This document shows, in pieces, positions 1-59,712 of a stretch of 59,712 nt of DNA (position 1 is the first letter of the stretch; every line of letters begins with the position of its first letter). Position numbers and translations under genes: made by a program. The DNA lies in contig PAXN01000054.1 in assembly GCA_002715005.1 (NCBI GenBank), positions 1 through 59,712 of the forward strand. Reading direction: 5' to 3'. The notes beneath the pieces are model-generated. The model had not been told where the DNA came from, did no database searches, and worked only from the letters and a program-made list of their open reading frames with translations. Origin of the DNA: Rhodospirillaceae bacterium. Lineage in GTDB: Bacteria > Pseudomonadota > Alphaproteobacteria > UBA8366.

Positions 1-306
1 TGATAACGTTACCCCAACCCACTTACCGTATGTAGGTGAGTCTTTACGCATGTCTACGGCTACATCGTATACTTCACCGCTAACTACACGTACTAATTTC
101 CCTTGGGTTTGCTCCATTTGATAATGAAGGCCACGAAGGATACCTTGGCTAGATTTAGAATGGTTATCCTGAACAAAATCTACATCTGCACATTTTTTCT
201 TAAACCAATCGGTGCGAAAGGTTTCTAGAAAAAAACCGCGCTCGTCACCAAATACTCTCGGTTCAATAATTTTAACGTCGGGGATGGCTGTTTTAATTAC
301 TTGCAT
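1..306 (-). CDS. rmlC: dTDP-4-dehydrorhamnose 3,5-epimerase, N-terminal part (cut by window edge)
   Basis: Reading the minus strand from the ATG at 306 gives 102 open residues that run off the window. They match the RmlC cupin epimerase: a DERGFFLETF segment near residues 21-30, RGLHYQ at about 58-63 carrying the expected catalytic histidine, and DVAVDMRKDSPTYGKW at about 81-96. The family epimerises C3 and C5 of dTDP-4-keto-6-deoxyglucose on the way to dTDP-L-rhamnose in the cytoplasm. The usual family length is about 180 residues, so roughly the C-terminal 80 are missing from view. It lies 77 bases downstream of rmlA on the same strand with a short hairpin between, so it is probably co-transcribed. 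The epimerase identity is clear; whether rmlB and rmlD follow cannot be seen. Confidence 0.93.
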   Translation of the reverse strand, partial: MQVIKTAIPDVKIIEPRVFGDERGFFLETFRTDWFKKKCADVDFVQDNHSKSSQGILRGLHYQMEQTQGKLVRVVSGEVYDVAVDMRKDSPTYGKWVGVTLS

Positions 307-343
307 TTACTTTCCATACAAACTGGCTATTTAAAATAAGAAG

Positions 344-364
344 AAAGGTGGCAATGCCACCTTT
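344..364. terminator. Hairpin between rmlA and rmlC, possible weak terminator or attenuator
   Basis: A perfect 9-bp stem (344-352 with 356-364) closes a 3-base loop. On the plus strand it is followed by TTTTAAATTTTTT. On the minus strand, the direction of rmlA and rmlC, it is followed by a pyrimidine-rich but not pure T stretch. It may therefore only attenuate transcription between the two genes. Confidence 0.45.
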
Positions 365-383
365 TAAATTTTTTGGTATGAAG

Positions 384-1271
384 CTAGATCTTAACTCTAT
401 CGTTAATCACTTTAAGCAGGTAATCGCCATAACCACTCTTCTTTAGTGGTGCCGCAAGCTTTTCAAGCTGCTCAGCGTTGATATAGCCCATTCTATAGGC
501 CACTTCTTCTGGGCAACATACTTTCAAGCCTTGGCGCTTTTCGATAGCCGCCACGAAGTTTGCTGCATCAAGAAGTGAGTCTAGTGTGCCCGTATCAAGC
601 CAAGCAGAGCCTCGGCCCATTAGCTCTACTTTGAGTGAGCCGTCTTTAAGGTACAGGTTGTTAAGATCTGTAATTTCAAGTTCACCGCGGGGTGATGGCT
701 TAACTTCTTTAGCAAAATCGACTACGCGGTTATCGTAGTAATAAAGACCCGTTACGGCATAATTTGACTTGGGAACAGCGGGCTTTTCTTCGATAGAAAG
801 CGCGTTCCAATCATCATCAAACTCTACCACGCCGTAGCGTTCAGGGTCATTAACGTGATAACCAAACACCGTTGCACCATGTTCTTGCTTATACGCATTC
901 TGCAAAGACAGTTTTAAGTCGTGGCCGTAATAAATATTATCGCCAAGAACCAGTGAACAGCTATCATTTCCAATAAACTTTTCACCTATAAGAAATGCCT
1001 GTGCCAAGCCATCTGGCGAAGGCTGAACCGCGTACTGAATGTTCATTCCCAACGCTGAGCCATCACCGATAAGGTCGATAAATCGCTGCTGCTCTTCAGG
1101 CGTAGTGATAATGAGTACATCACGGATGCCCGACATCATTAACGTGGTTAATGGATAAAAAATCATCGGCTTGTCGTAAACAGGCATAAGCTGCTTACTT
1201 ACCACCTTAGTTAACGGGTGCAAACGTGTGCCAGATCCGCCGGCTAATATTATTCCTTTTCTCGTGCTCAT
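384..1271 (-). CDS. rmlA: Glucose-1-phosphate thymidylyltransferase RmlA
   Basis: The 295-residue product is a full-length sugar nucleotidyltransferase that makes dTDP-glucose from glucose-1-phosphate and dTTP, the first step to dTDP-L-rhamnose. The N-terminal nucleotide-binding signature [11 protein letters not shown] is at residues 11-21 and is followed by the [16 protein letters not shown] segment. [10 protein letters not shown] stretch near residue 108 supplies the conserved aspartate, and [16 protein letters not shown] and [11 protein letters not shown] are typical of RmlA rather than of UDP-glucose or CDP-glucose enzymes. The gene starts with ATG nine bases after the stop of the upstream sulfotransferase gene and precedes rmlC, so it sits inside the same minus-strand unit. 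Identity is secure; the role in this particular glycan is inferred from context. Confidence 0.97.
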
Positions 1272-1280
1272 TATCTCAAC

Positions 1281-2018
1281 CTACTCGCTAAATTTTTGCT
1301 TTGCCAACTCATAAAGCTCAAAATCGTCTTGGTTATTTTGAACTAAAAATTCAAAGGCTTCTTCACCCAACTCTTCACGTATCTCTGCAATTTTCTCATC
1401 AATTGATTTAGAAGTATCACGTGACACGTTTTGAACTTTTGGAGCAATATTTATCCCTTCAAATCCTTCGTTAATCAGCCACGACTCAAGCTTTTCAAGT
1501 GACTCATTGAATTTCTCTACAAGGCCAACAAACGGTAGTTGCTCTACAGCCATCTTTGCCCTGTCAAGCTCTGAACCGTGCTCAGCCCCAAACATATAAG
1601 CGAAACGCTCTGTGTGAAAATTCTTACACTGTCTGTCATGTCCGAGAGCGATTCTCGATTCAATATATCCTTTAAGAGTAGTATTTCGCGCAAGAACTGC
1701 TCCGAAACCGTTACCACCTTGCTTCCGCTCGAACGAGTATGCGGAGGCTATTCGATCAATAGGATGACGGATAAATATAACAGGTAACAGTTTAAAGTAA
1801 TATACGCTCGGCACAGGTAACTGGGCAGTATGTGATGAAAAACATTTCGCAGATTTATTGTTCTCTACCCACCGCTTAACTAACTCTCTATTTTTTGCTG
1901 GGTTAGCTGGAAACTCTTCGGTTAACCATTCAGTACCTGCCTCAAAATTTTCTTTGAACGAGGCGTCTAACGAAGTGCCTGCATTTTTAAAAAGATGGAA
2001 GTGAAAAATAGCTTTCAT
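1281..2018 (-). CDS. PAPS-dependent sulfotransferase family protein
   Basis: This 245-residue protein has the two signatures of cytosolic and Golgi-type sulfotransferases: an N-terminal 5'-phosphosulfate loop, HLFKNAGTSLD at residues 8-18, and a 3'-phosphate-binding segment, RHPIDRIASAYSFER, at 84-98. The C-terminus (NNQDDFELYELAKQKF) is the usual helix of this family. It would transfer sulfate from PAPS to a sugar hydroxyl. It lies between a glycosyltransferase and rmlA, so the acceptor is probably the glycan built by this cluster; the exact sugar cannot be told. No transmembrane segment is evident, so it probably acts on the cytoplasmic, lipid-linked precursor. The 169-base gap upstream is AT-rich and may hold a promoter. 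Confidence 0.85.
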   Translation of the reverse strand: MKAIFHFHLFKNAGTSLDASFKENFEAGTEWLTEEFPANPAKNRELVKRWVENNKSAKCFSSHTAQLPVPSVYYFKLLPVIFIRHPIDRIASAYSFERKQGGNGFGAVLARNTTLKGYIESRIALGHDRQCKNFHTERFAYMFGAEHGSELDRAKMAVEQLPFVGLVEKFNESLEKLESWLINEGFEGINIAPKVQNVSRDTSKSIDEKIAEIREELGEEAFEFLVQNNQDDFELYELAKQKFSE

Positions 2019-2187
2019 AAACTTTTCCGATATTTTGTCAAAATATTTAGCAAGTGAAAAAACAAAGCAAGAGACTTGTGACTAAATATTTAAGGTCATT
2101 AATTCAATGCCCTTCTTGATAAATTTTGATTGCTGTCTGTATTTAAGTATTCACTATTTCACAGCAATTTTAGCGTTATTTTGAACT

Positions 2188-3393
2188 TCAAAAGCGAGAA
2201 AGGAGCCATTCAGAGAAAGATCTACAAATGGCATTTTTATACTGTGTAGAGTTCAAATCTACTGAGCTTTCATCAATCTCCCATTCCTTTATAGCCCGTA
2301 TCATACTGTCTATATCACCGTAGTCAAAGAAGTATGCACGCTCCTCCATAAAATTAGACTCTCTTTCCAACCAAGTTCCTTTCGAACATAAAAGATTACA
2401 ATGACTTCGGCGTAAAACGTCCCAGAAAACCCCCGAAGTTTTATACTTGTACTTGTTCGGCATATACGAAGCGATAACCCCTTGAACACTATCAAATAGT
2501 AGTTCATATTGCTCAGTTGTTAGGGTACCAAATAATACGTCGAAGTTGTTAACCCGACTACCTAATCTACGAAGTAGAGATTCAGCGTGTTTATATTCTA
2601 TACTTCCCGGCGAATTTGTATTCCAATGCAGTACAAAATCTACATTGGGAAAACTTTTACATAGGTGTTCCGAATTATTCAGTATGAAACTGGTTCCTTT
2701 GTCTTCTTTCACGCTGCCAACAAACAATAACAAACGCTTTCTGCCTTTTATTTCACGGCTGAATGGTTGTGAGGGTTGGTAGTTTATTGCTGGATGAATA
2801 AGGAAGGAAGCACCAGTCAACGCTTCGTAACCAATTTTGTACTCATTACAGCTTGTAGCGAAAACTAGTTTTTCCGAAGGTAAACTGCGTTCCAGAAAAG
2901 AAAGTGAAAGCTTATTTTTAATAAACCAGCTATAGCGCATAGCTTCATCCATAAACTTGGGAGAAGCTATTCCAGGGTCAAACATTCCACAGACTATTAG
3001 TTTTGGGATATGCAACTTTGGAATACAGCTTAAAAATTTTGCTAACCCTAGAAACAAATGACTGAAAGCAGTGTGAAGAACAATAACATCATTTTGATTA
3101 ATATTATAACGCCGAAATAAATCGCTAAGTTCAGCCTGAAACTTTTCAGCGAGTTCGTTTTCTTTAAAAGCAGGTAAAGGTTCGAGGTTATTTGTGTAAC
3201 AAGGCGTGGTGAAAAAGGGAATAATCTTCCCTTTTAAATTTTTCACAGAATCGCTTAGCTTTTTAGACGCAAGTACTGTAACCGTCTTACGGGTTGATGA
3301 TGCATCGCCAATAAGCGTCTCAGCAACCGAGCCATGGTGAGAATCAAAATCCTCAAACCCAGGATCTAACAAAAAATAGCGAACACTAGCCAT
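2188..3393 (-). CDS. GT-B fold glycosyltransferase (GT4-like)
   Basis: A 401-residue protein with the look of a two-domain GT-B enzyme. The central RLLLFVGSVKEDKGTSFIL segment (about residues 220-238) is the start of the donor-binding domain as seen in GT4 enzymes. The later part contains LFGTLTTEQYELLFDSVQGVIASYM and ends in a region with FFDYGDIDSMIRAI, the usual C-terminal layout. The classical EX7E motif is not obvious: where a GT4 enzyme has a glycine-rich E-F-G-x-x-x-x-E segment, this protein reads KTSGVFWDVLRR. The donor is unknown. It starts with ATG two bases after the stop of the upstream GWA-domain gene, so the two are translationally close and probably co-transcribed. Confidence 0.72.
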   Translation of the reverse strand: MASVRYFLLDPGFEDFDSHHGSVAETLIGDASSTRKTVTVLASKKLSDSVKNLKGKIIPFFTTPCYTNNLEPLPAFKENELAEKFQAELSDLFRRYNINQNDVIVLHTAFSHLFLGLAKFLSCIPKLHIPKLIVCGMFDPGIASPKFMDEAMRYSWFIKNKLSLSFLERSLPSEKLVFATSCNEYKIGYEALTGASFLIHPAINYQPSQPFSREIKGRKRLLLFVGSVKEDKGTSFILNNSEHLCKSFPNVDFVLHWNTNSPGSIEYKHAESLLRRLGSRVNNFDVLFGTLTTEQYELLFDSVQGVIASYMPNKYKYKTSGVFWDVLRRSHCNLLCSKGTWLERESNFMEERAYFFDYGDIDSMIRAIKEWEIDESSVDLNSTQYKNAICRSFSEWLLSRF

Positions 3394-3395
3394 TT

Positions 3396-3842
3396 TTATC
3401 GACCGCTAATGGACTTAATAATTTCTGCCTTAGCTAAATCAATTTGTCGATGGATTTGGCCAGTCATTGCTACCATCAATTGTTTAGTCGTAATTGTAAC
3501 GTTAAAAACATGAACCGGCTTATCATTAACATACATCACAATAATATTACTACCTGCCTCGAATGCCTGCCAATTAGGCTCAACGCTAAAACCACAATCC
3601 CCATTCCCTATTCCGGCTTTTTTAAGATCCTCTCTAAAAATAGAAGCTTGGGTTTGACAAATTATTGTGTTGTTTAGTTTGAACAAAACATGGCAAGGTT
3701 TAGCGTTTTCAAGATGATTTACATATGCCCAACCTGAAAATTTAAAAATTGATAACTCATCAATATGAAATGTCGCATAACCTTTTTCACATTTAACTCT
3801 ACGCTTACGATTCTTATATTTTTTATATAGTTTTGAAAGCAA
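3396..3842 (-). CDS. Stand-alone 'GWA' beta-domain protein of the glycan cluster, function unknown
   Basis: A 148-residue protein that starts with TTG immediately after the stop of the gmm gene; a GAGGA sequence lies upstream. A basic N-terminus (KKYKNRKRRVK) precedes a beta-rich domain with the pattern F-S-G-W-A-Y...P-C-H-V-L-F...A-S-I-F-R-E-D-L...G-N-G-D-C-G-F-S-V. The same pattern (GWA, then R-x-D-L, then G-F) is found at the N-terminus of the 50145-52856 glycosyltransferase, in the 53075-54856 protein and in the 59218 fragment. Elsewhere the domain is fused to glycosyltransferases or sulfotransferases; here it is alone. I infer a glycan-binding or protein-partner role, but the biochemical function is not known to me. 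A short C-terminal helix (residues about 125-148) ends the protein. Confidence 0.6.
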   Translation of the reverse strand: MLSKLYKKYKNRKRRVKCEKGYATFHIDELSIFKFSGWAYVNHLENAKPCHVLFKLNNTIICQTQASIFREDLKKAGIGNGDCGFSVEPNWQAFEAGSNIIVMYVNDKPVHVFNVTITTKQLMVAMTGQIHRQIDLAKAEIIKSISGR

Positions 3843-4331
3843 CTACAATTCCTCACTCAATCCAATGCTTAGCACAGCATCCATATAGTCTGATGAATGT
3901 TTATGAATGCTTTTATCACTTTTTACTTTCGATTTTTCACACCATTTATATTCATTGTGCTGATCGCCAATAGGTAATGCCAATCTGTTCTGATGAACCT
4001 TTAAATGATAGCCCGCTACAACGTAGTGTGTGGAAGGCTTTTCTCCCATCACACTATCATCATAGAAATGTTCATACATATCCAATAAACGTGCTTGGGA
4101 TCGGCTAAATTCAAAGCCTAACTCATTCAGCGTTAACCGCAAGAATGCAGCGTCTAAGGTTTCGTTTTTTAATATTCGTCCCCCAGGAACAAACCAATAA
4201 TCTTTTGCAGGGCGGTTTTTTCTTAAGCCGAAAAGTATTTCACCTTTTTCATTTTCTACTACTAAATCGATAGACACCAAAGGCGCCCTATCAATAACTT
4301 CGGTAAACGCTTGTTTGTTTAAAAAGGCCAA
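3843..4331 (-). CDS. gmm: GDP-mannose mannosyl hydrolase (Nudix family)
   Basis: The 162-residue product matches the GDP-mannose mannosyl hydrolase branch of the Nudix family: APLVSIDLVVENEKGEILFG, then NRPAKDYWFVPGGRI, then an altered Nudix box with KNETLDAAFLRLTLNELG. This branch lacks one canonical glutamate of the Nudix motif, as here. It hydrolyses GDP-mannose (or GDP-fucose) to GDP plus sugar and commonly sits beside gmd and fcl, tuning the GDP-sugar pool. The start chosen is TTG at 4331, three bases after the fcl stop, because AGAGG is placed well upstream and the N-terminus MAFLNKQAFTEVI aligns with the family start. The gene is tightly coupled to fcl. Confidence 0.9.
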   Translation of the reverse strand: MAFLNKQAFTEVIDRAPLVSIDLVVENEKGEILFGLRKNRPAKDYWFVPGGRILKNETLDAAFLRLTLNELGFEFSRSQARLLDMYEHFYDDSVMGEKPSTHYVVAGYHLKVHQNRLALPIGDQHNEYKWCEKSKVKSDKSIHKHSSDYMDAVLSIGLSEEL

Positions 4332-4334
4332 AAC

Positions 4335-5294
4335 TTACCCTCTGAAGTTATCCTGATTTTCTAGAAACCAATTAAAAGCGTGCTGCAGACCACGTTCTAA
4401 ATCATAAGTGTGATTCCAACCTAAATCGTGAAGTCTAGAAACATTCATCAACTTTCTGGGGGCGCCATCAGGTTTAGTGGTATCCCAAACGATATCGCCT
4501 TTAAAGCCTGTAACTTTCGCAACGGTTTCTACTAATTCACGAATGGTACAGTCTTCACCAGTACCTACATTAATATGGCTGAGCATAGGTTGGGTATTGG
4601 CTTGATAAGTTTCGTCGTCAAGTTCCATTACGTGAATGCTCGCAGCTGCCATGTCATCTACATGTAAAAATTCTCGCATTGGCTTGCCGCTTCCCCACGC
4701 GACTACTTCGCTGTCTCCACGCTGTGCTGCTTCATAAAAACGACGAAGTAAAGCCGGGATCACATGAGAGTTCTCTGGGTGGAAGTTATCGTGAGGGCCA
4801 TACAAATTTGTCGGCATTACTGAACGATAATCACGTCCATATTGGCGGTTATAGCTTTCGCATAGCTTAATTCCTGCAATCTTTGCTATTGCGTAAGGTT
4901 CGTTTGTTTCTTCTAACGTTCCTGTTAACAGCGCACTTTCAGTCATTGGCTGTTCGGCTAATTTAGGATAGATACAGCTAGAACCTAAAAATAGAAGCTT
5001 CTGAACATTGTTTGCATGTGCTGCATGAATGATATTTGCCTCTATCATTAAGTTTTCATAGATAAACTCTGCAGGATAGGTATTGTTTGCATGTATACCG
5101 CCAACTTTTGCAGCTGCCAAGTAAACTTCATCGATACTGTTATCAGCAAAGAAACGGCTTACTTCTTTCTGGTCAGTAAGATCTAAATCAGCACGTGTTC
5201 TGGTGATAATTTCAATATTTTCTCTCTGCTCTAGGTTTCTAACAATAGCAGCACCAACCATCCCTCTGTGGCCAGCAACAAACACTTTTTTCAT
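4335..5294 (-). CDS. fcl: GDP-L-fucose synthase
   Basis: A 319-residue extended short-chain dehydrogenase. The N-terminal dinucleotide site is [18 protein letters not shown] (residues 4-21). SSCIYP (105-110) and Y134-x-x-x-K138 supply the catalytic Ser/Tyr/Lys, and [20 protein letters not shown] is the typical substrate-side segment. The enzyme epimerises and reduces GDP-4-keto-6-deoxymannose to GDP-L-fucose using NADPH. Its usual partner gmd is not next door but 11 kb away at 16539-17654 on the same strand, with a protease gene and a plus-strand cassette between. The product would feed the GT10 fucosyltransferase at 19094. Length and motifs are complete, so it is expected to be active. Confidence 0.96.
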
Positions 5295-5329
5295 GATTTT
5301 CTCTCAAACAGATATTAATGTGTTAAATT

Positions 5330-5869
5330 TCAATGTTGGTCCATAATGGAGGAAGCTGGCAAGTCTTCTTCTATCATCAAACCGTCTAATTCTGGTGAAC
5401 TAATCGAAAGAATATCCTCTTTCGATAATGCAATGGAACGAATGAGTTCATTGCTCGCCTTAGTATTTTGCTGAACAGCGCTCAGCTCGCTATCAAACAT
5501 AAGTTGGTCATACTCTGTCGGCATTTCAAACCCCATTTCTACATCTATATCTTCTAATGTCTGATCATCATCAATCCATGTTAACACTTGTTCTGGCTGA
5601 TCTACTGTTTCAGTTTCTATTTTTCGCTCTTGTTTATTAGCTTTATATGCCGACGACAGACTGATGATATTATTAGAATTTGGTTTTGCTTTTGACATCT
5701 TGTCAATGTCACCAGAGTGGGAATGATTATTTGCGCTAGTGTACTCTGCCTGTTCTTCCTTACCGAGGCGAACGCTATCAACATTACTCTGTTCAGAAAT
5801 GTCGTTATTCAACGCAAAAAGAGAAAATACAATAGAAAGAACAACCGCAATGGCTAAAAACGTCTTCAT
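5330..5869 (-). CDS. Small membrane-anchored acidic protein, unknown function
   Basis: A 179-residue protein with an N-terminal hydrophobic helix (MKTFLAIAVVLSIVFSLFAL) that acts as a signal anchor or uncleaved signal. It is followed by a polar, acidic, probably disordered body. I recognise no enzyme domain. The segment around residues 98-126 (TLEDIDVEMGFEMPTEYDQL) resembles a segment of the small protein at 31757-32236 (ELLAEIEREMQFSEAPEG), so the two look like paralogues. Both genes, and the one at 46052-46780, are near genes for large exported proteins. It is 35 bases upstream of fcl and downstream of the protease gene on the same strand. A role in export, anchoring or maturation of the large exoproteins is only a guess. 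Confidence 0.6.
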   Translation of the reverse strand: MKTFLAIAVVLSIVFSLFALNNDISEQSNVDSVRLGKEEQAEYTSANNHSHSGDIDKMSKAKPNSNNIISLSSAYKANKQERKIETETVDQPEQVLTWIDDDQTLEDIDVEMGFEMPTEYDQLMFDSELSAVQQNTKASNELIRSIALSKEDILSISSPELDGLMIEEDLPASSIMDQH

Positions 5870-6070
5870 AAATTATCCCTAATTTAAACTTGAATTCTTG
5901 ATGGAAAAGCGGGTGTCGCCCAACTGACTCACAACTATACCAAAAGTTACTCCATATTACGGCTATAAAATACTATCCAGCTCTACTAGTTCATATTTTC
6001 GGAGTGAATAGAATATTAAGGCTAAATGTAAGCTATCGTAAGGGGCGGCGCTGACTTCTAAGAACTAGTC

Positions 6071-6094
6071 AGGGCACTGTGAATATAGTGCCCT
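6071..6094 (-). terminator. Hairpin after the protease gene
   Basis: An 8-bp perfect stem (6071-6078 with 6087-6094) with an 8-base loop lies 13 bases beyond the protease stop. There is no clear T-run on the minus strand, so it may be a weak terminator or an RNA-stabilising 3' hairpin. Confidence 0.4.
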
Positions 6095-6107
6095 AGAGGA
6101 ATAATAG

Positions 6108-9100
6108 CTAGTCTGCCATAAACCATGTACCACCGACTGGTTTTACGACACCTGCAGCGATACGTTTAGTGTTATCCATGATATGGACAATATTGCGACC
6201 GCCAAACGACTCGTTTCGCCACAAGAAGTCAACTTTACCATCTCCATTAAAGTCTTCTACTTTCGCTAACGACCACGCAGTGCCAACTTGCGGCAACAAT
6301 TTCTGTTCTCTAATGGCTCCGTTTGCCATGTAATAGACACTATTTCTACCATCTTGAACGTTGCGCCAAATAAGATCTTCGGTACCGTCACCGTCCATGT
6401 CTCCTGTTCCAGCGAGTATCCATTGGCTAGGGGCACCAGAAGATAACACGGCTTCATTAAAGCTACTATTCCCGCTTTCTAAGCTCCATACTTTTAAGGT
6501 TTGGCCATCTCGAAGGATAAGTTCTTTAACTCTATCACCATTAAAATCTCCTATACCTTCAATGACCACATTACCAATACTGTTAGACCAGAAATTACGT
6601 CTACTAGCTCCGTCCATGAACCAAATTGCTAATTGGTTGGTGCTTAGCCTACGCCATACTATGTCGTCTTTGCCGTCACCATTTAAGTCTCCAATAGCTT
6701 CTAATTTGAAGTCACTATCTAAACGTGCTACTACGGGGCTGGACAAGATATCGAAACCATTCATTAGATAGAGTCTGTTATAACCACCGTGTGAACTGGG
6801 GTTTCTCCAAAATAAATCCGTTTTTCCGTCTCCGTCGAAATCACCAAGGTTGAGCTGCCAATCTTCTCCTTGTACAACGTTAATAGGGCGAGACTGAAGA
6901 ACATCTTCACCATTCATTGTCCAAAGAAAATTCCAGCCTCGAACATCGCTAGCATTACGCCATACAATATCAGCGCGGCCGTCACCATTTACGTCGGCCC
7001 TTACAGGTGATTCAGAGTTATCACCTATACCATCACCGTCTGTATCAGCCCATTCAGAGCTATCAGTTGGAAAAGCATCATTGAGGTCGTCGACACCGTC
7101 ATAATCAGTGTCTGCATTTACCGGCGAGGTACCTAAGTCTTCTTCCTCTTCATCAGTTAAGCCATCGTTATCGTTGTCTGTATCTACAGCATTAGCGATA
7201 CCATCCCCGTCGAAGTCTTCGATGTTAGAAGACAAATCCACGCCAACATTGAACATATTAAACAGGGTTTGATCGACGTTAGAATTATAAGTGGTGTATG
7301 CAATTTTCACATCTATTGAAGTAAGTGGTACCAAAAATTCGGGGAATGTAACTTTAGACGAAAAGTCACTATCGTTTTCATCTTCAAGAGTGAGGCTTTG
7401 CCATGTGCTTTCGCCCGCAAACTTCCATTGGATAGAGGTTATATTCGTAACACTTTTTAGATCAGATCCGCCCGCCTTCAGTGTAAACGGTTGGAAGCCG
7501 ACACTATTCGTAGAATAAATATCTTCGTTTTCATCTACGGCACTTACTATTAGGCCTGCAACTTCAGCCAGCATACTTGAAGGGTAATAGTTAATCTCTC
7601 CACTAGGCAAATCATCATTACCTGATGCATAGGTAATATTAAGTCTTGCATTGTCACACATACTTACATCATTTAACGCATTGTGGTCGAATATACCACT
7701 GTGCGTTTCTGTGCCATCGCAATAAAAAGCAAAATTTTGATCGTTAAATACAATCTCTGCACCGGAAGGACTCGTAAAATGGCTACCAAATATTGTAATT
7801 ATACCATTAGGTTCAAAAGAGTATGACTGTGAGAATACTGCCGATGTAGGTCCAAACGAATATTCACCAGTTTCTAAAACATCAATTCCGCTTGCAGAAC
7901 CAAAATTTAGAGGCGGCGATTCCTGTAACAAATTACCCGAATTCTTATCATCATCACCTTCAACTAAAGCAACATAGAACGGCTGACTTAAGTCACTGCC
8001 ATTAATGATAGATAACTTAAAGTTTTGGTCGCGTACACCGGTAAAATCACGTTCCACCCCAAACAGCTTTTCACCACTGTAAACGGCAATATCTGACACA
8101 GGAGGGGAAACATCGCTAGATATATTAATGTCTATGCTTGTAGCTATGTCGTCCAAGGAATATAGAACGTTTTGCGAAATCCCATTTGCTTCAGGGTGGC
8201 TGAAATAAAATACCGTATCAGGCCCTACTTCGTTGTTTAGTCGCTCAATTAGCTCGAGTTGTACAGGAATATCCGGTGATAAATTGCCCAACGCAAACCA
8301 ACTGTTTGAACGTAGAGATTCATAACGGCTGTTCGAAACAACTCCTGAACCATAGGTAATTCCCGTATCAGCAATCGTTATATTTATGTTAGTCTTAACA
8401 GTATAAAGCTGGTCTAATGAAACCGCGTTATTAGAAGGAAGACCATTGTTACCAATAACATGTTGTAAGTTCGAGGGGGTTAGTCGTATCGTTTGGTCAC
8501 CGTTTAAATTAAGCGTGAATGTTTCTAACCCTTCAATGCGCTGTGAAGCACTTGTACTAGGTAACGCAGGAAGATGAGAAAGGTCACTTTTCGACAAATT
8601 CCAATAAGATGCCTTTGAATAATATTTTCCTGTTGGGAGAAAAAGAGTTTTGGAATCACCCGGCTCCATTTCTTTCCAAAAATAGGTTTCACCAAATTCA
8701 CCATCTAAAGTTGCAGTAACTCTAGTAGCACTTTCGTTTACAAACTTAAACTCGTTAGCATTGATAAAGGATAGAGGTAATGCAACTTGCTCGCCTTTAT
8801 TAGACGTTAACGTCACGTCACCAAAATAGCCGCCAATCGCATGTGCCGAAGTGCCCAGTGCTGATGCATCGTTAACACTTAGGGTTACATTTATAGAGGC
8901 CCCTTGGTTAGCCTGTAACGTTACTTCACGTTTATCTAACGACAACGCTATACCCGCCGGGAAGGTATTAGGTAAATCGATACGCACCGTTTGTTGGCTA
9001 TTCGACGTATTAGTTACTGTAAAGCCTATCGTTTCAGATTGGTAATTACGTGCATTGACACGACCAAAATAGAGTGGACCTTGTTCTACAGCGATACCTT

Positions 9101-10505
9101 GAGAAAGTGCAGACTCAACATCTAATAAACCGTAGCCGCGCTGGAAACTATCATTTGCGTCTGACTGCGCTGAAGACATCAATATAGATTTTATTTGTTG
9201 AGGAGTAAGTGTAGGCCTTGCTTGTTTTAATAGTGCTGCTGCGCCTGCTACATGAGGAGCCGCCATACTTGTTCCCGACTCGGTAGTGTAGCTTTCGCCA
9301 ATAGCAAGCGAGTAAATGTTTCCGCCTGGCGCGGCAAGCTCTGGTTTGCCAAAACTGCTGTTTAATAGTGGGCCTTTAGAACTGAAGCTAGAGATAGTTC
9401 CGTTGGGCTCTACAGACCCTACTGTTATAGCACTTCTTGCTGAAGATGGAGATAGCCCCCCAATCTCTAAATACTCCCCTCCGTTCCCTGCCGCTACTAT
9501 AACAGTCACACCCGAGGCAGTAGCTGCATCAACAGCGGATGCAACCAGATCATCTGCATCTCCGGGTCCACCCAAACTTAAGTTTATAACATCAGCCCCG
9601 TCATCAGTGTTTGGGTTGCCATCTGGGTCGACGGCGTATTCTATGCCTTCAACAATGTGAATATTTACCCCGTCCCCATTTTCATCAAGTACTCGAACAG
9701 CAAGAATTGAAGCATCTGGCGCAACACCAACAACGCTTCCGTTAGCGGCGACGATACCGGCCACGTGGGTTCCATGCCCATCTATATCCATGGGGTCGTT
9801 ATCGTTATCTACAAAATCGTATCCACCTATTACTTTGCATGCGGCGCCAATACAGCCACCCAAGTCTGAATGAGTATAGTCGACGCCACTATCAATAACG
9901 GCAACAACAACACCTTCCCCTGTAATGCTATTTCCGAAAGCATCTTTTTCCTGCCAAACCTTGTCGGCATTAATCATAGCTACACTATCAGCAAGAAATT
10001 TTTTTACCGGCGTACTTTTAACAATACGCTTTACCGATGGCAGCTTAGATAATGCCAACACTTTACTTTCATTGCCTTGTACAACTATCGCGTTAGCTAC
10101 GCGCGTTAGCCTTTTCTTGACGCTTATGCCTGAAGGCACGTGGTTTTTCACAAAAGTCTGCTGGAACGTATCTAATGCGGTGACCTTTTGGGCTACTGAA
10201 ATTTTAGCGGCTTGTTTTAGGCTTTGGCTGCTAACAGTACCACTCTGACTAACTACACTTGGCAGACGTTTAAGCGACTGATAAGCCCTAAACTCACTAG
10301 TTTTTAAAAGCGGCTGACCGTAAAATTCAACCATATATGTTTGGTTGCTGGTGGAAGCAACTGAGCGTTCACTTGCAGCTATTGAGTGAATATTAACACC
10401 ATCGATGTGTCTAGATGTCCTTTGCTCTTCTTGCGATTGCGCCTGAAGGAAAGTTGAAAATAGTGCAAATGAAATTGCTAGGTAGGTGGTGTATTTTAAC
10501 AACAT
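6108..10505 (-). CDS. Secreted subtilisin-like serine protease (S8) with TSP3 and FG-GAP tail
   Basis: I start this gene at the ATG at 10505 rather than 32 codons upstream, because GGAG precedes it and it opens a clean signal peptide ([22 protein letters not shown]). The 1465-residue product has an inhibitor-like propeptide (about 55-165) and a subtilisin domain with VIDSGVD (Asp205), GHGTHVAG (His244), the oxyanion Asn341 in AAGNGG and [11 protein letters not shown] (Ser413). About 650 residues of beta-sandwich material follow, then acidic DxDxDG calcium-binding TSP3-type repeats (about 1100-1165). The last 300 residues hold six FG-GAP/VCBS-like repeats with DxNGDG...D..WRN motifs. The tail is the diverged relative of the tails at 34489, 41648 and 46883. 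It should be an exported, calcium-stabilised endopeptidase. The substrate is unknown. Confidence 0.93.
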
Positions 10506-10792
10506 GAACACTCCATAGTCCGTTACTGAGTTCGCTTTCGTCGAAAAGTATAAGTGAGTAAATATATACAGGCTATAAACTAAGAAGGAAAAAAGCAGCA
10601 TTTAAGTATGCAAATCAATACTTACGTATATCAAACTCCTTATCATCACAGCTCTCATTCCTGGGATAAATTGTTTGATTTTTGATCAATTTACTTTTAT
10701 CTTTTCAATTAGGTGATACACAACTCTTCAAAAAAGGGTCTGTAGTCTAGCTTGCTAAGTGATTCAAAGGGATTCGAATTCGGAGCTAAACC
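10506..10792. promoter_or_regulatory. Divergent intergenic region between protease and patatin cassette
   Basis: This 287-base AT-rich interval separates two divergent genes and must carry promoters for both. GGAG is correctly spaced before each start (near 10515 for the protease, near 10783 for the patatin gene). I could not pick convincing -35/-10 pairs; no operator palindrome or riboswitch is evident. Confidence 0.5.
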
Positions 10793-12529
10793 ATGACTTA
10801 CCGCGTAGCATTTGCTATTTCAGGTGCCGTCAGCTTAGGTTCTTATGAAGCAGGCACAATTTATGAAATTATAAGTGCACTTTCAGAGCACAATAAAAAC
10901 CTTCCAGAAAATTCAAACGATCGTATAGAGATTGATGTACTTAGCGGGGCTTCGGCTGGCGGGATGACCGCAGCGCTTATTGCCCACAAACTGCTGTACG
11001 ACCCAGCTATGTTAAACGGCGAAACCAGTAATGCAGCATACAAGGCATGGGTCGAGAAAGTAGATATTCAGGGCTTACTTTCTCATCACGACGATGACTT
11101 CCCTAAAACATCACTTCTTTCCTCTAACTTTGTCGGCAAAATAGCGGAAGACTTGATCACAAACAGACACAAGAACAACGAAATACCAGAACCTGGCCCA
11201 CATAATACGGCAGCAAAGAAAATCCATCTTGGTTTAGCCATGTCGAATTTAAATGGCGTTGATTACAAGCTTGACGTGTTTTCCACATCTGAAGAGGGGT
11301 TGGACCAAGGTGAGTTTATACAAACACGTTTTCAAGACCGAGTAACCGAAGAGCTAACCAACGAGTACAAAGCAAAACAATGGGAAGATATTATTACAGC
11401 CTGTAGAGGCTGCGGCGCATTTCCCTTTGCTTTTTCACCAATGAAGTTAGCAAGAAACTGGGTTCGCCATCAGCATGATTACGCAAGCAGAGGCGCCTCT
11501 CCTTTCAATAACGGCAGTAAAGATGAAAACTTTTACTACATGGACGGAGGTGCATTCAACAACTATCCCTTAGGGCTGGCCAGAACGCTGACTAGGAAAA
11601 TTGATAGTACTCCAGAAGACTTTGAAAATAGATATTACTTTTACATTTCACCAAACCCGAAAAACTCTGTGCGCGACGCAAATTTCAAAGTAGATGCCAC
11701 CTCTGGTATGAAAGATACCGCTTTGCAAATGGCAAAAAGCATTTTTTGGCAGGGGCGCTTTCAAGAATGGATGCAAGTTGAAACGGTAAACGAAAAAGTA
11801 AAACAGCTGGATGAACGCGCCGAAGAATTACTACAAGTATTAAGCAACAATCCCGGCCGACTACAAACGCATAGTGCAGCTTATGACTCACTTTTACATG
11901 CGCTTTACGGCCCCTCATCATATACCAATGATTTCCAGCGTTTAGAAAAAGCGTTCTGCACAACACCGCAACTTCAGCAGCTGTCACCCTTACTAAAAGA
12001 CACCTGGATTAAAGGTATTGTGATAATGGAAAAGTCAGGCGGCTTAGAAAACCGCGAGAGCATGAAGGTGTATACAATCACAACCACTAACGAAGATTTA
12101 GCAAGTGAGCATCTAGCGGGATTTTTGGGCTTTTTAGACAAGCGCCTGCGCGAACACGACTACCTGTTAGGCCGTATAAGAGGCATGCAGGTTGTAGAGC
12201 ACATATTAAATCATAAAGATAATGCCAGTGCTTTGGGAAAGCATTTACCACTTAATGTAACTAGTCGTGCTGCGCGCATAAATGAAGCTACAGCGCAATT
12301 ATTAGCGATGGACCTTTCTGACGTCAAAATGAAAGACGTGAATTATGAAAACCGCCAAGCCCTTTATAACAGAGTTAGAGAGCGCATGAAGCAATGGCTT
12401 AAAGACGAGAATGTTAGTTGGATCAAAACCCAAGGGATAATGCTTGCCAGCAAGTCGTATTTAAAGAATTCATTCGAAATAGAAAAGCAAAAGTTGCTAG
12501 GCATAACAATGCCCGCTTGGTACCGCTAG
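10793..12529 (+). CDS. Patatin-like phospholipase
   Basis: The 578-residue protein carries the patatin catalytic dyad. The nucleophile is Ser54 in SGASAGGMTAALIAHK and the aspartate is Asp251 in YMDGGAFNNYPLGLA. The glycine-rich oxyanion loop near the N-terminus reads SGAVSLGSYEAG (residues 10-21). Patatins hydrolyse acyl chains from glycerophospholipids or other lipids. No signal peptide is evident, so the protein is cytoplasmic or exported by a leaderless route. The C-terminal 320 residues are mainly helical and I do not recognise them. It is the first gene of a four-gene plus-strand unit (98 bases to the next gene) inside an otherwise minus-strand glycan region. No cyclic-nucleotide synthase is adjacent, so it is not an obvious CBASS effector. 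Confidence 0.88.
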   Translation: MTYRVAFAISGAVSLGSYEAGTIYEIISALSEHNKNLPENSNDRIEIDVLSGASAGGMTAALIAHKLLYDPAMLNGETSNAAYKAWVEKVDIQGLLSHHDDDFPKTSLLSSNFVGKIAEDLITNRHKNNEIPEPGPHNTAAKKIHLGLAMSNLNGVDYKLDVFSTSEEGLDQGEFIQTRFQDRVTEELTNEYKAKQWEDIITACRGCGAFPFAFSPMKLARNWVRHQHDYASRGASPFNNGSKDENFYYMDGGAFNNYPLGLARTLTRKIDSTPEDFENRYYFYISPNPKNSVRDANFKVDATSGMKDTALQMAKSIFWQGRFQEWMQVETVNEKVKQLDERAEELLQVLSNNPGRLQTHSAAYDSLLHALYGPSSYTNDFQRLEKAFCTTPQLQQLSPLLKDTWIKGIVIMEKSGGLENRESMKVYTITTTNEDLASEHLAGFLGFLDKRLREHDYLLGRIRGMQVVEHILNHKDNASALGKHLPLNVTSRAARINEATAQLLAMDLSDVKMKDVNYENRQALYNRVRERMKQWLKDENVSWIKTQGIMLASKSYLKNSFEIEKQKLLGITMPAWYR

Positions 12530-12627
12530 AAAGCTGATTTAATACAAGAAGCGATATAGAAGTAGAAGTAGAAGTAAATGATGAAAAAATAACTCAACAA
12601 TTGCCATTGGCTTAAAGGGAATTAACC

Positions 12628-15600
12628 ATGAAACTACTACCTTCACTCGAGCGCGCTGTACCCAAAGAGCACCTTGCCCCAGCTGCTTTACACGATCTAA
12701 TTACTAGTTTACAAAATATAAAAATTGCTATTGAAAGCAGTGTTTCAAATGAGCAGAAAGCTAAATTAGACAACCTTGATAACATTATCAATAAGCTAAC
12801 GCAGTTAGGTGATGACCCCAGCATTGACGATATCCCCACTGCCGCTAAAACAGTTATTCAGAATGCTGTTGCACTATTCCCCGAAGACAAAAAACAAGAA
12901 ATATTAGAATCACAGGTATACAAAAAAACATTCAAGCTACTTGATCAATGGGAACAAATTAGCGCGCCGATTAGTTCACAGACCGACGGTTTTAATAGAA
13001 ACATTGAGTTTGATAAAGACTATGACACAAAATTTAATGATTTTCAGATAGGTCTTCGGGTTGGTGCTACTGGCATTTATAACATCAACGTACTTACCAA
13101 AAAACATGCGCAAACACTTCTTAAGCTTGAGGTGGCTGATACAGAATGCCTTGTAAACCAAACGCTTTCAGCGGCCTATGAAGTAAATGCTTCGGCGGCT
13201 GGCGCGATAAACTTTATCAATATCAGTGCAAGTTTAGCGAAAGCTGGCGAGTTGAAATTAGACACCTACTTTCAAGCAGAAAACACCACGCCTACATATC
13301 GCGCACTATGGGCAATGTTTAAAGCTCCTGTCGTGCCATGGAGCCTAAAATCTGTAAACGCACTTCTTACAGTGCCTAATAGCGGTACTGGTCTTGGTTA
13401 TCGCGCATATGCATTAAAAACAGGTACGACTTTTACTATTCAAGGAGAAATGGGTGTAGGTAAATCATTAGTTACTCAAACTGACTTAAAAGGCAATTTA
13501 ATAGACATCGACTTTTCTGCCGAAATAAGTGCGTCTCACCAACACACTATAGCAGGCGATGTAAGTGTGTTTGTTACTAAACATGCTAGCAGCAGTAAAC
13601 CAATACTAAAGGTAACGATTGAAGAGGCAGACGAACGAACTAACGCACTCAACTTGGCCCTACAAGCAGATATCAAAGGGCTGGATAAACTAGCTGGGCA
13701 GTACGTTGAAATGCTGCTTTCAAAAGGCAACAAAATAGTACAGTGGTTGGAAAAAAATAGCTCTCCCGGCGCTACGTTACTAGAAAGTTTAGATAACAAT
13801 GTCGATAAAGATAAGTGGTACAAGCCCATCGCTAGTTTAACTCTTGGCCAAGAAAGCGTTGATGACGCGGTAGAAAGCCTTATCGGCAACGAACTTCAGA
13901 ATGTTATTGACCGCATACCACTTTCAAGTGAAGACGATGCAGAAGAACTGGCCGACAAATTAGTAACAAAATTATTAGATATATTTGGTGCTAGTGATAG
14001 CACTGCGATAGAAAGCTACAGAGAGGCGGCTGAGCAGGCACTCCAAGCTGAATTAGAAACGCTACAACAACACCTACGTCAGCAAGCCGATAAATTTAAG
14101 CAATTGATAGAGAGCGAAGCTAAAGACGTACTTAAGCCAGTAGAAGCATTAGGCAAAGAAGTAAAACAAGCTGTTACGCAATTCGATGACGATATTGAGA
14201 AAAACTTTAATAAAATCATTTCGAAATACCGTGAATTTAAAGAGAAAATTACTGCTGCATTAGAAAAGTCAGCCAACATTAAACTGGGGCTGGCCTATGA
14301 CGATTTAAGAAAACGTTCTACGTCGCTATCTCATACCTTGGAGTTACTACTAGAAGCACCAGAGTCGCCTGATGTTCAAACCTTTTATAGAAGCTTAGCC
14401 ATTGGCGACGATAAAAAAGTGGCTAGGATGCTACCTACCCTACTAAATACCGGTAAAGTTAAAATACTAGCCGAGTCTACCGGTATTGAAACAATGCGAA
14501 ACAATACAACAACCTTAGGTTTGAGTATTATTGGTAAGAACATTACATCTGTGAAGGATGTGATAAAACAACTAAACGTTAAAGTTGATACCAGCGGTAA
14601 TTTGTACGTTAAACAAGAATACAAAGTTACCGCAACTGCCAGTGGGCTTGGTGAAACGCGGGAAGCTGTGCTGAATATGACCTATGGTATTGCGCAGGCA
14701 TCGCAAAACCCCGACTTTGTGGGCAGCCTGGGTTTTAACTACACGAACAGAGATTCTAAGCTTCACACTGTAAACGAAATATCAGAGTTTTTATATTCTT
14801 TAGATTTTAACGACGTCCCACACTTTAACAACCTGCCAAATGATGTATCAGTACCCACTTTAATACCTGAATACCGCAAAAACATAGCAATTGCAGAATA
14901 CAACAAGATAGTTACGCAAGCCCCTACCCAATTCACCACTAGCGAAATATGTATTAGCTTGCGAGCCAGCAAACAAGCCTACCGAAAGCTGCTGGGCTTG
15001 AATGGTCACAACCTATTTAACAATGCCATGACCTACTTAATTTACTTAACAAAAAGAGACGATTTTTACCAAGAGGCCATGGAAGATATTGTAGAAATTT
15101 ATGAAGAACTTGACTCCAAATATGCCGACTACAATGAACTATTTTCACTTCTACTTGGTTCACCAAACAGTACCAATATAAGTTTATACACAATAAAGAA
15201 TGATTTAAGAGATTTAGACAGCTTCAAAAAGCTTATGAAGCGGAAATCGAAACTACCGCATAAAAAAGAAAAATTTTTTTGGCTTAGAGTTAATTCAAAA
15301 CTTGAAAAATACGCAGAAATGGCGGGCGCGCTTAGAAACTTACCAACCACACTTAATGCAATAGAGGCTGCGGTAGATAGCTTCATCGTGACATCAGGGC
15401 AAAAAGCTGATTTAGAAAAGCTCAACGCCACATTGAAGGGGTTGAACAAGAAATTTCAACGCGAGCTAGATGATTGGGTAGAAGTAGACAGCATAGTGAA
15501 AAATGCTATTGATGACCTGTACTCAAAATTCGGATGGGCAAAATCGAGCGTTAACTTACGACTATTGAGCTTCCTTTTATTGCTTCAGGAAAGCGCGGGA

Positions 15601-15675
15601 GGAGACGAAGAACTGTTCTTAACTACGATAACACTTACTAATGCCAGCGATGAGCGAAAGGTTATTGTGGTTTAA
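12628..15675 (+). CDS. Large cytoplasmic protein of the patatin cassette, unrecognised
   Basis: A 1015-residue protein I do not recognise. It has no signal peptide or transmembrane helix. Visible architecture: a helical N-terminus (1-120), a beta-rich region (about 125-345), a long charged coiled-coil region (about 435-560, rich in E, K and Q), a second beta-rich region (about 600-730, LGLSIIGKN...YVKQEYKVTATASGLG), and a helical C-terminus (about 740-990) ending in a short beta strand. The two beta-plus-helix halves could be an internal duplication too diverged to align by eye. The start ATG follows AGGGAATTAACC. The fixed position behind the patatin gene suggests they act together, for example as a partner, scaffold or delivery component; this is inference only. 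Confidence 0.7.
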   Translation: MKLLPSLERAVPKEHLAPAALHDLITSLQNIKIAIESSVSNEQKAKLDNLDNIINKLTQLGDDPSIDDIPTAAKTVIQNAVALFPEDKKQEILESQVYKKTFKLLDQWEQISAPISSQTDGFNRNIEFDKDYDTKFNDFQIGLRVGATGIYNINVLTKKHAQTLLKLEVADTECLVNQTLSAAYEVNASAAGAINFINISASLAKAGELKLDTYFQAENTTPTYRALWAMFKAPVVPWSLKSVNALLTVPNSGTGLGYRAYALKTGTTFTIQGEMGVGKSLVTQTDLKGNLIDIDFSAEISASHQHTIAGDVSVFVTKHASSSKPILKVTIEEADERTNALNLALQADIKGLDKLAGQYVEMLLSKGNKIVQWLEKNSSPGATLLESLDNNVDKDKWYKPIASLTLGQESVDDAVESLIGNELQNVIDRIPLSSEDDAEELADKLVTKLLDIFGASDSTAIESYREAAEQALQAELETLQQHLRQQADKFKQLIESEAKDVLKPVEALGKEVKQAVTQFDDDIEKNFNKIISKYREFKEKITAALEKSANIKLGLAYDDLRKRSTSLSHTLELLLEAPESPDVQTFYRSLAIGDDKKVARMLPTLLNTGKVKILAESTGIETMRNNTTTLGLSIIGKNITSVKDVIKQLNVKVDTSGNLYVKQEYKVTATASGLGETREAVLNMTYGIAQASQNPDFVGSLGFNYTNRDSKLHTVNEISEFLYSLDFNDVPHFNNLPNDVSVPTLIPEYRKNIAIAEYNKIVTQAPTQFTTSEICISLRASKQAYRKLLGLNGHNLFNNAMTYLIYLTKRDDFYQEAMEDIVEIYEELDSKYADYNELFSLLLGSPNSTNISLYTIKNDLRDLDSFKKLMKRKSKLPHKKEKFFWLRVNSKLEKYAEMAGALRNLPTTLNAIEAAVDSFIVTSGQKADLEKLNATLKGLNKKFQRELDDWVEVDSIVKNAIDDLYSKFGWAKSSVNLRLLSFLLLLQESAGGDEELFLTTITLTNASDERKVIVV

Positions 15676-15728
15676 TCCAGACTCTTATACCCGACTACTA
15701 TTAAAAGCTATCAAACGGAGATTTCAGA

Positions 15729-16052
15729 ATGAAAAATATATTAAACACACAGAAGCAAAAAAGCGTTGTGAAATCACTTAATATCAACGGATACCGAAAC
15801 GTAATTATAGTAGCGTTGGTTTTATGTATTTCACCAATTAAAGGCAATGCTTCCTCGTCAGGTGAGAAGCAAGTGCCTGGAGCAATTCTTCAAGTGCCTA
15901 ATGGCGCTTATATAGAGAAAATAATTGAGCGCCTTGACAATCAACAAGCCGTAATAGAACTACAAACTCAGTACATAGAAAAATTAGATAAAAAAGTAAG
16001 AACTTTAGAAGATAAAATTAAAGAGCTTGAGAACTTAAAGGAATCCTTATGA
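15729..16052 (+). CDS. Small exported or anchored coiled-coil protein of the patatin cassette
   Basis: A 107-residue protein with a polar N-terminus, one hydrophobic segment (about residues 24-37, VIIVALVLCISPI) with a possible signal cleavage after GNA at about 41, a short linker, and a predicted coiled coil (about 62-105) of alternating L/I with E and K. The start follows GGAG with suitable spacing. Its stop overlaps the next start by four bases (ATGA), so the two small proteins are almost certainly translated together. I recognise no family. The layout resembles a membrane-tethered spacer that oligomerises in the periplasm, possibly touching the three-TM partner. Confidence 0.65.
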   Translation: MKNILNTQKQKSVVKSLNINGYRNVIIVALVLCISPIKGNASSSGEKQVPGAILQVPNGAYIEKIIERLDNQQAVIELQTQYIEKLDKKVRTLEDKIKELENLKESL

Positions 16053-16441
16053 GTAACGATGACCTAACAACACTAAAAGAACAAACTGAAAGGTTAAATA
16101 ACTCCGCAAACACCCTCACACAACCATGGGAACCTGAGCTTGTTTTACATTTAACATACGCTATTTTGAGCTTCACAATCTTAGCATTGCTTTTTGCCAC
16201 CGTTCTCTTGTGGAGAAAAAATATGTCGTCGCTTGGAATTTTAAAATTATTTGGAATTCTATCGATAATAGGAATGTCTTCAATTTTATTGGTCACTGGT
16301 TATAACAAAGATCAACTAACACCAATAGTTGGCTTGTTCGGTGCTATCTCAGGATATTTACTAGGGAAAGAGTCAGAAAGTGGGACTCAACAACCACCTA
16401 AAATGGGTTCAGCTTCTCCCGAACCGCCCGCTAAGACTTAA
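16049..16441 (+). CDS. Small three-TM membrane protein of the patatin cassette
   Basis: A 130-residue protein with hydrophobic segments at about 31-55, 64-84 and 90-106. The last, TPIVGLFGAISGYLLGKE, has the small-residue pattern common in holin-like and other small bacterial membrane proteins. The N-terminal 25 residues are polar and helical; the C-terminal tail is proline-rich. The gene overlaps the preceding gene by ATGA and is the last of the cassette, followed by a strong bidirectional terminator. No family can be named with confidence. Next to a phospholipase, a membrane-perturbing or membrane-recruiting role is possible but unproven. Confidence 0.65.
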   Translation: MSNDDLTTLKEQTERLNNSANTLTQPWEPELVLHLTYAILSFTILALLFATVLLWRKNMSSLGILKLFGILSIIGMSSILLVTGYNKDQLTPIVGLFGAISGYLLGKESESGTQQPPKMGSASPEPPAKT

Positions 16442-16479
16442 AAAATGTTGTGGCATCGTATTTAAGCGAATAGATACAC

Positions 16480-16513
16480 AAAGAGCACACTAGTTTTTAC
16501 TAGTGCGCTCTTT
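16480..16513. terminator. Bidirectional terminator between patatin cassette and gmd
   Basis: A 15-bp stem with one mismatch (16480-16494 with 16499-16513) and a 4-base loop lies between convergent genes. On the plus strand T-rich sequence follows after a short interval. On the minus strand A/T-rich sequence follows. It fits termination of both units. Confidence 0.7.
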
Positions 16514-16538
16514 AATCTCGCTTTCTTCTTTTTAACTT

Positions 16539-17654
16539 TTATTCTTTGGCAACCGCCACCGAATAACCATGCTGCTTCAATAGAGCATGTTGCTTTGCTT
16601 TACCAAGGTCGTGTGCCACCATCTCTGCGCACATTTCCTCAACGGTAATTTCTGGCACCCAACCTAGCTTTTCTTTTGCCTTTGTAGGGTCGCCTAGTAG
16701 CGTTTCAACTTCTGCAGGGCGGAAGTAACGTGGGTCTACTTCTACAATAACATCACCCACTTTCACACCTGGCGCAGTTTCGTTATCTACCGCTGTTACC
16801 GTTGCGACTTCTGTCACGCCTTCGCCCGTAAATTCAACAGTAATACCTGCATTCTCTGCTGACATACGCACGAATTCGCGAACCGATATTTGCTTCCCAG
16901 TAGCAATAACAAAATCTTCAGGTTGATCTTGCTGCAACATCATCCACTGCATACGTACATAATCTTTTGCGTGACCCCAGTCACGAAGTGCGTCCATGTT
17001 GCCTAGGTATAGCTTAGACTCTAAACCTTGCGCGATATTGGCGATACCACGTGTAATTTTACGGGTAACAAATGTTTCACCGCGTCGTGGAGATTCATGG
17101 TTAAACAAAATACCGTTACACGCATAAATACCGTAAGACTCGCGATAGTTGACCGCAATCCAGTAGGCATACATTTTTGCTACTGCATATGGCGAGCGAG
17201 GGTGAAACGGCGTCGTTTCTTTCTGTGGAATTTCTTGAACTTCACCGTAAAGCTCTGAAGTAGACGCTTGGTAAAATTTAGTTTTCTTTTCAAGCCCTAA
17301 GAAGCGAATTGCTTCAAGCAAACGTAGCGTGCCCATAGCGTCTACATCCGCAGTGTACTCAGGTGCCTCAAAAGATACCGCTACGTGAGACTGTGCGCCC
17401 AGGTTGTAAACCTCGTCTGGCCGTACTTCTTGCATAATACGGATTAGATTTGACGAATCGGTCAAATCACCATAGTGAAGAATAAAGTTAGCGTTTTCTA
17501 CATGTGGATCTTCATAAATATGGTCAACACGTTCTGTGTTGAATAAAGAAGCACGACGCTTAATACCGTGTACTTCATATCCTTTTTCAAGTAAAAATTC
17601 GGCTAAGTAAGAGCCGTCCTGGCCGGTTACACCGGTAATAAGTGCTTTTTTCAT
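16539..17654 (-). CDS. gmd: GDP-mannose 4,6-dehydratase
   Basis: The 371-residue product is a full-length Gmd. [18 protein letters not shown] (residues 8-25) binds [12 protein letters not shown] (131-138) supplies catalytic Thr/Ser and Glu, and Y156-AVA-K160 is the catalytic Tyr/Lys pair. [17 protein letters not shown] near residue 311 is the family's C-terminal signature. It converts GDP-mannose to GDP-4-keto-6-deoxymannose, the substrate of Fcl. It is the last gene of the ten-gene minus-strand operon and 41 bases from the sulfotransferase upstream. Its usual partner fcl lies beyond the patatin cassette and the protease gene, which suggests an insertion or rearrangement. Confidence 0.97.
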
Positions 17655-17695
17655 GAAATTTCCGAAAAGTAAATTTATATAATCATCGACTATAG

Positions 17696-18340
17696 TTAAG
17701 CGAAAAGCTCCTCGATACTGTATCCACCCACATCAATATCCGCTTTGCATTTATGTGCGATTAACTCCGCGTCAGCATCTTTATAATGCTCACGATAATT
17801 TTTTGCTTTAGACTTGTTCAGTTTTGGAATTACTACATTATCTTCAACTATTTTTCTAGCTATCAGCTCTGGTAGTCCAGTTTTATCAAAATCCTCTACA
17901 CGATAAACCTCATCAACAAGCGAATTTCCAGCTGAATCGGTAGTGAAAGTTTTAATGTCGACGTATCCGTGCGGGTGTCTATTCTTTTCAACTAACCAAA
18001 TTTGTATCCAATCTGAAAAGCTAACCTTAAATGCACTGTCAGCTTCGTACTCTGTCACGTAAAATGGATTTCCGTTCTTATCTGGTTTTGAATAATAGTA
18101 ATTGCTAACGTAACGTGCCCATGGGTTTCTCACGGTGGTAAACTTAAAATAATCGTTCCATTTCCAACCACGCTCACAAAATACATCAAAATACTGCTTG
18201 GCAGTCCAGTGCTCATGAAAGTCACCGGTAGATTTTAATTTGTGGTGTTCACTACATTTATCGAATAAACTTCTTATCGACGTTGAGCCTGTTTTGGGAT
18301 TCGCAAGATATATAAATTTTTTTGTTGATGAGAAGCGCAT
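17696..18340 (-). CDS. Sulfotransferase family protein
   Basis: A 214-residue protein with a 5'-phosphosulfate-binding loop, [14 protein letters not shown] (about residues 13-26), and a 3'-phosphate-binding segment, [15 protein letters not shown] (69-83). It would use PAPS to sulfate a glycan hydroxyl. It differs clearly from the other two sulfotransferases here in sequence and length, so it probably has a different acceptor position. It sits between another sulfotransferase (29 bases upstream) and gmd in the large operon. No membrane segment is seen. Confidence 0.85.
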
Positions 18341-18369
18341 TATATTCCTAGTTTAAGTATTAGCATTCG

Positions 18370-19071
18370 TTACTTTGTTGCATAATTAAAGTTTTTAAAG
18401 TCATCAGCAAATAGTGCGTTAACTTTGTTAATGTCGTCCGCTTGATAATATTGGTCGACTAACGAAGTAGCATTAGTCCCCGGAAACTTTACTTGCTTCT
18501 GAGTTGGGAACTTAAGATCGCAACCAATCTCATCGAGTATGAATGCGGCATCTTTTTCGATATTTTCAAACTTCCCTATGAAATCAAATTTTACTCGATC
18601 TGGATGAACGATATCTGATTGTGGGCACCAGTGCTCATTTTTCGCGAAATGATGTTCAGAGTGTAAGAGCCAACCTAAAAAGGTACTGAAGGTAACTTCT
18701 ACTTTTGAACCGGTCTCCTCTTGAATCTTTAAATAGACTTTGTTCCAAAAGTCTTGAGCATGCATACTATTTTCAACGTTATTGAAAGGTTCAACCTTAT
18801 TTCTATACGCTGATAATACTCTTGAATATGGGTCTCTAACAAAAGTAAATTTTTTTATCTTCCCATCTTCGAGAATAGCTTGAGCATTATCAACGTTATT
18901 CAAATAGGTTAACCCAGAATTCTGCCTATCATGAGCCAAGCCACTATCCAAATAATCTTCAGCGCCATTCAGATACCGAAATATACATTTCCAGTTTGTA
19001 CAAGCCACCTTTGGTACGTAGGCAAACGTAAAACTCTTTGATTCTAAATATATAAAATTTGATAAATCCAA
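18370..19071 (-). CDS. Carbohydrate sulfotransferase (HNK-1/chondroitin sulfotransferase type)
   Basis: A 233-residue protein with AYVPKVACTNWKCIFRYLNG near residues 17-36. The VPKVACTNWK motif is the 5'-phosphosulfate loop typical of HNK-1/chondroitin-4-sulfotransferase relatives. FTFVRDPYSRVLSAYRNK (75-92) is the matching 3'-phosphate motif. Family members sulfate hexose or hexosamine units of polysaccharides using PAPS. The gene lies between the fucosyltransferase fusion and a second sulfotransferase, all on the minus strand with gaps under 30 bases, so fucose or a neighbouring sugar may be the acceptor. Bacterial members are usually cytoplasmic, which agrees with the lack of a signal here. 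Confidence 0.88.
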   Translation of the reverse strand: MDLSNFIYLESKSFTFAYVPKVACTNWKCIFRYLNGAEDYLDSGLAHDRQNSGLTYLNNVDNAQAILEDGKIKKFTFVRDPYSRVLSAYRNKVEPFNNVENSMHAQDFWNKVYLKIQEETGSKVEVTFSTFLGWLLHSEHHFAKNEHWCPQSDIVHPDRVKFDFIGKFENIEKDAAFILDEIGCDLKFPTQKQVKFPGTNATSLVDQYYQADDINKVNALFADDFKNFNYATK

Positions 19072-19093
19072 TTACTTTTCTCCTAAGTGCAAC

Positions 19094-21070
19094 TCAATGG
19101 TTAGATAACTTATTAATTGCATCAAAAATCGACTTGCTCATTTTTTCTTCCATTTCTATCGCATTAGGAAAAGGAATAGCGTTTCTTTTTCTAAAGTTTT
19201 CGAATATTTCGTTTCCTCGGCAAGAAATAGATTCCACGCAAAGCTCCATACTAATATCATGTAAGTTAATAAAGCACTCTTCATTCCATATGCTTCCAAT
19301 TAATGGATCTCCCCAGTAAATAGGAACACTTCCAGCCATTAAAGCGTGTACAATTTTTTCTGTATTATAGCCGGGGAAAGAAGAGTTTTCACAGGCTATA
19401 ACGAACTTATATTTGGCGAGTTCTTTTATATACAGTTCGTGCTCTCTTGGAAGTTTGTAACCAGTAGTGTTGAATAAACTCCCATTAGCGTCGACTGAGG
19501 TCTTTGCATCTAAATTCTTAAATAGTCTATTGCGAAGCTCACAATTATCGTTACTGTAGCAAAACTGTATATTTGCGCTTTTTACATTGTTGATGTTTCT
19601 TTTGTAATAATTGTTAACAGTTGAAAATACGCTGATGCCGTGTCTCCTGACGTAGTTTGGCAGCCACGTATGATTTTCATTTTCAACCACATAATGCGAA
19701 AAAATGTGGTCAAACATATCGAAGTCGAGTTGCTTAACCCCTTCTAAGCCGGCGCCATCATGTTCTGCAGAGTAATATACCAGTTTTCCTCTTATCGATT
19801 TTTTTAGATCTTTGTATTTAGCTTTTCTAGGTTTATCAGGTGAATACCAACTTACGACAACAATGTCAGCATTTTTCAAATCACTCGTGTAAGTCACATC
19901 ATAATTTTTTTGTAATAGCGAACCAAAAATAGGGTCTTTGTCAGCCTGAAAACCCGGCCAAAAGCAGTCGAACCCAATAGTGAGCTTTTTATTATTTTTT
20001 ACAACATTTAATCGAGTGCCACTTTCGAAAGCTCTTGTTTCAGTAACTAATCCAGCTAGTGCCACTGCATCGGAAGTCAAACACGATGAATTTTCTAGTT
20101 TTGCGTTTGGCAGATTTAAGATTGAACTGGAATCCTTTACTAGGCTTGAATTGACCAGTCTTAGTTTTATTTTTTGTATACTTTTGCTATTTATAGCATG
20201 AGGAAACGGGCAAAAACGTATAAGAGGTTTAGGATATACACTAGCAGTAGGGATATAAAATTCACCGTCATCTATTGAAATTTCAATTAACGACGTGGGA
20301 TCTTCACTCGCGACAAATTTTAAACCAAGTAGATTTACAGGACTATCAAAGTTAACTATCAACTCTTCGTCAGGTTTAATCAAACAAACCGGCTCAGTCA
20401 ATAGAGACGAACTAAAGAAACTTGCGTTGGAGCTAGTCTTCAGACTTTGGTATTTTCCAAAGTCTGAAAATCTTGATTTTCGAGAGGAAGTAGAGTGCGA
20501 CTTCACCGTTGAACACTTTTCACTTTCAACTTCTATGGCAGAACATAGCTTTCGAACAAGCAGTTGTGATGAAGCAACAGAATGATGAAGAGGATCACTA
20601 TCCTCATAAACATGCGGAAACTCGCTATGTAATATGTCCACTTCTGTCACATTAAAACCAGCTTTTATTAAGGAGCCTTTGCGTACCCTTTTTACGTCAC
20701 AAAAGTTTTTCGATTGCTCTACTGCTTTAGGGCAGATATTGAAAAGCACTATATGAGGGAGTTCATGACTAAACTCTCTAAATAAATTCCCAAGCTCCCA
20801 AAATGTCTTCTCTAGGTATGCTATATCTAAGACGCCCGACTCAGTCATCAAAACATCGTTTATAATTGAGTCTATAACTATCACATCGATTTTGGATACA
20901 ACTGCCAAACTTTTCAACTTTTTCTCAGCCGAAAGAAAATAGGTCGACGGGACATCTCCAACTCGAACATCAGAGACTACACTTATATCTTGACTTAACT
21001 CTAACTCTTTAAAATATGAACCAGATTTTATAGAATTTGATGTCCCTAAAAGAACTATATTTTTATTCAT
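19094..21070 (-). CDS. Fusion of SGNH-hydrolase-like domain with GT10 fucosyltransferase
   Basis: The C-terminal part of this 658-residue protein is a GT10 alpha-1,3/4-fucosyltransferase: YKFVIACENSSFPGYNTEKI at about 554-573, followed by VHALMAGSVPIYWGDP, is the GDP-fucose-binding signature. This fits with gmd and fcl. The N-terminal 180 residues look like an SGNH-type hydrolase fold: LLGTSNSI (about 7-14) is in the block I position, although the usual GDS is changed to GTS, and DPLHHS near 158-163 is in the Asp-x-x-His position. A beta-rich linker domain lies between (about 200-340). Such a fusion suggests that O-acyl transfer or removal is coupled to fucosylation. The GT10 assignment is strong; activity of the SGNH-like part is uncertain. 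Confidence 0.87.
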   Translation of the reverse strand: MNKNIVLLGTSNSIKSGSYFKELELSQDISVVSDVRVGDVPSTYFLSAEKKLKSLAVVSKIDVIVIDSIINDVLMTESGVLDIAYLEKTFWELGNLFREFSHELPHIVLFNICPKAVEQSKNFCDVKRVRKGSLIKAGFNVTEVDILHSEFPHVYEDSDPLHHSVASSQLLVRKLCSAIEVESEKCSTVKSHSTSSRKSRFSDFGKYQSLKTSSNASFFSSSLLTEPVCLIKPDEELIVNFDSPVNLLGLKFVASEDPTSLIEISIDDGEFYIPTASVYPKPLIRFCPFPHAINSKSIQKIKLRLVNSSLVKDSSSILNLPNAKLENSSCLTSDAVALAGLVTETRAFESGTRLNVVKNNKKLTIGFDCFWPGFQADKDPIFGSLLQKNYDVTYTSDLKNADIVVVSWYSPDKPRKAKYKDLKKSIRGKLVYYSAEHDGAGLEGVKQLDFDMFDHIFSHYVVENENHTWLPNYVRRHGISVFSTVNNYYKRNINNVKSANIQFCYSNDNCELRNRLFKNLDAKTSVDANGSLFNTTGYKLPREHELYIKELAKYKFVIACENSSFPGYNTEKIVHALMAGSVPIYWGDPLIGSIWNEECFINLHDISMELCVESISCRGNEIFENFRKRNAIPFPNAIEMEEKMSKSIFDAINKLSNH

Positions 21071-21087
21071 CGAAGCACGACCTGCAA

Positions 21088-23940
21088 TTAAGAGTTTTTG
21101 AGCAATACTTTAAAAATACTTACCAATTCACCTTTGAAAGATGAAATTGATAAACGTTCGTCTCTCTCTTTAAGGTGTCTAATAACAGAGTTTCTATGGA
21201 TTGGTTCGTTAACTATTCTTTCAATATTTTCTTTAGCCTGTGATAGGTCGTCGTAAAATAATGGGTAATCAGCGCCTAAATAACCTTCAAAACCAGTGTG
21301 CCTATTTATCACCAAGCAAGCTCCTGCAGAAATACATTCACTTATTAAATTACTGCCAGCCGGTTGAATATAGCTGTTAAACACTACCTGATTTTTTAAG
21401 ATGTCTTGATACTCATCATTATCTGCCGTGTACATTTCACTTACATAGTCATTTATAGCGCCTAAATTATTCTCGGACAGCTCTTTATTAACAACATCAT
21501 TAATGAAGTAGTCTCTATCGAGATTACCGGGTATCAACAAAACTTTATTCTCTTTTGGAATATCCAATTTTACAAAATCGGAAAACGATCTCAGATGCCA
21601 ACCGATATGATAAACTTTACCTGACAAAGCTCGCTCTTCATTAGAACTTGTGATGGGGATATTAGGGTGGAATGTCGTTAGAACTTTGACTTCTGGATAA
21701 CCAAGCTTTTTCAGTGCCAGCCTCAAATAAGAAGCGTTTTCTTGACTTAGAACAATTAAACCTCGACAGTGCTTTAGACTTTCTATAAATCTTGGCTCCG
21801 CTAATAATGCATCCAAGTTTTGTGCTTCTAAATCATATGAATTGCTCTTGTGCGGTGTGGTATGCACAAAAGCAACCCACGGCTTGCGAAAAACAAAAGT
21901 TCGGTCAGGGTCGTCCTTGTTCCAAAAAAAAGTACGCTCAATAAATAAATCTAAGTACACTCCATGCTCGTTATGAGTAAGCATTTGATTAACATTGTCT
22001 CTAACCCAGTTCCAGCCTAGCAGATGATGATCACCATACGAACCTTCATTTAAACTAAGATCAAACTTATTACTTAGCGCAAGTAGTTTATATTCCGCAT
22101 CCCCATATTTATCGGCTAATTCTAAGAGTGTATTGTAGTTTGATTCTTGGCGTGCATGAGCTTGACTTTCGCTGATGAAAAAAAGTGCCGAATAATTAAC
22201 TTGCTTAAAAATACTGCCTGTAAAAGATGCATTCATCCAAAGAGCTAAATCGGTGTAGGCTCCGTACTTTTCCTCTTCAAAGTAACCAACGTCTTCGTGA
22301 ATTTTTCTTCGCCACACCGAAGATGCATTTGGTATACAATAGCTTCTTAGTACCCTATCAGAGTTCGTTTGAAACATATTTGAATGGTCATAATAGCCAG
22401 CATTTAATGTTTCATAACTAACGACGTTTTGAAAATAGTTATAACTTACTTTTACGTCAAACCACTTATCAAAATGTTCGCCGTTTAACTTCCTAGCTAA
22501 AAAATCATCATATGAATTAATCTTGCTGTCATTAAATGGGACTGTAACAGGGCTTACTACATCACAAATGTCACTCGCTAGCGCTCTTACGCATGTATCT
22601 AGCCACTGCCTCCCCCTGATATCATCTACGTTAAGGTTAGCAATATACTTCGATCTTATGTTTCTAATTGCCACATTCCAACAATCGTAAAGTCCCGGGT
22701 CTTTAAAGACTGGTAAATAGTATACGTTTGGGTGCTTATCTGCTAATGTTGCTAGTCTTCTTGAGGTTTTTTCATCATGACTACCAACTACATCCATAAG
22801 TATTATTACTGGTGAGGTTTCCCCAGATAAAATATCAGAAATGTCGTTTTCAAAACGAGTGGCATACTCATCGGCCCTGAAAATACTGGAGAACAATGTC
22901 ACATCTACGGAACCTGTCCGTCGAATAGCTTCAGGTATATATCTTGAAAACTCTGAAGTAGGTACTTGTGTTTCGTAAGTAGCTCTTATTTCTGACCTAG
23001 ATAGCGCCTTCTCCATCAACACCCAGTTGCTTTGATTGTCACTGTGCTCGTGTTCGGTCGCTGCACTTCCATTATCTATAAAAATGGCATCCACATCTCT
23101 ACTCAAACAAATGTGCTTATATTGTCCTCCTGACTTTACAGATCGGATCAAGAAGTCAATATCATCCATTCCCATGCCAATGAAGTTCTCATTGTATCCG
23201 TTGATTTTTTCAAAAATTAAACGACTGCTCGCTATACGCCCACAACTTCCGTCCCAAGTTAAATTTTCATTGTGATATATATTTTGTGGGAAGAGCTCGT
23301 ATTTTTCCCAATCTTTGTGGAGCATGGGGGCAGGCCCCGTAGTTTGATGAACTATGCTGTTTTCGCCATCTAAAGCGTTCGTAATATGTTCAACATCGCT
23401 TTTATTGACGAAATTATCTGCATCCAGTGAAATTATGTATTCACCATCAGAAAGCCTTGCTGCAGCATTTTTCGCTGCAGCCATATGAAACTTGGCCCAC
23501 GCCTTTTTAATACGAAAATATTTTAACTTCCCAGTTAAAAGATCAAATGAAAAGTTTTTGTCTATAAAGTTCTGGATATCACTTGAATCTTCACCACCGA
23601 AATCAACCACAACAAGTTCTGCACTTTCAAAATTTCGTAAAGTTTCGAGATTAGTTGGCAAAGTTTGTTTTAATTGCCAAAAGCGATTAAATACAGATGT
23701 CACAAAAGAGTAAACAACTCCTTCTCCACTAGTTACTTGTTCACAGTTAAGTCTCTGAATATTACATTCAATAAGAGCCTTTGTTTTATTAATAAGCTCT
23801 ATTCGGCCCTTTTCACTAAGGCTTAGTGATGACTCTATTTCTTCGATCACTTCGCTCGCAGCAATATAGTCCAATTTTGAAAAGTAATATCTAACCTTAC
23901 TCATCAACTCCCAAAAATTATCTTTTTTTAACTCGAGCAT
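21088..23940 (-). CDS. Trimodular glycosyltransferase (two GT-A-like domains and one GT-B-like)
   Basis: A 950-residue protein with, after a short helical N-terminus, a GT2-type domain (about residues 70-300) containing YSFVTSVFNRFWQLKQTLP, the SLDADNF metal-binding segment and a GMGMDDIDFLIR acceptor-side segment. A second GT2-like domain (about 345-600) has VDVTLFSSIFRADEYATRFE and NLNVDDIRGRQWLD. The C-terminal 290 residues contain WVAFVHTTPHKSN, KVLLIPGNLDR and a SNLISECISAGACLVIN segment resembling the donor site of GT-B enzymes. It would add two or three sugars of a repeat unit. It starts with ATG eight bases after the FkbM stop. Donors are unknown. Confidence 0.8.
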   Translation of the reverse strand: MLELKKDNFWELMSKVRYYFSKLDYIAASEVIEEIESSLSLSEKGRIELINKTKALIECNIQRLNCEQVTSGEGVVYSFVTSVFNRFWQLKQTLPTNLETLRNFESAELVVVDFGGEDSSDIQNFIDKNFSFDLLTGKLKYFRIKKAWAKFHMAAAKNAAARLSDGEYIISLDADNFVNKSDVEHITNALDGENSIVHQTTGPAPMLHKDWEKYELFPQNIYHNENLTWDGSCGRIASSRLIFEKINGYNENFIGMGMDDIDFLIRSVKSGGQYKHICLSRDVDAIFIDNGSAATEHEHSDNQSNWVLMEKALSRSEIRATYETQVPTSEFSRYIPEAIRRTGSVDVTLFSSIFRADEYATRFENDISDILSGETSPVIILMDVVGSHDEKTSRRLATLADKHPNVYYLPVFKDPGLYDCWNVAIRNIRSKYIANLNVDDIRGRQWLDTCVRALASDICDVVSPVTVPFNDSKINSYDDFLARKLNGEHFDKWFDVKVSYNYFQNVVSYETLNAGYYDHSNMFQTNSDRVLRSYCIPNASSVWRRKIHEDVGYFEEEKYGAYTDLALWMNASFTGSIFKQVNYSALFFISESQAHARQESNYNTLLELADKYGDAEYKLLALSNKFDLSLNEGSYGDHHLLGWNWVRDNVNQMLTHNEHGVYLDLFIERTFFWNKDDPDRTFVFRKPWVAFVHTTPHKSNSYDLEAQNLDALLAEPRFIESLKHCRGLIVLSQENASYLRLALKKLGYPEVKVLTTFHPNIPITSSNEERALSGKVYHIGWHLRSFSDFVKLDIPKENKVLLIPGNLDRDYFINDVVNKELSENNLGAINDYVSEMYTADNDEYQDILKNQVVFNSYIQPAGSNLISECISAGACLVINRHTGFEGYLGADYPLFYDDLSQAKENIERIVNEPIHRNSVIRHLKERDERLSISSFKGELVSIFKVLLKNS

Positions 23941-23948
23941 GTTCTTTA

Positions 23949-25088
23949 TTAATTACCTAATATTTTTCGATTAAAACAGAAGAGGTTTTCCCCCTTTGTG
24001 AAAAGATCAAAATCTTTACCTAATATTGCGTTTTGAAAGCTTCTTGAAGGTTTTTTATTTAGTAGCATCCAGTCATGTAGTTCGATTACCAGCAAAGGAG
24101 TTTCATCTAGCCATTCTAAATTTTCTTCAAATAAAAGCGATTCGCCGCCCTCAATGTCTAGTTTTACAATCAACAGCTTGTGGTTTTTAAATTGAGATAA
24201 ATTTAAAATGTCACCAATACCCAAGCACTGAACTTCTCCCAAATCTCTAGCACTACCTGCCGAATCCTCCATACAAAATCTGTAAGCCCACTCACCATGG
24301 TTGGGGTCTATAAAACTCCTAGTTTCAATTCTTGAAGATAGTGCCCCTTCAAAAATGAAAACATTCAAGCCTGCTGTATTGGCAGCTAGGATTTCACGAT
24401 TGCTGACGTCCGGCTCTATTGAAATGACACTTGAATAATTGAACTTTTGACAGAAAAAAGCTGCTGAAGCACCAATATTGGCGCCCCCATCTACAATAAG
24501 CGTATTAACTCCATTGTCGTTCAGTTTTCTTTCATATCGTTTGAGAAGTTGAAATTGGGGTATCCAATCGATACCATACTCTCCCTCATTAAAAACCTGA
24601 TCTAAAACCTTAACATCACTTGAGGACTTATGTCGGTAGTAGAAGCTTCTATCTCCATGATCATACGTTTCTAATTTATCCAATAGCGCTTGAGGAGCTT
24701 TATATTGACTTACATCTACAACCTTATGTTCAAGGTTACATAGCGAAAGATTTTTCCTATCTAACTTCTTTTCGATTATTTGTGAGTTTTCTGACTCCAA
24801 ATATTCAAAGTGCATAACTATTTTATTAAGCGTATCAGTATCTAAGCCCAGAGCAGAACACCGCTCTAGCGTTGACTCAGCAAGCTTGTAATCACCGTCT
24901 TGATAAAGATGTGAACATGATAAAACGGCGTAGGCAAAAACGTTCTCCCTCGCAATATTTTCACTATCAATAAGAAATGACTTTAACGATTCAAAATCCC
25001 TCTTAAACAGCAGCGTGGCGACGACACTATTAAGGTCAAAATGGATTTCTTTAGAGAACTTTTCTAACTTTTTGACATTAAAAGTCAT
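23949..25088 (-). CDS. FkbM-family methyltransferase
   Basis: The 379-residue protein has an FkbM-type SAM methyltransferase domain from about residue 165: LIVDGGANIGASAAFF (197-212) is motif I, SVISIEPD (220-227) carries the acidic ribose-binding residue, and LLIVKLDIEGGESLLFEENL is the family's downstream signature. The 160-residue N-terminus is helical and repeat-like and could be a protein-interaction part. FkbM enzymes O-methylate sugars, so this probably caps or decorates the glycan. The gene overlaps the upstream coiled-coil gene by four bases (ATGA), which implies coupled translation. Confidence 0.86.
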   Translation of the reverse strand: MTFNVKKLEKFSKEIHFDLNSVVATLLFKRDFESLKSFLIDSENIARENVFAYAVLSCSHLYQDGDYKLAESTLERCSALGLDTDTLNKIVMHFEYLESENSQIIEKKLDRKNLSLCNLEHKVVDVSQYKAPQALLDKLETYDHGDRSFYYRHKSSSDVKVLDQVFNEGEYGIDWIPQFQLLKRYERKLNDNGVNTLIVDGGANIGASAAFFCQKFNYSSVISIEPDVSNREILAANTAGLNVFIFEGALSSRIETRSFIDPNHGEWAYRFCMEDSAGSARDLGEVQCLGIGDILNLSQFKNHKLLIVKLDIEGGESLLFEENLEWLDETPLLVIELHDWMLLNKKPSRSFQNAILGKDFDLFTKGENLFCFNRKILGN

Positions 25089-26665
25089 TCAACACTTCCT
25101 TTCACGTCAATACCAAACTTATTTAGAATCAAATGTTTTTTATCATTTTTTTTATCTTCCACACACTTCGAGCTTGTTGACTCTAAAGTTTTCTCTAAAA
25201 CAAATAGCATGCGATTAGCATGGGACAGTTCTTCCTCTAGAAACTCATTGTTATTCAATATTTCTCTGTATTTTTCTTTCTCAGAGTCTAATGTCGCCTT
25301 TAATGTATCATTTTCATTCTTAAGACTCTGGTTCCAGACCTTATGCTCGTTATGCCAATGCGCTTCATGCTTTAGCTTTAAACTTTGTGATTGTAATTCG
25401 TCCTCAAGCAATTTTGTTTTTTGTAATAGGTCTAGTTCTAGTTCTTTATTTTTACGCGTATTGTTTTCCTGTACTTCCGTTAGCTGCTTTTGATTTTCTC
25501 TGCTTCGCTGCTCGGCTGTTTTCAGCTGCTCTTTAGCCTGCTGCAATTCGTCGCCTAACTGCTTTTGCTTTTCTTCACTTTGCTGTTGCGCAGTTTGCAA
25601 TTGCTCTTTAGCCTGCTGTAATTCGTCGCCTAACTGCTTTTGCTTTTCATCACTCTGCTGTTGCGCAGTTTGCAATTGCTCTTTAGCCTGCTGCAATTCA
25701 TCGCCTAACTGCTTTTGCTTCTCTTCACTCTGCTGTTGCGCAGTTTGCAGTTGCTCTTTAGCATGCTTCAATTCATCGCCTAACTGCTTTTGCTTCTCTT
25801 CACTCTGCTGTTTCGCAGCGTGAAGTTGCTCTTTAGCATGCTGCAATTCGTCGCCCAACTGCTTTTGCTTTTCTTCACTTTGTTGTTTAGCTGCTTGCAA
25901 CTGTTGCTTGGTCTGCTGTAACTCTTCATCAACGATTTTAGCATTGCTTTGAGAGGCATTAAACTGGCTCTCCAGCTCTGCTTTAATTTCTCTATGCTGC
26001 TGCCTTTGGCTAAAGTAGCTCAGTGCTTGCTTAGTATTTACTTGTTTAGTCGCCACGAAATTGGAGTACGGTGGCATAGGTTCAGCTAATGCAAGGTAAT
26101 CTCGCCCACATTCTGTAAACTCTTTTTCAAGCTTTTCTGCTGGTTTACTTTCACCATAAACAGGCTTTAATGAACTTTGAATTACCACATGGGTGAACGC
26201 ATTTAATAATTGATTGTTCAAGCATTGCTGCTCTGCACCGTTAAGTTGCGAAATAAGCAAACAGGGGCGGCTTTCTGAAATGTCAAACTGCTGTAGTAAA
26301 GGCTTTAGCTCAATAACTGCGGTGTCTTGTTCAGTAAATTCCAGTGCAGGTCGAATACTTTTAATCACATTAGGGGGGAGTACAGAAGAATAGCCCGGCA
26401 CATTTGAAACAAAGCACCGCATGCTTTTTTGGTTAGCTTCAAACGCTGGTACGCCATGCTTTATTACCACACTCTCAGGCGAGCTTTTAGCGTTATGCAG
26501 TAATGTGGCTTTTTCAAACATTGCAGGTTCTGGCTCTACCAAAACAACTTGTGTAGCTGTTAAAGAAAACAACCAATTAAGCATAGCTTCAGTACGTGCA
26601 CCAAGAACTAACACGCACTTGGGTTGCATCGACAGCCCTTTCACTATTTGTAATAAATCACTCAT
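25085..26665 (-). CDS. Coiled-coil protein with degenerate methyltransferase-like N-terminus and 25-residue tandem repeats
   Basis: The N-terminal 215 residues of this 526-residue protein resemble a Rossmann/SAM domain (CVLVLGARTEAMLNWL, then VVLVEPEPAMFEKA) but motif I lacks the usual G-x-G-x-G, so catalysis is doubtful. From about residue 240 it becomes a long coiled coil. Five near-identical 25-residue units (S-E-E-K-Q-K-Q-L-G-D-E-L-Q-Q-A-K...) are encoded by 75-base direct repeats at about 25505-25879. The last 100 residues continue as charged coiled coil. Between FkbM and another coiled-coil protein in the operon, it could be a length ruler or scaffold for the glycan machinery; this is inference. 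The family is not one I can name. Confidence 0.7.
   Translation of the reverse strand: MSDLLQIVKGLSMQPKCVLVLGARTEAMLNWLFSLTATQVVLVEPEPAMFEKATLLHNAKSSPESVVIKHGVPAFEANQKSMRCFVSNVPGYSSVLPPNVIKSIRPALEFTEQDTAVIELKPLLQQFDISESRPCLLISQLNGAEQQCLNNQLLNAFTHVVIQSSLKPVYGESKPAEKLEKEFTECGRDYLALAEPMPPYSNFVATKQVNTKQALSYFSQRQQHREIKAELESQFNASQSNAKIVDEELQQTKQQLQAAKQQSEEKQKQLGDELQHAKEQLHAAKQQSEEKQKQLGDELKHAKEQLQTAQQQSEEKQKQLGDELQQAKEQLQTAQQQSDEKQKQLGDELQQAKEQLQTAQQQSEEKQKQLGDELQQAKEQLKTAEQRSRENQKQLTEVQENNTRKNKELELDLLQKTKLLEDELQSQSLKLKHEAHWHNEHKVWNQSLKNENDTLKATLDSEKEKYREILNNNEFLEEELSHANRMLFVLEKTLESTSSKCVEDKKNDKKHLILNKFGIDVKGSVE
25505..25879 (-). repeat. Tandem array of five 75-bp in-frame repeats
   Basis: Five units of 75 bases encode the 25-residue coiled-coil repeat, with the CTAACTGCTTTTGC segment recurring every 75 bases (for example at about 25556 and 25631). 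A degenerate unit flanks the array on each side. Gain or loss of units would keep the frame and change coil length by 25 residues. Confidence 0.9.
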
Positions 26666-26684
26666 AGCCCCTCCTTACGTTCTT

Positions 26685-29189
26685 TTAGAACTTTGCAACC
26701 ATACCTGATATCAGCTTCTGCCAGTTTTCAAGCGGCTGGTTAACTTTAAGCTTCTTACGGTCGAGCGTATGAAGCCTGTCAGCTAGCTTGGTTAGCAGCT
26801 CCTTTATGAACAACTTGTCTTCTTCTTTTAAGCTGTCGATTGCGTTTTGCTGCTGCTCGTTTAGCTGTGCAGGTAAATCGAGTACTAGTTTTAGCCCCCA
26901 CTTGTCTTCTATTGCAGGCGGCCAGCTAGCCAGTGGCGCTTGGTTGTTGGCAAGTTCTCTAAACTCCAAGCTTCCGTATTCGGTGAATACTTTATCTTTT
27001 ATTTGCTTTGCGCCAACTTTAATATCGAAAGCGGGGTAGCTAGTGCCGTTTGCTTGTAAGTTTTCAATACAAATAAGTAAATGCTCGTTTGTAGCGCCTA
27101 CCATGTTTTGTTTAAGGCTTAGCTTTTTAAAGTTAAGCGGTTTAGGTGCTGGGCTGGGCGTAAGCTTTCTTAGTGCAGTTGAAAGTTTTAATAGCTTTTC
27201 TGGCCATGGGGCAATGTCTATATTTGCGGTGGCATCTGTACGTTGCACGTCGCTTTGCTGAAGTTTAGTTTGTAGTTCCTCAACTATTCCTATAAGCAAT
27301 AGGTGATCTTCTGCTGATAGCTCTGCCAACGCTTTTTTGCCTGCATCAGTAAATGGGCTAAGTAGCGAAAAGTCGCATACTTTATTGCTGCCCGTTTTAA
27401 CAAATTTTGACAATGGGTAAACACGTTTGTTATCTGGCGCATGAAACTCAACGTCTAGTACACCTTTTCTGTCGTTTACAATTACAGAAAATGCATTCCA
27501 GTGTTTGTCGGCGTGCTCTACTTGAGTGAAACGAGCAGTTATGCGCTGCAGATCTTTTTGGTTTGCACCACCGGTTAAGGTTACGCCTTCACTTAGTACC
27601 AGATGTGGGAAGCGCTCCTCTATTTTGCTCTTAAATTCACTAAGAGCTTTGTTATCGGGTGACTCGCCTTTTAATTTTTGGTATTCAGTAAAATAAAACT
27701 CTAGCTCTTCTTGAAGCTGCTTTATTTGTAACTGTAATAGTTCCTGTTCACTCATAGCGTTTTCTAACTCTTTCCTTAATGCTGGCCCATTACCTTCTGA
27801 ATTTGACAACTTAGCCTCTAGCTTATTTATTAGGCCTGCGCTTGTATTTTTATGTTCTTCGAATTGTACATAAATACTTTCTAGCTCTTCTTGCAATTGG
27901 CTTATTTGCAATACTAAGAGCGCGTTCTCATCTTCTGCAGCCAACAATTTTTCTTTTAACGTATTAACAACCTCAGGGTCTGGCTGTTTTTCTTTCGTTG
28001 CAGCTTTTAATTGCGTATTCGTTTGCTCTGCGTTTTCTAACTGCTGTTGCACCTGCGTTAGTTTTGAAAAGGTTACTTCTAATTCTTCTTGAAGCTGTTG
28101 AATTTGAAGTTGTAACAGCGCGTTTTCATCTGCGTTAACTTTATTCTCTTTTATTAGAAATTGCGTTTCAGAATTAGCTTCGGCCAACTTGCGATTGATG
28201 TCGGTATACTTAACTTCTAAGTCGGCAATTGTAACTTTGCTGTTTTCAGCATCAGTAAAAACAGCCTCTAGTTCTTCTTGCAACTGCTGAATTTGAAGCA
28301 CTAGCAGTTCATTCTCGCTTTTTTGTTTATTGCTTTCAGCTACAAGTGCTTTGTTTTCCCCACTAGCCTGCGCTAGTTCAGAGTTAATATCGCGGTTTTG
28401 CTGTGTTAGTTCGGCAATAGCAGCTTGGTTTTTTTTAGCTTCAGTTTCCTTTGTTTCTAACTCGCCTTGAAGAACTTGAATTTTTTGCTTGTTTAACTTC
28501 ACTTCTTCGTGCTGTTCTTTAAGCGCTTTTTCAATGCCTTCTTTTTCGTTTTTAGCGGCGTTTAATAATAAATCTTTCTTCGCATTTTCATTCTTTGCAC
28601 TTATAAGGCTTTGATACTGCTGCAAACTGAAGTGAACAACCTTAGCCCACGACTCAGTATTATCATCTACGCTAAAACCTTCGAACTGCTGCAGTATTTC
28701 ATTTGAATCAATATTCCCCTTCAGCGCACAACGCACTGTTTGAGCTAGTGCTTGCTGCTCGTTTGACAACACAGAATTACTTAACAATTTGATAGAAAAT
28801 TGCTCGCCCAATAAGTACTGATGCTGCTGTAAAGCTTTGAAGTAACTGTTCCAGTTTTCTAAAGCGTTAGATAATTCAGCTTCTTTTACAGGCCTACTAG
28901 CAAATAGCGCAACCACATAAGCTTCTGGCGAAACAAGCAATGCTGTAATCGATTGTGCCTTGCTTATATCTTCACCTGTCTGCTTTATCGCTATATTTAG
29001 GTTTGGCGCGGCTGCATTAACAACGCTTTTTATAAAACCAGCAGCATTGCTTTGCGATTCCTGTTCTTCAGACCAATTTAGGCTTAAAGCGAGCGCCCCT
29101 TGTTGAATTTGGTGTTCTTTTTCTTCACCCTGAATACCTGCATAAGTGAACAAGCTTTCATTAGGTGCAATGACTAACGTTTGACCCAC
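26685..29189 (-). CDS. Long coiled-coil protein with LQIxQLQEELE repeats and a conserved C-terminal domain pair
   Basis: An 834-residue protein. The first 190 residues are globular. A long coiled coil (about 200-520) contains four copies of the motif LLxLQIxQLQEELE, each followed by an aromatic residue and about 50 residues apart. The C-terminal 300 residues form two related beta/alpha units: VEFHAPDNKRVYPLSKFV...LSAEDHLLLIGIVEELQ and SLEFRELANNQAPLASW...LKEEDKLFIKELLTKL. The first unit closely resembles a segment in the next gene (29239-30783). There is no signal peptide. The same LQxxQxQEELE motif occurs, to my recollection, in other bacterial glycan-cluster proteins, but its function is not established. 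A cytoplasmic organiser of the synthesis complex is the best guess. Confidence 0.7.
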   Translation of the reverse strand: MGQTLVIAPNESLFTYAGIQGEEKEHQIQQGALALSLNWSEEQESQSNAAGFIKSVVNAAAPNLNIAIKQTGEDISKAQSITALLVSPEAYVVALFASRPVKEAELSNALENWNSYFKALQQHQYLLGEQFSIKLLSNSVLSNEQQALAQTVRCALKGNIDSNEILQQFEGFSVDDNTESWAKVVHFSLQQYQSLISAKNENAKKDLLLNAAKNEKEGIEKALKEQHEEVKLNKQKIQVLQGELETKETEAKKNQAAIAELTQQNRDINSELAQASGENKALVAESNKQKSENELLVLQIQQLQEELEAVFTDAENSKVTIADLEVKYTDINRKLAEANSETQFLIKENKVNADENALLQLQIQQLQEELEVTFSKLTQVQQQLENAEQTNTQLKAATKEKQPDPEVVNTLKEKLLAAEDENALLVLQISQLQEELESIYVQFEEHKNTSAGLINKLEAKLSNSEGNGPALRKELENAMSEQELLQLQIKQLQEELEFYFTEYQKLKGESPDNKALSEFKSKIEERFPHLVLSEGVTLTGGANQKDLQRITARFTQVEHADKHWNAFSVIVNDRKGVLDVEFHAPDNKRVYPLSKFVKTGSNKVCDFSLLSPFTDAGKKALAELSAEDHLLLIGIVEELQTKLQQSDVQRTDATANIDIAPWPEKLLKLSTALRKLTPSPAPKPLNFKKLSLKQNMVGATNEHLLICIENLQANGTSYPAFDIKVGAKQIKDKVFTEYGSLEFRELANNQAPLASWPPAIEDKWGLKLVLDLPAQLNEQQQNAIDSLKEEDKLFIKELLTKLADRLHTLDRKKLKVNQPLENWQKLISGMVAKF

Positions 29190-29238
29190 TTAAAATTCCT
29201 TAATTGTGCTGCTCAAAGATGAACTTACTGTTTTGCTA

Positions 29239-30783
29239 TTAGCCATTTTCATTAATAAAGCTCTTTATTGCAAAGTACCAGCGTTCTAGCGAATATTGAG
29301 GGGTTTTACCCTTACAATCAGTTTTGTGTATTTTTTCTGCGATTGCTTGAGTTAACTCTACCGTACGTAACTTTAATGCTGGGTTGTCAACATTAACTGA
29401 TAATACGTTATTTACTTTACTGTCTGCTGACAAAAGCACATTAAAAAATGTAGGTTTTGCAGCCCCCTCAATGTTAGCCTCGCCACTGAGCGCCAACTTG
29501 TTATTAGGTGCATTGTTGGCGTCAGTTTTAGTTATTAAAGCTAGTTTCTTAACCGCTATTTTTATACTGGCACTACTAGTGTCACTATTGCTTACTTCTT
29601 TTGTTTTTACTTCTGATAACCTGGCAATAAGCGTTTCAATTGTTTGGCACCACATTTCTAAGCCACCAATAGTGCTTTCTATTACGTTATTTTCAAACAA
29701 AGCCTGTTGTTTCGATAACGCTATGTGCAGCTGCATTAGTATAGTTATCAAATCAGATTGGTCGGTGGTTGAAAGCTTGTAGAACGCACTATTTTCAGCG
29801 TTTTCGGGCATTACTAGCATGTAGTCGGTAACGCCGTTATTACCACTTGTTACAAACTGACGTAGAGGGAAGTAGCGATGAGGCAATGGCGCATAGAATT
29901 CTACTTCCGCTCTTTCACCACGCTTATTAACAATGATAGGAAACGGTTTGCTCTCGCCCGATGTAAGTACAATTCCGCTTACGTTCATAACTAAGCGGCT
30001 TACGTTTTCTTTAACAAACCCTCCGCTTATAGTGACTTGGCAGTTTGAAGTGTCGACACTGTCTCTAGCCGTAAAGGATTTAACTTCGGAGATTGGAAAC
30101 GATGTATTAGTTTTATGATCTGGAGCAAGTTTTTGCAGAACATTTGTTTCTTCGCTTACTGCTTCATCCGAAAACACGCTTTGCTTTTCTTGCTCTTTAG
30201 ACCAGTGCTTTTTTTTGTGTTCTAGCTCATTAACAATGTCAAAGAAGGGTTTGGTAGCCGCCTGTTCCACAATGTTTAAACTATTTTCAAACTCGCCACT
30301 TTCTACCATTTGATTAAACGACAATGGCCCTGTTAAACGCCAGACATCATTACTATTGCGCTCTTTCAAGTTTTTTAAAATGCGATTCCAAATCCATTCT
30401 AGTGCGGGATGACCAGCCCGACACCCTATTGCGCCGTTCATAATACCGCCATGCCACTTTCTAACTAAAAGTAGTAAGTCGCTAGACAGCAAAGGTTGTA
30501 TAGGCGCCTTACATCTAATACCGCAATCAACATAAAACCCACCCATTTTTAAACAATAAGCTACACGAAATATGTCAGACTGCATGGCAGGAAGTGCCGC
30601 TAACTTGAACAAGCTTTCTACTTCACTGTTGTAATGCTGACCAATAAAGGCGCAGGCTTCTTCATACCCAAACAGCTTGTGTTCCATTGAAGGGTTGTAG
30701 TTCTTCCATGTTTCTACTAATTCTGCAATATCGTTTGGTAACTCTGGCGTATTCCAGTACTGAACAATAGTATTAGGTGTCAT
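29239..30783 (-). CDS. GT32-like glycosyltransferase fused to an uncharacterised C-terminal domain
   Basis: The first 180 residues of the 514-residue product match the GT32/'Gly_transf_sug' fold: IVQYWNTPELPNDI, then SDIFRVAYCLKMGGFYVDCG (about 69-88), then GAIGCRAGHPALEWIWNRI and TGPLSFNQM. The metal-binding DxD of the family reads DCG here, so the second aspartate is missing. The C-terminal 300 residues contain AEVEFYAPLPHRYFPLRQFV...STTDQSDLITILMQL, which is homologous to the C-terminal units of the neighbouring coiled-coil protein. The reading frame overlaps the upstream wcbI-like gene by 11 bases. Sugar transfer is likely but the altered motif leaves room for loss of activity. Confidence 0.75.
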   Translation of the reverse strand: MTPNTIVQYWNTPELPNDIAELVETWKNYNPSMEHKLFGYEEACAFIGQHYNSEVESLFKLAALPAMQSDIFRVAYCLKMGGFYVDCGIRCKAPIQPLLSSDLLLLVRKWHGGIMNGAIGCRAGHPALEWIWNRILKNLKERNSNDVWRLTGPLSFNQMVESGEFENSLNIVEQAATKPFFDIVNELEHKKKHWSKEQEKQSVFSDEAVSEETNVLQKLAPDHKTNTSFPISEVKSFTARDSVDTSNCQVTISGGFVKENVSRLVMNVSGIVLTSGESKPFPIIVNKRGERAEVEFYAPLPHRYFPLRQFVTSGNNGVTDYMLVMPENAENSAFYKLSTTDQSDLITILMQLHIALSKQQALFENNVIESTIGGLEMWCQTIETLIARLSEVKTKEVSNSDTSSASIKIAVKKLALITKTDANNAPNNKLALSGEANIEGAAKPTFFNVLLSADSKVNNVLSVNVDNPALKLRTVELTQAIAEKIHKTDCKGKTPQYSLERWYFAIKSFINENG

Positions 30784-31642
30784 ACTTCGATCTTAAAAAT
30801 GCTGCATTTTGTTCGTAGATAGCGTAAAACTGAGATACTAACTCTTCGTTGGTGAACATTGCAGTTCCACCTAGCTCCACATTGGGCCCGTCTATTGATA
30901 GTACGTTTGTTCCTTTTGATTCCTTTCTACTAACTTCAACACATTGAATGCCAGGGGGAACAAGAGGAATAAGCTGGTTTAACGGCTCTAACTGTGAGTT
31001 TATAGCGATATCACTTCCTCTTTCACCCACGATTCGCTCACAGATTCGTTTTGCGTACTCGATCAACAATACCGATGCAGGATGATTGAAAGTGAAGAAA
31101 GTTCTCGATTGCTTGCGGGTAGACTCTATAAAATCTGCAATTTTTACATCTACTACTGCATCTCTTGCTTTCAATTCGTCAAGCGACTTTTGATCTTCTT
31201 TACCATATTCTTGTTTATTGTAGAACGGGTCTGACAACCAGTTCGCAACCTGCTGCTGACTGATCCCTAACAGCCATCCATCAAGAATAGTTTTATTATG
31301 ATATTCGCCAAGAGGCCCCCTAAGTGTGGTTACTTCAGGGTGGCGAATGTACATCAAATCGGGGGTAAAGCCGCTAAAATAAAGGTTCAAAATAGTATGC
31401 GTTTTATCGCCATACAAGCGCTTTATTTCGCTGGTTCGAATAAACTTACATGGGTAAGCATCTGAAATCATTTGCGTAACAATAACATCTGCATCGTTGA
31501 GCGCGTCGCGATATTCTGCCTCATCGCTATCTTTCAATAAATGAACAATTGGCGTAGCTGTTACGCTTATGGTTGGTACAAGCTTTTCGATATAGTTAGC
31601 AAGGGGCCTAGCCTGGCAATTGCCAATAACAACTAATTTCAT
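30773..31642 (-). CDS. WcbI-like polysaccharide biosynthesis protein
   Basis: The 289-residue protein begins KLVVIGNCQARPLANYIEKL, and has DVIVTQMISDAYPCKFIR, then HTILNLYFSGFTPDLMYI and FFTFNHPASVLL further on. This is the pattern of WcbI, a capsule-synthesis protein of Burkholderia whose structure resembles an SGNH-like fold and which has been linked to CoA binding or acetylation. It is the first gene of the ten-gene minus-strand operon, with AAGGTGA as the ribosome site and a GGCGGTAG octamer just upstream. I expect it to modify the glycan, perhaps by acetylation. The family name is fairly sure; the reaction is not. Confidence 0.8.
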   Translation of the reverse strand: MKLVVIGNCQARPLANYIEKLVPTISVTATPIVHLLKDSDEAEYRDALNDADVIVTQMISDAYPCKFIRTSEIKRLYGDKTHTILNLYFSGFTPDLMYIRHPEVTTLRGPLGEYHNKTILDGWLLGISQQQVANWLSDPFYNKQEYGKEDQKSLDELKARDAVVDVKIADFIESTRKQSRTFFTFNHPASVLLIEYAKRICERIVGERGSDIAINSQLEPLNQLIPLVPPGIQCVEVSRKESKGTNVLSIDGPNVELGGTAMFTNEELVSQFYAIYEQNAAFLRSKYDT

Positions 31643-31657
31643 GCCACTGTCACCTTA

Positions 31658-31665
31658 CTACCGCC
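31658..31665 (-). promoter_or_regulatory. Possible ops element (RfaH recruitment site)
   Basis: The minus strand reads GGCGGTAG 16 bases before the first codon of the long glycan operon and about 45 bases after a possible transcription start. This octamer is the core of the ops element that recruits RfaH to long polysaccharide operons. The T expected at position 11 is A here. The sequence lies in a short direct repeat (GTAGTAAGG twice), so a chance match is possible. Confidence 0.35.
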
Positions 31666-31713
31666 TTACTACACACACACGACTTCGTACGTTGAAAAAA
31701 TTTGATTGATAAC

Positions 31714-31741
31714 ACTATATAGACCGTTCTAACTTTGTAAC
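31714..31741 (-). promoter_or_regulatory. Candidate sigma-70 promoter of the ten-gene glycan operon
   Basis: On the minus strand, GTTACA (31741-31736) and TATAGT (31719-31714) are separated by 16 bases and lie about 75 bases upstream of the WcbI-like start. They match four and five of six consensus positions. This is a by-eye prediction. Confidence 0.35.
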
Positions 31742-31756
31742 CTTGTACCATACCAA

Positions 31757-32236
31757 TTAGTTAAGCGGTAAATCATCCATTTTCGTATTTTTTTCTAACG
31801 GCTTTCCAATATCTTTTGATGAAATATCATCTTGTGCGGCGATATTTCCAGGCATGGTCATCTGTGGGTCTGGCGCAACCGCAGGAAACTCTTCGTCTAA
31901 TTGTAAAGTTTCAGATTCAGGAGACATATAAGACAAGTCACCTTCAGGTGCTTCAGAAAATTGCATCTCTCGTTCTATTTCAGCAAGGAGTTCAGGATCG
32001 GTTTGTAGACCTAGTTTAGCGGCATCAGAATTATTTCTTTCAAGATACAAATCATCGGTATTTGAATCTTGCGGTAGAGGTATGCTTTCGCTCTGGGTAT
32101 TTTCACTAAAGGAAACTGGGGAAGTATTACTGTTTTCTAGCGACTGGTCCGCACTGTCATTCGGAAATAAATCGAAAAACAAGACGAAAAAAACTACAAT
32201 CACAACAAAACCTGTTATAACGCTTATTGTTTTCAT
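31757..32236 (-). CDS. Small membrane-anchored acidic protein, unknown function
   Basis: I choose the ATG at 32236, because AAGGAA lies at good spacing and the preceding twelve codons add only a polar stretch. The 159-residue product begins with a strong hydrophobic anchor (MKTISVITGFVVIVVFFVLFF). The rest is acidic, rich in D, E, S, P and N and probably disordered. It shares the MKxIS-x-ITG-x-VVI-x-V start with the 46052-46780 protein and an internal acidic segment with the 5330-5869 protein, so the three look like a family. It is divergent from the glycosidase-like gene at 32340 and upstream of the glycan operon. The function is unknown. Confidence 0.6.
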   Translation of the reverse strand: MKTISVITGFVVIVVFFVLFFDLFPNDSADQSLENSNTSPVSFSENTQSESIPLPQDSNTDDLYLERNNSDAAKLGLQTDPELLAEIEREMQFSEAPEGDLSYMSPESETLQLDEEFPAVAPDPQMTMPGNIAAQDDISSKDIGKPLEKNTKMDDLPLN

Positions 32237-32339
32237 CGCTAATTCCTTTTTGGCCAAGCTAAAATCAATCAATTGATGCTTTGCATTCTACCACTAAATA
32301 ACAGGTATAACACCTTGAGTTTACTTAAGCAGAGGCGAT
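32237..32339. promoter_or_regulatory. Divergent intergenic region
   Basis: A 103-base AT-rich gap between the small anchored protein (minus) and the glycosidase-like gene (plus) must hold both promoters. I see no distinct operator. Confidence 0.4.
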
Positions 32340-33518
32340 ATGAAAAAAACATTTATTTTTCTCTATAAAACTTTTATTTACCGCCAACTGCTTGGCTACA
32401 GCGCCCTCTTAATGTGCTCATTTACTGTTCAATCACAAGAGAACAATGTACTTCCTTTAGTAAACCACCCCGCGAAAGGAGTTAACTTTTTCTATTTGAA
32501 CGGCAGAGATCAAGAAGACTTCGTGCAAGTGGCTGAGAAACTCTTTTTCGGGGACAACGCTTGTAAAGGCATTAGAGCTGATATTTCAGAACGTTTTGAG
32601 AACTCTTTGAAGGAAATTAAAAGCGCAGGGTTTGACTGGGTTCGATTACTCGTAAGCAAAGATTTTTACAACATTTACGCCCCCCGGTGTGGTTTTAGTA
32701 TGGACGAAATTTATCCTGTATTAGCCGACAAACACCTATCTGTACTTGCTCAGCTTGTTGGAAAAGTGGCAGAGCATGGCCTTAAAATTGAGCTTGTACT
32801 GTCTGGAACGAGGTGGTTCGCAGACCCTAGAAATGATGTAAGGTTTTTTGAATCGATTTTGCTTGGCATACCGCTTGAGCATGTAAACATGATAATATTG
32901 GGTGGAGATGTTCAACCGTCTAACGCCCAGTACCAAGCTGACTGGCTTCTTCAGGTTTTACCCCATTTTTTAAATCACAAATACAGTAGTTTAGCTTCTC
33001 AGAACTATTTATTTGACACGGTAACTTATCGCAACAAAGATCAAGCATTGGCCTATGTTAAATGGGTAAAAAAACACTTCCCACAACTTAGCTATTTACC
33101 AGTTAATCTATACAACCGTACTCTTCCGCCTTCCAGTAGTTGGCGTGATTACTCGACTGCGCTCAAAGAGTTTATAGCTATATACAAGCAAGCAAACCTT
33201 CCTTTATGGATAGATGAGTATGGTTTTAGGTTAAGCAACGAATCGGAAAGCGTTCAGTATACGGAAGCCGATAGAGTTGCTTATTTGAAAGGCTTTTATC
33301 ATGCATTGTCGTGCGAGAACCCTATAACAGCTGCATATTTTATATGGACTGCAGGCAATGATCGTCACGTTTCATTCCCTGACAAAGATACTGATAGAAC
33401 GCCTTTCGGTCTGTTTAGCGGCTATGAAAATAACAAACCAATCACCACACCGGCATGGGATGAAGTAGCGTTATTCAACACTACCTCATCGTACTGCGAG
33501 CAATTAATTAAAGATTAG
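32340..33518 (+). CDS. Exported TIM-barrel glycosidase-like protein
   Basis: The 392-residue protein has a hydrophobic N-terminal stretch ending near residue 32 (LLGYSALLMCSFTVQSQ), consistent with a signal peptide. The body resembles a clan GH-A (beta/alpha)8 hydrolase: KGVNFFYL at the first strand, IKSAGFDWVRLLV in the second, and LPLWIDEYGFR (about residues 290-300) in the position of the nucleophile glutamate on strand 7. The acid/base position that usually reads NE on strand 4 reads IILGGDVQPSN here, so activity or the catalytic set-up is uncertain. An exported glycanase for the cluster's own polymer is plausible. The gene stands alone, divergent from its upstream neighbour and convergent (12-base gap) with the acyltransferase gene. 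Confidence 0.65.
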   Translation: MKKTFIFLYKTFIYRQLLGYSALLMCSFTVQSQENNVLPLVNHPAKGVNFFYLNGRDQEDFVQVAEKLFFGDNACKGIRADISERFENSLKEIKSAGFDWVRLLVSKDFYNIYAPRCGFSMDEIYPVLADKHLSVLAQLVGKVAEHGLKIELVLSGTRWFADPRNDVRFFESILLGIPLEHVNMIILGGDVQPSNAQYQADWLLQVLPHFLNHKYSSLASQNYLFDTVTYRNKDQALAYVKWVKKHFPQLSYLPVNLYNRTLPPSSSWRDYSTALKEFIAIYKQANLPLWIDEYGFRLSNESESVQYTEADRVAYLKGFYHALSCENPITAAYFIWTAGNDRHVSFPDKDTDRTPFGLFSGYENNKPITTPAWDEVALFNTTSSYCEQLIKD

Positions 33519-33530
33519 ATAAAAAGTATT

Positions 33531-34310
33531 TTATTTAATGTATGGGGCTAATACAGATTCGTCTACCACCTTAGGGTTATACGGCTTTGCATTACCTCTT
33601 TCTACTGCATTTTCGACCATTTCGACAAATTCTTCGATGGGTATATCGGCAGATGCAGACAGAATACTCTGAACCTCGTAGTTCCACCACTTCAGTTGAA
33701 CAAGCCTATCAATTGCATTTTGAGGGAAACGAAAACGAATTATCTTAGCAGGAACGCCCCCTACGATAGCGTAAGGAGGGACATCTTTCGTTACTAAAGC
33801 TTTTGACGCCAATATTGCACCGTCGCCAATGGAAACTCCGCGGGCAATTGTTACATCTTCTCCAATCCAAACGTCGTTGCCAATGGTCGCACTAAGGGTA
33901 TTTTTAGTCTCTTGATTATTTACTTGGAAGTTTTCTATTTCGGGATGGTCTTTAAAAAACTGTGCGTTGGTAATAGCCTGGCGGTCGTAAGTAATATTGG
34001 CCGTTGTAAACCGACTTATGGGGTGGTCTATCCCCATCACAGATACTCTAGCTCCTATAGAACAATACCGGCCGATGACGGTGTTTATTGGAAAAACACT
34101 TCGCGTAAATGAAAACGAGCCCATAGAAAATAAAAAACTACCATTGATGTAGTTACTATAAGGCTCAATACGGCCGTTAGAGGGAAATACGAGCTGGTCA
34201 GTTGGTCGAAATCGTCCTTGTACTTTGCAGTTGCCAAATGGTGTGAAGTAAACGCGATGCTCATTCAAATAGGCCAGTAATTCGTCGCTTACTGTAATTC
34301 TATGGATCAC
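33531..34310 (-). CDS. Hexapeptide-repeat acyltransferase (CatB/XAT type)
   Basis: A 259-residue left-handed beta-helix acyltransferase. Hexapeptide repeats are visible in INTVIGRYCSIGARVSVMG and in ATIGNDVWIGEDVTIARGVSIGDGAILASKALV. MGIDHPISRF carries the likely catalytic histidine, and YAIVGGVPAKIIRFRF is the typical end of the domain. Members acetylate sugars or antibiotics using acetyl-CoA; here, sugar O- or N-acylation of the glycan is likely. The start is GTG at 34310 with AAGGAAAC upstream. The N-terminal 75 residues are an extra domain not found in the shortest members. Confidence 0.85.
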   Translation of the reverse strand: MIHRITVSDELLAYLNEHRVYFTPFGNCKVQGRFRPTDQLVFPSNGRIEPYSNYINGSFLFSMGSFSFTRSVFPINTVIGRYCSIGARVSVMGIDHPISRFTTANITYDRQAITNAQFFKDHPEIENFQVNNQETKNTLSATIGNDVWIGEDVTIARGVSIGDGAILASKALVTKDVPPYAIVGGVPAKIIRFRFPQNAIDRLVQLKWWNYEVQSILSASADIPIEEFVEMVENAVERGNAKPYNPKVVDESVLAPYIK

Positions 34311-34417
34311 TTCTGTTTCCTTTTTTGCTTTGTTCTTATGGGATTTAAAGCTGAGTGTCTAACTGAATACTAATGAAAAATATGCATATAAGATAGGATT
34401 TAAGTACACAAAAATGC

Positions 34418-34449
34418 AAAAGCCACTTCCTTATAAAGAAGTGGCTTTT
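34418..34449. terminator. Strong hairpin terminator after the 34489 gene
   Basis: A perfect 12-bp stem (34418-34429 with 34438-34449) with an 8-base loop. On the minus strand it is followed by TTTTGCATTTTTGTG, so it can end the 34489-39090 transcript. The stem shares AAAAGCCACTT with the terminator at 50103-50127. Confidence 0.8.
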
Positions 34450-34488
34450 GTGTTTACCTGTAAAGTGTTGGAGTAAATTTTCTACGTA

Positions 34489-37400
34489 TTACTTAGCCAC
34501 CTGCCAAGTATTATCCGTTGGCCTTAATACTCCGCGACTTTTTACTGTAGTACCATCCATCAAATGAACAATATTTCGAGTAGTTACTTCATTTCTCCAC
34601 ATTAAGTCTGCTTTTCCGTCACCGTCATAATCACCTATATTTCCGATTTGCCAGTTAAGGTCTGCAACTTCATTGATAAGCGTGCTGGTGTCTATTTGGC
34701 CGTCTTTCATTAAATAAGCCCAGTTTCTTCCATCTGCTTGGTTTCTTAAAATAATATCTGCAGTTCCATCACCATTTATATCCCCTGTTCCAGCAATTTG
34801 CCAGTTCGTGTTTGCGGTAATTAAGCTGTACTGGCTTGAGATTTCGCCGTCTTCCATTAACCAGATATAAACTAAGCCCGTGGTAGATCTGCGCCATATA
34901 ATATCTTCGTCGCCATCACCATCTATATCGCCCGTAGCGACGACATGGAAGTTAAGGTCTGTAACCCAAAGCGAAGGTTTACTTTCACCAATACGACCAT
35001 TCTCCATTAAATAGAACCACGTATCTCCTCGTTCAACGTTGCGCCACATAACGTCGCCAACACCGTCGGCGTCAAAATCACCGTTGCCTACCAACTGCCA
35101 GGTTTCAGCGGTAACGTAGTTAAGCACGTAGCGGTCTTTGATGTTGGCGCCATCCATTAGATAAATGAAGTTTTTACCTGTGTCGTTGTTGCGCCAGAAG
35201 ATATCTGACTTTCCATCGCCATCGTAGTCGCCAAGGCCATCCATCGTCCATGTGTATTCCTGAACAACATTAATTGGCGTTGCTTCTGATATTTGTGTGC
35301 CGTCCATTGCCCACAAGAAGTTCCAGCCTTTATTGAAGCTTCGCCATAGTAGATCCGCATTACCATCGCCATCTACATCGAACTTAGTGGGCTTATAACG
35401 TGATGGGTCAAACGGGAACGCATCGTCTTCATCGTTAACCCCATCATTGTCGTCATCTGGATCGAGTAAATCAGAGATAAAGTCCCCGTCGTTGTCCGGT
35501 GGTGTACTGCCGCTATCTGATGGGTCAGTGTTATTTCTAAACTCATCCCAATTTGTGTAACCGTCACCGTCAGCATCACCATCGCTATCGGCTAACAACC
35601 AGTTCATCGCGCCTAAATATCTAAGCTCCCACCAGTCAGGAATGTTGTCACCGTCGCTATCGTGATTAGGAGATGTAACAACGGCAGTGCCCGTAGGTAT
35701 AACCGTTGAAATCGCCTGCATTAAAACAGGTGATGAGGTAGAACTTGCCACATAATTACCAATAAGTAACTTACCTGGAGGAAGGTTGTACCCCATGGAA
35801 AGTACGTAGTTTAAAGGTGATATGGCACCGCTGTTTAAGCTTCCTAATTCCCATCTGCCCCATTCACTACCATCACAAACACCTGAACATCCACCAGCAG
35901 TGGTACTGTTTGGATAGCTACTATATTGCGGCGCATTAGAAGTAACTCTGACTTCTGCAATTTGGGTAGGACTAGTGACTTCGAGCTCAAGATTTACCGT
36001 GGCTGTCGACTCACTGGTTATCGGAGTCGTGTACACATTTTCAACATCTAGAACGAAAGGCACTTGGTTGTGTATAGCAGTAACAAGGTTGCTTCTGCTT
36101 ACGCTATCAGCATTGTCCTCGCTAATTATTTCCGCCTCTATTTTCATTGTTTGGCCGTTAGTTACCGTAGAGTTCGCTTTCAAGCTAAAAGCTACCGCAC
36201 CTGAATGACTGGCTTCTATCGTTCCTAAGGGCCAGTAGATTACATTGCCTACCTTTTCATTTACCCCCGTAGCGCTCTGATAACTGTATCCTTCAGGAAT
36301 GGTTACCTTCAACAGGGCATTGGGATATGCGGTTGCGCTTGAATTACCATAGCTCACTTGAAAGCTTTGAATTTCATTCGCTTTTATTACACTTCGTTGC
36401 GAGGAAAGCACCATTTCTAACGGCAGTACAGCTGAGGTTAACAAAGATTGTCTAGCAGTTACTTGCAAGTCACCAGAAGCTTCTGTTGCATAAGCAATAA
36501 TGTCTAAGGGCTCGCCCGATACTGCATTGGTTGTGTAAAAAGGAATAGATATAGTTCTAGACTCGCCAGCCTTTAGGGTATCTAAAATCCAGCGACCTCT
36601 TTCATGATAGTCACACGCTCCACTGCAGCCCGCTGAAATTCCGGGAGAGGGGCGTGAATGGTGCAAACGTGTTCCCGTTTGAATATGTAATTGCACATCT
36701 GAAATGTCTAAAGCGCCTTCGTTTGCGACCACGAACTTTTGGTAACTGTATAGGTCTTGCTGGTGTAATGTGCTTGCTCGCGACGCTGTAACAGTTAACT
36801 TCACGTCTTCTTTAATTACTATGCTATCTGCAGAGCGTTGAACACGTTCAGTGCTATTGTATACCGCAGCTTCTAGTGAAATTGGCGTACCTTCAGTAAG
36901 CTCTGTATCCACGTCGAAGTACGCATAGTGCATACCTCCATCGCCAGGATTTACTGTTCCCAAATTCCATTGTAGCTGGCCATTTGCGATAAACGCACCG
37001 TCGCTCCCTGAAACAAAAGTAAGGTTTTCTGGAATAGGTAATTTCAACATAACGTCGGTGTACGCATCGCTACCTAATTGCCCGTACGTAATCTCATAGC
37101 GCACACGCTCGCCTACAGCAACTTGTTGCTTATCTGAAACAAGTGATAACTGCATATCATTATCACTCTTAGCAACAAACGTGGGTTGTAGCGTTAAGTT
37201 ATATGATTTCGTAGCATCGTCTACATGAAGCTGAATTTCTAAAGGCTCACCCTTTGTAATTTGATTGTAATAGATAGGAACAACAACAAAGCGTGACTCA
37301 CCGGCGCCAATTACAGGAAATGTCCACCTTGCCCATTCACCAGAATCGCAAGCCCCTGAACAACCACCTGTAATACCTGGCATAGGTAGTGTAAAGGCTG

Positions 37401-39090
37401 TTCTTGATGGAACCATCATAGATAAGTTGAGCTCACTGATGTCTAATGCACCTTTGTTAGCAACTAGCACTTTTACAAAGGTCAATTCACTTTCTTGGCT
37501 CATATCATTTTGTATAGTGGCAATAACGTCTAGGTTTAGCGTTCCATTAATAACAACAGAGTCTGTAGAGCGCTGAATCCAGTTCTCATCCTGGAGTATT
37601 GCTTCTGTTTTTACGATGTTACCGTTAGATAAAGGTGTAGAAGGCTTGATTTCTACGAACCGTGTTCCACCAATAGCAGGGTTAATAGTGCCTAAATTCC
37701 ACTCTACGTTTGAGCCAACTACCGCTCCACCATCGCTACTTGAAACGTAATCAAATCCTTCGGGAATAGAAAAAAGCAACTTCATCGGCGTGTAAGCGCT
37801 AGTAGCTTGGTTTCCATAAGTAATTTGATACTTAATAGATTCGTTGTTAGCAACAATACCTTTATTTGGGGAGATAATTAAATCGACTGTTGATTCGTTT
37901 GCACGAATAACCGTAGGGCGCGTTCCTAGAAAGTATTCTCCGCTGCCCGTAAACACTTGAACTAAGCTTTCAATTGGCTCTCCAGAATCGGCATTGGTAT
38001 TATAAGTGGGCACAGTTATTACTTTCGACTCGCCAGCACCAATGGTTCCTAATTCCCACCGGCCCCACTCAGACGAGTCACATGCACCACTGCAACCACC
38101 ATTTATGGAGGGCCTAGCCAGAGTATGTGCAGTTCCAGGAGCGACCATGGAAAAAAGGCTTACCTCGGGCACAGCCACACCGCTGTTATTACTAACAATA
38201 TAACGCATCACATTATAAGATCCCTCTTGCCAATAATCATTATTAGCACTTACCGTTAAGCTTAATTGCGGCAAGTTACTTGTCACCACCGCATCTTCCG
38301 AAGTGACAATAGCATTAGAGCCATTGAAAAACTGTGCACTTACTTCATCCACTTTGCCATTTGAAGACGAACCGGACTTTTTCAAAGTAAATAGATACTT
38401 ATTACCAACATCTGGGTTCAATGCAGGCAAGGTCCATACGATTTTATTGTTGGAAACCGTGCCGTTATGAGAGGCAGACACAAAACTCATTCCAGCAGGA
38501 ATATTCACTTCCATCGAAGGTGAGGCGATGCCCGTGTTACCCACATTTCCATAGGAGATCTCAAAATCCACATTCTCGTTGGCAGATACAACTTGTGAAT
38601 TGGCAGCAACGTGCAGTGCGACAGATGGAGAGTTGTTGATTGTTGAAGGTTTTAGCACTTCGAGCGTATTGGACTGCCCTGAATAGGTTACACTGGTTGT
38701 TAACGTGCGTTCGTCGCCAGTTGATAGGTTAGAAGAGTAAACAGGGAGCGTGACCACTTTAAAAGCGCCTGGGGCTAAGTCACCAAATTCCCATCTAGCA
38801 GTTTCTGTGTAGTCACAAACGCCGCTACACCCGCCCGATATAGAGGGTAATGGATTCCTAAAAAATGTGTTTTCTCCAACATTTACGTAAAGAGTAACGT
38901 CACTTTTTGTAGAGCTTGAATCATTTGAAATAATTATCTTGTGGTAGACGTAACCACCTGTTGAAGCTTTGTCAGTTGTTTTTGTAACGCTTAATGTCAT
39001 GGCATTTGCCATTGACGATATCATCATCAAGAAAGCGCTATAAAACAATATAGCTATGTTTATTTTAGGTTTGTAGTTACCGCAGTCCAT
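34489..39090 (-). CDS. Giant exported adhesin-like protein with DUF11-type repeats, TSP3 and FG-GAP tail
   Basis: A 1533-residue protein with a signal peptide (hydrophobic segment ILFYSAFLMMISSMANA, cleavage near residue 30). About 1100 residues follow as beta-sandwich repeats of DUF11/CARDB type. Five of them contain a G-C-S-G-x-C-D motif, then W-G-R-W-E/T and a turn rich in glycine. The two cysteines per motif could form a disulfide. Acidic DxDxDG segments (about 1145-1230) bind calcium. The last 300 residues are six FG-GAP-like repeats with WR(N/S) motifs ending VHLMDGTTVKSRGVLRPTD and W-Q-V-A-K. It is likely a surface or secreted, calcium-dependent adhesion or matrix protein. It is divergent from the regulator at 39349. 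Confidence 0.85.
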   Translation of the reverse strand: MDCGNYKPKINIAILFYSAFLMMISSMANAMTLSVTKTTDKASTGGYVYHKIIISNDSSSTKSDVTLYVNVGENTFFRNPLPSISGGCSGVCDYTETARWEFGDLAPGAFKVVTLPVYSSNLSTGDERTLTTSVTYSGQSNTLEVLKPSTINNSPSVALHVAANSQVVSANENVDFEISYGNVGNTGIASPSMEVNIPAGMSFVSASHNGTVSNNKIVWTLPALNPDVGNKYLFTLKKSGSSSNGKVDEVSAQFFNGSNAIVTSEDAVVTSNLPQLSLTVSANNDYWQEGSYNVMRYIVSNNSGVAVPEVSLFSMVAPGTAHTLARPSINGGCSGACDSSEWGRWELGTIGAGESKVITVPTYNTNADSGEPIESLVQVFTGSGEYFLGTRPTVIRANESTVDLIISPNKGIVANNESIKYQITYGNQATSAYTPMKLLFSIPEGFDYVSSSDGGAVVGSNVEWNLGTINPAIGGTRFVEIKPSTPLSNGNIVKTEAILQDENWIQRSTDSVVINGTLNLDVIATIQNDMSQESELTFVKVLVANKGALDISELNLSMMVPSRTAFTLPMPGITGGCSGACDSGEWARWTFPVIGAGESRFVVVPIYYNQITKGEPLEIQLHVDDATKSYNLTLQPTFVAKSDNDMQLSLVSDKQQVAVGERVRYEITYGQLGSDAYTDVMLKLPIPENLTFVSGSDGAFIANGQLQWNLGTVNPGDGGMHYAYFDVDTELTEGTPISLEAAVYNSTERVQRSADSIVIKEDVKLTVTASRASTLHQQDLYSYQKFVVANEGALDISDVQLHIQTGTRLHHSRPSPGISAGCSGACDYHERGRWILDTLKAGESRTISIPFYTTNAVSGEPLDIIAYATEASGDLQVTARQSLLTSAVLPLEMVLSSQRSVIKANEIQSFQVSYGNSSATAYPNALLKVTIPEGYSYQSATGVNEKVGNVIYWPLGTIEASHSGAVAFSLKANSTVTNGQTMKIEAEIISEDNADSVSRSNLVTAIHNQVPFVLDVENVYTTPITSESTATVNLELEVTSPTQIAEVRVTSNAPQYSSYPNSTTAGGCSGVCDGSEWGRWELGSLNSGAISPLNYVLSMGYNLPPGKLLIGNYVASSTSSPVLMQAISTVIPTGTAVVTSPNHDSDGDNIPDWWELRYLGAMNWLLADSDGDADGDGYTNWDEFRNNTDPSDSGSTPPDNDGDFISDLLDPDDDNDGVNDEDDAFPFDPSRYKPTKFDVDGDGNADLLWRSFNKGWNFLWAMDGTQISEATPINVVQEYTWTMDGLGDYDGDGKSDIFWRNNDTGKNFIYLMDGANIKDRYVLNYVTAETWQLVGNGDFDADGVGDVMWRNVERGDTWFYLMENGRIGESKPSLWVTDLNFHVVATGDIDGDGDEDIIWRRSTTGLVYIWLMEDGEISSQYSLITANTNWQIAGTGDINGDGTADIILRNQADGRNWAYLMKDGQIDTSTLINEVADLNWQIGNIGDYDGDGKADLMWRNEVTTRNIVHLMDGTTVKSRGVLRPTDNTWQVAK

Positions 39091-39348
39091 GTGTCACCCG
39101 CCTTAATATTGCATTGAATTTGATTATTAATCGGAATTGAAGGGAAACTTAGAATTGAGCCGAGCTAGCCCTTTCACCTAGAAGATTTCCCTTTCTGTAA
39201 AATGAGCGGGTAACTACCAAATACACACCTGCTCACTTTTCAAACAATACAGTTTTTGATATTTTAAGGAATACGTAGTTAGCAGTACTTAGCCGTAAAT
39301 AAAGACATTTAAGAATTTCTGTAATGCCAGTTGAAAAGGATTTGAGAA
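39091..39348. promoter_or_regulatory. Divergent regulatory region between the 34489 gene and the XRE-TPR gene
   Basis: A 258-base intergenic region between a giant exoprotein gene and a membrane-anchored DNA-binding protein gene. It is the natural place for both promoters and for a binding site of the regulator. I could not identify a palindrome with confidence. Confidence 0.4.
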
Positions 39349-41445
39349 ATGGCTACAAGAAAGCGGGTTAGAGGTGTTATCGCGTCACGAAATAAGCTTG
39401 AAGTAGCAATGCTTAATGCAGGCATTCGTTCTCAGTCTGAACTTGCTAAGCTTATTGCAGAAAAAGAAAACATCAACTCTCCCCCTAGAGACCTAGTTAA
39501 TAGAACTTTTCGTCAAACAAGGGTTTCTCACCAAACTATTACTCGCATTGCCACTGTCCTGGATGTCCCCCCTCATTCGCTATTTCTTACCCAAGATGAG
39601 CTAGAGTCGGAAGAGGAGTTAAACCCAGCCTCGGTAATCGACTCGACTATTTATAACGACACATCAGAGCCTGCGGATAACAATGCAGAAGAAGATTTAG
39701 AGGCTTCTGAGAAAAACAACGCTATTATACCTCCCTCTTCACCGACTTCCCGAACAGCTAAAGTTAAATCTCAAAGACACGCAGGAACGCTTCGACCCAC
39801 TCATATTGTGGCTTTTTTTATTATTTCTGCCGCTCTTATTTCGTTAACTTTACTCTGGAACACTAACGAAACTACTGTCGATTCAATTTCTCAGTCCATA
39901 CCTAATGTACAGTCATTAATGATCATAAAAGGTAACAGTGAGTTAGAAAAAGAAGTAGCTAGGAACCTGACCAAAAGACTGAAGAAAGACTTCACAATAT
40001 CTTCCGTTTCTATATCTGATATTGCAGCGAATGACTCGCCGTACTCGTTAACCGAGAGCTATAATGTTGATTTAGTCATCTCATTAGAATTAGTTGAAAA
40101 GGGTATATTTAAGGCGCTTTTGGGCTTTGCTTACACCACTACAAACAAAACTTTGCTCGCATCTTTGATAGACAGCGAAACTATAGTTACAGAAGAAACT
40201 ATTGATAAATCCTCTGTCAAACTAGAAAGCGCTCTTAAACAGTATTTAGCTATACCTGAGTACACTTATAAGGGGTTGGACGAAACTAACACGAAAAACT
40301 ATGTTTCTAGTCAAGCATTGCTTCACAAGGGCCTAAACGAAGGTAATGTTAATGCTGCTCTTGAGAAAACTCATCTTATATTAGCGACTGCGCCAACAAA
40401 TCCATTGGCCTTAGCTCAACTTTGTAATTTGTATGCTCAAAAAATGTATTTAACAGCGGATGACAACTATTTAGTACACGCCACCGATGCTTGCAACCGG
40501 GCTAGCGAACAAGCTAAAGATAAACCGGAAGTGTTATTTTCATTGGCACAAAAAAGTCGTCGAGAAAATGACATCGAGTCTGCAATCGCTTATTACTCAG
40601 AAGTTTTAAAAGTAAGTCCTAATTATTCTTCCGCATATGTAGGCCTGACAGAAAGTTATTTAAAGAAATTTTTGGTGACTAAAAGCTCTAAAGCCATGTC
40701 GTTAGCTAAAGAAAATATTGTTAAAGCAAGTAGATTGGCCCCCAACGATTGGATGATTCCATTCATTGAAGCCCGCTTACATTATTACGAAGGTAACGCT
40801 TCACTTGCCTTAAAAAAATTCGAAGAGAGTAAAGATATTGAGGTCACTCAAAACGTTTTAGGTAACTTAGGCAGTATTTATTTTTGCAACGGAAACATTG
40901 AGGCCGCCTTTCAAAACTATAAAGCAATGGAACATGAGTTTGGTGCCTCCAATATTTCAGATCATCTGCTAGCAACCGCTAGCTTTTATATGCAGAAATA
41001 CGACGACGCCATAGGATATAATTTGAAAAGCCTCGACGCTATGGCTGATACTAATAGTAATGGCCTCTATCCAATTTGGATTAATTTGGGAGATTCATAT
41101 TTAGCTAAGAACATGAAACAAGAAGCAATGGAAGCCTATGAAAATGCAGTTAAGATCTCACAAAGATCTGACCAAAACACCACGGTAATGGTTGATCAGT
41201 TATACGCTTATCTTCACATATCTAGAATGAACCGCACGTTTGAAACAGGGTCGATAAAAGCAGGGATTCGTGAGGAACTTAGCAGCATTGAAAGCCAAAT
41301 TTCTGACCCCGGCGCAAAGTTTCGTTCAATGGTCATTTGGGCTTATTTAGGAGACAAAGAGAAGGCACGCAACATTCAAAAAGTGCTTACATCGCAGTGT
41401 AAAGGTCTAGCTAAGTATCCCGGTGTGGAGGATATTTTAGGTTGA
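39349..41445 (+). CDS. Membrane-bound XRE-type transcription regulator with periplasmic TPR domain
   Basis: The 698-residue product has an N-terminal XRE-like helix-turn-helix (about residues 15-82: IRSQSELAKLIAEKEN, then VSHQTITRIATVLDVPPHSL), an acidic and proline/serine-rich linker, one transmembrane helix (about 150-172, IVAFFIISAALISLTLLW), and a long C-terminal region (about 310-690) of TPR-like helical hairpins with the N-x-x-x-A-x-x-x-Y pattern. The topology is cytoplasmic DNA-binding, one crossing, periplasmic sensor, as in CadC/ToxR-like regulators, but with an XRE rather than winged-helix head. The divergent position to the giant exoprotein gene suggests it regulates that gene, and possibly the other FG-GAP genes. 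It has its own downstream terminator. Confidence 0.78.
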   Translation: MATRKRVRGVIASRNKLEVAMLNAGIRSQSELAKLIAEKENINSPPRDLVNRTFRQTRVSHQTITRIATVLDVPPHSLFLTQDELESEEELNPASVIDSTIYNDTSEPADNNAEEDLEASEKNNAIIPPSSPTSRTAKVKSQRHAGTLRPTHIVAFFIISAALISLTLLWNTNETTVDSISQSIPNVQSLMIIKGNSELEKEVARNLTKRLKKDFTISSVSISDIAANDSPYSLTESYNVDLVISLELVEKGIFKALLGFAYTTTNKTLLASLIDSETIVTEETIDKSSVKLESALKQYLAIPEYTYKGLDETNTKNYVSSQALLHKGLNEGNVNAALEKTHLILATAPTNPLALAQLCNLYAQKMYLTADDNYLVHATDACNRASEQAKDKPEVLFSLAQKSRRENDIESAIAYYSEVLKVSPNYSSAYVGLTESYLKKFLVTKSSKAMSLAKENIVKASRLAPNDWMIPFIEARLHYYEGNASLALKKFEESKDIEVTQNVLGNLGSIYFCNGNIEAAFQNYKAMEHEFGASNISDHLLATASFYMQKYDDAIGYNLKSLDAMADTNSNGLYPIWINLGDSYLAKNMKQEAMEAYENAVKISQRSDQNTTVMVDQLYAYLHISRMNRTFETGSIKAGIREELSSIESQISDPGAKFRSMVIWAYLGDKEKARNIQKVLTSQCKGLAKYPGVEDILG

Positions 41446-41616
41446 ACTAATAAGCTATGTGATTGAAGAACACTTTATACAAACCTATCTAAATTGCTCT
41501 TCGCTAACTTTATACTCAAAACGTGAGCACTTTATGATTTACAGTTAAATAGTGAAATTAATAGTTATTCAGATAAGTAGGCTTTGTTTTCACCACAAAA
41601 ACAAGCCTACTAAAAG

Positions 41617-41644
41617 AAAAAAGAGAGCAAACGCTCTCTTTTTT
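41617..41644. terminator. Bidirectional terminator between regulator and 41648 gene
   Basis: A perfect 12-bp stem (41617-41628 with 41633-41644) with loop AAAC, with T-runs at both ends, serves the convergent genes on both sides. An additional imperfect stem (about 41577-41611, one bulge) lies upstream of it on the plus strand. Confidence 0.88.
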
Positions 41645-41647
41645 AAT

Positions 41648-44600
41648 TTACTTGGCCACTTGCCAGTTGTTGTCGGTTGGCCTCAAGACTCCGCGATCTT
41701 TTATAGTAATACCGTCCATCAGATGGATGATATTTCTTGAAGTCACTTCATTTCTCCAGAGAAAGTCCACTTTTCCATCGCCGTCATAGTCGCCGATGTT
41801 AGCAATTTGCCAATTCAGGTCTGCCACTTCATTGATGAGAGTACTTGTACTTACTAAACCAGCATGCATGAAGTAAACCCAGTTTCGACCATCTACCTGG
41901 TTTCTCATAACGATGTCGTCGATACCGTCTCCATTTAAGTCACCAGTGCCAGCAATATCCCAATTAGTATTCACTGTATTAAGCGTATATTGATTAGCAA
42001 TGATGCCATTTTCCATTAACCAGATGTAGTTTACGCCTGTTGTGCTGTGACGCCATATAACATCATCATCTCCGTCGCCGTCTAGGTCACCAGTTGCAGC
42101 AATTTTATAATTTAGGTCAGTTACCCAGAGAGACGGTTGGCTAATTCCAATATAACCGTTATTCATCATGTAAAACCATGTATCGCCTCGGCTTGTATTG
42201 CGCCACAATACATCACCTGTACCATCGCCATTGAAGTCACCACTACCAGCTAATTCCCAGATTCCGGCAGTCACATAATTTAAAGCGTAGCGCTCTTTTA
42301 TACTTGCGCCGTCCATCAGGTAAATAAAGTTTTTACCTGTATCACTATTTCGCCAAAATATATCTGATTTGCCATCGCCGTCATAATCGCCCTGACCAGC
42401 CATGGACCACGTATATTCTTGCACGACGTTAATAGGAGTAGCTGAAGACAACTGGGTACCATCCATCGCCCATAGGAAGTTCCAACCTTTCGCAAAGCTT
42501 CGCCATAGTAGATCAGACTTTCCATCACCGTTTACATCGTTTATTGCTGCATAGCCAAGTGGCGTAGGGTCGGCAAGGTCGACAATACCATCACCATCAT
42601 CGTCGTCATCGGCATTATTGCCAATACCATCACCATCAGTATCAAGCCACTCTGCAGGGTTTTGAGGGAACGCATCAACCGTGTCTAGCCAGCCATCGTT
42701 GTCATCATCTGGGTCGCTATTATTACCAATGCCGTCGCCGTCAGTATCAACCCATTCGAATCTGTCGTTTGGAAACGCATCAACGCTATCTATAACACCA
42801 TCACCATCGCTGTCAGCCCCACTACCATTGTCTACACCTGGAATAACTATGTTATCCACCCAGGCTGAATCTAGACCATGAGAAACCGAACTATCCTTTG
42901 AAAAATCCCACTTAAAGGTGTGAGTGCCGTCAGAAATTGGAAACACAACGGTTTCAATTGCGCTTACACCAGACCACTGACCTTGTAATACATCATCTAT
43001 GTAGAATCTTAAGAAGTCATAACCAGATTCTGAATCAACTTTCATATCAAAGCTTAAATCACCAGCAGCAGTTTCAAGCGTTAACTCTGCTGTTGCGGAT
43101 TGCCCGTCTATTAGTGCATCTGGCACTTTCATACTATATAAGCCGTCTATAGGTTCTATATCGCTTATTTCCCAATTTGCGTCACCAGTAAGGACAAAGG
43201 AACTTAGTGCTGCGTCACCAGATTCAAAATCTAGTGCACTTGTTGATGGAGGAGCGCAGCTTAAAAAGCTACGTTGTGAACTTGCGATAGGTCTACCTTG
43301 AACAACAGTATTAATCACCGCTGTATGCTGCATTTGGTCAGCAAAGATATCCGCGAACGTTATTAGGTACTGACTTTGTAAAACGTCAGATAAGGTTGCG
43401 TAAATGTTTGCCAACTCTGAATTATCTGGCGCGTAATAGTAAATACCATAAGTTCTGTTTGCCAATTCTTGTAGTACGGTAGCATCTGCTTGCCCTAAAC
43501 CTATTGTAAATACAGGTATGTCGTACTGATTAGAATTAGCAATTACGGAATCGAGTGTTCCAGTACTGGCTGTATCGTCACCATCAGTCAGAACAATAAT
43601 AGCTTTTCTGCCCGATGTACTAGCAATATCAGTTAAAGCTACATCAATCGCATCGTACATTGCTGTTGCACCGTAGTTATCGAATGGAGAATCGATAGCA
43701 GCATAAAGCAAAGCAGTGTCTGTCGTTAAGGCTTGTACGACATTCGGCTGGTCAGAAAATTTAACAACCATACCCTCATCGGCATCCGACTTATTTTCAA
43801 TAATAAGTTTAGCAGCCGTTTGCATACTAGTTATATCAGAAGACGACATGGAAGCACTGTAGTCCATCACAACCGCGAAAGTCGTTTTTGAATTGGCTGA
43901 CTGTACTTGAGTGACGCTACTAATTGGAGAGGCGGTGCCATCAAGGTACAAGTCGAAGCTATTTATACCCAGTCCATCTAAAGGCACACCATTTTGATCG
44001 TAAACACTCACCACCGCTTCAAGTAGCGGGCATTGATATTCTACTATTTGGTTGATGCCTGTATTGTAATCGCGGCAACTATCATATGTAGAAAACACTG
44101 AACCGAATTGATTCTCATCAGTAACTTGAACTTCAATGTTGTGATCTGAACCACCATTTGTAGGGTCTGTAAATGTGACTACATACTGACTTTGAATGCT
44201 TGTAACTATTGATTGATAGATGTCTTCCAACTCTGTCGACGTTGGAGAATAATAGCTTAGGCCACCAGTTCGCTGTGCTAGAGTGCTCATGGCATCTCTA
44301 TCACCAGAACCAAGTGTTACTGTATAAACAACAATACCAAGACGATTGGCATAATCGACCACTTCGTCAATATTGAACGATGAGTTATTGTCAGAGCCAT
44401 CAGACATTGCTACCACAACCTGCCTACCTGATTGGCCAGATACATTCGATAGAGCCTGATATACGCTATCGTACAATGCAGTTGAACCACCCCTTCCAGC
44501 GTAATCTTCAGGTATTGAACTTGTAACAAGAGCAAGATCATCAGTGAACGGCTGTATGACGTCTACGCTACTTGCAAATTTGATTATGCTAGCTTGGTCG

Positions 44601-46036
44601 CCAGGTTGCATGTAAGACACGAATTGTGTAGCTGCAGCTTCCATTGAGATGATATCAGTAGAATTCATTGAACCGCTGTAGTCTAAAGTGAAAGCGACAT
44701 TTAACACTGATGAACGTACGTTGGAAACTAAGTTTACGGTGTTGACCTCCACCGGGTCACCGTTTATATAAATTTCAAAATCGTCAGCCGTAAGGCCTGA
44801 TATGTTGTTTCTGTAGGAATCTAGTACCGTTACCGTCATTTCCATTTCAGGACATTGACCGGTTGTATTGATATTGGTAAGCAAAGGCACTAGTGATGCT
44901 GTAATCTGACCAGATGCGTCGCCGGCCAAACTCGTGTTTTTTACATTTCCGTATGCTTTAGGCCACGCTGACTCAGCGAGCGAGGTCGATGTTTCGAAAG
45001 CGATTAGCTCGTCATTATCGTTACCGACATAAAGTGTACCGTCTGAAACTAAGGTTGCAGACGCATCGAAATCATAAAAACCCGTTTCGTTCGAGCTCCA
45101 TAAAAAATCACCTGCATTGCTAAGAGCATAAAACATATTGTCCCTGCTACCAAAGTAGATAGACCCATCTGCTCCAACTACTGGGGTACCATAAACGTAA
45201 CCACCTGTGGTATAGACCCAGTTGATACTGCCAGTTGAGGATAACGAGTAAACATTGTTGTCTGCCGAACCAAAGATAATATTTCCGGCGTTATCAATTG
45301 CTGCTGAACCTCTGATGTCATTGCCTGTTTCAAAAACCCACTTTTGCGTGCCGTCAGGATTGAGTGCATACATCTTGTCGTCAGTTGAACCGACATACAC
45401 TGTACCTATTGCGTCGATAGCTGGTGCACCGTAGTTATAACCTGTTGTTTCAGCTTGCCACTTCAAAGTACCGTCTGGATTCAACGCATAAATATCTCGA
45501 TATTCAGACACAACATATACTGTACCGTCTGTAGCTATCGCAGCACCTGAACTGAAATCGCCGCTCCCTTGAAAAACCCATTTTTGTGTACCATCTGGAT
45601 TTACAGCATAAAATTTATTGTCGTCAGAGCCTACATATATCGTCCCATCTGAGCCAAGCGCTGGTGTAGATGAAACATTGGCACCTGTAGTAAATTTCCA
45701 CTTCAACGAACCGTCAGCATTGATTGCATAGAGCGAGTTATCAGTGGAACCGACGTATATCGTGCCATCCTGACCTATTACAGGCGAAGAGCCGTAATTT
45801 GTATAAGAATTATAGGTCCAAAGGTGTGAGCCGTTGATAGAATATGCCATTAGTCCATCATAGTAAGTACCAATGTAAATCGTGCCATCTTCAGCAACGG
45901 CTGGGACGGTTATAACATCACCAGCATTTAAATCGACAGACCATTTAATATCTCCTGGCGCAGCATTTGCGGCATTGGACAGTAGGAAAACTGTTGCCAA
46001 CAAGCCAATGCAGAAGTAACTGTAAAGTTTCCTCAC
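41648..46036 (-). CDS. Exported PQQ-propeller / double VWA protein with TSP3 and FG-GAP tail
   Basis: The 1462-residue product has a signal peptide (MRKLYSYFCIGLLATVFLLS, cleavage near residue 25). Residues 26-355 are eight or so PQQ/WD-like blades (GTIYVGSxDxxLYAIN-type repeats). Two von Willebrand A domains follow, each with a metal-site motif DxSxS: DYSGS near 452 and DYSAS near 723. A beta-sandwich (about 920-1050) with DFESGDAALSSFVL and a terminal strand like MAM/CUB domains comes next, then DxDGDG TSP3 repeats (about 1055-1160), then the six-repeat FG-GAP tail (1165-1462) ending W-Q-V-A-K. It is likely a calcium-binding secreted or surface protein that binds partners through the VWA domains. 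It is 16 bases after the DUF7948-like gene. Confidence 0.87.
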   Translation of the reverse strand: MRKLYSYFCIGLLATVFLLSNAANAAPGDIKWSVDLNAGDVITVPAVAEDGTIYIGTYYDGLMAYSINGSHLWTYNSYTNYGSSPVIGQDGTIYVGSTDNSLYAINADGSLKWKFTTGANVSSTPALGSDGTIYVGSDDNKFYAVNPDGTQKWVFQGSGDFSSGAAIATDGTVYVVSEYRDIYALNPDGTLKWQAETTGYNYGAPAIDAIGTVYVGSTDDKMYALNPDGTQKWVFETGNDIRGSAAIDNAGNIIFGSADNNVYSLSSTGSINWVYTTGGYVYGTPVVGADGSIYFGSRDNMFYALSNAGDFLWSSNETGFYDFDASATLVSDGTLYVGNDNDELIAFETSTSLAESAWPKAYGNVKNTSLAGDASGQITASLVPLLTNINTTGQCPEMEMTVTVLDSYRNNISGLTADDFEIYINGDPVEVNTVNLVSNVRSSVLNVAFTLDYSGSMNSTDIISMEAAATQFVSYMQPGDQASIIKFASSVDVIQPFTDDLALVTSSIPEDYAGRGGSTALYDSVYQALSNVSGQSGRQVVVAMSDGSDNNSSFNIDEVVDYANRLGIVVYTVTLGSGDRDAMSTLAQRTGGLSYYSPTSTELEDIYQSIVTSIQSQYVVTFTDPTNGGSDHNIEVQVTDENQFGSVFSTYDSCRDYNTGINQIVEYQCPLLEAVVSVYDQNGVPLDGLGINSFDLYLDGTASPISSVTQVQSANSKTTFAVVMDYSASMSSSDITSMQTAAKLIIENKSDADEGMVVKFSDQPNVVQALTTDTALLYAAIDSPFDNYGATAMYDAIDVALTDIASTSGRKAIIVLTDGDDTASTGTLDSVIANSNQYDIPVFTIGLGQADATVLQELANRTYGIYYYAPDNSELANIYATLSDVLQSQYLITFADIFADQMQHTAVINTVVQGRPIASSQRSFLSCAPPSTSALDFESGDAALSSFVLTGDANWEISDIEPIDGLYSMKVPDALIDGQSATAELTLETAAGDLSFDMKVDSESGYDFLRFYIDDVLQGQWSGVSAIETVVFPISDGTHTFKWDFSKDSSVSHGLDSAWVDNIVIPGVDNGSGADSDGDGVIDSVDAFPNDRFEWVDTDGDGIGNNSDPDDDNDGWLDTVDAFPQNPAEWLDTDGDGIGNNADDDDDGDGIVDLADPTPLGYAAINDVNGDGKSDLLWRSFAKGWNFLWAMDGTQLSSATPINVVQEYTWSMAGQGDYDGDGKSDIFWRNSDTGKNFIYLMDGASIKERYALNYVTAGIWELAGSGDFNGDGTGDVLWRNTSRGDTWFYMMNNGYIGISQPSLWVTDLNYKIAATGDLDGDGDDDVIWRHSTTGVNYIWLMENGIIANQYTLNTVNTNWDIAGTGDLNGDGIDDIVMRNQVDGRNWVYFMHAGLVSTSTLINEVADLNWQIANIGDYDGDGKVDFLWRNEVTSRNIIHLMDGITIKDRGVLRPTDNNWQVAK

Positions 46037-46051
46037 CTCTATATCCTTATA

Positions 46052-46780
46052 TTAATCAATAACTAGTGTTTTATCTGAACGATAATTTGGTACATCAATA
46101 GACACGAGATTGCCATCGACTACATAGCTGCTTTGAAGCACCTGCCTTTGGCCATCGTTTTCTTGCCACGCTCTAGAACGACTTACATAATGTGTTGTAC
46201 CGTTATACGCGGTGATAAGAAGGTTTCCTTCACTATCCATAGTCACGGTGGATGCTTCCGAAAAGCGCATTTCTATATCAGATATGTTACCTTCGGGTGT
46301 AACGTGGAAATCAAAGTCGACTTTTCCTCCATCAACATATTCAATAACATCAATACCAGAATAAACGTCTTTTGTTCGTTTAAAGCCGTAATTCAGTAGT
46401 GAAGTTGGTTGCTTATGGATATCGCCCGTGGTCACTGTTTGAGCGTTTTTATTAGCATCTAGTAACTGTACTTTAATACGTGATTGGCCGTTCCCGTCAC
46501 GGCTGGTAGATGAAAAAACATCAGTAGTCAGGGGTTCGTCCTGCTCTAACTGCTGTTCTTTCAGCCTGCTTTTTTGGGGTTCAGAAACATTGCTTAATAT
46601 ACTGCTGGGTGCTTTTGGGTCACCGTTGCCGTATTTAACATCTAGCTCTTTTTCATCGCGTTTGACGACAGAGTGAGTATCTTGAAGGGGTTTCTTTTCG
46701 TCGCGTGTGGTGTTTAGGTACAGTAAACCACTAGCAACGCTTATGACGACCATCCCTGTTATAAATGAAATACGCTTCAT
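46052..46780 (-). CDS. Exported protein with stand-alone DUF7948-like (SBBP-leader) domain
   Basis: A 242-residue protein with an N-terminal anchor or signal (MKRISFITGMVVISVASGLL), a charged linker (about 25-130), and a C-terminal beta domain from about 138. That domain reads DVYSGIDVIEYVDGGKVDFD, then SDIEMRFSEASTVTMDSEGNLLI, then AWQENDGQRQV and ends with SDKTLVID. This is the layout I know from the domain before SBBP beta-propellers, where LVID is followed by propeller blades. Here the protein stops at LVID, and the next gene 16 bases on starts its own signal peptide and propeller. A cooperating or formerly fused pair is likely. The N-terminus resembles those of the other two small anchored proteins. 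Confidence 0.7.
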   Translation of the reverse strand: MKRISFITGMVVISVASGLLYLNTTRDEKKPLQDTHSVVKRDEKELDVKYGNGDPKAPSSILSNVSEPQKSRLKEQQLEQDEPLTTDVFSSTSRDGNGQSRIKVQLLDANKNAQTVTTGDIHKQPTSLLNYGFKRTKDVYSGIDVIEYVDGGKVDFDFHVTPEGNISDIEMRFSEASTVTMDSEGNLLITAYNGTTHYVSRSRAWQENDGQRQVLQSSYVVDGNLVSIDVPNYRSDKTLVID

Positions 46781-46836
46781 TTACGGAGTTCCTTTCCTTA
46801 AAACATTATTTCAAAATAACATAGAACTTATATAAA

Positions 46837-46864
46837 AAAAAGGCGGTTCATGAACCGCCTTTTT
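46837..46864. terminator. Palindromic terminator after the 46883 gene
   Basis: A perfect 14-bp inverted repeat (46837-46850 with 46851-46864) with A- and T-runs at its ends lies between the 46883 gene and the next minus-strand gene. It can terminate in either direction, so the 46052/41648 pair probably has its own promoter in the gap 46781-46836. Confidence 0.85.
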
Positions 46865-46882
46865 AATTTAGTGTAAGTAGAC

Positions 46883-49800
46883 CTACTTAGCTACTTTCCA
46901 TGTATCGTCTGCCGGTCGTAATACTCCGCGACTTTTGATTGTCGTTCCGTTCATTAAGTGGATAAGATTACGAGTTGTCGTTTCGTTTCGCCACATGAAA
47001 TCTGCTTTGCCATCGCCGTCATAATCGCCAACATTGCCAATTTCCCAATTTAAATCCGCAACTTGATTAATGAGAGTACTAGTTTCAATTTGACCATCTT
47101 TCATTAAATACGCCCAATTTCTACCATCAACTTGATTGCGTAGAACTATGTCATCAGTTCCATCGCCGTCTAAGTCTCCGGCCCCCACAATAGACCAATC
47201 TGTATTGATGACGTTGAGGCTGTATCTGCTCGCTATACCACCGTTTTCCATTATCCAAATGTAATTGCGGCCAGTACCATTGTGACGCCAAATTATGTCT
47301 TCTGCGCCGTCTCCGTTGACGTCACCTGTCGCTGCTACTTTGAAATCTAAGTCTGTTACCCAAAGAGATGGTTGGCTTGTTTCAATAAGCCCATCTTTCA
47401 TCATGTAGAACCACGTGTCTCCCCGTTCTACGTTACGCCACATTACGTCGCCTATACCATCCCCATTAAAATCACCGTTACCCACTAATTCCCACCTACC
47501 TGCGGTTACGACATTTAGCGCATATCGACTCTTAATACTTGCTCCATCCATCAAATACATGAAGTTCATACCTGTAGCGCTATTTCTCCACAGAATGTCC
47601 GATTTACCATCACCGTCATAATCACCGAGACCATCCATTGTCCACGTATACTCTTGTACTACATTGATTGGGGTAGCAGCAGATGTTTGAGTTCCATTCA
47701 TTGTCCACAAAAAGTTCCAACCTTTATCGAAACTACGCCATAGCAAATCAGATTTACCATCTGCATTGAGATCATTCACTGGCGTGTAGGTTCTTATTTC
47801 TTGTGCTGACCAGTTAGCAGGATTAAAAGGAACGTCCCCATCGCGGTAATCACCTCCCAACTCCGGAATACCAGCCCACGCCCATCTTATACAGTCACCT
47901 TGTTGATCCAAAGTAATACAATCTAAAGAATTAAAATCTAGGTAAGGAGAAATCAAAAATCCACCGTCTAGCCCAAAGGAGCAATCGCCTCCATTATCTA
48001 AAAATGTAAACCCTTGTACACAGACCCAAAAATCTAATGTATTACCAGAAATACTCATCCTAGCGGCGTGCGAAGGATCAGCGGCTCTTATTGCTAAGTC
48101 GCTAGTAATGTCGTACTCAATACCTGATAAAGAGGCACTTACTACATTAGTAATTACGATTGTGTCATTATCTTCAAGCAACGCACCTTCTACTACAGCA
48201 GTTAATTCATGCCCAGCAGTACCTCGAGCGTTGCCATCAAATGTATATGTAAATGAAAACAATTGAGTTGAAGCATCTGTTCTTGATGCGTCTGTAGGGA
48301 AATCGTCAACTACGTCCGGTACTCGGTCTCCATCCGTATCAGAATTTGTAGGGTTCGTTCCTAATGTAAACTCTTCAAGGTTGGTTAACCCATCATTATC
48401 CGCATCTTGATTGGCGTCATTGCTATTTAAATGATTAAGACCATAACTTTCTTCGAAGTAATCTTCCATGCCATCGTTATCGTCGTCGTCGTCATCAGAG
48501 TCGGATATTCCGTCACCGTCATTATCACCGTCAAATCCACCTGCGATATACTCATCTTTATATTGACTAAGATCTACTAACTCCAAGTAATTGATACGAG
48601 GAGCAATCCACACACCACTTGTACCACTAGAAACGTCTTCGTAAGTACTGTATTCCAATACAAACGTTAATCCATTATCGTTGGTTGTTAGCGGTATCCA
48701 GTTTCTCTCTCGAATAGCATAACTAGAGTCAAAGTTTAACGAGACCTTCCCATCTAACACTGTCCATGTCCAACCTGAAACTCCCATTAGGATCGTATCA
48801 TTGGTGCAGTGAACACCTCGATTGAAAGTACCGTCACTGTTGAAAGAGTAAGCAAATAACATGTCGCAAATAGGCCAACCATTGTCATTCGCCCAAGCGT
48901 CAATACGACCGTTAATATTAGCGTTATAAACAAAGGGAAAGTTTGAGACTAACCCAGAACCAAAATTTTTAGCCGAGCCATCAATCGCCACCAGTTCACG
49001 AGCAAAGCGATACGTTTCCCCCTCAGCGCTTACTTCAACGAGAACAGTCCACACCGATTCATTAACTCTCTGTATGGGGGTGATAACAAACAGAACTCCA
49101 TTCATATTAACTAGAATTTCGTTACTTCTAAGTTCAGTTGTATATGCGTCTTCAAGAACTTGACTTATTGATGTTACAGGCGTGCTCGATAACTCGAAAA
49201 TGTCATGCACAATCGAATTTACTTCGTCACCGAATTGGAAGTCGATTTCATCGACAATTGGAATAGCAGCACTCATCCCCTCTAAGCCGTCAAACGTAAT
49301 TCCTCTATCTGCTATTCCAAACTCGAAACGTACTCCATTATATACGTTTGTTGAAAACGCAGAAATTTCCGTCTCACCTTGCCAGCCCCCCTCAATTCCA
49401 TTCACGACATTTTCTGGGATATAGAGAATTTCCTCTACTGTAACACTTGCAGTAAGGTCGAAATAGCCGTCAGCTGCATTGGTTATAGTGTAAACAACAT
49501 TGTCAGTTACACTTGACCATTGCAAAGATGGTGTTTGTGTTATCAAGCCCTGCTCAAATGCTGCGATGAGCTGGTCAGCAACAAGGTCGCCCCATCGATC
49601 TCGGTACGAACTGGTGTAGACATCATACTCCTGAAACGACGAGCTTCCGTGGGATTTGTCTAGATAAGTTTGGGTGAGCTGATTTCCAGCTGCGGTAAAA
49701 ACAATATCGTAGGAGGGAACAATCTGTGTTTGTGTATAATCAGAGAAGCTCCATGAGCCAGAGTTTGACTTGACTAATATTCCTTCGACGATAATCCCAT

Positions 49801-49954
49801 ATTCATCAAGGGAGGTTTTGTCAACCGAGAGAATTAATGACTCGTTGTCTATCAACTCTTGAAAACTTTGGTAAGTTGCAGCACAAACTTGTGTAGAAAG
49901 TGAAGCTAGTGCAATTAATAAGCATTTAGCTAGAACCAAGCGAATGGTACTCAT
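46883..49954 (-). CDS. Exported protein with unknown N-terminal half, TSP3 and FG-GAP tail
   Basis: The 1023-residue product has a signal peptide (hydrophobic LVLAKCLLIALASLS with cleavage after VCA near 25). The next 450 residues are beta-rich and I recognise no family. Residues about 490-560 are acidic calcium-binding repeats (NDGDGISDSDDDDDDNDG and similar). A second beta region with NGTNDT-like loops is followed by six FG-GAP-like repeats (about 725-1023) with the motif WRN and the conserved end GVLRPADDTWKVAK. The protein is likely secreted or on the surface. The tail is nearly the same as those of 34489 and 41648 at the protein level, so the three tails probably share a job or an export/anchoring route. 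Confidence 0.85.
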   Translation of the reverse strand: MSTIRLVLAKCLLIALASLSTQVCAATYQSFQELIDNESLILSVDKTSLDEYGIIVEGILVKSNSGSWSFSDYTQTQIVPSYDIVFTAAGNQLTQTYLDKSHGSSSFQEYDVYTSSYRDRWGDLVADQLIAAFEQGLITQTPSLQWSSVTDNVVYTITNAADGYFDLTASVTVEEILYIPENVVNGIEGGWQGETEISAFSTNVYNGVRFEFGIADRGITFDGLEGMSAAIPIVDEIDFQFGDEVNSIVHDIFELSSTPVTSISQVLEDAYTTELRSNEILVNMNGVLFVITPIQRVNESVWTVLVEVSAEGETYRFARELVAIDGSAKNFGSGLVSNFPFVYNANINGRIDAWANDNGWPICDMLFAYSFNSDGTFNRGVHCTNDTILMGVSGWTWTVLDGKVSLNFDSSYAIRERNWIPLTTNDNGLTFVLEYSTYEDVSSGTSGVWIAPRINYLELVDLSQYKDEYIAGGFDGDNDGDGISDSDDDDDDNDGMEDYFEESYGLNHLNSNDANQDADNDGLTNLEEFTLGTNPTNSDTDGDRVPDVVDDFPTDASRTDASTQLFSFTYTFDGNARGTAGHELTAVVEGALLEDNDTIVITNVVSASLSGIEYDITSDLAIRAADPSHAARMSISGNTLDFWVCVQGFTFLDNGGDCSFGLDGGFLISPYLDFNSLDCITLDQQGDCIRWAWAGIPELGGDYRDGDVPFNPANWSAQEIRTYTPVNDLNADGKSDLLWRSFDKGWNFLWTMNGTQTSAATPINVVQEYTWTMDGLGDYDGDGKSDILWRNSATGMNFMYLMDGASIKSRYALNVVTAGRWELVGNGDFNGDGIGDVMWRNVERGDTWFYMMKDGLIETSQPSLWVTDLDFKVAATGDVNGDGAEDIIWRHNGTGRNYIWIMENGGIASRYSLNVINTDWSIVGAGDLDGDGTDDIVLRNQVDGRNWAYLMKDGQIETSTLINQVADLNWEIGNVGDYDGDGKADFMWRNETTTRNLIHLMNGTTIKSRGVLRPADDTWKVAK

Positions 49955-50102
49955 GAGGCGTCCCTGTCAATAATTTAAAATACTAATAGATAAATTTTTT
50001 ATTACATTAGAGCACGCTGTTCATTTTTTCAACGACGAAACTAAAAAATAATGTTTACGCCTATCTCACGGAACATTTGATTTACTTCCGTGTACCAAAT
50101 GA

Positions 50103-50127
50103 AAAAGCCACTTGGAAAGTGGCTTTT
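50103..50127. terminator. Hairpin terminator after the 50145 gene
   Basis: A perfect 11-bp stem (50103-50113 with 50117-50127) and 3-base loop, followed on the minus strand by a T-run. It shares the AAAAGCCACTT stem with 34418-34449. Confidence 0.85.
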
Positions 50128-50144
50128 ATCAAACTTGCAAGGTC

Positions 50145-52856
50145 CTATAAGGATGTAAAAATACCAACAGACTCGAAGATTTTTCTCATTTTTTTAACGC
50201 CATTTTGGTAAGAAAAATTCTCCTTAGCTAGTATTTCGCTATTTTCACTAAACTGTTTCCAAAGTTTGTCATCGTCGTACAGCTTTATAATTGCCTCAAC
50301 CCACTCGTCTACGTCATCGGCAATTAACGTATTAATTCCATTTGTGAGACCAGTTCCTTCCGCAGCGATGGAAGTAAGGATAGTAGGTGTAGCATATGCT
50401 AAAGCGTCTAAAACTTTACCTTTGATCCCCGCGCCAGAGAGTAAAGGCGCTATAAATACTTTATGATTGTGGTAAACGCCATCTAATGTTTCTGCAAAAC
50501 CTTTTACCTTAACATTATCACTTTCAAAGTCCTTGAAATGTTCGGGCATTTTACTGCCGTAAATATAAAAGGTGATGTCAGGTCGTTGAACTTTCAGTTT
50601 CGGCATCACCTCTTTAACCATATATTCCACAGCTTCCGTGTTCGGTTTATGGTTGTATCCACCAAGAAATGCAATACCTTCTCTCTCGTGGAATTGGGGG
50701 CCGCTATCTTTTGGCTCGACTATCCAAGGAGTAATATGCATATTGGCTTCTTGCGCTATATGGCTCGAAATTACTGCCTGTTCTGTAGTATTGTATGTAA
50801 GAATGGCGTCTACTTTCTGACAGACCTCTAACTCTTCATCTCTCGTTATTAGGGCCAAGTCCATAGCCTCCTCATCATTTTGAACCAAAGCTGCACGAAT
50901 TTCTCTAAGGAAATGAAGGTCTGCATTATTGAATAGGATTGGTTTGCCTGATTCTTTTATTACATCGACATACTTTTGTGCGACATCGTATCTAGTAATA
51001 TAAACAGCATCCATCTCACCTAAGCGGCGCTGTAATACATCATCCAATGAATAATAGAACGGCACATACAAAACCTCTACACCCATTTTTTGCAAAACAC
51101 TGGTGTACTTACCCATAGGCGCTAAATTCGCTGGCACGAAGGTAACTTTAAATCCTAACGCCAGCATCATTTTTATCTCTTGTAATGCAGCATGACTGCC
51201 AGCGTCCATTCCTTGCATCGGTGTAGCATAATCTACAACCATTACACGCTGTTCCACATTTCTATCTTTTTCTAGATGCAAATTACTAAGAGATGGTTTG
51301 GCCCCTTTTTTATAAGTGTTAAACCATTTTCGTCTAAACGTTGTTTCGTTAACTACTTGATACTGCTTTAAGCCCTTAGTTACGTCTGTGCCATGAGACT
51401 GACCTTCAAAATGAATCACTTCAGAATGCGGTACATAAAGTACCTTATAACCTGCGTCTCGAACTTTAAATGAGAGGTCAGTATCTTCGTAATAACATGG
51501 TGCGTATTCTTCACTGAATTTACCAACCTCTTCCCACACTGATTTAGTCACACACATTGCTGCGCCAGTAACATAATCGACTTGACGTACATAGTTCCAA
51601 GCTGGATCAAATGGATTTCCGTCACGACCTGCGTTCCAAGGTTCTCCTGTTGCCCATACTATTCCACCCGCTTCTTGCAAGGTTCCATCTAAATTCAATA
51701 ACTTAGAACCTGTAAGCCCCACATGTTCATCTGCTTCGTGTTGCGCCACAAGTTCGTCAAGCCAGTGACTTTTCACTTCGGTGTCATTATTTAGGAAAAC
51801 GATATAATCGCCTTTCGCAAGCTCAGATGCTTTGTTGCAACTCTTCAGAAAGCGTAGATTTTCGTCGTTTCTAGACACGACCAGATTGCCTATTATTTCT
51901 TCAGCTTTTGCTGTTTCATCAGTAGAACAATCATCGGCTAAAATGATTTCGAAAGACGTTTTGTTGTATGCAAGAAAAACGGAGGCAATGCAGTGATAAG
52001 TAAGCTCAAATTTGTTATATGCTGGAATTATTACAGAAGCTACAGGGTTTTCAACCTTAGGAAGAGAAAATGACGGGTATACTTTTCTTCCCTGATAACC
52101 CTCAACCAACACTGTATGTGCAATAGACAAATCTTTGATATCGCTTACTCTATTTGAATCACTTAGATTAAGTGTTAAAGACTCGTAACGACCATTAGCA
52201 CTAGCAGGTTTAGAAATGAAATGAGCTTCTTTTCTACTATGATTTAAAAATTCCCATGGCGTGAGGATTGGGTCACCTTTTATTTCCAACTTTCCATAGC
52301 TTGCAACTTCGCCTTGCACGCCTACGTTTATGACATGGTATGCATTATCAAGAAATTTTGCTGGAACCCAGATGTGAGATGAGTGCATTTTCTCTTTTTT
52401 ACTGAACTCGTAGGTACCAATTTTTTCTTTGCCTATGCTAAAGGTAAGAATCTTGCTCTCGTCGCCGATGCTATGATTGTATATTGTAAACGAAAGCTTA
52501 TTGCCTAACAGGTTTTCAATTGTCACGCTTGCAGATGGTTTTGAAATTTCTATTTCAAAACGAGATCTTGCTATGACCTTTTCAGTTTGTTTGCATTTTA
52601 TAACAATTGCTCGACCTGCTTCCATAAGTAAGGTATTCACTTCAAAAGAAAAGGCGTGATTCCCCTTGTTAATACCCCCAGATTCAAGATCTTTTCGATA
52701 TAAGTCAGCAACCCCCTCTCCGAGAAGTACCCCCTCGTCATCGTACACCGCCAGTTCGATTGGAGATTCGTCGCCTACTCTCGCAGCCCATCCCTGTAAC
52801 ACGCCGCTTTCAAAACGGTCTATATGGCCCTTCAAGGTCGATTCTAGCTCCGACAT
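50145..52856 (-). CDS. Multidomain glycosyltransferase: GWA domain, GT2 and GT4
   Basis: I choose the ATG at 52856 with GAGGA upstream instead of the TTG four codons before. The 903-residue product has an N-terminal GWA domain (GHIDRFESGVLQGWAARVG, then RKDLESGGINKGNHAFSF), a beta-rich linker, a GT2 domain (about 265-495) with ASVIIPAYNKFELTYHCIAS, LADDCSTDET, VFLNNDTE (the metal-binding region) and YYEDTDLSFKVRDAG, and a GT4-like C-terminal domain (about 580-895) with FLGGYNHKPNTEAVEYM, VFIAPLLSGAGIKGKVLDAL and the usual terminal helix. Two sugars would be added by one protein. The gene is followed by a terminator, so it is probably monocistronic. Confidence 0.9.
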   Translation of the reverse strand: MSELESTLKGHIDRFESGVLQGWAARVGDESPIELAVYDDEGVLLGEGVADLYRKDLESGGINKGNHAFSFEVNTLLMEAGRAIVIKCKQTEKVIARSRFEIEISKPSASVTIENLLGNKLSFTIYNHSIGDESKILTFSIGKEKIGTYEFSKKEKMHSSHIWVPAKFLDNAYHVINVGVQGEVASYGKLEIKGDPILTPWEFLNHSRKEAHFISKPASANGRYESLTLNLSDSNRVSDIKDLSIAHTVLVEGYQGRKVYPSFSLPKVENPVASVIIPAYNKFELTYHCIASVFLAYNKTSFEIILADDCSTDETAKAEEIIGNLVVSRNDENLRFLKSCNKASELAKGDYIVFLNNDTEVKSHWLDELVAQHEADEHVGLTGSKLLNLDGTLQEAGGIVWATGEPWNAGRDGNPFDPAWNYVRQVDYVTGAAMCVTKSVWEEVGKFSEEYAPCYYEDTDLSFKVRDAGYKVLYVPHSEVIHFEGQSHGTDVTKGLKQYQVVNETTFRRKWFNTYKKGAKPSLSNLHLEKDRNVEQRVMVVDYATPMQGMDAGSHAALQEIKMMLALGFKVTFVPANLAPMGKYTSVLQKMGVEVLYVPFYYSLDDVLQRRLGEMDAVYITRYDVAQKYVDVIKESGKPILFNNADLHFLREIRAALVQNDEEAMDLALITRDEELEVCQKVDAILTYNTTEQAVISSHIAQEANMHITPWIVEPKDSGPQFHEREGIAFLGGYNHKPNTEAVEYMVKEVMPKLKVQRPDITFYIYGSKMPEHFKDFESDNVKVKGFAETLDGVYHNHKVFIAPLLSGAGIKGKVLDALAYATPTILTSIAAEGTGLTNGINTLIADDVDEWVEAIIKLYDDDKLWKQFSENSEILAKENFSYQNGVKKMRKIFESVGIFTSL

Positions 52857-53074
52857 ATTTTTCCTCAACTTCCTCTGAGCACAATTGAATGCATCTAATA
52901 TAAATTTAAGACAATATTACCTGATATCTGCAAGTTCTCAATCTAAGTACTTTTAGACCTCAAATAGTACAATCTACAATATTGGTTTTCTCTATACTTT
53001 GCACCAGATAATGCGGTTGTAGTAACATCTCATGCAAATTATCGAATGATGACAATCCTCACATGGAGAAGTAG
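52857..53074. promoter_or_regulatory. Divergent intergenic region between the 50145 and 53075 genes
   Basis: A 218-base AT-rich gap with promoters for both directions. A TATACT at 52993-52998 could be a -10 box for the plus-strand operon, but I could not find a good -35. Confidence 0.4.
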
Positions 53075-54856
53075 GTGCTTAGCGTTTTCAAGAAAAATAA
53101 AGGCAACATTACAGAAGCTTCAATAAAAAACCTCATAGAAACTGAGTTCGATGCTGAGTTTTACGCAAAAAAATATAAGTTTTTGGAAACAGACGACTAC
53201 CTTAGCCACTTTTTAAAAGAAGGGTGGAAAGAAGGACTAGATCCATGTGAGTGGTTTTCAACAAGTAAATACTTGATTGCCTACCCTGATGTAGCCGCTT
53301 CCGGTGTCAATCCATTTTTCCATTACTTACATTACGGAAAAGCCGAGGGTCGCAATGGAGGTCTAGTCGCAAAAGGTAATGACGACCTGCGTTCTTTAGT
53401 TAGAACAAATAACTTCGCCGATTCAGAGTACGAAAACTCTAAATATTTTAGTGAAGCATGTGACATTCTTGGCACTAACACTGAATTTTCTTCGAACGAT
53501 TTTGAACGCTTTGCAAACTGGACAAAAATAGTACCGAAAGCAAATGGGCCTCATCCTCATGTAAAAGCTTTCATCGATTCAGTGAAAGCCACTGGAAGTG
53601 GAAGTGAAGCAGTCACTTCTGGGTGGGTTATACGAAAGCAGAATTCATTTATTTGGTTTGAAACGAATCAAGGACAAATTCTTCCGATGCGTTCCGCTTT
53701 TTTCCAGTATCGTGAGGATGTATACAACGCATTCGAAGATGAGATGACTGAAGCGTTACCACTTACGGGTTTTGTTCAAGCGTTGACGGCATGTAATCCT
53801 GGGACAGTTCTCAAAATTTACGCTTTATCTTCAGAAGGTGCTCACGAAGTCGCTCAGTGTGAAGTTGAGCGTATTGAGTCTACGCCAAAAAAACTGGCTG
53901 AATTTTTAGCCACGATAGATACGCCCTTATCAGAACTCCCAAAGCGAATTAGCAAAATTGATGAGCCTTTGATTTCCAGCGCTATCGCGCAAAAAAATAA
54001 AGCTATCGCTGCTATGCCACATGAAGTATATAGCTTTGGGGAGTGTAGCAATCCTGAAGCAAGCATAATCATTCCCCTGTACGGCAGAGTGGATTTTGTA
54101 GAAGCGCAAATGCAGTGTTTCTCAAAAGATCTCTTTATTCAAAATCATTGCGAATTGATTTACGTTATCGACGACCCTACTTTGGTTGAGCCTTTTAAAA
54201 AACTATCTAGCGATATCCATGCGCTTTATGGCATACCTTTCAAAGTTGTTTGGGGTGGATTAAATAGAGGTTTTTCAGGCGCAAATAATTTGGGTGTTGA
54301 ATACGCAACGGCGCATTATCTTCTATTTTTAAATAGCGATGCGTTCCCTACGAATCCAGGCTGGGTTGAACAGCTTACGGATGTTTTAAATAGTAACTCA
54401 GACTTTGGTGTCGTTTCTCCTCGCCTTTTGTTCGCAGACGGTTCTATCCAGCACGCTGGTATGGAATTCGTATATAGGAATGAGTTGTCTATTTGGACTA
54501 ACCACCATCCTAACATGGGCATAGACCCGAGTTTAGACCTACATACCGAAGCAACTATGGTTCCGGCCGTGACAGGTGCATGTATGCTAATGACCCGCGC
54601 GCTGTTTGATTCTGTAGGGGGCTGGGATAACGGTTACCTGATAGGCGACTTCGAAGATTCTGACTTATGCTTCAAGATAAGAGAACAAGGTAAACATTGC
54701 ATATACGTTCCCACTGTTGAGTTAACGCACCTAGAGCGACAATCGTTCAACTTAACCGGCGCTCCCGATTTCAGAACTAAAGTGGTAATATATAACGCTA
54801 CCCGCCATCAAAATAAATGGTCCTCATTACTTCAACAAAGCGTTAGCAAAGGTTAA
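53075..54856 (+). CDS. GT2-type glycosyltransferase with N-terminal Hyl-repeat and GWA-like domains
   Basis: The 593-residue product starts with GTG at 53075 (GGAG upstream). Residues about 15-90 hold a glycan-cluster domain seen in many glycosyltransferases: FDAEFYAKKYKF, then HFLKEGWKEGLDPCEWFS, then VNPFFHYLHYGKAEGR. Residues about 170-270 are a GWA-like domain. The C-terminal GT2 domain (about 325-575) has SIIIPLYGRVDFVEAQMQCF, GFSGANNLGVEYA, LFLNSDAFPTNPGW, VTGACMLMTRALFDSVGGWD and FEDSDLCFKIREQG. It would add one sugar. It is first of a plus-strand operon of four genes (next start 18 bases after its stop). Confidence 0.88.
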   Translation: MLSVFKKNKGNITEASIKNLIETEFDAEFYAKKYKFLETDDYLSHFLKEGWKEGLDPCEWFSTSKYLIAYPDVAASGVNPFFHYLHYGKAEGRNGGLVAKGNDDLRSLVRTNNFADSEYENSKYFSEACDILGTNTEFSSNDFERFANWTKIVPKANGPHPHVKAFIDSVKATGSGSEAVTSGWVIRKQNSFIWFETNQGQILPMRSAFFQYREDVYNAFEDEMTEALPLTGFVQALTACNPGTVLKIYALSSEGAHEVAQCEVERIESTPKKLAEFLATIDTPLSELPKRISKIDEPLISSAIAQKNKAIAAMPHEVYSFGECSNPEASIIIPLYGRVDFVEAQMQCFSKDLFIQNHCELIYVIDDPTLVEPFKKLSSDIHALYGIPFKVVWGGLNRGFSGANNLGVEYATAHYLLFLNSDAFPTNPGWVEQLTDVLNSNSDFGVVSPRLLFADGSIQHAGMEFVYRNELSIWTNHHPNMGIDPSLDLHTEATMVPAVTGACMLMTRALFDSVGGWDNGYLIGDFEDSDLCFKIREQGKHCIYVPTVELTHLERQSFNLTGAPDFRTKVVIYNATRHQNKWSSLLQQSVSKG

Positions 54857-54874
54857 AAGGAAGCAACTAAGCAC

Positions 54875-56122
54875 ATGAAACAAAGAATTTTAGTCGTATC
54901 TCATGGTCACCCAGACTTCAGTTTGGGTGGTGCTGAAATTGCAGCTTATAACTTGTATGAAGCATTCAAAAAAAATGACGATGTGGAAGATACGTGGTTT
55001 CTCGCCCGCGCCGACCGCGGTCGAGGCGTTACAGGTCAAATTCACAAGCGCCGTGACAACGAATACCTGTGGGAACAAGGTGTGGCCGATTGGCATTTAA
55101 TGAAATCTGCACATCAAGAATCTGTAACCACATGGTTTGTTGACTTGCTTAAATCATTAAAACCTACCATTGTACATATTCATCATTACGCGCATATCGG
55201 GCTTGAGTTCATACGCGCAATTAAAAAGTATGATAGCAACATTAAAGTTTACCTAACCCTTCACGAGTACATGGCCATTTGTAAACACAATGGCCAAATG
55301 GTCAAGACGGGCGAAGGTATGAAGCTATGTAGCAGCGAAAGTTTTGATGAGTGCAGAGGCTGTTTTCCAGAAAATACTGCCGAAGATTTCTGGCTAAGAA
55401 AGCATCACTTTAAATCCACTTTTGATCTAGCCGACGGGTTCATTTCCCCCTCCGAATTTTTACGTCAGCGATATATCAACTGGGGTATTGATGAAAATGA
55501 TATTGTTGTTATTGAGAACGGTCAGAGCGACTTACCTCCGTTAGCCCCCCGTGCGATTGAAGATGGTGAAACCAGGAATAGATTCGGTTTTTTTGGGCAA
55601 GTTAACCCATATAAAGGAATAGACGTTCTTTTAGAAGCTTTGCGCAGCATGACAAAAGACGAAAGAAAGTCTGTTCTTGTCGAAATTCACGGGACGAACT
55701 TAGAAACCCAGTCAGGTGAGTTTCAAGTAAAAATTAAGAAATTAGCAAAAAGTCTTATTAAAGAAGGCTGCCTTCGCTGGGTCGGCCCTTACAGGCCAGA
55801 AGAGCAAAGAGCAAGATTAAATGAGCTTGATTGGGTAATTGTTCCATCAGTATGGTGGGAAAACTCACCGATGGTTATTCAAGAAGCTTTCACCGCTGGA
55901 AGACCACTTATTGTTTCAAATATTGGTGGAATGGCGGAAAAAGTAAAAGATGGTGTTGATGGTTTACATTTTAGTGCCCGAAACCCTCTAGAATTAGCAA
56001 ACAAGTTAAAATACGCGGCAACTGACAAAACAATATGGAATGATTTTTATCAAAACATAACGTCTCCTCTCAGTTACACAGAGTGCGCTGAAAAACATTT
56101 GTCTTTCTTCGAAACGCGATAA
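54875..56122 (+). CDS. GT4-family glycosyltransferase
   Basis: A 415-residue GT-B enzyme. The N-terminus reads VVSHGHPDFSLGGAEIAAYNLYEAF, the acceptor-side glycine-rich start of GT4. A middle segment, TLHEYMAICKHNGQMVKTGEG, followed by a cysteine-rich loop with LCSSESFDECRGCFPE, is seen in a sub-branch and may be structural. The donor domain (from about 230) has FGFFGQVNPYKGIDVLLEAL, WVIVPSVWWENSPMVIQEAF (with the E...E motif region) and GGMAEKVKDGVDGLHF. The sugar donor is not determined. It lies between the GT2 and pyruvyl transferase genes of the plus-strand operon. Confidence 0.93.
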   Translation: MKQRILVVSHGHPDFSLGGAEIAAYNLYEAFKKNDDVEDTWFLARADRGRGVTGQIHKRRDNEYLWEQGVADWHLMKSAHQESVTTWFVDLLKSLKPTIVHIHHYAHIGLEFIRAIKKYDSNIKVYLTLHEYMAICKHNGQMVKTGEGMKLCSSESFDECRGCFPENTAEDFWLRKHHFKSTFDLADGFISPSEFLRQRYINWGIDENDIVVIENGQSDLPPLAPRAIEDGETRNRFGFFGQVNPYKGIDVLLEALRSMTKDERKSVLVEIHGTNLETQSGEFQVKIKKLAKSLIKEGCLRWVGPYRPEEQRARLNELDWVIVPSVWWENSPMVIQEAFTAGRPLIVSNIGGMAEKVKDGVDGLHFSARNPLELANKLKYAATDKTIWNDFYQNITSPLSYTECAEKHLSFFETR

Positions 56123-56152
56123 TTTTAGCTTTAAAATCAGAATGGTACAGAT

Positions 56153-57322
56153 ATGAAAATTGGTATTATCACAAACTTAATTCACATCGACAGGTTTGTG
56201 AAGTCGGAGATGGCATTTGCAGATTCGAAACGATGGATGTCGGCAACAGGTGGAAACACTGGAAACACTGCATTTGTTGAAGGTGTTAAAAAGATAGTTA
56301 AAGCTGATGTAGTTAGAGAAGTGCATTGGGGAGACAATCCCGAGCAAGTGAATAAAGCCTATGACATGCTGGTTATTTGCTGTGCAAATCAAATTGGTGC
56401 ACATGTCGATTTAGGAACTTGGGCAGATAGGCTTAAAGCATTTGATTTACCTACCATGTTTATCGGTTTGGGTGCACAAAGCAACAGCGTGGGAACTCAC
56501 CCTGAAATTCCAGAAGGAACTAAACGCCTTTTAGCATTATCAAAAGAACTTAGGACCGATAGTTCGGTATCAAACATTATCACTAGAGGCGCATTTACAT
56601 CTGAAGTAATCGAAACTTGTGATGTAGATTCAAATCCTTTTGGTTGTCCATCTCAATTTATTTCAACGGAACTGAATGTAGGCCAAAAGTGCTTAGAACA
56701 CCAAACATCTACTAAACATTTTAGAGTACTAACGGCTGCAGGTAACCCATGGCACCCGTCCTATGTGCTCGAAAAAACGCTAGTTGAACTTGTCAACCAG
56801 TATCAAGGCGATTATGTGATACAACACCCCGAAAGCCTTATCAAACTCTGTTTAAACGAAGGCTCTACTATCGATAGTAAGCAGCAAGAAAGACTGAAAA
56901 CGGTATACAACAGTTTGGGAGACTGGGAGACACTTACAAGTTGGTTTAGAAGCCACGGCGTGCTCTTTGCGGACGCACAAAACTGGATGCATTACTCAAA
57001 GAGGTTCAGTCTAGCTGTTGGTCCCCGATATCATGGCGTAGCACTGCCTATCCAAGCAGGAGTACCAGGCAAAGTTATTGCTATCGACTCTCGTACCGAA
57101 GAGCTTTCAAGCACCACCGGTATTCCATTCGTACGCTACAAAGATGTAGAAAACTCTACACCTGAAGAATTGATTGAGTGGTGCAAATGGACACAGGAAG
57201 ATGCAAATAATTACGACAACATTAGACTCAATAACGCCAAAAAATACGCACAATTTTTCGAGCAGAATAAGTTAAGTTATAACCAGTCGCTTAAAGCCCT
57301 GTCAGAACAACATATCCAGTAA
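56153..57322 (+). CDS. Polysaccharide pyruvyl transferase family protein
   Basis: The 389-residue product matches the polysaccharide pyruvyl transferase family (CsaB/WcaK type). GGNTGNTAFVEGVKKIV (about residues 32-48) resembles the N-terminal glycine-rich loop of the family. LVICCANQIG, MFIGLGAQSNS, ITRGAFTSEVIE, FGCPSQFIS and VGPRYHGVALPIQAGVPGKVIAIDSR (a family hallmark with R-x-H-G) follow. These enzymes add ketal-linked pyruvate from phosphoenolpyruvate to a sugar and so make the polymer acidic. It is third in the plus-strand operon, which suggests that the same glycan is pyruvylated. Confidence 0.88.
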   Translation: MKIGIITNLIHIDRFVKSEMAFADSKRWMSATGGNTGNTAFVEGVKKIVKADVVREVHWGDNPEQVNKAYDMLVICCANQIGAHVDLGTWADRLKAFDLPTMFIGLGAQSNSVGTHPEIPEGTKRLLALSKELRTDSSVSNIITRGAFTSEVIETCDVDSNPFGCPSQFISTELNVGQKCLEHQTSTKHFRVLTAAGNPWHPSYVLEKTLVELVNQYQGDYVIQHPESLIKLCLNEGSTIDSKQQERLKTVYNSLGDWETLTSWFRSHGVLFADAQNWMHYSKRFSLAVGPRYHGVALPIQAGVPGKVIAIDSRTEELSSTTGIPFVRYKDVENSTPEELIEWCKWTQEDANNYDNIRLNNAKKYAQFFEQNKLSYNQSLKALSEQHIQ

Positions 57323-57349
57323 GTTAATGGCAAATAAGGATTACGTAAT

Positions 57350-58213
57350 ATGTTAGCCGCAGTTACAATGGTATACAATGAGCCTGAATTTATTCCTCTT
57401 TGGATAAAGTACTATGGCGAGCAAGTTGGTAAGGAAAATTGCTATATTGTAGACAATGGTTCGAATGATGGGTCATTGGATCCCTACAGGCATGAAGTTA
57501 ATGTCATAAGAGTTCCTAGAGAGTACAAGGACAATCAGCAAAGAACTAAGTTTTTGAGCGAGTTTTGTAGTTCACTTCTTAATTACTTTAGCCATGTTAT
57601 ACATGTCGATATCGATGAGTTTATAGTTGCTAACCCAGCAAGATACCAGGGGCTTAAAGATTATACTGCTAACTGGGTAAAGAATAGGAAGTCAGTTACT
57701 GCGATTGGTCTAAATGTCACTCAGCTTCCAAGTGAAGAAGACACTATTGACTTTTCAAAACCGGTTCTATCACAACGCTCTTACGTACGGTTTGTCTCAC
57801 CAATGTGTAAACCTTGTATTATCGCCAAACCTATCACTTGGTCACCTGGTTTTCACGGTTCAACTCACGAAACCGTATTCGACGATATATATATGTTCCA
57901 CATGAGATACTTTGATCTTCAGTATGGGTTGACACGGCTCGACAGAACTCGAAATATGAAATGGAAAAGTGAAAAAGACGGTCAACATCAAAGAGTTGAG
58001 GATGAGACATGGAAGAAATGGTTCGTAAGTTTTGAGAAGTTTTTAAAAAAAGGCTTGTTTTACTCAGACGGTTCCATAAATGAAACTCTCGCTACCTATT
58101 TGGACCAGTTAAGAGAAGGTTCTTCGATAGACTCTACTGGAAGAACTAAGCCTCCAATGCTTACACCAAATACGTTGTTTGAAATTCCAGAATCTTTCAA
58201 GAAACTGGTTTAG
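57350..58213 (+). CDS. GT2/GT92-like glycosyltransferase
   Basis: A 287-residue protein with AAVTMVYNEPEFIPLWIKYY, then CYIVDNGSNDGSLDPYRH, then HVIHVDIDEFIVANPARY (the DIDEF segment is the metal-binding D-x-D region) and GFHGSTHETVFDDIYMFHMRYFD near the C-terminal third. The pattern is that of the small single-domain 'Glyco_tranf_2_4' or GT92-like enzymes of glycan clusters. It is the last gene of the plus-strand operon, with AAGGA upstream of its ATG and a loose hairpin downstream (58251-58292). Confidence 0.85.
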   Translation: MLAAVTMVYNEPEFIPLWIKYYGEQVGKENCYIVDNGSNDGSLDPYRHEVNVIRVPREYKDNQQRTKFLSEFCSSLLNYFSHVIHVDIDEFIVANPARYQGLKDYTANWVKNRKSVTAIGLNVTQLPSEEDTIDFSKPVLSQRSYVRFVSPMCKPCIIAKPITWSPGFHGSTHETVFDDIYMFHMRYFDLQYGLTRLDRTRNMKWKSEKDGQHQRVEDETWKKWFVSFEKFLKKGLFYSDGSINETLATYLDQLREGSSIDSTGRTKPPMLTPNTLFEIPESFKKLV

Positions 58214-58250
58214 TTAAAATTCAGGCTATATTTCTCGTTAGTTTAATACT

Positions 58251-58292
58251 ACCCGTTTTGATTTAAGAAATAACATCTTGAATAAAACGGGT
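58251..58292 (+). terminator. Possible terminator of the 53075-58213 operon
   Basis: A 9-bp stem, ACCCGTTTT with AAAACGGGT (58251-58259 with 58284-58292), encloses a long 24-base loop and is followed by TAGCTTTTCTTTT on the plus strand. The long loop lowers confidence. Confidence 0.45.
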
Positions 58293-58323
58293 TAGCTTTT
58301 CTTTTGGCGCGTATTTTTAATGA

Positions 58324-59046
58324 TTAAGCCATGGAGTAGAGTTCATATTCCAGCTCGACTTTTCGATAAGCTGAAATAGCCTCTACTTCTTTTGCTATAG
58401 TTTCTTCGTCTGGTGTATTCCAGTTTGAACTTCTATCAATGATAGTTGTGTGCTACCAATGATTCGTGCAGCTTATCATGATCTAAGTCGGAAATTTGGG
58501 TTGAAGATACAACAGGAAGTCCTGCCGCTTTCCAATAGCCTTTTAAATACGGCTTACCTTTACTTAGTTCACCTGTTTTAGATATCAATTGAAAATCAAA
58601 ATCAAAGTGCTTCTTTCGCCTCCAGATAACGAAAACATCTTGAGTAGCTTGCGCAACCATTGCAAAGAGGTGATATGCTGAACCATCGAAAAATATGATC
58701 TTTTTTTGCGCTTATAAAAAACAAGACTATCTATATCTTTTAGAAAACCAGACGCCCAAAGTCTTGATACACTCTCAACCATGAAGTGACCAAAGTGTGA
58801 ATTTTGCAACATCCCACAGAATAAATGCTTCCCGGCTAACTTTTTGCTCACTGAATAGTCATCACTTGGCGGAATACAATTTAAGCCAGCCTTTATGTGT
58901 ACACTATACTTACAAAAATCCCCGCTACTAGTAATCACTCAAACCTGAAACTCTCCATTTCTTAAATTCTGAATAGGAACGACAACTGCTTTATTATGAA
59001 TTTGAATTTCAGGTGTAAGAGATAAAGCTCTCTTTACTATTTCCAT
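58324..59046 (-). pseudogene. Decayed glycosyltransferase gene (GT61/DUF563-like)
   Basis: From an ATG at 59046 (GGAG before it) a frame reads VVVPIQNLRNGEFQV, hits an in-frame TGA at 58939-58941, then continues in the same frame with SSGDFCKYSVHIKAGLNCIP and CGMLQNSHFGHFMVESVSRL. The HFGHFMVESVSRLW segment is typical of GT61/DUF563. Somewhere between about 58650 and 58707 the frame shifts; a run of seven A (minus strand) at 58701-58707 is one candidate. A second frame then continues with VAQATQDVFVIWRRKKHFDF and ends at 58436. A third open stretch in the first frame runs to a stop at 58324 with NWNTPDEETIAKEVEAISAY. At least three lesions are therefore needed to explain one gene. Sequencing error could explain one lesion but not all. 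Confidence 0.6.
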
Positions 59047-59217
59047 CTTAACTCCATTAAGGCTTATGGCATCAAACGACAGCCCATATACTCAGGCTCA
59101 AATCAAAAAACTACTGACTTAAAGGGCGAGCTTACTAGGAAGAAGTTATATAAAAAGTATATTGTATTTACTACATCTAAGATTTATTAAGCTGGCTGTA
59201 AGGCATATTATGTACCG

Positions 59218-59712
59218 CTATACTTGGCGGTCTATTGTATCGCTAAGCAATATCTCACCTGTTTCCTTAGCCGCAAAATCAAGTTGAGTACCATTCTTAA
59301 GCTTTTTAGGGTAAGTAAAACTAAACCCAACAAAACCGTTTCGATGAATGTTTCGTTCATTAGCGGTACTTCTGTATTCACTGGCTGGTATTTCAGCAAT
59401 TTTTTTCTTACCAACACGCACGTCAATGACTACAGGAGACTGACTGTTATAATCGGCAGCCCACCCCTTTATCATTTTGCCTTCATCACTTGCAGCCATG
59501 TTTGTCTTACCGAAGCGAATAAAAGGAGTATCAGATTCTATAGCCAGCTTTTGCCGTTCAAAACGTGTAAGTGCATATTCATAAAGTTTAAAATCTTCTT
59601 TATTGTGCTTTTTTATAAGCGCAATCTCTTCGCCTGATAATTCATAGCTTGAAGATTTTTTCTCTGTATTTTTATTGATATCCAATCCTTGAATATCAAT
59701 GGAATACATCTT
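59218..59712 (-). CDS. C-terminal part of a sulfotransferase-like protein with GWA domain (cut by window edge)
   Basis: The reading frame is open to the window end; an internal ATG lies three bases from the edge, so the true start is probably outside. The first 50 visible residues contain LSGEEIALIKKHNKEDFKLY and EYALTRFERQK. This helix resembles the end of the 1281-2018 sulfotransferase (NNQDDFELYELAKQKF), so I suggest the missing part is a sulfotransferase domain. A GWA domain follows: MIKGWAADYNSQSPVVIDV, then RNGFVGFSFTYP. The gene would be the fourth sulfotransferase-like gene of the region. The end at 59218 is a TAG stop, and no clear terminator is visible in the 170 bases before the pseudogene. 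Confidence 0.6.
   Translation of the reverse strand, partial: KMYSIDIQGLDINKNTEKKSSSYELSGEEIALIKKHNKEDFKLYEYALTRFERQKLAIESDTPFIRFGKTNMAASDEGKMIKGWAADYNSQSPVVIDVRVGKKKIAEIPASEYRSTANERNIHRNGFVGFSFTYPKKLKNGTQLDFAAKETGEILLSDTIDRQV

Follow-up and report, generated by a model that had tools for sequence, protein, structure and literature searches.

A single tandem array was detected by TRF in the window, i.e., the whole 59.7-kb stretch of DNA that was analyzed (positions 25518 to 25887; period of 75; 4.9 copies; 92% match; 0 indels; score of 593). It lies in a gene for a 526-aa protein for which no Pfam family was found, and the gene content of the locus (Table 1) bears out an earlier note on this DNA, which had placed a coiled-coil protein in a glycan operon. 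A 4-base overlap joins the coil gene, at its stop codon, to the ATG of the adjacent FkbM methyltransferase gene, which occupies the position that a sulfotransferase gene holds in relatives. The C-terminal domain of the upstream partner is homologous to that of the Gly_transf_sug glycosyltransferase (~32% over 110 aa), and no Pfam family was found for this region. An LQIxQLQEELExYF-like motif in the coil of the partner recurs in otherwise unrelated upstream genes at two related loci, L019 and L020 (genomes G203 and G234).

Table 1. Features of the array-bearing gene and its neighbors (positions in the window)
Feature	Position	Strand	Remarks
GDP-mannose 4,6-dehydratase (gmd)	16539..17654	-	Distal border of swapped cassette
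Second sulfotransferase (Sulfotransfer_2)	17696..18340	-	Pfam; weaker match
Sulfotransferase (Sulfotransfer_2)	18370..19071	-	Pfam
Glycosyltransferase family 10 (fucosyltransferase type)	19094..21070	-	Pfam
Multidomain glycosyltransferase (GT2 / Glyco_transf_7C)	21088..23940	-	Pfam
FkbM methyltransferase, next gene	23949..25088	-	379 aa; PF05050, 26.2 bits; TIGR01444, 52 bits
Array host gene (ORF)	25085..26665	-	526 aa; FkbM-like head, coiled coil with array, C-terminal tail
C-terminal tail (aa 497-526)	25088..25177	-	Without the C-terminal motif conserved in 13 relatives
Coil beyond array (aa 386-496)	25178..25510	-	Helix in model; HWHNEHKVWNQSL motif
Five complete units, whole set (aa 261-385)	25511..25885	-	In frame, 25 residues each
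Repeat unit 5 (aa 361-385)	25511..25585	-	
Repeat unit 4 (aa 336-360)	25586..25660	-	
Repeat unit 3 (aa 311-335)	25661..25735	-	
Repeat unit 2 (aa 286-310)	25736..25810	-	
Repeat unit 1 (aa 261-285)	25811..25885	-	
N-terminal domain (aa 1-205)	26051..26665	-	FkbM-methyltransferase-like by family
Partner, directly upstream of coil gene	26685..29189	-	834 aa; coil and conserved C-terminal domain
Glycosyltransferase (Gly_transf_sug)	29239..30783	-	C-terminal part resembles that of partner
WcbI-family polysaccharide biosynthesis enzyme	30773..31642	-	PF18588, E = 2.5e-36

The TRF result confirms the in-frame 75-bp array of five 25-residue units that had been described earlier, with the register shifted by 6 bases. 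The unit sequence is QQSEEKQKQLGDELQQAKEQLQTAQ, with few changes among the five copies. Pairs of units differ at 3 to 12 of 75 bases; units 2 to 4 are closest to one another (3 to 7 of 75 bases), units 1 and 5 are the most divergent, and both silent and amino acid substitutions are present. When the codons of the coil were shuffled 200 times, TRF returned 7 rows, with a top score of 74 versus 593 for the real gene. Hydrophobic residues in the array recur with a period of 3.57, or 25/7, and none of 1,000 shuffles gave an equally strong signal. Since 25 residues do not make a whole number of heptads, this period indicates a unit of three heptads and four further residues (one stutter), which rules out a plain heptad array; the "heptad-like" units proposed earlier are borne out in part. 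No significant periodicity was found in the rest of the window coil. Every 25-residue unit contains a glycine.

Almost certainly, the contig derives from Alteromonas and was mis-binned into another genome. This follows from the divergence of rpoB, with 58% identity between the host assembly (G000) and Alteromonas portus, from 24 window proteins (0.4 to 56 kb) that are 87 to 99.7% identical to A. portus proteins and keep their order, and from a GC content of 40% in the window versus 44 to 50% in five other stretches of G000. The mis-binning explains why searches for relatives in the window's own genome and own family sets returned only the window itself (1/190 and 1/11). No relatives were found among viral contigs and plasmids.

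In the genus set of A. portus, 7 of 59 genomes encode the N-terminal domain, and a profile built from eight heads matched 29 of 395 genomes in its family set, 4 of which were already in the genus set. The 28 loci examined comprise the window, the 7 from the genus set, and those of 20 of the 25 further family-set genomes; G275, G306, G436, G239, and G440 (the weakest) lie outside the 28. L062 and L067 were included on the basis of blast clustering and position rather than an HMM pass, and L063 is truncated by the end of its contig. Overall, the 526-aa protein is a member of a family found in surface-glycan loci. Literature searches on an FkbM-headed coiled-coil family, on Alteromonas, and on glycan termination, the broader ones by titles and abstract openings, found no paper describing it. 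At L046 (G275), the family protein and a TPR-like region are fused in one frame, resembling a merger of the coil protein with the next gene.

The heads of 16 of the 28 members match TIGR01444 at an E value of ≤0.01 (best E, 6.2e-12), a likeness to the FkbM family (TIGR01444 and PF05050), to which the coil is foreign. The window head, in contrast, has no Pfam match at an E value of ≤1 and no TIGR01444 match, and in the alignment its SAM motif I is degenerate (LGARTEAML, versus GAGxG in many relatives). Given the role of this motif and the missing family match, catalysis may have been lost in the window head. A direct profile comparison between the head and the 379-aa FkbM protein of the window was unsuccessful. 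AlphaFold, run on an input of two sequences, gave pLDDT values of <50 nearly throughout the head in the full-length model and averaging 38.5 when the head was modeled by itself. The model places helix at aa 211 to 341 and 367 to 496 (pLDDT mostly 53 to 91), interrupted at aa 342 to 366. Together, the FkbM-like heads and the modeled helix give a layout with a methyltransferase-like head and, behind it, an extended coil. The lack of significant periodicity outside the array, the glycine in each unit, and the break in the modeled helix make a rigid rod uncertain. No membrane segment was seen by eye in the 526-aa protein. The HWHNEHKVWNQSL motif of the coil beyond the array is common to the window, A. 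portus, and a third species, G211. A KxWAESL pattern, partly tailored to the sequences, occurs in only 8 of the 28 family genes and was dropped as a mark of the family.

The number of units differs between species, each represented by one genome: TRF reports 4.9 copies in the window, 1.9 in the nearest relative, A. portus, and none detectable in the third species, G211. The unit number is thus not constant, in agreement with the earlier proposal that the length of the array can change. Of the 28 family genes, 10 contain TRF arrays with a period of at least 42 nt, versus 2 of the 248 other ORFs from these loci (≥300 aa each; Fisher P = 1.3e-9). Excluding the window, which was picked because of its array, the count is 9/27. 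L068, in which Ns mask the coil, was counted as "none" among the 28. Both of the array-bearing control ORFs are the genes directly upstream of a family gene. Arrays as a general feature of these loci are ruled out by the 248-gene control, and homologues of the coiled partner contained none (0/10). The run of Ns in L068 (G576) falls exactly in the coil, and its sister L066 carries a long array; arrays of this kind may be masked or collapsed in short-read assemblies.

Nine arrays are separate, the window and A. portus sharing one and the others having different units or being distant in the tree. Their main unit lengths are 25, 25, 25, 56, 21, 35, 64, 49, and 56 aa, all whole codons. Multiples of 7 account for five of the nine (binomial P = 0.0045), and eight of nine fit once steps of 3 or 4 residues are also accepted (P = 0.006), although both tests were picked after the data had been seen and one main period was taken per gene, several genes, L066 above all, reporting more than one. 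On the head tree, 10 changes are needed to account for array presence, which clusters no more than it does with shuffled labels. Among the 12 whole members that bear a conserved C-terminal motif, the head and the motif lie 75 to 494 aa apart, a 6.6-fold spread. The length of coiled coils is reported to be, on average, 3.6 times less variable than that of other regions (PMC5082667). A spread of this size would also be expected under loose selection, a point against a ruler.

The C-terminal motif was defined by a profile built on the final 80 residues in seven Alteromonas relatives (the seeds). It matches 13 of the 28 family genes (12 whole genes and the tail of L068 behind its gap) and no other ORF of the examined loci. 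A sulfotransferase-like gene lies directly downstream in exactly those 13, and both motif and gene are absent in all 15 others. PF13469 scores above the cutoff in the downstream genes of L018 and L003 and below it in that of L015. When the seven seeds are left out, motif and sulfotransferase still coincide in 6/6 versus 0/15 members (P = 1.8e-5). On the tree, this joint state changes six times, at least five of them on well-supported branches, and five independent pairs all point in the same direction, the maximum possible for five (P = 0.0625, the motif being scored as present wherever the sulfotransferase gene was, in line with the observed match). The correlation suggests that the two proteins may be in contact; since motif and next gene are adjacent, a single recombination could also shift both without such contact.

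The window lacks both the motif and a downstream sulfotransferase gene, having the FkbM methyltransferase gene next, as do L060, L065, and L070. At L052, L054, L055, L056, L058, and L062, the coil runs into a domain with a methyltransferase-like motif as judged by eye (e.g., IIEFGSGTST). Of the four scanned with Pfam, L052 gave a weak match (E = 0.0044), and nothing methyltransferase-like came up in the fused domains of L055, L056, and L058. A fused FkbM domain is present in L049, which is not among the 28, and no enzyme was recognized at the distal end in L053, L057, L063, L064, and L067. We also considered whether the window tail belongs to a second tail type with a VEAQIELLKDI-like end found in seven members; this was rejected, as its best score was -1.6 and shuffled tails reached 4.3.

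Comparison of the window with A. portus at the DNA level shows 92 to 100% identity in the upstream partner gene (200-base steps) and ~88 to 92% in the head. The coil then diverges completely after ~aa 331, and the cassette is different down to gmd. Between A. portus and G211, identity is 97 to 98% in most of the head and 69 to 86% in the preceding 1.2 kb. From these breaks, the coil gene lies at the border of a swapped cassette and seems mostly to move together with that cassette. The glycan island of A. portus is flanked by a lone flagellin-like gene by the ribosomal alpha operon and by a type I secretion-like trio (names assigned by eye; contig C2:90611-91963 and C2:1427-5700).

No exporter or polymerase was recognized in the window. 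Homologues of both KpsM and KpsT occur in 10 of the 28 loci and were not found in the other 18, the search covering the whole 60 kb of the window and stretches of ~18 to 21 kb at the other loci; Poly_export occurs in 7 of the 28, the window again having none. Pfam confirms KpsM and KpsT in L057 and L019 and KpsM in L020. In all seven related Alteromonas genomes, a KpsM-like gene lies elsewhere, ~2 kb from the one for a large Poly_export protein (open frame of 606 to 610), and A. portus has a KpsE-T-M-D-like set elsewhere in its genome, in which one gene is presumably kpsE, as judged from homology and gene order. The window glycan could possibly be exported by a distant Kps-like set. The KpsT homologues are 222 to 249 aa long (231 aa in A. 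portus), which, judged by length, is too short for a carbohydrate-binding module like the one in WbdD systems. PF05159 (Capsule_synth, the KpsC/KpsS type of beta-Kdo transferases), sought as a mark of a group 2 (KpsCS) capsule, was found in two of the seven related Alteromonas genomes and also in several family loci outside those seven.

The closest parallel in layout is WbdD of Escherichia coli O8/O9a and Klebsiella pneumoniae O5/O3, which is described as an N-terminal methyltransferase (residues 1 to 210), a coil, and a C-terminal polymerase-recruiting region, and in which a longer or shorter coil gives a longer or shorter O antigen (PMC5082667, PMC11231755, PMC3482155). A 2024 study presents the coiled-coil protein as a characteristic marker of this strategy (PMC11231755). 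The family shares with WbdD, as described in those papers, an N-terminal methyltransferase domain of ~210 residues, a long coil, and a glycan locus, and the noncatalytic recruitment region of WbdD may have a counterpart in the enzyme-associated distal end seen here. However, the head is FkbM-like, the distal end goes with a sulfotransferase, an FkbM methyltransferase, or a fused methyltransferase-like domain, relatives have a short KpsT, and the coil carries tandem arrays, of which the literature searches found no report for WbdD. No kinase domain was recognized in the family, and a profile of the 28 heads returned no WbdD among its 10 matches to solved structures at an E value of ≤1. We therefore do not file the family as WbdD, no kinship having been found and the ATPases being too short, although its working may be WbdD-like.

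WbbB of K. pneumoniae O12 and the O4/O7 terminators likewise have a coil between enzyme modules that belong to one assembly pathway and vary in order and fusion, as outlined in PMC11231755. Their terminators are glycosyltransferases or kinases, whereas none of this kind was recognized in the family members scanned. PCP and KpsE copolymerases are also coiled and tied to export and chain length (PMC12220298); they are membrane proteins with periplasmic coils, unlike the FkbM-headed protein described here.

We tentatively favor, at somewhat less than even odds, a reading in which a spacer coil, with the array as its extensible part, keeps a glycan-modifying enzyme apart from another part of the assembly machinery. 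The distal end would be tied to the modifying enzyme, be it the sulfotransferase or FkbM methyltransferase encoded by the next gene or the fused methyltransferase-like domain. In a manner like that of WbdD for O8/O9a O antigen, the coil would set the distance of the enzyme, and chains would be modified or stopped only on reaching it. At 0.1485 nm per residue, a 25-residue unit would lengthen the helix by ~3.7 nm, so that in-frame gain or loss of units would alter the reach and leave both ends untouched. It is by analogy that we infer a physical docking, a ruler function, and an effect on chain length. The broader proposal that the Alteromonadaceae family consists of evolvable rulers for ABC-exported glycans, whose in-frame arrays re-set the coil mostly in register and thereby polymer length or modification spacing in steps, is rather doubtful.

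The same co-occurrence of the coil end with the next enzyme gene would be expected of a scaffold that does no counting and tethers the neighboring sulfotransferase or methyltransferase and other cassette enzymes in a single complex, its length drifting and mattering little. The overlap of the coil and FkbM genes, the swapping of the cassette together with the 3' part of the coil gene between the window and A. portus, and the very wide range of spacer lengths all fit such a tether, which is a possible if somewhat unlikely explanation; taken alone, however, it leaves unexplained both the frequency of arrays in the family coil versus their absence from the partner coils and the excess of unit lengths in heptad register. 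In another explanation, low-complexity Q/E/K/A coil DNA would be duplicated through slippage during replication, with tolerance of any product that is in frame and helix compatible. Neutral slippage of this kind agrees with the scatter of arrays over the tree, the silent and amino acid changes within units, and the variation of unit length by lineage. It is nonetheless unlikely in view of the near absence of arrays from control genes and from the long partner coils of the same loci, and of a variable middle flanked by two conserved gene ends. Finally, the repetitive coil might serve as a site of cassette exchange, with length change as a by-product. Agreement of the window and A. portus to ~aa 331 and the sharp rise in A. 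portus/G211 identity at the head are what such an adaptor would leave, but the second junction is at the gene start, outside the array, and many array-bearing members show no such exchange in the available data (the comparison covering three close genomes), which makes this explanation very improbable. In our ranking, the spacer or ruler comes first as the most likely, the plain tether second, and neutral slippage third.

With nine separate arrays in different lineages, between conserved ends and beside a swappable modifying enzyme, the coil would provide a natural set of ruler variants. Even as no more than a loose tether, it would point to a scaffold family of marine glycan loci that is not yet described. 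Elsewhere in the window, four large proteins (6108-10601, 34489-39090, 41648-46036, and 46883-49954), one of them a subtilase, have similar FG-GAP C-terminal regions of ~300 aa, which are possibly a common sorting domain or glycan target.
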